IMG/VR virus record: IMGVR_UViG_3300046522_000608
Location: 1-26,926 of that record
Reading direction: 5' to 3' (one strand)
Length of the DNA stretch: 26,926 bases
Source: a virus
Shown one piece after another: positions 1 through 26,926 of this stretch (its first letter is position 1; every line of letters begins with the position of its first letter). A model generated the notes under the pieces. It was given only the letters and a program-made list of their open reading frames with translations. It did not search any database and had not been told where the DNA came from. The position numbers and the translations under genes are program-made.

Positions 1-7
1 CCGTCTT
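1..7. repeat. Terminal overlap closing the circle
   Basis: CCGTCTT occurs at 1-7 and again at 26920-26926. Counting it once restores an uninterrupted endonuclease gene with its family motif, so the repeat is best read as assembly overlap on a circular molecule of 26,919 bp. Confidence 0.75.
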
Positions 8-59
8 CGGAGGAAGCTAATCCATAAACAGTAACGCAACGGTTTTGCTTGATGTCCAT
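1..59 (-). CDS. GIY-YIG endonuclease, N-terminal part (continues from the right end of the window)
   Basis: The minus strand from position 59 reads MDIKQNRCVTVYGLASSEDG and runs off position 1. If CCGTCTT at 1-7 is merged with the same bases at 26920-26926, it joins in frame to the reading frame that is open at the right end. The joined protein is about 308 residues, with V11-Y12-G13 in the place of the GIY motif and Y24-I25-G26 as the YIG motif. The ATG at 59 is the only start available, because a TAA lies three codons upstream. No clear Shine-Dalgarno sequence precedes it. Plain concatenation without the overlap would meet a TAG. The remaining domains are described under the right-end entry. 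Confidence 0.8.
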   Translation of the reverse strand, partial: MDIKQNRCVTVYGLASSED

Positions 60-282
60 AGATAATTAAGATGACGGAAAGTCAAAGCAAGTGTTGCCCT
101 TCAAGTCCGGCGCTGCAGTCTCCTCCGCCATACATTGCCATCGTGTTGCTTAGCATCTGGTAGCGGATATTACTGCGTAACTGACATGCCCGCTTTGAGT
201 CGATAGCGGACTGTTGCGGTAGGTCTGCAACGCCTCACCACGCGGCCGGCGACGTCGTTGCAAATACCTGCCGTGACCGTGA
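60..282. other. Intergenic region between the endonuclease start and the NinX-like gene
   Basis: I see no supported gene here. The only frames are antisense or out-of-frame extensions of the NinX-like gene. It should contain the promoter of the leftward endonuclease gene, but no clear -35/-10 pair stands out. Confidence 0.4.
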
Positions 283-645
283 TTACCCGGCTGATGGCAG
301 CTCGTCTCCGTATTCCCAAGCCAGGTAAGCGCGCATTGCGGCGACCAAGGGAGACACGTCTGGTCGGCTGTAGTCGTCGCGCTTGCTGTGCCTCGCCATC
401 CATCGGCCGAAGTCGTGAACCAAGTCGATTTTCTCGTGCTCTATGATCGGACCAGCGTCAGACCACTTGGTCGACGGACTGAATCTTGCGAGTGGCTCTG
501 CTTCGACTAGTTGGCCACTATCAAGGCAGTTAAAGATGACAACGTACCGTTGGGGACTATCTTGCGCGTAGACCGGTTCATATCCAGCAGCTTTGGCGAC
601 CCAATAGTCGAGCAGCGGGCCAGCCTCGAGGTAGGCGATTTTCAT
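283..645 (-). CDS. NinX-like phage protein (DUF2591 family)
   Basis: A protein of about 120 residues. The N-terminal pattern (MKIAYLEAGPLLDYWVAKAAGYE) and the central block FSPSTKWSDAGPIIEHEKIDL match the style of DUF2591/NinX proteins of lambdoid phages, whose exact function is not established. The ATG at 645 is chosen because ACGGAG sits five bases upstream. A GTG two codons earlier would place the start inside that ribosome binding site. It points away from the rightward DUF4224 remnant, so the 41 bp between them must hold divergent signals. Its presence marks this end of the element as phage-derived. Family assignment is by remembered motif. Confidence 0.65.
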   Translation of the reverse strand: MKIAYLEAGPLLDYWVAKAAGYEPVYAQDSPQRYVVIFNCLDSGQLVEAEPLARFSPSTKWSDAGPIIEHEKIDLVHDFGRWMARHSKRDDYSRPDVSPLVAAMRAYLAWEYGDELPSAG

Positions 646-686
646 AAGCACTCCGTTTCCATGCCAGCATTCTAATAGGAGGTTCC

Positions 687-889
687 GTGAGCAACATATT
701 TCTCACCGAGGATGACCTAGTCATTCTGACTGGGCGCCCGCAAAAGTCGAAGCAGATCGAGCAGTTGCGCAAAATGGGGTGCCGTTCTACTTGAACGCGC
801 TTGGCAGGCCCATAGTGGCGCGGGCGGTTATCGAGGGACGTAGAGAGACTGCAGCCACGCAGGAGAAAAAGTGGGAACCGAAGGATTGA
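687..889 (+). pseudogene. DUF4224 family phage gene, frameshifted
   Basis: A GTG start with an excellent ribosome binding site (TAATAGGAGG, 673-682) opens SNIFLTEDDLVILTGRPQ and continues to KQIEQLRKMG, a typical DUF4224 N-terminus. The frame then stops early at a TGA. Moving by one base at the GGGG run (about 776-779) restores the family continuation VPFYLNALGRPIVARAVIEG and ends in KWEPKD at the TGA 887-889. One missing G explains everything. In phages this small gene usually sits directly before a tyrosine integrase, but none follows here. It is therefore a remnant of another recombination module, or a one-base sequencing error in a homopolymer. Confidence 0.8.
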
Positions 890-1099
890 TGAGTTGGAGC
901 GGTTTGGGTATAGGCATGCTACTCCCGCCATTATTTCCGAGCTCGATGCAACGGTTGATTATGGGCTAGGCCATCCGACTTGGCGAAATACGAAGTCGTG
1001 GTTGCAGCGCACAGCCGCACTGCAGCAGTAAGCAAGGCAGTCGGATAGTGGTGTTCTTCACGGTGTACCATGCTTGCTGCAGAAATCCTGGAGACAACG

Positions 1100-2272
1100 A
1101 TGCACTTGCAGTATTTCGGAACAATCGAAAGCAACGGCCGTAAAGTTGAAGCCATGCTGTCCATGGATGTGGATAGACCAGCGGAGTGCATGCTGCACGT
1201 CTGGGGCGAAGGTGTTGTGCCGAAGGCGCTTCTTTGTGAACGCCAGATACTCGATGACGGCGCACACCTTTTGATACCGCGCGTCCTGTTCCTTGTAGGG
1301 GAAAAGGGCGGTATCTACCCTGCGGCAGTACCCGAGGAAGATCGAGCAAGGTTTGACTCTACGCGAGCTACGTTACGAAGCGGCCACGACGGCGCCTTTC
1401 ATGGATCGTGGGTCAATGGCATGGATGAAAGCGGGACCATCCACTTTCAGTCAAGCGCACCAACGGAAGTCAAAGCTGTCGATTGCAACTGCTGGGCAGA
1501 TTTTCGTGAGTGGGCGAACGCCATGCGCCGGGACAAGCAGGCCATCTACTTTCGGGGACACGGATCGAGCCGCTTCGCGCTGACGACAACTTTGCAACGG
1601 AACGGCCGCAATCGACTCGAACGGTATTGCGCTGAAACGCTGCACCAGTTCCATCGGCATGCTGAGGCAGCGCTCAACATCCGTATCGACATGAACAACG
1701 GTGACGACTACTCCATGTTGCTTGGTTTGGCGCAACACTTTGGCCTTCCTACTCCGTTACTCGACTGGTCTACCTCTCCATACGTAGCAGCATACTTCGC
1801 GTTTGCCGATGCATTGGAGAACCGGACGGCACGTACAGACGTAGAGAAGGTACGCATTTTTGCGCTTACCGAGCCATTCGTGGCCAGCCATCGGTCGCAA
1901 AATGTCGTCCTGCCTTATTTCAAACCTTACGTGTCTCCGCTAGAAATGTCTTTCCGAAATAACCCACGCCTTTACGCACAACAGGGTTGTTTCATTGTTA
2001 CGAATAATTCGGACCTTGCCGGCGTTATCAAGAAAGCTGAAATCGACACTGGCAGAGAGTACCTATTTGCTGTGGACCTGCCTGCCACGCTTGCCGTAGA
2101 GGTGCTAAAGGACTTGGCGTACATGGGACTTTCTGGTGCTACGCTGTTCCCCGGCCTAGATGGCGTGAGCCGGATGCTGAAGCATGAAATGGCCTTCGGA
2201 CACCCCGGACCCGAGGTTGCGACTCAGCCTGCACAAGACCCGCCCGCTCTGCCGGACGGCGGTCCAATTTGA
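1100..2272 (+). CDS. FRG-domain protein
   Basis: A 390-residue protein with an FRG domain, named after the conserved (F/Y)-R-G motif. YFRGHGSSRFALTTTLQR lies near residues 150-167, followed by the second hallmark LAQHFGLPTPLLDW and SPYVAAYFAF around residues 214-238. The N-terminal 130 residues look like an added domain that I cannot name. The ATG at 1100 is preferred over the one at 1070 because GGAG lies six bases before it. FRG proteins are common in mobile elements and some are suspected of antiviral roles, but no biochemical activity can be read from the sequence. It is monocistronic, 175 bp before the recombinase gene. Confidence 0.8.
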   Translation: MHLQYFGTIESNGRKVEAMLSMDVDRPAECMLHVWGEGVVPKALLCERQILDDGAHLLIPRVLFLVGEKGGIYPAAVPEEDRARFDSTRATLRSGHDGAFHGSWVNGMDESGTIHFQSSAPTEVKAVDCNCWADFREWANAMRRDKQAIYFRGHGSSRFALTTTLQRNGRNRLERYCAETLHQFHRHAEAALNIRIDMNNGDDYSMLLGLAQHFGLPTPLLDWSTSPYVAAYFAFADALENRTARTDVEKVRIFALTEPFVASHRSQNVVLPYFKPYVSPLEMSFRNNPRLYAQQGCFIVTNNSDLAGVIKKAEIDTGREYLFAVDLPATLAVEVLKDLAYMGLSGATLFPGLDGVSRMLKHEMAFGHPGPEVATQPAQDPPALPDGGPI

Positions 2273-2447
2273 CTATGCCCCAGCTAGACCAGTCGAGGGC
2301 AGTCTACCTTGCGGGGGCCAGATTCAATTGAACCACTAATACTAGACCAAATTTAAAAGACTACTTATAATAGACTCATTGATCGGCATTCATCGGTGTT
2401 GATTGCCATAGATAAACCAAGGCAGAAATTCCATGAAAGGAACTCCC

Positions 2448-3065
2448 ATGTTTATCCGCGCATACCTTCGGGCATCGACTAAAGAACAAGACGCCAGCCG
2501 CGCCAAGAGCCAGCTGGAAAACTTCGCTGCGGAACGTGGGTTGAAAATCGCCGCCTTCTACATAGAGAACGAGAGCGGGGCATCGTTGGAGCGTCCGGCC
2601 TTGTTCGAATTGATTGCTGACGCATCGATCGGCGACATTCTTCTGATCGAGCAGGTCGACCGCCTATCTCGTCTGAACGAGGTCGACTGGACCAAGCTGA
2701 AGCAGTCGCTCAACGAGAAGCACATCAAGGTTGTTGCTTTAGATCTCCCGACCTCCTGGATGATGACGTCGACGGACGAGACGACTGCACGCATGTTCGA
2801 CGCCATCAACAACATGATGCTCGACATGCTGGCCGCGATCGCGCGGAAAGACTATGTGACCCGCCGGCAGCGCGCCGCCCAGGGCGTCGAGAAGGCCAAG
2901 GCAGCCGGCAAATACAAAGGGCGCCCCGAAGACACCGAACGCAACACGCTGATCCAGAAGCACCTGAAGGCTGGCGTGTCGAGCTGGCAAGAAATCATGG
3001 AATTGGTGGGTTGCAGCCGCGGGACGGTTGCCAAGCAAGCCGCCTTGCTGCGAACCGCGAGTTGA
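2448..3065 (+). CDS. Serine recombinase (resolvase/invertase family)
   Basis: A 205-residue site-specific serine recombinase. The N-terminal catalytic domain starts MFIRAYLRASTKEQDASRAK, with the nucleophile at Ser10. The conserved EQVDRLSRLN block is near residues 65-74. The long central helix is around residues 115-150. A C-terminal helix-turn-helix (SSWQEIMELVGCSRGTVAKQ) would bind the recombination site. All key residues appear intact. The ATG at 2448 follows AAAGGAA by six bases. An upstream in-frame ATG at 2433 would overlap that site. An intrinsic terminator follows at once. It may resolve multimers of the circle or be a passenger. No obvious pair of crossover sites was found nearby. 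Confidence 0.9.
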   Translation: MFIRAYLRASTKEQDASRAKSQLENFAAERGLKIAAFYIENESGASLERPALFELIADASIGDILLIEQVDRLSRLNEVDWTKLKQSLNEKHIKVVALDLPTSWMMTSTDETTARMFDAINNMMLDMLAAIARKDYVTRRQRAAQGVEKAKAAGKYKGRPEDTERNTLIQKHLKAGVSSWQEIMELVGCSRGTVAKQAALLRTAS

Positions 3066-3088
3066 GGCGGTAAATCTCGCAGCATGAC

Positions 3089-3115
3089 AAGCCGGCCCTG
3101 CCCCGGCTTTTCTAT
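3089..3115 (+). terminator. Intrinsic terminator after the serine recombinase
   Basis: AAGCCGG (3089-3095) pairs with CCGGCTT (3103-3109) around a seven-base loop and is followed by a T-rich tract. It lies 24 bp after the recombinase stop codon. Confidence 0.85.
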
Positions 3116-3125
3116 TTTTCTCTCC

Positions 3126-3333
3126 CTCGACTATGTTGCTGGTAGAGCGTACGCAATCACGCCTGCCTAGGGCGAAGGCTGAGGGTAAGACGCTGAGTCG
3201 CCCATCTAAGACAAACGACGAGCAGCGGCGCCAGATTGTGGCCGACTATGCGGCCGGTCACAGCGTGAGCGAGCTGGCCCGCCGCTTCACCGTCTCGCGC
3301 GCCAATATCCTCGGCATTGTTAAGCCTATTTGA
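3126..3333 (+). pseudogene. C-terminal remnant of a second serine recombinase
   Basis: The reading LLVERTQSRLPRAKAEGK, then RPSKTNDEQRRQIVADYAAG and SVSELARRFTVSRANILGIVK, is the C-terminal end of a Hin/Tn3-type invertase or resolvase: end of the long helix, linker and helix-turn-helix. The N-terminal catalytic domain with its serine is absent, and homology begins just after the terminator of the neighbouring recombinase. No ribosome binding site precedes the ATG at 3133, so it is probably not translated. It differs clearly from the C-terminus of the intact neighbour, so it derives from a different recombinase. Its end overlaps the end of the convergent zinc-ribbon gene by eight bases. Confidence 0.75.
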
Positions 3334-3835
3334 TCGTGTATTCTGCGCAACTGTCGGAGCCATACTTCCGGCTATTATCCCGCATACAAACCCCTTTGCT
3401 TCCATCCCAACCGCGTGCCTTGTACGCCGAACAAGTCCAGCAGCATACCTTCCTGACTTCGGGCTCAATGCTCGCCGCTCGTTCGTCCGTTTGCTGCGCT
3501 ATCGGCTCAACCGCTTTCCCGCAGTGTTTGCACAGCACCGCCTGCGCTTTGATGTCCTCTGCACAATGCGGACACTGCCGCACAGTAGCGCCGGCCGATG
3601 AGGTTCCTTGACTGGAACCGAACCCAATCAACATGATACCTGCGAGAAATGTAACGGCAGCACCCATCAGATGATTGCGCCTATCATCCATCAGGCCAAC
3701 GTTATTAACTTCGCGGATCGAAGTGTACCCACTGCCGACGAACACCGGATCAACAGGCACTGCTGTCTTCATGTTGAACGCGACAATGCCCCATACGAGT
3801 CCGATAATAGTGAGACAAACTCCCAAGCCCTTCAT
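3326..3835 (-). CDS. Membrane protein with a zinc ribbon and Cys-rich tail
   Basis: A 169-residue protein with two hydrophobic segments (about residues 3-22 and 57-73). A treble-clef or zinc-ribbon module follows, with Cys88, Cys91, Cys102 and Cys105 (CPHCAEDIKAQAVLCKHCGK). The C-terminal Cys-rich segment has Cys131, 132, 135, 150 and 163. The ATG at 3835 is supported by AAAGGGAG just upstream. A longer in-frame reading from 3982 lacks this support. The same ribbon type recurs in the superinfection-immunity protein at 4972-5388. The function is unknown, and the likely location is the inner membrane with the ribbon in the cytoplasm. Confidence 0.7.
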   Translation of the reverse strand: MKGLGVCLTIIGLVWGIVAFNMKTAVPVDPVFVGSGYTSIREVNNVGLMDDRRNHLMGAAVTFLAGIMLIGFGSSQGTSSAGATVRQCPHCAEDIKAQAVLCKHCGKAVEPIAQQTDERAASIEPEVRKVCCWTCSAYKARGWDGSKGVCMRDNSRKYGSDSCAEYTIK

Positions 3836-3985
3836 GTGCTCCCTTTCATATGGCCGTGTCTTACGAATTGACAACAGTAGCACTGCCATTGACATTTTGA
3901 AACCACTTTCGTGCCTTGCGGTTTTTCGCCTATATATATTGGGTCGCCATGTGATTTTTCGTGAGATTTCAAAGACTGTCACTAA

Positions 3986-4303
3986 TTAGCGCGGCCCTGT
4001 CTCGACCGTGCAAAGCCAGGACTGCGCATAGTTCACCACCTGGCCATCGACCTGTACCCGCTCAAACCCCGCAAGCGTAAATCGCCCCTCGCTCATCCAA
4101 ATCAGATGAGGTTCATACAGGATCTCCTGGCGCCGGATCGGGCCTATGCCGGCGTCGAGTCGCGCCACCTTCACTGTACGGCCCACTCCATCGTCCCGGA
4201 CGTCGAGCACTTCCAGCTCACCTGGTGTAGGCGCGGTCTCTCGCAGGGACCATTTGGGCAGATCGACGCCAGCACGGCGCATTTTCGTAACTCGGCATTT
4301 CAT
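3986..4303 (-). CDS. Conserved phage hypothetical protein under a LexA-type promoter
   Basis: A 105-residue soluble protein without a named domain. The reading MKCRVTKMRRAGVDLPKWSL and the later LIWMSEGRFTLAGFERV resemble small proteins I associate with Burkholderiales prophages, so it is probably a real phage-type gene of unknown function. It follows the putative excisionase gene by 41 bp on the same strand. Between them sits a perfect LexA-type palindrome overlapping a promoter, which suggests induction on DNA damage. The ATG at 4303 lies only a few bases past the -10 box, so the message would be nearly leaderless. The second ATG, at codon 8, is an alternative start. Confidence 0.65.
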   Translation of the reverse strand: MKCRVTKMRRAGVDLPKWSLRETAPTPGELEVLDVRDDGVGRTVKVARLDAGIGPIRRQEILYEPHLIWMSEGRFTLAGFERVQVDGQVVNYAQSWLCTVETGPR

Positions 4304-4308
4304 GGCAT

Positions 4309-4328
4309 TACTGTATGCGCATACAGTA
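4309..4328. promoter_or_regulatory. LexA (SOS) box
   Basis: TACTGTATGCGCATACAGTA is a perfect 20-bp palindrome that fits the CTGT-N8-ACAG LexA consensus of proteobacteria, including the flanking TA/TA. It covers the -10 box of the promoter reading leftward into the 105-residue gene, so LexA binding would block it. Confidence 0.85.
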
Positions 4329-4338
4329 TTTTTGACAA
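4310..4338 (-). promoter_or_regulatory. SOS-regulated promoter
   Basis: On the minus strand, TTGTCA (4338-4333) and TACAGT (4315-4310) are separated by exactly 17 bp. The -10 lies inside the LexA palindrome. Transcription would begin close to the ATG at 4303. Confidence 0.6.
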
Positions 4339-4344
4339 TAGTAT

Positions 4345-4590
4345 CTATGGATAGCTGCTGGTATCCCCTTCTACCCAATGATAATAGGCCTGTAAGTTCA
4401 TCGTGATGCGCCCGTCCGGCGCCTTGCGGAAGTGCCGACCCTGAAGCCAAACGCCGTCCTCGATCTTCCTGCGCACTGCCTTGTCGGTATAGCCGGTCAA
4501 CTGGCAAAACAGGGGGAGCAGCATCCACTTGAGCTGGATTGATAGTACCGACACGGTCTCTCTTGGATCGTCTGGTTTTGCTCTGTGCAT
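4345..4590 (-). CDS. Putative excisionase (DUF1233-like)
   Basis: An 81-residue protein. Its core FCQLTGYTDKAVRRKIEDGV, followed by LQGRHFRKAPDGRITMNLQAY and ending HWVEG, is the pattern of phage putative excisionases (DUF1233): a small winged-helix domain that bends attachment-site DNA and biases the integrase toward excision. The ATG at 4590 is selected because GGAGG stands five bases before it. An in-frame ATG at 4617 lacks a ribosome binding site. It lies about 13 kb from the integrase on the linear map, which is unusual. Upstream are direct repeats GTGCGTACC that look like arm sites of a different integrase, so it may belong to a lost module. Confidence 0.7.
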   Translation of the reverse strand: MHRAKPDDPRETVSVLSIQLKWMLLPLFCQLTGYTDKAVRRKIEDGVWLQGRHFRKAPDGRITMNLQAYYHWVEGDTSSYP

Positions 4591-4706
4591 CCTGCCTCCG
4601 GTGTTGCTCTTGAACATAGCCGCACCATAACATTTGATAACAAGTGCTCAGCCATTTCTATCCCTATCTACTTTAGATATGGACCTGAGCATTTCTTAGC
4701 ATTTTC

Positions 4707-4741
4707 GTGCGTACCTGGTGCGTACCAAGTCCGTGCGTACC
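4707..4741 (+). repeat. Direct repeats GTGCGTACC (arm-site-like)
   Basis: Exact 9-bp copies start at 4707, 4718 and 4733, and an 8-bp copy GTGCGTAC lies at 4884-4891. The 11-bp spacing of the first two equals that of the integrase arm repeats near 19.15 and 19.40 kb, but the sequence differs. Next to an excisionase gene this suggests binding sites for Xis or for an integrase no longer present. Confidence 0.55.
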
Positions 4742-4788
4742 AAGCCAGCTTTCCCGCCTTCCCATAGCGAAACCCTATCCAAGGTCAG

Positions 4789-4802
4789 GGAGTGCGCACT
4801 CC
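4789..4802. promoter_or_regulatory. Palindromic operator candidate
   Basis: GGAGTGCGCACTCC is a perfect 14-bp palindrome in the intergenic region, without a T tract. It is more like a protein-binding site than a terminator. Confidence 0.4.
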
Positions 4803-4971
4803 GCTGCGAACTTATCGCCCGCAGATTGAGCGGGCTGAAGTGTTGCTCTCCCTATGAAAATCACTAGGTTGAGCCTGCGTGCAGTGCGTACTTATCAATA
4901 TGTGGCGTATTGTTCCGATATCAGCTTCGACACCATTTTTCGCGTTTCCCCGTTACGGCTAGGAGAGAGAA

Positions 4972-5388
4972 ATGTTCGCTGTGCGTTGCCTCGTCTTACT
5001 GCTCTTGACCTACTACGCTTGGGGTATGGGCCATCTCCCGGCCGGAGAACTTAATGCGTTCGGCCGCTTCGTTTCCCTCGCCTTCTTCCCTCTCTTCCTG
5101 CTGCTGTACATGCTTCCGACCTACGAAGCATGGAAGAACGAGCATCCGAATCTGGCGGCGATCGCCTTGGTCGACCTGTTCCTGGGCTGGACTGTTTTAG
5201 GCTGGGTTGTCGCGATCGTCTGGGCGTTCAGGAAGCCCGAGCCTGTCGCAATTTCATTACGGCATGCAGAAGGTGCTACGCCCGCGCCCCAGCCAACACG
5301 CCAAACGAAGACGTGTGCATTCTGTGCCGAGGAGATCCTGGCTGCAGCTATTAAGTGCAAGCATTGCGGTAGCGACGTCCGTGCTTAA
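4972..5388 (+). CDS. Superinfection-immunity membrane protein with C-terminal zinc ribbon
   Basis: A 138-residue protein. The hydrophobic segments lie near residues 4-18, 32-50 and 62-86. LLYMLPTYEAW, then FLGWTVLGWVVAIVWAF, is the signature of the superinfection immunity family related to T4 Imm, which acts in the inner membrane to hinder DNA entry of incoming phage. A zinc ribbon follows, with Cys115, Cys118, Cys129 and Cys132 (CAFCAEEILAAAIKCKHCGS). A strong ribosome binding site (AGGAGAGAG) stands just before the ATG. It heads a rightward pair with the HTH gene that begins 41 bp later. For a phage-linked element this would be a self-protective or helper-protective function. The role is inferred from the family. 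Confidence 0.8.
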   Translation: MFAVRCLVLLLLTYYAWGMGHLPAGELNAFGRFVSLAFFPLFLLLYMLPTYEAWKNEHPNLAAIALVDLFLGWTVLGWVVAIVWAFRKPEPVAISLRHAEGATPAPQPTRQTKTCAFCAEEILAAAIKCKHCGSDVRA

Positions 5389-5429
5389 CTTACCTTTTTT
5401 GGCAAGAAATAACGATTGAGAGGAATGAG

Positions 5430-5705
5430 ATGTCCAATTTGAACAGACAGCAGATCTGCGCTGCTCTAGGAGTGAGCGAGTCCACTATCCGACGTCTGGA
5501 GCAGAGTGGGCTACCATATACTCCCGTCGGCCGACGAGCGAAGCGGTACGACTTAGAAGAATGCAAGACTTGGCTGAGGGGGAACTACCCGTATCAGCCC
5601 CAAAAGACGGAAAACAAGGCCGTAAGCACATCGGCATTATGGTCAGCTGCAAAAGAGTTCACAGAATCTTGCCGAAAGGTGCAGTTACGGGTAAAGCCAA
5701 GCTGA
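5430..5705 (+). CDS. Small helix-turn-helix phage protein
   Basis: A 91-residue DNA-binding protein. LNRQQICAALGVSESTIRRLEQSGLPYTPVG, followed by KRYDLEECKTWL (residues 3-50), forms the MerR/Nu1-like winged helix-turn-helix common in phage regulators, excisionases and small terminase subunits. The tail ending in CRKVQLRVKPS recurs in phage proteins as I recall them. GAGAGG precedes the start. It lies 41 bp after the superinfection-immunity gene and converges on the tape measure gene. It is not called a terminase subunit because no large subunit exists in the window. Confidence 0.7.
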   Translation: MSNLNRQQICAALGVSESTIRRLEQSGLPYTPVGRRAKRYDLEECKTWLRGNYPYQPQKTENKAVSTSALWSAAKEFTESCRKVQLRVKPS

Positions 5706-5733
5706 TCAAGGTGGACTTACACCAGCAGACCGC

Positions 5734-5765
5734 CTACGTGACGAGGTGTTCTCCCCATCACGTAG
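5734..5765. repeat. Inverted repeat between convergent genes
   Basis: CTACGTGA (5734-5741) and TCACGTAG (5758-5765) are perfect inverted copies around a 16-base loop, between the ends of the HTH gene and the tape measure gene. No T tract follows on either side, so it is either a weak terminator or a binding site. Confidence 0.45.
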
Positions 5766-5807
5766 CGCCGCCTTTCCGTCAAGGTCCTGTCTAGGTTAGG
5801 CAACCCA

Positions 5808-8800
5808 TCAGCCGTTCCTGCTCAGGGACCGCTGTATGTGACGCCCAGCATCCGCGCCCCATTGCGCCGCACTCGCCCTCGAGGCGCCGGCTGGCGGAGT
5901 CACATTCACGTTGACGATGGTTGGCTGAGTTCGCCGATCGGCGCCGCCCCCCTTTGGCTCGACCGTCCCGCCCTGCGAACCCATCATCAAATACTGCTTG
6001 CCGGCGACCTCCAGCAGCTCAGGCTGATCCCTGCCCTTTTCGTTGACGCGATACATGCCGCCAGCCGAGACAGGGCCACCAAGCTCACGGGCGCCCCGTA
6101 CCTTGACTGCGCTCGCAACTGCCGACTCGGACTCATCCTTGACACCGAGACGATCGAGCAGGCCTCCGAGCAAATTCGCCGACGATTCGCCTTCGACTTT
6201 GCTGCCGGCGATTGATTGCAGCAGCGTCGAGACGGTGGAGCGTGTTTCGACGGTCTTCGCCGCCTTGGAAAACGGCGACTTTTCTGCCTTGGACTCGGCC
6301 AGGATGCGGGCGACGATGCTCATGCCCAGGTTGTCGCGGTGGCGCGGGTCGGCAGCGTGCAGCACTTCCTCGCGCCTGCCCTTCGGCCCACCCATCAGGA
6401 TTGCTGGCACCTCGTTGTGCTTGAGCTTCTCGCCCGCCTTGTCTGCCGCTTTGCCGACGATGCCGCCAGTGTGATAGCGCGGCGCGCCAGCAAACATGCT
6501 CATCGAGACATTGCGGGTAGCCGGAGGTTGCCCGACAATGCCGCCGCTGTGGAAGATGCCCGTCGCCGCTACCGCAGCCTCGTAGGCGCCCGCCTCTCCT
6601 CCGCCTCCAAACAAGCTGGCGATGGCACCGAACAGTCCGCCACCACTACCGCTCGTTGCACTGCTGGTCTGCATCGCCATCACCGCCGACTGGAACAGGC
6701 CCACGATGCCGGGTAGGCGTACCATCGCGTCGCCGCCTAAATGGGCCGCGTTCGCCATCTTCAATACATCGGAGGCGGTGGTGGTCGCTTGGGTGCTAAA
6801 CAGGGAAAGTGACTTGGTTGCGTCTCCCTGTACTCCTGCCAGTTCTGCATCAACCGGTGGCGGCTGGGTTGGGTCATAGCTGGACGCCAGACCGTCCAGA
6901 CTTGCACGCTCCCCACTGACCTCGCCGGCCGACTTGCTTGGAGCCCCTAGCAGTGGCTTGTTAAGTGCGTTCGCTGCATTCTCGGCTGCGACCCTGAAGG
7001 CATCTACGGCACTGATCGACGCTTCAATCGCCGCGGTCTGCTGCAGCAATGCAGCCTGCTTCGGATCGGCCTTGATACCCAGCGCATCCTTGAAGACACC
7101 TGCGAGAGCGCCATCGCCTTCGGTCAGCTTCGTGAGCTTGTCCTTGAAGTAGGCCTGCAGAGGGTCCTGGATCAGGACTTTGCTGATACTGGCAGAAACC
7201 TGCTGCGCCGCCGGTTCGAGCACGGTCTTGCTGAAGGCGTTGAGAGCGGTCTTGCCCTTCGATTCGACCTTCAGGCCGTCGCTTTCCCCTTGCAGCTGGT
7301 TGATCCGCTTTTGCAGACTTGCCTTGTTGCGAACGTCCTTCTCCTCAGCCAGGTAGCCGCGGAGCTGGTCGATGCGGCGGGAATACTCGTCCTTTTGGGA
7401 TTTGATATCGCGCTCCGACTCGCTGCGGCGCTGGCTGTAATACTCGACAAAGGCGTTCGGGGCATTGCTTACGGTCTGCGCGAGTCCCGCGGCCAACTCG
7501 CGGTTGGCGTCGCGCAGCCGCTGCAAGGCTGGATCAATCGCCTTTGCCGCTTTAGCGTAGCTCAAGGCCAGGTCGGCAGCGAAGGCTTTGAGCGCTGGGT
7601 TCTGCGAGGCTTCGGCCAGTTCCTTTGCCTTCGCCGCCAAGGCGCCAAGCTGCCCCAACTCCTGCGAGCGTAGCTGGTAGAGGCCCTGCTCGGTCTCGGT
7701 CAGCGACTTGCCGGACTGCTCGGCCGCATCAAGGTAAGCCTCTTCGGCGCGCGCGCTGTTGCTGGTCAGGAGCGAGGTTTGACGCTGTACCTCGTTGAAC
7801 TGGTTCAGTATCTCGGTGCGGCGAGTCAGCTGGCTGATTTCTTCGTCCGTGATCTGTCCGGCCGGCAGTTTGGCAGATTGCGCCGCAAGCACCTTGGCGC
7901 TTTCGATCGCCAACTGAGAGCGTACCGTTGCGGCGCCGGCCTCGTCACCTTCCATCTGCAAGAGATTGGCGCGGTAGTTGGCGACCTGCTCGGACAAGGC
8001 TTTGAAGCTGGCTGTCCGCTCCTCGTTAAGGAGAACGATATCGCGAGACTTCTTCGTCTCTACCTCTTCACGCTTGACGCCGATCTCGGTGATACGGGTC
8101 TGGGTCTGGACACGCTCGGACGGGTCTTTCGTCTGCTTCAGGTGCTCCTGCAGGCGTGCACTTTCCTTGTCCAGCTCCGTGATCTGCGCATTCGCCACGT
8201 TTTCGATGACCTCGCGGCGCTGGTCCATGAGCGTGCTCAGCGAGATGGTGCCGTTCCGGTATGCCGTTTCGACAAAGGCGTTCTGGAACTGGTAGGTATC
8301 ACGCTCCTTCTCGAAGACATCCTGAATGCCCTTCAGGTCATTCTGTAGCTGGGCGCGCAGGACTTGGGCGGCCTCACTGTTCTTCGGCGGCGTAAATTCC
8401 TTCTTGAGCTCGGCAAATGCGGTCTTTTGATCGGATGCGCTTACCGGCGTACCAGCGGCCGCCCTGTCCTTGAAGCTGCGGTTCAACTCATCGAGCTTTT
8501 CCTTGTAGAGCGATGCCGCCTTGCCCCTCCTCAGGTAACCGTCGATGACGCTCTTGGCCGTGATGCCCGCCTGCTGAGCCTCTGCATCGGCCGCCTTGTT
8601 GAAGGCATTCGCCTCAGTTACGGCTTGGCCGGCCAGCGCATCCTGGAGCTGGTACTCAAGACTGTGAGTGTCGTTGCCCGCCAGCTGCGCGGTACGGCTC
8701 TGCGGCGCCGGCGCGAATGGGTTGCTGCGGTTGCGCGACTCTCGGATTTTGGCGTCCAGGTTGGCGATCTTGCTCTCGATCGTTTCAGTCCGGCCGATAT

Positions 8801-11144
8801 CGTAGGCGGCATCCCAGAAGTTAGACCAGGCACTCTTCGCCGACCGCAAGGTGCGCTCGATGGTACCGAGGTTCGGGTCGAGCTGGTGCAGGCGATCAAT
8901 CAAGGCGGTGATAACGACACCTTGCGCCTTCGCCGCATCGCCCGCCTTCTCGAAGTCCTCAGCGAGATCGATCTGCTTCGCCGTAATGAAATTCAGCGTG
9001 CGGTTATGTTCCTCGGCCCACTTCGAGGGCGAGCGCGCCATGTTGGCGAAGTCCTTGATGACTTCATCTGCCGCCCTGTCTGTCGCCTGCGCATACAGTG
9101 CGATCGCTTCGGTGGCCTGAGCGAATACCTGTGGGCCGATCTGGCCTGAGCCGAGCGCGGCTTGTGCCGCCTCCCGCGCGGCGCTGGCCGTAACCTGACC
9201 ATGAGAAGCAATCTCCCGGGTAAGCGAGTTGATCTTGCCCTCAGTCTGGCCGGCGTAATTACCTGTCAGGACTACAGCGTCAGCGAAGCCTTTACTCTGA
9301 CGTGACCCTTCGTAGTAGGCCATCGCTAGTGCGCCGACTGCGGTAGCGGCGCCACCAATCGCCACGCGCGCCGGAGTGATGGCACTCAGTACAGCCCGGA
9401 ACGCACCTCCGGCCCCGCCGAAGGTGCCGGATAATTGCGAGCCCTGTTGGATGAAGGCGGTCAGCGGCGACTGACCCGATGCGACTTGGACAAAGAAGTC
9501 GTTGAGTTGGAACGACAGCTGCTGTTGTTGATGGGCGGTCAGGGTCGATTGACGGCCGAGTGAGTTGAGGGCAGTCCGGTGGCGGTCCGCTGCATCTGCG
9601 GCGCTCCGCTGCGACCGTGCGGCGGCGGCACTGGCGGTCGACACTGCTGCCTGGGCAGACTGCATTCGCGTCTGAGCTGCTGCGATGGCCTCGGTACTGC
9701 TCGAGGAAGACCGGGATGCGTTGTCGAAGGCTGTTTGGGCCGCTGCTGCCCGTGCCGTCGCTACTGCCAGTCGGGCCTGCGCCGCTTCATTCCGCGCATT
9801 GGCTTCTGCCAGGCGCAGCCCGGCTTCGGCGGCGCGGCCCTCTGCTGCGGTAAAGGCGTTCGTGGCCGTTGTACCGTGTGCCGTGGCTGCGGCAAAGGCA
9901 CTCATGCCCGACGGGTTCGGAGCATTCGCGATCACTTCCGAAACACTTGTGCTCGCAGGCGCCTGCCGAGCCACGATCTGTGACATGACGGGCTGTTGCG
10001 CCGGCGCTGGGATGCTCGCACGGCTCAGGTCGGCAATGGAGCGGCGTGCGTTCTGCGCCTGGGCAGCGACATTTGCCAGAGCAGCAGCGGTCGCGGAGAT
10101 GCCCTGCGGCGCGTCCATGCGGATCGGCGTCGCGGCAATCTGGCGATACGACCCAGCAGCCGCAGCAGCAGCGGGCGCGAGTTCAGCCAATGCGCTACGC
10201 TGTGCACGGGCGGCAGCGGTCAGGCGCTCGACGGTGGTTTGAGCGCGCCCAGCATCGACTGCCAGTTGCGCAGTCTGCGAGCCGGTAGCCGTAGGAACGC
10301 GCTGGCCCGTTGCTGCGCTGACGATGGGTTGAGCCACGAGCGGCGCCCGGGTTGCCGGCGCGGCCGAGGTTGCGAGCACGGTAGTGCGAGGCGTCGCAGC
10401 GATGGCGCGGTTCGCTTCGGTGACGGTCGTAGCAACGCGAGTGGCCTGCGTCGCGGTCGCCGACATGGCTTGCGCCACTTCTCGCATCGCGTTCGGGCTG
10501 GCCTGCGGCGCGGCGGTCAATGTTGCTGCGGCGGCCGACGGTGCTCGCGTGCTGGCAGGTGCGGCAGGTGCCGCGGTTGGCTGACGGTACGTCCTGGCGG
10601 TGCTCTCGGCAACCTGCGTCAGTTGTGCGAATGCGCCGCGGCTGGCATTAACCGCCTCTGTCTGACGCTCGATCGCCAGGCGTGCGCCGACTGCTGCGCT
10701 GGCCAGTTGACCAAGGTTGGCGGTGCCGGCAGGGCTGATGGTGAGGGCGCTCGATGCGGTAGTTATCGTTGGCCGATCAGCTTGCACAGTACGCGGGATG
10801 ACTGGGTCGTTCGAAACCCGCGCATTTGTGAGAACGTCGCGGATCGAATTGCCAGCAGTTTCCCGGCGGGTTCGCATCGCGGCCAGCATTTGCCCGACCT
10901 GGCGGGTTGCATCCTGCCCCAGTGCGTTCTGCGCTTCTTCAAGGGTGCGGGTGCGATTGATACCGTTGGTTAGAGCTGGGACCAGCGTTTGGGCGATCGT
11001 GCGACCCTCCGCAATGGAAGCAGCCGTGACTCGGCCGGCAGAAGTGGCAGCTGCATTGCCGGCATTGACCATTCGGTCGAAAGCGGCGGCAGCGGTTCCC
11101 ACTTGGGAGCTGTCGACGGCTAGTGTGAGAATTGTCCTATCCAT
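5808..11144 (-). CDS. Phage tail tape measure protein
   Basis: An intact 1778-residue tape measure protein of the lambda-like long-tail type. Residues 1-520 are an Ala/Thr-rich, coiled-coil-prone stretch of low complexity. Around residues 535-800 comes the prophage tail length tape measure block (QLSFQLNDFFVQVASGQSP, then a hydrophobic segment near 590-612, then GYY/YEGSRQSKGFADAVVLTGNY-like sequence). Long helices follow to about residue 1450. The Gly-rich C-terminus carries HSGGIVG and RELGGPVSAGGMYRVNEKG, as in many siphophage tape measures. In tails this protein fixes tube length and enters the cell with the DNA. The start at 11144 has AAGG eight bases upstream. No tube, chaperone, tip, capsid or terminase gene accompanies it. 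Only alpA, 49 bp upstream, is co-directional. With no frameshift over 5.3 kb, it is under selection or recently acquired. Confidence 0.93.
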   Translation of the reverse strand: MDRTILTLAVDSSQVGTAAAAFDRMVNAGNAAATSAGRVTAASIAEGRTIAQTLVPALTNGINRTRTLEEAQNALGQDATRQVGQMLAAMRTRRETAGNSIRDVLTNARVSNDPVIPRTVQADRPTITTASSALTISPAGTANLGQLASAAVGARLAIERQTEAVNASRGAFAQLTQVAESTARTYRQPTAAPAAPASTRAPSAAAATLTAAPQASPNAMREVAQAMSATATQATRVATTVTEANRAIAATPRTTVLATSAAPATRAPLVAQPIVSAATGQRVPTATGSQTAQLAVDAGRAQTTVERLTAAARAQRSALAELAPAAAAAAGSYRQIAATPIRMDAPQGISATAAALANVAAQAQNARRSIADLSRASIPAPAQQPVMSQIVARQAPASTSVSEVIANAPNPSGMSAFAAATAHGTTATNAFTAAEGRAAEAGLRLAEANARNEAAQARLAVATARAAAAQTAFDNASRSSSSSTEAIAAAQTRMQSAQAAVSTASAAAARSQRSAADAADRHRTALNSLGRQSTLTAHQQQQLSFQLNDFFVQVASGQSPLTAFIQQGSQLSGTFGGAGGAFRAVLSAITPARVAIGGAATAVGALAMAYYEGSRQSKGFADAVVLTGNYAGQTEGKINSLTREIASHGQVTASAAREAAQAALGSGQIGPQVFAQATEAIALYAQATDRAADEVIKDFANMARSPSKWAEEHNRTLNFITAKQIDLAEDFEKAGDAAKAQGVVITALIDRLHQLDPNLGTIERTLRSAKSAWSNFWDAAYDIGRTETIESKIANLDAKIRESRNRSNPFAPAPQSRTAQLAGNDTHSLEYQLQDALAGQAVTEANAFNKAADAEAQQAGITAKSVIDGYLRRGKAASLYKEKLDELNRSFKDRAAAGTPVSASDQKTAFAELKKEFTPPKNSEAAQVLRAQLQNDLKGIQDVFEKERDTYQFQNAFVETAYRNGTISLSTLMDQRREVIENVANAQITELDKESARLQEHLKQTKDPSERVQTQTRITEIGVKREEVETKKSRDIVLLNEERTASFKALSEQVANYRANLLQMEGDEAGAATVRSQLAIESAKVLAAQSAKLPAGQITDEEISQLTRRTEILNQFNEVQRQTSLLTSNSARAEEAYLDAAEQSGKSLTETEQGLYQLRSQELGQLGALAAKAKELAEASQNPALKAFAADLALSYAKAAKAIDPALQRLRDANRELAAGLAQTVSNAPNAFVEYYSQRRSESERDIKSQKDEYSRRIDQLRGYLAEEKDVRNKASLQKRINQLQGESDGLKVESKGKTALNAFSKTVLEPAAQQVSASISKVLIQDPLQAYFKDKLTKLTEGDGALAGVFKDALGIKADPKQAALLQQTAAIEASISAVDAFRVAAENAANALNKPLLGAPSKSAGEVSGERASLDGLASSYDPTQPPPVDAELAGVQGDATKSLSLFSTQATTTASDVLKMANAAHLGGDAMVRLPGIVGLFQSAVMAMQTSSATSGSGGGLFGAIASLFGGGGEAGAYEAAVAATGIFHSGGIVGQPPATRNVSMSMFAGAPRYHTGGIVGKAADKAGEKLKHNEVPAILMGGPKGRREEVLHAADPRHRDNLGMSIVARILAESKAEKSPFSKAAKTVETRSTVSTLLQSIAGSKVEGESSANLLGGLLDRLGVKDESESAVASAVKVRGARELGGPVSAGGMYRVNEKGRDQPELLEVAGKQYLMMGSQGGTVEPKGGGADRRTQPTIVNVNVTPPAGASRASAAQWGADAGRHIQRSLSRNG

Positions 11145-11193
11145 ATGGGGACCTTATATTCGAGTGTGAGTTACGGGATAGCCGCCAAAGTGC

Positions 11194-11400
11194 TCAGGCC
11201 ATCGCTTCTTCGGCCACCTCGGCGTTACGCTCTTCGACCCGCGCAAGCAGCCAGGCATCTACTTCTGCCTCTACCCAGCCGACGTGGCGATCGCCAAGAC
11301 GTACAGCTGGCGGGAATTTGCTCGATCGCATGTAGTTGTAAATCGTGGTGCGGCCGAGAGTGGTTTTCTCGGTAACGCGCTCGATAGGGATGATGTTCAT
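11194..11400 (-). CDS. alpA: AlpA family transcriptional regulator
   Basis: A 68-residue AlpA-type regulator: IERVTEKTTLGRTTIYNYMRS, then FPPAVRLGDRHVGWVEAEVDAWL, the standard MerR-like winged helix. In CP4-57 and P4-like elements such proteins switch on excision or satellite operons. GGGAGTAGG lies directly before the ATG. The tape measure gene begins 49 bp after the stop codon on the same strand, so the two are probably cotranscribed. Two strong terminators lie immediately upstream and separate this pair from the replication operon. Confidence 0.88.
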   Translation of the reverse strand: MNIIPIERVTEKTTLGRTTIYNYMRSSKFPPAVRLGDRHVGWVEAEVDAWLLARVEERNAEVAEEAMA

Positions 11401-11455
11401 GACCTACTCCCAAAAGCGCCCACCAGGCACAGGGCAAAGGGCGGGCGAGTTAACG

Positions 11456-11489
11456 AAAAAAGCCGGCTGCTGTCAGGCGAGCCGGCTTT
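11456..11489 (-). terminator. Intrinsic terminator upstream of alpA
   Basis: AGCCGGCT at 11461-11468 and 11480-11487 forms a perfect stem extended by A-T pairs. On the minus strand it is followed by a run of T (11460-11456). It would stop leftward transcripts before alpA and the tape measure gene. Confidence 0.85.
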
Positions 11490-11537
11490 GGTGTTGTGCG
11501 TTAGACGTCAATAGCGTTCTACTGAACACGCATGAGC

Positions 11538-11561
11538 AAAAAAAAAGCCGAACCTTTCGGC
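11538..11561 (-). terminator. Second intrinsic terminator, upstream in tandem
   Basis: GCCGAA (11547-11552) and TTCGGC (11556-11561) form a short hairpin. On the minus strand nine T follow (11546-11538). Together with the terminator at 11456-11489 it forms a double block on leftward transcription. Confidence 0.85.
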
Positions 11562-11608
11562 CCGTGCTTTCTTAAGAGACAGTTTTACAGACTATCTAAT
11601 TGAGGTCG

Positions 11609-11637
11609 ATTTTACGTTGATTTGTAAAACGTCAGAA
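11609..11637 (-). promoter_or_regulatory. Possible promoter before the tandem terminators
   Basis: On the minus strand TTCTGA (11637-11632) and TAAAAT (11614-11609) are 17 bp apart. The -10 is good and the -35 weak. The area also has several GTAAA/TTTAC motifs (TTTTAC 11610-11615 inverted to GTAAAA 11624-11629). A transcript from here would meet a terminator about 50 nt later, as in a lambda late leader. Confidence 0.3.
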
Positions 11638-11690
11638 GGGACTATTTTGTAAAGGAAACTCTTTACACTCGGCAATTTGAATCAGCCCAA

Positions 11691-12074
11691 CTAGCTACAT
11701 TCAATCTCTTGCGCTTTCGCGATCAGTTGAGCGAGCTCCCAGGCGCGGCGCGCGAAGGCTCGCGACCGGTTGTAGTAGGTAGGGCGACTGATGCCCAGCT
11801 TGTTGGCCTGCCGCTTGATATGGTCGGCTTCCTCGACATACATCAGGCGGAAACACACCATCTCATCAGCGTATTGCGGCTCCTCACACAGGGCATAGAG
11901 TGCCTTGTTGAAGTGCTGCATGAAGGCGATATTCTTGCCGTCCGGTTCTTTGCCGCACCGGCTCGGGTGCAGGCGAGCAAGCAGACCTTGCGATCCACCT
12001 CTCACGTAGAAGCGGCGGGTGAAGCACCAAGTAGCCCACTGCCGGCACAACTCGTCAAGTTGATGGGTATCCAT
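11691..12074 (-). CDS. Putative phage late-gene or antitermination-type regulator
   Basis: A 127-residue protein. The C-terminal part (DHIKRQANKLGISRPTYYNRSRAFARRAWELA, residues 84-115) is a helix-turn-helix like those of sigma region 4 or phage Q/ArpU-type late regulators. The N-terminal part (LCRQWATWCFTRRFY) is typical of phage proteins at the end of a replication block. AGGGATAGGG precedes the ATG. It is the last gene of the leftward replication operon, five bases after the 76-residue gene. It is followed by two terminators and then alpA and the tape measure gene, the place where a Q-like protein would act. The assignment rests on motif and position only. Confidence 0.5.
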   Translation of the reverse strand: MDTHQLDELCRQWATWCFTRRFYVRGGSQGLLARLHPSRCGKEPDGKNIAFMQHFNKALYALCEEPQYADEMVCFRLMYVEEADHIKRQANKLGISRPTYYNRSRAFARRAWELAQLIAKAQEIECS

Positions 12075-12078
12075 GGCC

Positions 12079-12309
12079 CTATCCCTGGTCGATGTTGTTC
12101 GCGATGTTTCTGCAATACCGTAGGAACTCCTTCAGCTGTCCCATCTGCTCCCTGATCTCGTTGGTGCAGGCGCCGTGCACCAGGGCGTTCTGGCTACTGC
12201 GCATTTTTCCGGCCTCGGTTTGCGGTCCGGTCGATTTTTCCCACGGTTTCCAATTGCGGATCAGTTCCGATTGCCGCGCCCGCCGCTCCGCTGTCCATCC
12301 GTTCGCCAT
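12079..12309 (-). CDS. Conserved phage hypothetical protein, overlapping its upstream neighbour
   Basis: A 76-residue protein. The reading GWTAERRARQSELIRNWKPW, then STGPQTEAGKMRSSQNALVHG, is a pattern I associate with small proteins of betaproteobacterial prophages. The function is unknown and it is basic in composition. It has a strong ribosome binding site (GGAGG, six bases before ATG) inside the 3' part of the preceding gene, with which it shares 116 bp in another frame. The good start and the known-looking sequence make both frames credible. Confidence 0.7.
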   Translation of the reverse strand: MANGWTAERRARQSELIRNWKPWEKSTGPQTEAGKMRSSQNALVHGACTNEIREQMGQLKEFLRYCRNIANNIDQG

Positions 12310-12907
12310 GGTGTACCTCCAATAGTTCGTTCGATTGGTTTTCAGTTTTTGTCTCGTGCGCGTGTAGAGGGCTAGCGCCGTTGACGGTCGGGCCGTTGTT
12401 GACCTGCTGCTGTTCGGCGATGTTCGCTTGCTTGATAAAGGTGGCCGACCGCGGAGACTTGATCTCCGCCAGCGTCTCCAGCGTCGTACGGCACTGGCTC
12501 TGCGCCTTCAAGGCCATGCGGAGATACTTTTCCGCCACGTCGGTGTAAGAGCCGACGTTGCTACCAGCGCGCTGCGCCAAGGTGTTGAAGATCACATCCA
12601 GCGTGTTCGCCTGGTTGATCAGGATGCTTTCTGCCCGCCCCATGCTGCCGGCCTTCACATCCTTTTCATGCTGGCCAAGCTCTTGGGCGAGCGACGTGAA
12701 TTTGTGATCGTTCAGCGCCTTGTCAAAAATGAGCATCGTCGTTGCCGCACGGACGACTGGATGCAGGCGAACTCTTGCCAGCGTTAAGTCGTGATCCTCG
12801 CCCGGCACCTGTTCGACAGAAAGGTGCTTCGTCTCGTCCGTATCCTTGGCATCATTCGGGCTGCTTGCCACCACATGACTCTTCCTGCTCTTGTCGATCA
12901 GCTTCAT
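12194..12907 (-). CDS. Conserved phage hypothetical protein (replication region)
   Basis: A 237-residue soluble protein rich in helices. LARVRLHPVVRAATTMLIFDK and the block SMGRAESILINQANTLDVIFNTLAQRAG (around residues 92-120), then LRMALKAQSQCRTTLETLAE, look like a helical phage protein often found beside the 76-residue protein that overlaps its end. The charged C-terminal tail (HHGERMDSGAAG, then ETVGKIDRTANRG) is probably disordered and is where the overlap lies. Its start overlaps the primase stop codon by four bases, indicating translational coupling. No enzymatic motif was seen. Confidence 0.65.
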   Translation of the reverse strand: MKLIDKSRKSHVVASSPNDAKDTDETKHLSVEQVPGEDHDLTLARVRLHPVVRAATTMLIFDKALNDHKFTSLAQELGQHEKDVKAGSMGRAESILINQANTLDVIFNTLAQRAGSNVGSYTDVAEKYLRMALKAQSQCRTTLETLAEIKSPRSATFIKQANIAEQQQVNNGPTVNGASPLHAHETKTENQSNELLEVHHGERMDSGAAGAAIGTDPQLETVGKIDRTANRGRKNAQ

Positions 12908-13848
12908 GGTGTTACTCCGATTAAATTGGTGGTATCGGCCCAGTCCGTCCCTACCTCGGGCGGGATCTGGATCTCGACCGCATACCCATCACGCACCAGG
13001 CGCCGGGCTAGGACATGGGCTGCGGCCTGCCCGGTGAAGCTGGAGTCGTTGTCTGCGGCGATGAGTACGCGCTTCACCCCGGCAGGCGGTACCCATGCTT
13101 CGAGAAGGACGGCATTGGCAGCGGCCCAGACAGGGACGCCGAAGCGAATAGAGGCCGCTAGGGCTGTTTCGATACCCTCGGATATACCGAGTGTCGGCTC
13201 GACCCTTGAAAGCCTCACAGCGGCCGTATTTAGCGGCTTCCCGGCCATAATCTTTTTGGGCTGAGGTACTGGCGCCTTGTCGCCGCCTTCGGTCAGGTAG
13301 GTGCGGTGGATCGATGCGCCGGTGCCGTTCGGGTACTGGAGCTTGCCGACCATCGCCGGGAAGCGGCCCAGGTCGCGGCCGTCCTCGTCGGTGTACCTGA
13401 GCCCAGGATGCAGGCGGAGCCCCGCCGGCACCTGCTCGATGCCGAGGCGCCGGTTCAGGTACAGCCACACTGGATCACCGCGCACCACCTCCCGGCTGTC
13501 GTTCCACACCTGGTGCAGCGCGCGGACCTTGCTGGCGTCGGTGCGCTCCGGCACGATCGGCCCGGGTGGCACTGTCCCCACGATGCGGTCGACCTGCTTG
13601 GCCGCTTCACTGAACGACCACCCCAACACGCCCTGCAGCAGCTTGAAGCCATCGCCCGATCCACAGTGTGAGCAAATCCAGGTACCGCGCCCGCCCTTGT
13701 CATCGAAGCGATATCGATTAGTCCCGGCGCAGATAGGGCAAGGGCCGTGCTTCTTTCGTAGGTAGGCCGGATCAACGCCCAGTTGCTGCAAGATGCCGGG
13801 CCAGCGTCCGACCGCCTCATCAGCCGTTTTGGACCTAAGCGCTTGCAT
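12904..13848 (-). CDS. DNA primase (P4-type zinc finger plus Toprim domain)
   Basis: A 314-residue primase-like protein. The zinc finger has Cys37, Cys40, Cys59 and Cys62 (CPICAGTNRYRF and WICSHCGSGDG), as in P4 alpha and related primases, and recognises template DNA. The Toprim domain shows the acidic motifs SEGIETA (residues 223-229) and AADND (264-268), which bind metal for primer synthesis. There is no helicase domain, and an SF2 helicase is encoded just upstream with a 14-bp overlap. It would prime replication of the element from its own origin. All expected key residues are present. Confidence 0.9.
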   Translation of the reverse strand: MQALRSKTADEAVGRWPGILQQLGVDPAYLRKKHGPCPICAGTNRYRFDDKGGRGTWICSHCGSGDGFKLLQGVLGWSFSEAAKQVDRIVGTVPPGPIVPERTDASKVRALHQVWNDSREVVRGDPVWLYLNRRLGIEQVPAGLRLHPGLRYTDEDGRDLGRFPAMVGKLQYPNGTGASIHRTYLTEGGDKAPVPQPKKIMAGKPLNTAAVRLSRVEPTLGISEGIETALAASIRFGVPVWAAANAVLLEAWVPPAGVKRVLIAADNDSSFTGQAAAHVLARRLVRDGYAVEIQIPPEVGTDWADTTNLIGVTP

Positions 13849-15505
13849 GGCTTGCCTCCAATGCTTTCGCAGCCCGGATCTGCAGATGTTTCAGGAACCC
13901 GAGCACCTCCTTGCCTGGCGGCGCCGCGATCTGATTCAGCCCACGCGGCCAGACTCCATATTTCGCCTGGTACTTGTGCGATACCCATCCCGACTTGTAA
14001 CCCTTCTCCTGCGCCATGCCCAGCAGCTGGGAATAGAACCTCTGCTTTTCAGTCTTCGATGCTTTAGGCTTCTTCCGGTCGAGGAGCACCAGGTTGCCGT
14101 CCTTGACGTCGACGTCGGCCTTGCGCTCCGGTGCAAAGCCACATTGCGGGCATTTGTGGACGTTTGTGAGCTTGACGTAGCTGCAGGACGGGCAGGCCTT
14201 CGGCAGCGACTCTTCCCGCTCCTGCGCTTCCCCGCCCTTCCCCTCCCTAGGTTTGCCGTCGTCGAGCTCGAGGGGAAACTCTTCCGTTGGAAACCCCAGG
14301 CGGGTCACCGTGCCCGAGTGGTCGAGGATCAGCGCGCGCTCCTTGCTCGCGTGCGGACGAAGCACCCGCCCTGCCATCTGGATGTAGCGGATCAGAGAGC
14401 GAGTCGGGCGCGCGAGGATCAGGGTGCGGCACGCTGGGAAGTCCCACCCCTCTGCGAGGATGCCGACATTGGAGATCACCATCGTTTCCCCGCTCTCGAC
14501 ACGGGCCAGGATCGCGCGGCGCTCCTCCTCCTCGGTGTAGCAGTCGATATGCTCCGCTGCGATGCCGGCGGCCTGGAAGCGCTCGACGATGTGCTTGCTG
14601 TGGGCGATGTTTGCCGCGAAGCAGACCGTCGGCGTGCCGCGCGCCAAGCGCAGCCAGTGCGTTACGATGTCGCCGACCAGCTCCGGCTTGTTAGCGGCGC
14701 GCCCCACATCGGCATCGGTGTAGTCCATATCCCCGAACGCATTGCGTGCCTGCTTGATGCCGGTCATATCCGGCTCGCTCGGGGCGTAGACGTCGCAGTC
14801 GACCAGGTAACCTCCCTCGATCAGCTCCGGGATCGTCGCCGCCACCGTCATGTGTTCGAACAGTGGGCCGCCGAGCTCGTCGTAGTGCTTGCCCAGCCCC
14901 TTAGCGTACGGTGTAGCCGACAGGCCGATCACCGGCACGCCCTTGGCCGCCGCGATGACTGCCCGGTATTCCCTAGAGCCGGCAACGGTATGCGCCTCGT
15001 CGATGAGGATCAGGTCGACCTCAGGCAGGCCGCGACGCGCCACGGTCTGAATGCTGGCCACCAGCACATTCTCGTAGAGCCTGGCAGTGTTCGCCCCCTG
15101 GATGATCCCGTGCGAGATGTCGGCCCTTCTGAAGCGTCGCGAAGTCTGCTCGACCAGATGCACGCGGTTGCAGAGGAAGATCACCCGCTTATGTTTCGCT
15201 CGGGCGCCGCGGACCAAGGCCATGCCGATCTCGGTCTTACCACTACCGGTCGGGCTGCAGAGCATTTCCCGAACAATCCCCCCAGCCAAGGCGCGGCGGA
15301 GGTTTTGAACGGCGATTGATTGGTACGGTCGGAGGGTCAGAGCGCCTGAAACCGGTTCGCCTTGGCTGGGCGGGTTTGGGGTTTTAAAGCTATGGCTATG
15401 GCTATGGCTATGGGTACGTGCACGACTGGAGCACGCTTCGTGCTCGTTTGGTGCTACCACCTGTGCCACGCTTCGTGCTTCAGAGGTGCTGGGATTGAAC
15501 ATCAT
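13835..15505 (-). CDS. SF2 DEAD/DEAH-type helicase
   Basis: A 556-residue helicase. Walker A is SPTGSGKTEIG (Lys90), motif II is LILIDEAHTV, motif III is GLSATPYA, and motif VI is YIQMAGRVLRP. A C-terminal zinc ribbon follows (CPSCSYVKLTNVHKCPQCG). The family unwinds duplex DNA or remodels nucleic acid. With the downstream primase it forms the likely replication pair. The start ATGATG has GGAGG six bases upstream and overlaps the DUF1376 stop codon. The first 50 residues before TLRPYQ are an unusual extension with HSHSHSHS (residues 32-39), encoded by a hexanucleotide repeat. It may be a lineage-specific insertion. Confidence 0.92.
   Translation of the reverse strand: MMFNPSTSEARSVAQVVAPNEHEACSSRARTHSHSHSHSFKTPNPPSQGEPVSGALTLRPYQSIAVQNLRRALAGGIVREMLCSPTGSGKTEIGMALVRGARAKHKRVIFLCNRVHLVEQTSRRFRRADISHGIIQGANTARLYENVLVASIQTVARRGLPEVDLILIDEAHTVAGSREYRAVIAAAKGVPVIGLSATPYAKGLGKHYDELGGPLFEHMTVAATIPELIEGGYLVDCDVYAPSEPDMTGIKQARNAFGDMDYTDADVGRAANKPELVGDIVTHWLRLARGTPTVCFAANIAHSKHIVERFQAAGIAAEHIDCYTEEEERRAILARVESGETMVISNVGILAEGWDFPACRTLILARPTRSLIRYIQMAGRVLRPHASKERALILDHSGTVTRLGFPTEEFPLELDDGKPREGKGGEAQEREESLPKACPSCSYVKLTNVHKCPQCGFAPERKADVDVKDGNLVLLDRKKPKASKTEKQRFYSQLLGMAQEKGYKSGWVSHKYQAKYGVWPRGLNQIAAPPGKEVLGFLKHLQIRAAKALEASHASA
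15389..15412 (+). repeat. Hexanucleotide microsatellite (GCTATG)4
   Basis: Four perfect GCTATG units lie in the helicase gene and encode alternating His and Ser on the minus strand. Gain or loss of units would keep the reading frame. Confidence 0.85.
15432..15479 (+). repeat. Pair of 13-bp direct repeats with internal dyad
   Basis: CACGCTTCGTGCT occurs at 15432-15444 and 15467-15479. The core GCACG-CTT-CGTGC at the first copy can form a hairpin. Both copies lie in the helicase N-terminal extension, close to the GCTATG repeat. Confidence 0.7.
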
Positions 15506-15948
15506 GAGCGACCTCCAGAGACCAGCTGCAGCCGCTTCTTGTTCTCCCGATCGATGGCGATCTGCTTGTTCTTCTCGGCGATGATCCTGGCCTTGACGAT
15601 CTCGCCCAAGGCGCGCACGTTGATCAGTCCCCCGACCTCTGTCCAGTCGGCGACAACAGTCCGGAGCGGGCGGCGCTCATTCTCCGACTGGAGGCCCAGC
15701 AGCTCATAGAGCGGCTCGATTTCGGGCGGCAGCGGGCGCCAAAACTGTACGCAGATGGAGTCGACGGCGCGGCGCTCGACCTCGGTCTCGGCGCGGATGA
15801 GCCGGTAGAGGGCCTTCCGGTTCGCTGGCAGCGGCCTGCCGGCGCCGTAATAGTGGTCCAGCATGAGCCTATAAGCGCCGTGCTCGATCACCGACAAATG
15901 CCCCGTAGCGCGAGCGTAGTCGCCGACGAAGTGCTTATAGAAATTCAT
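15502..15948 (-). CDS. DUF1376 (YdaU-like) phage replication-region protein
   Basis: A 148-residue protein. FYKHFVGDYARATGHLSVIEHGAYRLMLDHYY at the N-terminus is the hallmark of the DUF1376/YdaU family, which occurs next to replication genes in many prophages and is thought to take part in initiation or helicase loading. The C-terminal region is short and basic. Start and stop overlap the neighbouring genes by four bases each (ATGA), so translation is coupled along the operon. Confidence 0.85.
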   Translation of the reverse strand: MNFYKHFVGDYARATGHLSVIEHGAYRLMLDHYYGAGRPLPANRKALYRLIRAETEVERRAVDSICVQFWRPLPPEIEPLYELLGLQSENERRPLRTVVADWTEVGGLINVRALGEIVKARIIAEKNKQIAIDRENKKRLQLVSGGRS

Positions 15949-16388
15949 GCCGCCCCCAGGTCGAGTTGCCCCTGAGGCTGTGCCGGCGGCTGATTTTTGC
16001 GCCCGCCGAAGAAATAGCGTGCTACGCCCTGATGGAAGAGACCATCGGGCCCGATAACGTTTTCACGCAGGGAGATGATCTCGTACTGGTCTTCCAGATC
16101 CTTTACCCGGGTTGCAGCGCGTAAGTAGCCGAGAGCTACGAGCTCATAGGTGTTGGCGCCGCGTGAGCCCAGGTACTCCAGAACCTTCGGTAAGGTGGCA
16201 AGCTGCGTATCTCCTGAGGTGCTGCGCAGCTGTAGGCCAGCCCACTGTATCTCGTTAACGACGTATCTGATATGCTCTGCATCGCAGTTGTACGTCTTCT
16301 TTTGCTTAGTCGTTGGGGCCTGGCCGCCACCACCGACATGTGAGGCGCCACCCTTTGGGGTGGCGTTTTTCACTTTTCGATCAGCCAT
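15945..16388 (-). CDS. Phage hypothetical protein in the replication operon
   Basis: A 147-residue protein whose family I do not recognise. The N-terminus is basic and flexible (KVKNATPKGGASHVGGGG). The middle (EIQWAGLQLRSTSGDTQLATLPKVLEYLGSRG) and the stretch ANTYELVALGYLRAATRVKDL look like a compact helical domain. The ATG at 16388 is chosen because GGAGG lies five bases upstream. A GTG two codons earlier is closer to that site. It overlaps the preceding HTH gene by eight bases and the DUF1376 gene by four. Confidence 0.65.
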   Translation of the reverse strand: MADRKVKNATPKGGASHVGGGGQAPTTKQKKTYNCDAEHIRYVVNEIQWAGLQLRSTSGDTQLATLPKVLEYLGSRGANTYELVALGYLRAATRVKDLEDQYEIISLRENVIGPDGLFHQGVARYFFGGRKNQPPAQPQGQLDLGAA

Positions 16389-16596
16389 TTGCACCTCCGT
16401 TCAGGAGGCGTTTGATGTCGGCGATTGACCAGGCAAGATACCTGTTGATGCGAATGGGGCGTAGCGGTCCGGTCTCGCTACTTGCCCAAACACGGAGTGT
16501 TTGCGGGCTGCGATTGAGGTGATAGGCCGCGCACTCTGTGTTCACATGGGTGCGCGTTTCCTGGTCGAGCGGAGGAAAAGCCGTAGCAGTTTGCAT
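16381..16596 (-). CDS. Small HTH regulator, paralogue A
   Basis: A 71-residue DNA-binding protein. PPLDQETRTHVNTECAAYHL, then RSPQTLRVWASSETGPLRPIRINRYLAWSIADIKRLL, forms an AlpA/excisionase-like winged helix. Two further copies of this unusual family exist in the window (21575-21808 and 22137-22379), with the shared blocks RTHV, QTxRVWAS, GPxRPxRIN and IxRLL. It opens the cluster leading into the replication genes. A 9-bp inverted repeat lies immediately upstream of the ATG, at the place of an autoregulatory operator. AAAGGA is about ten bases from the start. Confidence 0.8.
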   Translation of the reverse strand: MQTATAFPPLDQETRTHVNTECAAYHLNRSPQTLRVWASSETGPLRPIRINRYLAWSIADIKRLLNGGANG

Positions 16597-16598
16597 TC

Positions 16599-16639
16599 TG
16601 AATCATCCTTTCGCATCGCTGCGTGTTGAAGATGATTCA
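16599..16639. promoter_or_regulatory. Inverted-repeat operator candidate upstream of paralogue A
   Basis: TGAATCATC (16599-16607) and GATGATTCA (16631-16639) are perfect inverted copies 23 bases apart, directly before the start of the HTH gene. A similarly built repeat precedes paralogue B. Confidence 0.55.
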
Positions 16640-16695
16640 TTGGAAACTGGGGTCCTAGTAGGGCCGCAAGAGTGGGGAGGTGGGGTGTTTTCGCC

Positions 16696-17700
16696 CTACT
16701 TGCTAGAGAAGCGTTGATGGTTCTCCATCCGTAACCGCTTTTGTTTGACTCCTTCTTTCCATGCCTCGTTGAACGGGTCTGGTCCTGCACCAAACAGATC
16801 AGGTCGCAATGCCATACATTTTTTCATCAGGATAGCTTTACCCCCATCCGGCACGCTCATCGGATTGTATTGAAGAGCTCGAGCCTCATCGATTATTACA
16901 ATAATTTGCTTTTCTCTCTTTGATAATCCGAGTTCGTTCGGTTCTGATCGAGGTACCGCTGGAATAGTCGACGAGTCTGCACCAATTGCTTGGCTCTCGC
17001 CTGATCCGGAATTTCCTAATGGCGGTGCGCCGTTTCCCAGGCTTAAATTCTCCGCTTCGATGGCCTTCACTTCAATTGTGATGGCTACAAGGTCATCCGC
17101 CGTTAGATGCTTCTTCCAGTGACGGTCGTTTTCTTGCATCGGCTCTAGGGATACGAGACGCCCGTCCCAGACCCACTCACCTTGACCGGGCAAAGTATCT
17201 GCCAATCGCACTACTCTCACAGGAGAGGAAGGATGGAACGCCTTATGTGGGAAAGGTGCAGAACCGAGCGACTCAATGTCCCATAGGGTGGCGGGGGCGG
17301 CACGAAGAAAGCCACGGAAGTGGCGTCGATGGCGCTCAGCCTCTCTGCCGTCCAAAACTTCATCGAGGTTACGGATCTCGATTTTGGAAGCTTCAATATC
17401 TGTACGCGTTTTCACTGCTTCTTCTTGCGAAAGCTGGTCCCACTCAGTGAGTTTTCCGAGCTTTCGCCGTTGCAACCAAGCCTCGCCACGCTCAACGCTT
17501 TTGACTAAACCATCGCGTCTTTCGGTTTCGCGCCAATCCCCACCGTGCCGATACCAGCGGTCGCTAATGTCGAATACCAATCCTTCGAAAGCGAAATACA
17601 ACGGGACACCGGGTTGCTGGGCATGCTGCAACAGTTGGCGTGGAGTGAGACTCCAGCGAGCAGCGAGCTCTGCCAGCGTGAGCGTGAGAGGTTCGAACAT
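16696..17700 (-). CDS. Hypothetical protein next to the integrase
   Basis: A 334-residue soluble protein. The N-terminal 45 residues (LTLTLAELAARWSLTPRQLLQHAQQPGVPLYF is the longer context) resemble a helix-turn-helix. The middle has no motif I can name. The C-terminal part (SKREKQIIVIIDEARALQYN, then GGKAILMKKCMALRPDLFG) suggests a short helical domain. GAAGGAG stands five bases before the ATG. Proteins of this shape often accompany tyrosine integrases in betaproteobacterial elements as I recall, without an established role. It lies 104 bp downstream of the integrase on the same strand, behind a set of nested inverted repeats. Confidence 0.65.
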   Translation of the reverse strand: MFEPLTLTLAELAARWSLTPRQLLQHAQQPGVPLYFAFEGLVFDISDRWYRHGGDWRETERRDGLVKSVERGEAWLQRRKLGKLTEWDQLSQEEAVKTRTDIEASKIEIRNLDEVLDGREAERHRRHFRGFLRAAPATLWDIESLGSAPFPHKAFHPSSPVRVVRLADTLPGQGEWVWDGRLVSLEPMQENDRHWKKHLTADDLVAITIEVKAIEAENLSLGNGAPPLGNSGSGESQAIGADSSTIPAVPRSEPNELGLSKREKQIIVIIDEARALQYNPMSVPDGGKAILMKKCMALRPDLFGAGPDPFNEAWKEGVKQKRLRMENHQRFSSK

Positions 17701-17708
17701 AGCACTCC

Positions 17709-17795
17709 TTCAAGTGCGCCTTCATGAATAAGGGCGCCAGTCAGGCCGGTGAAGGAGCCGGCTTTTCGTCCGCTAAAACTAGACTGGCGCTTGAA
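17709..17795. repeat. Nested inverted repeats between integrase and its neighbour
   Basis: GCGCCAGT (17734-17741) pairs with ACTGGCGC (17783-17790), enclosing GCCGG (17745-17749) with CCGGC (17758-17762). The flanks TTCAAGTGCGCC and GGCGCTTGAA add an outer imperfect pairing. The region could fold into a long stem that ends or attenuates transcription from the integrase gene. Confidence 0.5.
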
Positions 17796-17804
17796 CGGTA
17801 ATCC

Positions 17805-19124
17805 CTATGCTTGGGCCACGACTCGTAGTCCAGGTGGCGCTGCAATAAACTCGATGTCGGCCTGCTCAAGCATCCATGCCTCGATCTTCATGTGCCAGAG
17901 TCGCAGAAGGTCCAGCGGTCTCCGTATGTAGTTCTGCTCCCGAACGCCTTGTGGAGCGTGACCCTGAATCTGTGCCGCAATGCCAGCAGGCATTTCGACC
18001 CATTCGCTCAGTGTGGCAAACGAGCGGCGCAAACCATGCAGAGTAAGGTGAGGCAATCCCGCAACCTTGAGCGCTTCATTGTGCGCATACCGCGGCTCGG
18101 CGACGCGGCCGTCAGCAGAAGCGGTACTCGAAAACACCCATTCGTTACGGCGGGGTAGTTGCGCCAGCAGGTGGCTGACATAGGGCGTCAAGGGGACCAT
18201 ACGGAAGTCCTCAATTTTGTCATTCAACTTCATCCTGCCCCACTGGAAGTCGACATCCGCCCATCGAAGTTGTGCGAGTTCCTCCCGACGTGGCCCAACA
18301 AGTAGCAGGCACTGCAGGTAAGCACTGATGACAGGGTTGCCTAGCTGGCGCACCGCGCTGAACCAAGGCGCCAACATCTCGCGCTGCAGAACGTCGTGTC
18401 GCCTCTTGGGCTTACCCAACGTCTCGCGAGTCCTAGTGCTTTTCGTTGGATTGGCAGCAATGATGCTCGAGTAAACTGGATGCGCAGTGCACCAGTTCAT
18501 GCAAGCTTTGAGAAGGCGCCAAGCCAGCCTTGCACTACTTGGTCGGCTTTTCGCCTCTTCCTTCGCCCAGGTTTCAACGCGATCGCTCGTGAGGTCGACC
18601 AATCGAACGCCGGCCAAAGAGTAGAGTGCTCCTGACTGCGTCACCTTGGAACCACGCTTATGCGGCTCTCCTCCCGCTTGCATCATCTGATGATGAGAAC
18701 GGAGATGAAGATCAGACCATCCACCCTCTCTTGTCGCGATCCGGTCAGCAATATATTCCGGCCACACGTCCGCTAGAGTAATCGATTCCCGTAGCTGTTT
18801 GGCCTGTTCCTCGGCAGTCGCAGCCGCCTTTGCCGCTAGCTGGTCGGCCTTGAGTTTTCGCGGATCTTGGCCACTGTCGACGAGCACTTTCAGCCGGCGG
18901 GCCTCCGTTTGGGCTGCCGGGATATCCCATGAACGGGGATCACCGATCGTGATACGGATCGTCTGCTGATTCAGCTTTGTCTGGAAGATGTACGACTTAG
19001 CGCCGCTAGCGGTTACGCGAAGGCCCAAGCCAGGCGAGCCCGTATCCCACAGGAAGGATTGGGGCTTGCCGACCTCACATTTGAAGTCTTCTATCCTGCC
19101 TGCTGTGAACTTAACCTTTGCCAT
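17805..19124 (-). CDS. int: Tyrosine integrase
   Basis: A 439-residue integrase of the P4 type. The N-terminal arm-binding domain (DUF4102-like) has LWDTGSPGLGLRVTASGAKSY at residues 25-45. A core-binding domain lies near 115-215. The catalytic domain has Arg279 (GPRREEL), Lys303, His363-x-x-Arg366 (HGLRRSF), His389 and nucleophile Tyr399. All active residues are present. The ATG at 19124 has GGAG six bases upstream. Earlier in-frame starts lack one. It recombines attP with the tRNA-Thr gene. The site lies 170 bp upstream of its start, and arm-type repeats flank it. The putative Xis at 4345-4590 is far away, while AlpA-like genes are nearer. Confidence 0.95.
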   Translation of the reverse strand: MAKVKFTAGRIEDFKCEVGKPQSFLWDTGSPGLGLRVTASGAKSYIFQTKLNQQTIRITIGDPRSWDIPAAQTEARRLKVLVDSGQDPRKLKADQLAAKAAATAEEQAKQLRESITLADVWPEYIADRIATREGGWSDLHLRSHHQMMQAGGEPHKRGSKVTQSGALYSLAGVRLVDLTSDRVETWAKEEAKSRPSSARLAWRLLKACMNWCTAHPVYSSIIAANPTKSTRTRETLGKPKRRHDVLQREMLAPWFSAVRQLGNPVISAYLQCLLLVGPRREELAQLRWADVDFQWGRMKLNDKIEDFRMVPLTPYVSHLLAQLPRRNEWVFSSTASADGRVAEPRYAHNEALKVAGLPHLTLHGLRRSFATLSEWVEMPAGIAAQIQGHAPQGVREQNYIRRPLDLLRLWHMKIEAWMLEQADIEFIAAPPGLRVVAQA

Positions 19125-19145
19125 TTGAGTCTCCATAGTCGCGTC

Positions 19146-19165
19146 ATGTAACCGCCATGTAACCC
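19146..19165 (+). repeat. Integrase arm-type sites, left pair
   Basis: ATGTAACC (19146-19153) and ATGTAACCC (19157-19165) are direct repeats 11 bp apart, between the integrase start and the attP core. The same pair with the same spacing and orientation recurs at 19399 and 19410. Confidence 0.7.
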
Positions 19166-19294
19166 AAATAGTAGCATACCGATCTACGCCGATGTATGTC
19201 AACTCAGCCGACTATATGCATTAAGCACATGATTTGAAACGAATTTCTCTATGAACGATATGCCAATCAACACATCGGAATATCAAAGACCTAG

Positions 19295-19341
19295 GATTTG
19301 TAATCATCAGGTGGCGGGTTCGAGTCCTGCAGCCGGCACCA
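19295..19341 (+). other. attP: attP core: 3' half of tRNA-Thr (UGU)
   Basis: From GATTTGTAATC (anticodon loop with TGT) to GCCGGCACCA the sequence is the 3' half of tRNA-Thr. It has the 3' anticodon stem TCATC, the T arm GCGGG-TTCGAGT-CCTGC, the acceptor strand AGCCGGC and an encoded CCA. The 5' half is missing: no GCCGGCT lies upstream, and TAGGA before the loop cannot pair with TCATC. This is how an element that integrates in the anticodon region carries a replacement 3' end. The core is flanked on both sides by arm repeats, as in attP. Confidence 0.88.
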
Positions 19342-19357
19342 ATAAATTCAAGCACTT

Positions 19358-19384
19358 AGCCCAGCCTTCATGGTTGGGCTTTTT
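19358..19384 (+). terminator. Intrinsic terminator after the tRNA-Thr 3' half
   Basis: AGCCCAGCC (19358-19366) pairs with GGTTGGGCT (19372-19380), with TTCAT as loop and a T tract after it. In the integrated state it would end the rebuilt tRNA-Thr transcript. Confidence 0.85.
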
Positions 19385-19398
19385 GCTTTCTAGGGCCT

Positions 19399-19418
19399 AT
19401 GTAACCCCTATGTAACCC
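19399..19418 (+). repeat. Integrase arm-type sites, right pair
   Basis: ATGTAACCC at 19399-19407 and 19410-19418, spaced 11 bp like the pair at 19146 and 19157 and in the same orientation. Their presence to the right of the core shows that this flank also belongs to the element. Confidence 0.7.
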
Positions 19419-19741
19419 GGCCGAGTTCTCATATCTCGGCTGGTAACCTGGGCAGTCGGATTGCAAACGTCAGATTACTGGTACAGAAAAGCTCGGCTTA
19501 GTGTCGTTATCCCTTAGCTTCGGCCCTAAGCTCATGTAGACGATTCGCCCTCCTCGCTCTACAGAGGAGTCGCGATTTTTCGTTTGTTTTGTCCACAAGG
19601 GCCCTTGATTCTCCTACATAAGCCACTATTTTCTAGCAACCGGATAATGTATAATCTCAGACCCGCCTCAGAATCGCCAACATCATAGTTGCCGCATAGC
19701 AACAACTGCTGCCGTTTAGAGCAGCACGTTATGAATACCTG
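19419..19741. other. Non-coding stretch between attP and the ImmA-like gene
   Basis: I see no gene. A short stem CTCCTC (19550-19555) with GAGGAG (19564-19569) lies near a T-rich tract and might be a weak rightward terminator. The rest shows nothing I can name. Confidence 0.35.
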
Positions 19742-19769
19742 TTGACACAGTTACCCAAAGTTGTAAGAT
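19742..19769 (+). promoter_or_regulatory. Promoter of the ImmA/PIN operon
   Basis: A perfect TTGACA (19742-19747) and TAAGAT (19764-19769) are 16 bp apart. The -10 ends only six bases before the ATG at 19776, so the transcript would begin at or next to the start codon and be leaderless. Confidence 0.65.
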
Positions 19770-19775
19770 CGACAA

Positions 19776-20798
19776 ATGCAAATTCCAAATACGGCTGCAG
19801 CAGTTCGGCGCAAAGCCGCACCTTGTGAAAATGGTGTGCAGGCGTTGTTGCGTTCGTTGGAGGGGCTTGGCATTTCTCCGAAGGCCGTAGCAGAAGTGCT
19901 ACCTCCATGGTGGGACAACTCTATTGCCGATGACCCATCAGGCCTGGCCGAGCTCAAAGTCATGCTTGCGCGCCGGCTTTCATTGGACCCAAAATCCCTG
20001 TTTGGAAATGGTGAGAAAGTCGATTTTCTGCCTGTTGTGCGTCGTTACAAGGGCGGCCGTGAAGATCTGATAAAAAAGCTAGGTGCCTCTACCGGTCTTG
20101 CAAATGGCCTGTGTCGGACGGCCTTGTCCTTGGTTGGTGAGCAGCAGTTGGAGCATTTGAAAGATCCTGTTGCGCTCCGCCAAAGCATTCTCGCGACCGG
20201 CGCTCCGTATGTCGGTTTGAACGAACTTCTGAATGTTTGTTGGCGCGCGAATGTGCCAGTTTTGCATGTGACTCTTCCCGAAAAAGTCAGCAAATTTGAT
20301 GCGCTTGTCGTAAGCAATTCTGGGCGTTATGCAGTAGCTCTTTGTCGGAAAGAGAACAGTGAGGCATGGCTTGCCTTCCATCTCGCACATGAACTCGGAC
20401 ATATCGCACGCGGGCACCTTGAGCTCGATGGGATGTTGGTTGATGAGAAAATTGATACGGATACTGCGCAGCAAGAGGTCGAGGCCAATGATTACGCCGC
20501 TAAGCTCATGGGTAGTGCAGATATAGACCCACCAAAGCTGAGCTTTAGGTTAACAAGTACAGCTTCTCAATTTGCTGCAGTTGGTAAAGCTAATCGCGTA
20601 TCGCCTGGTCACTTGGTTCTGAAGGCTGGTAGCCTTGCAGGTAATTTCGGCGCCGCGCGACGCGTGCTGGATAGAGTCGAGCTTGCACCTTGTGCACGTC
20701 AGTTGATCAACGAGCGCTCGGCTGAGGAGTTGGCTCCATATTGGAATTACGACACCGAGGAATTTATTTCCCAGTTTTTTTATAAAACTGGGGTTTAG
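19776..20798 (+). CDS. ImmA/IrrE family metallopeptidase
   Basis: A 340-residue zinc peptidase. HLAHELGHIARGH holds the HExxH site (His205, Glu206, His209), and the third ligand is likely in EVEANDYAAKLM (residues 234-245). The N-terminal 130 residues are a helical domain (VQALLRSLEGLGISPKAVAE) that may sense or bind a partner. ImmA/IrrE enzymes cut repressor proteins, for example ImmR or DdrO, to trigger mobile-element or damage responses. No ribosome binding site precedes the ATG, which fits a leaderless message from the promoter at 19742. The PIN-like gene follows two bases later. Either a toxin-antitoxin-like pair or a defence unit is possible. Confidence 0.85.
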   Translation: MQIPNTAAAVRRKAAPCENGVQALLRSLEGLGISPKAVAEVLPPWWDNSIADDPSGLAELKVMLARRLSLDPKSLFGNGEKVDFLPVVRRYKGGREDLIKKLGASTGLANGLCRTALSLVGEQQLEHLKDPVALRQSILATGAPYVGLNELLNVCWRANVPVLHVTLPEKVSKFDALVVSNSGRYAVALCRKENSEAWLAFHLAHELGHIARGHLELDGMLVDEKIDTDTAQQEVEANDYAAKLMGSADIDPPKLSFRLTSTASQFAAVGKANRVSPGHLVLKAGSLAGNFGAARRVLDRVELAPCARQLINERSAEELAPYWNYDTEEFISQFFYKTGV

Positions 20799-20800
20799 TT

Positions 20801-21448
20801 TTGGCAGGTAGCTCGTCTGTAATTCATCTACTGGATAACGATTTTCTCATCAAGTTGGCTCGGTGGGATTTGCTTAGCGAGTTCCTTGAAGCGTATGAAA
20901 TAACGGTCTCAGACGTCCGTGCAATTCTGACGCTTCGCAGCCGTGTCTACTACGGTGGAGTGCGCTCCAAGCCCAATCTTAAGTTGTGCGGTACCACTGC
21001 GGCCGCCGAGCGTCTTTTTAATTTTCTTCAGACAGTAAAGCCGCCCATACCGACTGACCCGGACTTTACGAGTCTTGCAACTGGCGTTACTGGGTTCGAT
21101 GATGGGGAAGTGGTTTTGGTAAGCGCACTCTGTGCTGGCGGTGGCCAGTATGTCTATACGGGTGACAAACGCGCAATCAAAACTATGGTCGAGTTCCGCG
21201 ATACCGAGTATGACGTAAAGTTTCGAAACCGGGTCATTTGTCTTGAGCAAGCACTCCTCCGGATGATTGATAAGCATGGATTTGCTCACATTCGCCAGAG
21301 TATTACTGCTGATCTGGCCGCTGACACTGGGATTGGAACCAACTGCTTTTCGCTGGCAGCTCAAACCCCAGAAGACCATGTTCGGACCTATTTAGCGACG
21401 AAGATTACTGAATTGCAAACTGATTGCGGCGGCATTCTGCGCATGTAA
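20801..21448 (+). CDS. PIN-like nuclease-fold protein, partner of the ImmA-like peptidase
   Basis: A 215-residue protein that starts with TTG, two bases after the ImmA-like stop codon. IHLLDNDFLIKLARWDLL (Asp12, Asp14), GFDDGEVVLVSAL (Asp100, Asp101, Glu103) and YVYTGDKRAIK (Asp122) show the spaced acidic residues of a PIN-like RNase fold. As known for the fold, these would bind Mg2+ and cut RNA. The close linkage implies coupled translation. Peptidase-PIN pairs recur in mobile DNA and are suspected toxin-antitoxin or antiphage units. The exact family is uncertain. It lies near attP, a place where satellites often keep cargo. Confidence 0.7.
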   Translation: MAGSSSVIHLLDNDFLIKLARWDLLSEFLEAYEITVSDVRAILTLRSRVYYGGVRSKPNLKLCGTTAAAERLFNFLQTVKPPIPTDPDFTSLATGVTGFDDGEVVLVSALCAGGGQYVYTGDKRAIKTMVEFRDTEYDVKFRNRVICLEQALLRMIDKHGFAHIRQSITADLAADTGIGTNCFSLAAQTPEDHVRTYLATKITELQTDCGGILRM

Positions 21449-21574
21449 TCACTTGATTCGCATCACTATCTGACCTCTACGCACTTAATGACGTAATGTT
21501 GTTTTGGCGCTCCAAGCGAAGCTCAAGTAGTTTTTTCTCCGCGCCTGCTCCTGTAGGAAGTCCCCTGATGCATC

Positions 21575-21808
21575 TCATGAGGCTTTAAGTAAGCGGCGTA
21601 TCTCTTCCACCGGCCAGCTCAGCCTTCCATTGATCCTCACTGGCCGGATCGGTCCCTGCTCTGTTGACGCCCACACCCGCATCGTTTGCGGCCGCCGGCC
21701 CAAGTGATGTGCCGCACTTGCCGTGTCCACGTGTGTGCGCTGCTCAAGGTCGAGTGGTACGAACTCTAGTCCCATAGAGCCGCAGCCTTTCCGCTTAGAG
21801 TCGTTCAT
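21575..21808 (-). CDS. Small HTH regulator, paralogue B
   Basis: A 77-residue protein. VPLDLEQRTHVDTASAAHHL, then RRPQTMRVWASTEQGPIRPVRIN and WPVEEIRRLL, is almost identical to paralogue C (22137-22379) and related to A (16381-16596). The ATG at 21808 is taken with weak GGAA upstream. The ATG at 21775 is an alternative. It is the last gene of the leftward series. The region before it has a perfect 10-bp inverted repeat (21821-21861) and the iteron-like cluster, so it may bind there as a repressor or replication factor. Confidence 0.78.
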   Translation of the reverse strand: MNDSKRKGCGSMGLEFVPLDLEQRTHVDTASAAHHLGRRPQTMRVWASTEQGPIRPVRINGRLSWPVEEIRRLLKAS

Positions 21809-21820
21809 GGTTCCAACCTT

Positions 21821-21861
21821 CCAATCGAACAAGATGAATCAACGGTGCCAAGTTCGATTGG
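21821..21861. promoter_or_regulatory. Inverted-repeat operator candidate upstream of paralogue B
   Basis: CCAATCGAAC (21821-21830) and GTTCGATTGG (21852-21861) are perfect inverted copies 21 bases apart, 12 bp before the ATG. Size and position mimic the repeat before paralogue A. Confidence 0.6.
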
Positions 21862-21925
21862 ACGTGGTTGCAAAATGATCTTCTAAGCCTGGGTACGCAA
21901 TTGCTTTCGGCTGGCGGCAGAGTGC

Positions 21926-22041
21926 GTTAGGTACAACGGGCCACCTAACAGCAACGAACGTGTTAGGTGCAAATCGTCACCTAACCACCTACGAACGCTG
22001 TTAGGTGATGGGTTAAAGGGGGTGCTCAACCCGTCACCTAA
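21926..22041. repeat. Iteron-like cluster, candidate replication origin
   Basis: GTTAGGTG or its complement CACCTAAC occurs seven times with minor variation: 21926, 21942 (inverted), 21962, 21978 (inverted), 21986 (inverted, partial), 22000 and 22035 (inverted). Two copies are preceded by ACGAACG. The density, the mixed orientation and the position between two HTH genes fit an iteron origin like those bound by P4-type initiators, or a large operator. Confidence 0.6.
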
Positions 22042-22136
22042 TGACAGTTTAGAGGTAGTTTGCCCCAAACTCATGAGTGAGCAAAATCTGCAGCTGAGCT
22101 ACCCTACTTTCCCGCGTTTCGCTGACGCCCCGTGAG

Positions 22137-22379
22137 TCAGCAAAGACTAAGCAACCGTCGAATCTCAGCCACTGGCCAGGCCAGTCGGCCATTGATCCGT
22201 ATTGGACGGATAGGCCCCTGTTCTGTCGATGCCCACACGCGCATAGTCTGTGCCTTACGGCCGAGGTGATGCGCGGCGCACGACGTATCCACATGGGTGC
22301 GCTGCTCAAGATCTAAGGGAACAAAGCTCGAAATGTGCTGAGCAATGGTTTGTCTGTATGTGGCAACTGACTGCGGCAT
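22137..22379 (-). CDS. Small HTH regulator, paralogue C
   Basis: An 80-residue protein. After about 18 unique residues comes VPLDLEQRTHVDTSCAAHHL, then QTMRVWASTEQGPIRPIRIN and WPVAEIRRLL, nearly the same as paralogue B. The ATG at 22379 has GGAG nine bases upstream. A longer reading from 22529 has no such site. The iteron-like cluster separates it from B. The two copies are probably a tandem duplication around the repeats. Confidence 0.78.
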   Translation of the reverse strand: MPQSVATYRQTIAQHISSFVPLDLEQRTHVDTSCAAHHLGRKAQTMRVWASTEQGPIRPIRINGRLAWPVAEIRRLLSLC

Positions 22380-22534
22380 AAATATGACTCCGGAACGAAC
22401 GTGGAGCAGATACTGCCAAATCGATGAGTGCCTTTGGACCGAAAACGACACGCGGCGCCAATTTTTTGCTTTTCGAGCGCAAAAAGATGAGAAACTCCTG
22501 CTCGGTTCCCCGACAGGCGTTGTTTCCAAACCAA

Positions 22535-22714
22535 TCAGCGCTGCTGTTTCCCTGCCGAGATAGCCCGATCAATGCTCTCTGCAGTCACTCTAGTAGCGCG
22601 TTGCCCGATCTTCACTATCTCGAGCTCGCCGCGGGCCGCCATCCGGTAAACTGTCGCCCGGCAGACGTCCAGCTTCTTCATCACGCTCGAAATCCTGTAC
22701 AAGGTCTGTTCCAT
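22535..22714 (-). CDS. AlpA/excisionase-like HTH protein
   Basis: A 59-residue protein. LYRISSVMKKLDVCRATVYRM, then GELEIVKIGQRATRVTAESI, is a typical AlpA/excisionase helix-turn-helix. A strong GAGGAG lies seven bases before the ATG at 22714. An in-frame ATG at 22741 would be before that site. It is part of the leftward operon of small genes, 41 bp after the 59-residue gene. It could direct integrase toward excision or activate transcription. Confidence 0.8.
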   Translation of the reverse strand: MEQTLYRISSVMKKLDVCRATVYRMAARGELEIVKIGQRATRVTAESIDRAISAGKQQR

Positions 22715-22755
22715 GCTCTTCTCCTCAGTTGAAACCTGCACTGTATAGTGAGACC

Positions 22756-22935
22756 TCAGCTGTCGGTCTTAACTAGGCGGAGCGAAGGGCGCGACGGTCG
22801 TAACGGATGCGTGTCGGCCATGGCCGCTGCCAGTTGAAGCATCTCGCTACGCGCTCGTTGATCCATCTGTCGTGTATGGCGCAAAAGGGCGGCCTCCCAG
22901 GGGGCGAGCTTGGTGTCTTCTTGGTCGTTTTCCAT
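22756..22935 (-). CDS. Small paralogous protein 1 (59 residues)
   Basis: A short gene reading MENDQEDTKLAPWEAALLRH and ending PLRPSRPSLRLVKTDS. GAGG lies five bases before the ATG. It shares the frame KL-P-EAAL-R and the tail PLRP-RLVK with the next gene upstream (22962-23135), so the two are tandem duplicates. No known family is recognised. It sits in the operon preceded by the C4-like RNA. Confidence 0.65.
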   Translation of the reverse strand: MENDQEDTKLAPWEAALLRHTRQMDQRARSEMLQLAAAMADTHPLRPSRPSLRLVKTDS

Positions 22936-22961
22936 AAGATCCTCGATCGGTAAGGCGAAGC

Positions 22962-23135
22962 TCAGTTGCAGGATTTGACCAGGCGAAGCGCCGGCCGCAA
23001 AGGGAACAGTTCGACATACATCTCGGATAGCGGCAGGAAATGCGCGCGCTCGTCCGGGGCAATCATTCGCAAATTGCGCACCAGCGCGGCCTCTAGCGGG
23101 TCGAGTTTGTCGATTTCGTGGTTCTGTTGGCTCAT
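22962..23135 (-). CDS. Small paralogous protein 2 (57 residues)
   Basis: A short gene reading MSQQNHEIDKLDPLEAALVR and ending FPLRPALRLVKSCN. GGAG lies seven bases before the ATG, and its start overlaps the preceding stop codon by four bases (23132-23135). It is a paralogue of the 59-residue protein that follows. Its function is unknown. Confidence 0.68.
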   Translation of the reverse strand: MSQQNHEIDKLDPLEAALVRNLRMIAPDERAHFLPLSEMYVELFPLRPALRLVKSCN

Positions 23136-23569
23136 TCTGGGTCTCCAGTCAGGACAGACAGGTCGCTCACGATCTCAGCCGCAAGGTCTGAGCAGGTACG
23201 AAGGTTGCTGAGCTGCCGCGCTTCCGGAATGATGTTCGTCACACCCAGCAGCGAGCACATGACACTAGCGCGGCAGGCAATCCGTTTAATCTCAGCAGCA
23301 CGAACTTCAGGCGATCCGAGGATTATCTCGATGGCTAGGTCAAACCCTTGGTCCCACTCACCGAGCAGCTGCAGGAAGTATTCGCGCGGCAGGTCGGAGG
23401 AGCATAGGGAGCAGGACCCGCTGTTCTCGTACTGCTGAACAATCTTAGCCCGGCGGATCTCGCGCCAATCCTGGTGCTTGCCAACGTTTTCGTCGCGTTG
23501 TGATGCCCAGGCCACGGCGGACTCACGGCCCTCTTCCCGCGCATTCTGCTCAGCGGTAAGGTACCTCAT
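23132..23569 (-). CDS. Hypothetical protein in the early-type operon
   Basis: A 145-residue protein without a recognised domain. A basic, helical N-terminal half (YLTAEQNAREEGRESAVAW) is followed by GSCSLCSSDL, a Cys pair, and a helical C-terminal part (EVRAAEIKRIACRASVMCSLL, then LRTCSDLAAEIVSDL). It overlaps both neighbours by four bases, so translation is coupled. It may be a regulator or host-takeover protein of the operon under the C4-like RNA, but nothing in the sequence decides this. Confidence 0.65.
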   Translation of the reverse strand: MRYLTAEQNAREEGRESAVAWASQRDENVGKHQDWREIRRAKIVQQYENSGSCSLCSSDLPREYFLQLLGEWDQGFDLAIEIILGSPEVRAAEIKRIACRASVMCSLLGVTNIIPEARQLSNLRTCSDLAAEIVSDLSVLTGDPE

Positions 23570-23793
23570 GATTTGCTCCTGGCAGCCCGCTTGTTCAGCG
23601 ACTCAGCCTTCTGAAGGGAGCGATCGTTGTTGACCACAAGGGTTAGCGAGGCAAGGCGCTTTAAAGGAAAGGCCTTGGCCATTGCCTCGATGACGTCCAG
23701 CATCTCAAGACGCTGTTGTGGCTCCATGGCGCGCAACGCGGCCAAGGTGCGATGCTCGAGGTAGGAATGTACAAATGGATTGATACCAGGCAT
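23566..23793 (-). CDS. First gene of the antisense-RNA-controlled operon
   Basis: A 75-residue, mostly helical protein (YLEHRTLAALRAMEPQQRLE, then MLDVIEAMAKAFPLKRLASL) with a basic tail. I do not recognise it. GGAGG (23803-23799) stands five bases before the ATG. Nine bases covering this site (GACAAAGGA on the minus strand) are perfectly complementary to a loop of the cloverleaf RNA just upstream. In P1, P22 and P4 the gene in this position is icd- or kil-like, blocking host division or killing. That role is a guess by position. Confidence 0.68.
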   Translation of the reverse strand: MPGINPFVHSYLEHRTLAALRAMEPQQRLEMLDVIEAMAKAFPLKRLASLTLVVNNDRSLQKAESLNKRAARSKS

Positions 23794-23844
23794 GTGAGCC
23801 TCCTTTGTCGGTGTTTAAACCGCTGCCCGTCGCCAAACGGGGGG

Positions 23845-23922
23845 GAGCGGCAAATGGTGAGGTTGGCGAACCGGTGACAAAGGAAACCGGCATACCCGAA
23901 GGTATCCCCACCACCGCCGCTC
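23845..23922 (-). ncRNA. C4/CI-like antisense RNA
   Basis: The segment folds as a cloverleaf of 78 nt, close to the size of the P1 C4 RNA. The outer stem is GAGCGGC (23845-23851) with GCCGCTC (23916-23922). A second stem is GGTGAGG (23856-23862) with CCCCACC (23906-23912). The inner hairpins are ATACC/GGTAT (23892-23905), CCGG/CCGG (23871-23890) and GGTT/AACC. On the minus strand the loop TCCTTTGTC (23884-23876) is complementary to the Shine-Dalgarno region GACAAAGGA (23809-23801) of the next gene, and eight of its bases to GACAAAGG (23982-23975) upstream. That A-B-C order matches the P4 immunity leader. Confidence 0.72.
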
Positions 23923-23945
23923 ATAGGAGACGCAGTGGACGGACG

Positions 23946-24024
23946 TAAAAAAACCGCCTAGGGGCGGGTGTCCGCCTTTGTCTGTTATCGAGTCGCCAAA
24001 CTCGTTCTCCTTTTTCTCGGAGAC
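23946..24024 (-). ncRNA. Candidate short leader RNA ending at a terminator
   Basis: On the minus strand a promoter-like pair (TTGACG 24059-24054 and TAGCCT 24036-24031, 17 bp apart) precedes three hairpins: GGAGA/TCTCC (24019-24023 with 24006-24010), CGAGT/ACTCG (23989-24004) and the terminator at 23947-23967. The product of about 78 nt would carry GACAAAGG, a second complement of the C4-like loop. Confidence 0.4.
23947..23967 (-). terminator. Intrinsic terminator in the operon leader
   Basis: On the minus strand CCGCC and GGCGG (23967-23963 and 23958-23954) form a stem with a short loop, followed by seven T (23953-23947). No protein gene ends just before it, so it acts on a leader or small RNA. 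Confidence 0.75.
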
Positions 24025-24309
24025 GTATTTAGGCTACGGGAGCAAGATCATTTCGTCAAGGAGTTTTTTGTGTCGTGCGACCGAACGCGCCACTTGTTAA
24101 GCTTTTTGGTAAGGGCAATGAGGCGTCAGCTATCAGAAACATAAACGGCGTTTCTTTCATCGGTTTAAATCCTCGGGATCAAAAAGTAACCACGCGATTA
24201 CTCTAGGGAAAAGTAGAAGTTATCGATTAGCATATTCACGTATAAGCTGGTCGGCATGTATTAATACTTGACCTATCACAAGCGCTTCGCCATGTCCCAC
24301 CTTAATTGA
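24025..24309. other. Leader and promoter region of the small-gene operon
   Basis: No gene is seen. It holds the candidate promoter at 24031-24059 and a small inverted repeat AGAAAC/GTTTCT (24135-24155). The remaining sequence is AT-richer than the surroundings, as expected of a control region. Confidence 0.4.
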
Positions 24310-24333
24310 ACGCAACACCCGCCGAAGCGGGTG
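24310..24333 (-). terminator. Terminator after the lipoprotein gene
   Basis: On the minus strand CACCCGC-TTCG-GCGGGTG forms a seven-pair stem with a stable TTCG tetraloop, followed by TTGCGTT. It lies 25 bp after the stop codon of the lipoprotein gene. Confidence 0.6.
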
Positions 24334-24358
24334 GCAAAATTTTAATAGCAAGAAGCCG

Positions 24359-24988
24359 TTATGTCTTTGGACCGACAAACGAAAGAATCTTCGCTTCTAC
24401 TACTCCCTTTGTCGCGCAGCCGGGTTCGGTACCAGAAGATAAGGAAGGGGTCTTTGTGGAAAAATCTATGGTTTTGGCAGCCTGCCCAGCTGGGCGCCCA
24501 TCGAGCGTCGAAACTGCCGTCTTTATGTCCAGCACATACTTCGTGTTGACGATAACGCTGGTGCCGGGCCCGTCCGGCGCCACATAAATATTCGAGCGCC
24601 CCTCTAGTCTGGTGGTTCGATTGACGTCGAAGAGCTGGCCAAGGCTGTTGTTCGTCCTGTAGCCAGCTGAATCGGCGGTGTTGTACTGTGTTACGCCATT
24701 TGCAAGGATGTGACTCGAAGATCGCGACGTGCTACCGCAATCGATGTATTCGGATGGTCGGTTGCTCGTGAAAGAAATATTGATGATGCGAGAGTTTTTG
24801 TCGATATTGTTGATGACGAAGAAATCGCTACTTAATTCCTTAACGAGTTGATCCCAGACGGCATCGAACGGTTTGGCAATTTTCGCTGAATTATTGACAG
24901 CCACCCTTGTCGGCGGGCTGTAGTTGGTCGATGTTGCACATGCAGAAGCGAAGCATATTACCAATCCTAGCACTGCCAAGTTCTTCAT
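24359..24988 (-). CDS. Putative lipoprotein
   Basis: A 209-residue protein with a signal sequence MKNLAVLGLVICFASAC. The Cys17 that would be lipidated follows ASA, a slightly atypical lipobox. The rest (IAKPFDAVWDQLVKELSSDFFVINNIDKNSRIINISF) resembles the alpha/beta domains of outer-membrane-associated lipoproteins. GAGGAGG lies five bases before the ATG. It is a single-gene unit with its own terminator. Such genes are more typical of chromosomes than of phages, so it may be cargo picked up from a host or a lipoprotein conferring a surface trait. Confidence 0.75.
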   Translation of the reverse strand: MKNLAVLGLVICFASACATSTNYSPPTRVAVNNSAKIAKPFDAVWDQLVKELSSDFFVINNIDKNSRIINISFTSNRPSEYIDCGSTSRSSSHILANGVTQYNTADSAGYRTNNSLGQLFDVNRTTRLEGRSNIYVAPDGPGTSVIVNTKYVLDIKTAVSTLDGRPAGQAAKTIDFSTKTPSLSSGTEPGCATKGVVEAKILSFVGPKT

Positions 24989-25360
24989 GTCTGCCTCCTC
25001 AAGTCGGCATCGGTGCGTGCCGTTCGCTTACCAATATTACGCCCGAGTTCGTCACCTTTAGTAAAAATTCAATGGCAGTTGCGGCCACCCAACAGAAAGA
25101 AATGGTTGGCCCCTAATTAGGTGGAATTAAGTTTTGAAATATGACTGCGGCCCAAAGGGAACACTTCTAGTACAAGGTTAATTTCTGCGGAAAAGATACT
25201 TGGGCGAGGTATTCGGTCTTACTAGTCTCGACGCAATTCGTTTAATTTGGGAAAACAAGTCAAACACGTCCGTGACAATCAGATAGTATTTTTCCAATTC
25301 TACAACGTATTATTCCTTGGCGAAACGCACGCTTAGATGCCCATACCAAGGTTGGCGCAG
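24989..25360. other. Divergent intergenic region
   Basis: This stretch separates the leftward lipoprotein gene from the rightward membrane-protein gene and must hold their promoters. I see no convincing -35/-10 pair, repeat or RNA in it. Confidence 0.4.
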
Positions 25361-25738
25361 ATGGAAGAGAGAGAGTTTTTCAGTGGCGAAAACGTGTACG
25401 TCTCGCTAACGCGATTTATTGCGTTTGGGAAAACTTACGCTATGAGCGGAGTCACGTCGGTTAGTGCGGCAGAGGGAAAACCAGATTACAGCGGCTCAAC
25501 ACTCATGATGATTGTTGGGGCTATTCGCACCCTCATTGGCCTCTCGGCGCCGTTTTTCTTTCTGCTTGGGATTGCGCTGATCGCGGCTGGCTACTATTCA
25601 CGGAGCTCGAAAACCCCGGACTACTACGTCACGCTAACCACCTCCGCTGGCCACGTACAAGCGGTCCACAGCAAGAACAGGGAATACATCGCTAGCATTG
25701 TCCAAGCGCTCAACGACTGCATCGTCGCCCGCGGCTGA
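25361..25738 (+). CDS. DUF6232-like membrane protein
   Basis: A 125-residue protein. VYVSLTRFIAFGKTYAMSGVTSV is followed by a long hydrophobic region (about residues 46-78, probably two membrane helices) and then YYVTLTTSAGHVQAVHSKNR and YIASIVQALNDCI. This arrangement is that of DUF6232-type proteins, whose function is unknown. The ATG at 25361 is preferred, with AAGG nine bases upstream. The ATG at 25337 has no site. The next gene starts 13 bp later, so the two probably share a transcript. Confidence 0.65.
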   Translation: MEEREFFSGENVYVSLTRFIAFGKTYAMSGVTSVSAAEGKPDYSGSTLMMIVGAIRTLIGLSAPFFFLLGIALIAAGYYSRSSKTPDYYVTLTTSAGHVQAVHSKNREYIASIVQALNDCIVARG

Positions 25739-25751
25739 TCTGGTAGGACTC

Positions 25752-26192
25752 ATGAAAGCAGTCCTAGTCACCCTACTCGCGCTCGAGCTTAGCTCGTCGA
25801 CCGCATGGGCCCAGCGCTCGCCAGATCCCACAATCGAGCAGCAAAGGCGTGTACTCGCCTGTCATGAGCACGCAGATCGGGATATGACGAAGCCGGTCGC
25901 CATGCCGGCAGGCGCAACTCGTGCGTGGGAGTTCGAGCGAGCGCAGCGGGTCAAGCTCTGCCTGGCCAAAGCTGCAGAGGTCGATGAAGCGGGAGATCGG
26001 ACGCTCAAAGCGATGTGTTTAGAAGGCCCTGCAATAATTGATGCTGGTAGGTCAAGAAACGTCTGCTCTTCGCAACCCGTCGCGGATGCGATAAACCTGT
26101 ACCGTACTGACTCGATAATATGTGGCAATAGCTACGATTCGGGTACCGCCCGCAGCCAAGGTGCGAATTTCTCTTACCTCTTGGTCTGTTAG
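25752..26192 (+). CDS. Secreted hypothetical protein, 3' end overlapping the endonuclease gene
   Basis: A 146-residue protein with a clear signal peptide (MKAVLVTLLALELSSSTAWA, cleavage likely after AWA). The mature part has several Cys (ACHEHADRD, KLCLAKAAEV, KAMCLEG). TAGGA precedes the ATG at 25752. The last 47 codons lie antisense to the C-terminus of the endonuclease gene (26052 onward). That part of the endonuclease is a recognisable repeated domain, so the tail of this protein is probably non-native. The gene may have been cut by insertion of the endonuclease gene and continued to a chance stop. Confidence 0.6.
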   Translation: MKAVLVTLLALELSSSTAWAQRSPDPTIEQQRRVLACHEHADRDMTKPVAMPAGATRAWEFERAQRVKLCLAKAAEVDEAGDRTLKAMCLEGPAIIDAGRSRNVCSSQPVADAINLYRTDSIICGNSYDSGTARSQGANFSYLLVC

Positions 26193-26926
26193 TTTGGCCC
26201 GGGGGTGGCCAATCCCGGCTTTGCGGTAGTTGCAAGCTGCATTAATAGCTGCCTGCTGATCTATGTCGACAGGTGTGCTGGCCCAGCGTTGCCCATGTGC
26301 GATACGGGAAACCTGCGCCTGCACGACGCTGAATAGTGCTGCGATGACCCGCTGCTTCCACCCCTGCGCGAGTAGCGTTCGGATCACCTTAACGTCTTCG
26401 GCAGTCAGTTTGGCGTTGGCGTTGAGTTCGCCCGTAAATCGCTCTCGCAGTGACGCGCTAATACGCTCCCGTATCGTCTCTGATACAGTTCCGCCACGGT
26501 TCCAAGCTGGCTTGCCTTTACTCCTGGTGTTGTCGATCAAACGCATGGACAGCTTGCGGCGATGCTCGGTGGTGAACATGCGGCCCTTGTTATTGCGACC
26601 AAACTTATTCCCGCGCATCCGCAACGACTGTTTGATACGTGTTGCTTCCGACCGCTTGCAACCAAGCGCGCCCTCGCCACCATCGGTCAGATTGATCAAG
26701 CGCGTGCCATACGCACGGTGGTATGCGATGGCGGCAATTTCATCTCGGTGCAGCACGGCATTCTCACGTAAGACGAAGATGACGACTTGGTGCCCGCGTT
26801 CCAGAACAGAATTTATCCAGTGATGCCTGTAATTACGTCGCTTCGCCCGCGCCTCCGACAGATGGTTACTTAAACGGCGCGGCAGCGTATCGACCGTCTG
26901 ACCGATATAGCGCAGCTCACCGTCTT
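26052..26926 (-). CDS. GIY-YIG homing-type endonuclease (main part; start lies at 59 across the junction)
   Basis: The frame is open to the window edge and continues at 59-1, giving about 308 residues. Residues 11-26 hold the GIY and YIG motifs, followed by an Arg (TLPRRLSNHL). The domain ends with AYGTRLINLTDGGEGALG, typical of this nuclease class. Two NUMOD3-like segments follow (KGRMFTTEHRRKLSMRL and VSETIRERISASLRERF). Two tandem helix-turn-helix repeats come last (NAKLTAEDVKVIRTLLAQG and RAKLTDQEVREIRTLAAGG, each with a later Q-V-RI-G). This is the build of a free-standing homing endonuclease, which cuts a specific site to spread itself. It converges on and overlaps the secreted-protein gene by 141 bp. 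Confidence 0.88.
   Translation of the reverse strand, partial: DGELRYIGQTVDTLPRRLSNHLSEARAKRRNYRHHWINSVLERGHQVVIFVLRENAVLHRDEIAAIAYHRAYGTRLINLTDGGEGALGCKRSEATRIKQSLRMRGNKFGRNNKGRMFTTEHRRKLSMRLIDNTRSKGKPAWNRGGTVSETIRERISASLRERFTGELNANAKLTAEDVKVIRTLLAQGWKQRVIAALFSVVQAQVSRIAHGQRWASTPVDIDQQAAINAACNYRKAGIGHPRAKLTDQEVREIRTLAAGGTRIVAIATYYRVSTVQVYRIRDGLRRADVS

Follow-up and report, generated by a model that had tools for sequence, protein, structure and literature searches.

Why would a mobile element carry an intact phage tape measure gene when it appears to hold no other gene for a virion? The question is raised by an IMG/VR contig of 26,926 bases (the window, meaning the whole stretch of DNA analysed here), for which a sequence-only reading had claimed a circular form, an intact tape measure protein (TMP) of 1778 residues, and the lack of any capsid, terminase, tube, chaperone or tip gene in the circle. 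These claims were borne out, the last of them for the main ORFs. Both ends of the record bear the 7-base repeat CCGTCTT, and merging the two copies joins a GIY-YIG ORF (MDIKQNRCVTVYGLASSEDGELRYIGQT...) over the joint. Upstream of the integrase gene (int) a tRNA-Thr gene is represented by its 3′ half alone, and such a lone 3′ half beside int matches what is expected for the attP of an excised circle. The joint-crossing ORF and attP thus make it well supported that the record represents a closed circle of 26.9 kb. The features to which we refer are as follows, the G and L numbers being our handles for the records and loci compared:

2433..3333, plus strand: resolvase (2433-3065) and resolvase C-terminal fragment (3133-3333), with counterparts where the far end lies in relatives; the fragment matches L061, L085 and L067 at 84-91%
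4345..4617, minus strand: excisionase-like protein (phrog_539, E 7.5e-11)
4972..5388, plus strand: superinfection-immunity (Imm-type) protein (PF14373, E 4e-16; phrog_1039, E 9e-15)
5430..5705, plus strand: conserved 91-aa HTH protein, at the cassette's far end (59-60% in G006 and L129; also in L056), with excisionase-type and weak small-terminase (TerS)-type matches
5808..11144, minus strand: full-length tape measure protein (TMP_2), 1778 aa
11194..11400, minus strand: AlpA-type regulator directly upstream of the TMP gene (Phage_AlpA, E 2.5e-17; 63% to AlpA of the plasmid satellite G004)
11691..12074, minus strand: 127-aa protein, judged by eye to resemble HTH late-gene regulators, with no Pfam or PHROG match
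12194..12907, minus strand: 237-aa helical protein whose homologues adjoin virion cassettes of other satellites
12904..13848, minus strand: primase with Zn ribbon and Toprim (Pfam/PHROG)
13835..15505, minus strand: DEAD-type helicase (Pfam/PHROG; 70-84% in relatives)
15502..15948, minus strand: DUF1376 replication protein (Pfam)
15945..16394, minus strand: 149-aa conserved satellite protein (44-64% in most relatives)
16381..16596, minus strand: AlpA-like HTH protein, with homologues at the equivalent place in relatives
17719..17789, minus strand: int-alpA RNA (Rfam RF02996, E 3.4e-11)
17805..19202, minus strand: tyrosine integrase (Pfam; 81% to the L023 integrase)
19295..19341: attP core, the 3′ half of tRNA-Thr
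23840..23927, minus strand: C4 antisense RNA (Rfam RF01695, E 8.7e-12)

Apart from the TMP gene, the main ORFs of the window comprise integration, regulation, replication, immunity-like and uncharacterised genes. No family of capsid, portal, large terminase (TerL), tube, chaperone or tip matched these ORFs in Pfam, PHROG or with a TerL profile. A portal profile likewise had no match in the window, a weak test given that this profile recovered one of seven phage-type control records. No TerS could be recognised in the main ORFs apart from the sole packaging hint of the window, the 91-aa HTH protein at 5430-5705, whose weak small-terminase-type match (E 2e-7) is inferior to its excisionase-type match (E 6e-9). 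Four AlpA-like genes were seen in the circle (11194-11400, 16381-16596, 21575-21832 and 22137-22529), three of them alike and the one at 11194-11400 of another type. A terminator-like hairpin at 11563-11545, ahead of alpA (11194-11400), suggests that alpA and the TMP gene form a separate unit, the scan total of such hairpins being no higher than in shuffled sequence. C4-type antisense RNAs occur in P4, P1 and P7, and the C4 RNA together with the int-alpA RNA hints at antisense-RNA control of the element. The Imm-type gene lies close to the TMP gene as a possible exclusion partner and is at most suggestive of a link between entry and exclusion. An FRG-domain protein at 1070-2272 matched the candidate defence family PDC-S15 (E 7e-49), and beside attP, at 19776-21448, an IrrE/M78-like protein and a 215-aa protein in overlapping style resemble a toxin-antitoxin or defence pair.

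The ORF at 5808-11144 starts with ATG and has no internal stop. Residues 528-726 of its product matched Pfam TMP_2 (PF06791, E 3.9e-50) with 170.9 bits against a curated cut-off of 30.2, residues 294-1064 matched the PHROG tape measure family phrog_24 (E 2e-71), and the matches of residues 1364-1759 to the C-terminal tape-measure profiles phrog_2335 and phrog_1538 indicate that the protein is full length; PF20155, another TMP family, had no match in the window. Its nearest relatives, at 63-71% amino acid identity, are tape measures in siphophage-type contigs, where complete copies of 1765 and 1788 aa lie within 1% of its length, while matches in cultured phages and plasmids were partial and all below 60%. 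In the phage locus L004, read by eye, neck-, tube- and chaperone-like genes come before the tape measure gene, and after it lie DUF2460-, DUF2163- and NlpC/P60-like genes and one for a large tip protein; the downstream order in L001, also read by eye, is the same. The dN/dS of the TMP was 0.13-0.22 between the window and the related phages and 0.17-0.22 among the phages themselves, giving no sign of relaxed constraint: purifying selection acts on the TMP of the window. Apart from the TMP gene, the window had no DNA in common with the compared loci of phages L001-L006, and hence no packaging-site link to them.

To find relatives we searched viral contigs and 84,980 bacterial genomes with the helicase and the primase as queries. 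The sequence-only reading had proposed looking for the layout of the element in other genomes, and indeed chromosomes and circular plasmids of Oxalobacteraceae, the close relatives among named genomes, carry the int-alpA-helicase-primase backbone at approximately 70-85% identity. Common to the relatives are AlpA, the 149-aa protein, DUF1376 or a similar protein, the helicase and the primase, with a resolvase and small HTH genes at the far end. Three are end-redundant circles: G004 of Herbaspirillum sp. SJZ107 (95-bp repeat, ParA), G006 (127-bp repeat, ParA-like protein, Mob_Pre relaxase with E 1e-34) and L065 of Noviherbaspirillum aridicola (1508-bp repeat, plasmid genes). Among the chromosomal ones, L067 is flanked by 51-bp repeats in tRNA-Phe that lie 16.3 kb apart, and L079 and L129 adjoin tmRNA. 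A genus-level search gave no new satellites and a family-level search added one (G322/L129). In the SJZ107 genome the TMP_2 match of the satellite is the only one, so that no resident TMP_2 prophage in the sequence examined serves as the satellite's helper.

In most relatives the slot downstream of the primase holds a small virion cassette, consisting either of another TMP or of P22-type ejection proteins (gp7, gp20 and gp16), often with a TerS. The cargo of each element was:

Window: TMP of 1778 aa
G004: scaffold-like protein, Neck1 (E 6e-47) and TMP of 1785 aa
L064: TMP of 619 aa and TerS
L062 and G006: gp7-, gp20- and gp16-like proteins and TerS
L085 and L023: gp7 along with gp20-like and gp16-like proteins, the gp16-like one bearing a transglycosylase domain
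L022: two ejection-like proteins and TerS (E 9e-57)
L061, L063, L066, L087 and L129: two or three ejection-like proteins each
L049: gp7
L065 and L067: one internal-type protein each
L068: TerS only
L079: none seen

The profile matches for the L062 and G006 cargo (PF25688, phrog_598, phrog_770 and an Sf6-type TerS) were obtained with L062, and several ejection-type proteins that have no PHROG match were assigned by homology between elements and by gene order. For example, the 722-aa protein of L087 is homologous to an ejection protein of L138, and the 517-aa protein of L063 to the gp20-like protein of L062. The L062 gp16 has matches among proteins of Sf101 and other P22-like phages. The search for TerL was negative in all 14 element records, a weak match in G417/G418 falling within their helicase gene. 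Between satellites of the L061/L062/G006 group the dN/dS of gp16 was 0.10-0.16, and this gene, too, is under purifying selection. The TMPs of the window, G004, L064 and G418 are mutually unlike or distant, the best match being 32% over 503 aa (G004-G418). The helicase tree places the window and G004 as sisters (99/94) inside a group that otherwise carries ejection cassettes or none, and this nesting argues that the cargo types were exchanged on one backbone. The scaffold-like and Neck1 proteins beside the TMP of G004 (L024:9172-10280) raise the possibility that G004 also alters its helper's capsid.

The sequence-only reading had named two refuting findings: close relatives that keep the remaining head and tail genes, which would mark the element as a deleted prophage, and a decayed copy of the gene in relatives. 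What the relatives hold are small cassettes without shell genes, and what acts on the genes is purifying selection. That the element is a prophage remnant which kept its TMP by chance could appeal to the podovirus-type contigs G008 and G010, in which a related helicase and primase are also found; it has to account for 1778 intact codons at a dN/dS of 0.13, for an equivalent slot that many elements fill with cargo of differing kind but like function, and for the lack of shell genes in three end-redundant circular plasmids and one att-bounded island. We regard a remnant as highly improbable and reject a deleted prophage on family-wide conservation and the TMP dN/dS.

Another idea is that the TMP gives satellite particles tails of another length than those of the helper. 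Tail length is set by tape measures, and the tails of the Vibrio cholerae PLE satellites are 10 nm shorter (PMC12987554). However, 1778 aa compared with 1765 and 1788 aa would give about equal length if the helper is of that phage type, and the ejection proteins in the equivalent slot of relatives set no length. A length role, one of several raised when only the sequence had been read, is therefore not the best guess, and we consider it very unlikely.

Similar cargo is found on unrelated backbones. G417/G418 encode AlpA, two chaperone-like proteins and a TMP of 931 aa (TAC-TAC-TMP), together with a homologue of the 237-aa protein, and L138, L140, L143, L145 and their kin, on other backbones again, have ejection cassettes followed by such a homologue. 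Two Escherichia coli islands, L165:1161-18264 and L168:1456-19676, located at two different tRNA sites (tRNA-Ser and tRNA-Thr), carry int, an AlpA-like regulator, a Toprim/DUF927 primase, DUF2824, gp7, gp20 and gp16 (E to 1e-165), with no shell genes found in either. At least 80% of their primase-to-gp16 segment was present at one place in 177 of 5,426 complete E. coli genomes. Members of the 237-aa protein family (window 12194-12907, L063:19316-19984, L154:6468-7193, L138:7758-8468) adjoin virion cassettes in many satellites and also occur in some other integrative elements, and none matched among 50,697 phage records; judged by this distribution, the family is a possible satellite marker gene. 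The 237-aa protein was considered as a small terminase and rejected, as two AlphaFold models were of low confidence (mean pLDDT 59 and 54), no PDB fold matched significantly and no phage homologue was found.

Taken together, we propose, with a probability of roughly 0.6, that the circle is a PICI-like satellite that uses the shell and tail of a helper and supplies its own DNA-ejected protein, giving chimeric tails. The circle would have arisen by excision of an integrative, PICI-like satellite that belongs to the Oxalobacteraceae group. Judging by their families, the AlpA-type regulators and the integrase would free this satellite from its site in a tRNA-Thr gene, and replication would fall to the primase-helicase module; a helper siphophage of the L001/L004 type would provide capsid, portal, large terminase, tail tube, chaperones and tip, and the satellite TMP would replace the helper's in the tail. 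A siphophage tape measure fills the tail, exits with the DNA and aids envelope crossing, and tape measures of lambda/T5 type share with the P22-type gp7, gp20 and gp16 this exit from the virion with DNA and the help into the cell. The satellite would thus control the entry of its own DNA, with the helper in charge of shell and receptor binding, and relatives suited to short-tailed helpers would bring the ejected gp7, gp20 and gp16 instead. In favour of the satellite reading are the intact TMP without shell genes, the circle and attP, the recurrence of the backbone with a different TMP in G004 and with a TMP and TerS in L064, the P22-type cassettes in the equivalent slot of most relatives, the TAC-TAC-TMP array of unrelated G417/G418, the islands of E. 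coli with ejection cassettes only, the selection on the TMP and on gp16, and two experimental precedents, the PLE TMP in chimeric tails and EcCIMP1, an AlpA island moved by the phage Kapi1. We counted against it that no TAC stands beside the TMP of the window, unlike in PLE and G418, so that this TMP must use the helper's chaperones; that the window has neither a recognisable TerS nor a packaging site common with L001-L006; that L079 has no cassette and L068 only a TerS; that 27 kb is above typical PICI size; and that several ejection-type assignments have no profile match. The placement of the TMP in the slot of the relatives' virion cassettes was itself read as speaking against chimeric assembly.

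The sequence-only reading held that supplying only the length ruler is not an established satellite strategy. Its satellite idea is supported by relatives and selection; the novelty of the strategy did not hold, since Vibrio cholerae PLE satellites build chimeric tails with their own TMP, as reported in March 2026 (PMC12987554). The PLE TMP replaces the helper's in the tails, deletion of tmp reduces transfer by 96-99.9%, and putative tmp genes occur also in PLE-like elements and some cf-PICIs (PMC12987554, Extended Data Fig. 10). From PLE11 comes the further explanation that a chimeric tail serves to escape tail-assembly inhibition, the helper TMP being blocked by Rta and the satellite TMP being resistant (PMC12987554). 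Yet PLE tmp deletions harm transfer even without the inhibitor Rta (PMC12987554), podovirus-type relatives bring ejection proteins that lie outside any long-tail assembly path, and no Rta-like gene is known in the window, Rta being not recognisable by family; we find this explanation unlikely. Alternatively, the TMP could be a weapon that disrupts helper assembly or DNA entry, protects the host and is absent from satellite particles, as the Imm-type gene and the FRG-domain gene of a candidate defence family might suggest. Complete multi-gene ejection cassettes with TerS, pointing to particle building, and full-length conservation in excess of the needs of a decoy make a weapon quite improbable.

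The likeness to PLE lies in a tape measure encoded by the satellite, less than a full tail, with the remainder, for the window presumably, from the helper. PLE has a lytic contractile-tailed helper and chaperone (in some cases hub) genes, with TAC next to TMP, whereas the window has a lambda-type TMP alone, no chaperone match in Pfam or PHROG, and otherwise different genes; G417/G418, with their two chaperone-like genes, stand closer to PLE than the window does. With its integrase, AlpA-type regulator, primase/replication module and att site, the window has the gene content expected of a PICI, a class defined also by induction through a phage and packaging into its particles. Many but not all PICIs have their own TerS or a cos/pac site resembling the helper's; TerS is found in relatives L062, L064, L022 and L068, with only the weak HTH match in the window. 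Gram-negative PICIs share int, AlpA, primase, a chromosomal att, a cassette after the primase and, in some, TerS; the window differs from them in its larger size (27 kb), other replication genes and TMP cargo, and some of its relatives in being plasmids with ParA and Rep-like genes. EcCIMP1, a functional AlpA island moved by the P22-like Lederbergvirus Kapi1, has DNA-transfer-like and DUF2824 genes after its primase, the cassette position of this satellite type, and for these its own authors proposed a role in packaging (PMC6092414, PMC11773190). cf-PICIs borrow tails, and some have putative tmp genes, but they bring their own capsid and packaging proteins, and the window lacks the capsid, portal and terminase that define them. 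P4-like satellites and PICMIs also have int, AlpA and primase, and the window has a C4-type antisense RNA; however, no sid, psu, delta or alpha-type family was among the Pfam and PHROG matches of its main ORFs, and PICMIs, with about six genes in Vibrionaceae at a site beside fis, differ from about 27 kb at tRNA-Thr.

What is new here is a family unrelated to PLE, with a siphophage TMP and no chaperone, of which we found no description in the literature searched. Nor did that literature, which left most subscription journals and preprints outside, describe ejected-protein cargo across TMP-type and podovirus-type satellites. A general rule, to which we give even odds, may be that across unrelated lineages particle-borrowing satellites supply the virion proteins that are ejected with DNA (TMP for long-tailed helpers, gp7/gp20/gp16 for P22-like ones), so that the satellite controls DNA entry. 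Satellites are usually sorted by capsid theft or remaking and by packaging redirection; the beta- and gammaproteobacterial elements described here have almost no shell genes, yet intact ejection-path proteins. The question of ejected proteins is open to gene deletion in E. coli, and it offers a possible function for the unexplained post-primase genes of functional islands such as EcCIMP1. If the ejection-path proteins are used in particles, this would bear on the need of PLE for a tape measure without the inhibitor, and satellites would choose their own route across the envelope, with consequences for host range and superinfection exclusion.
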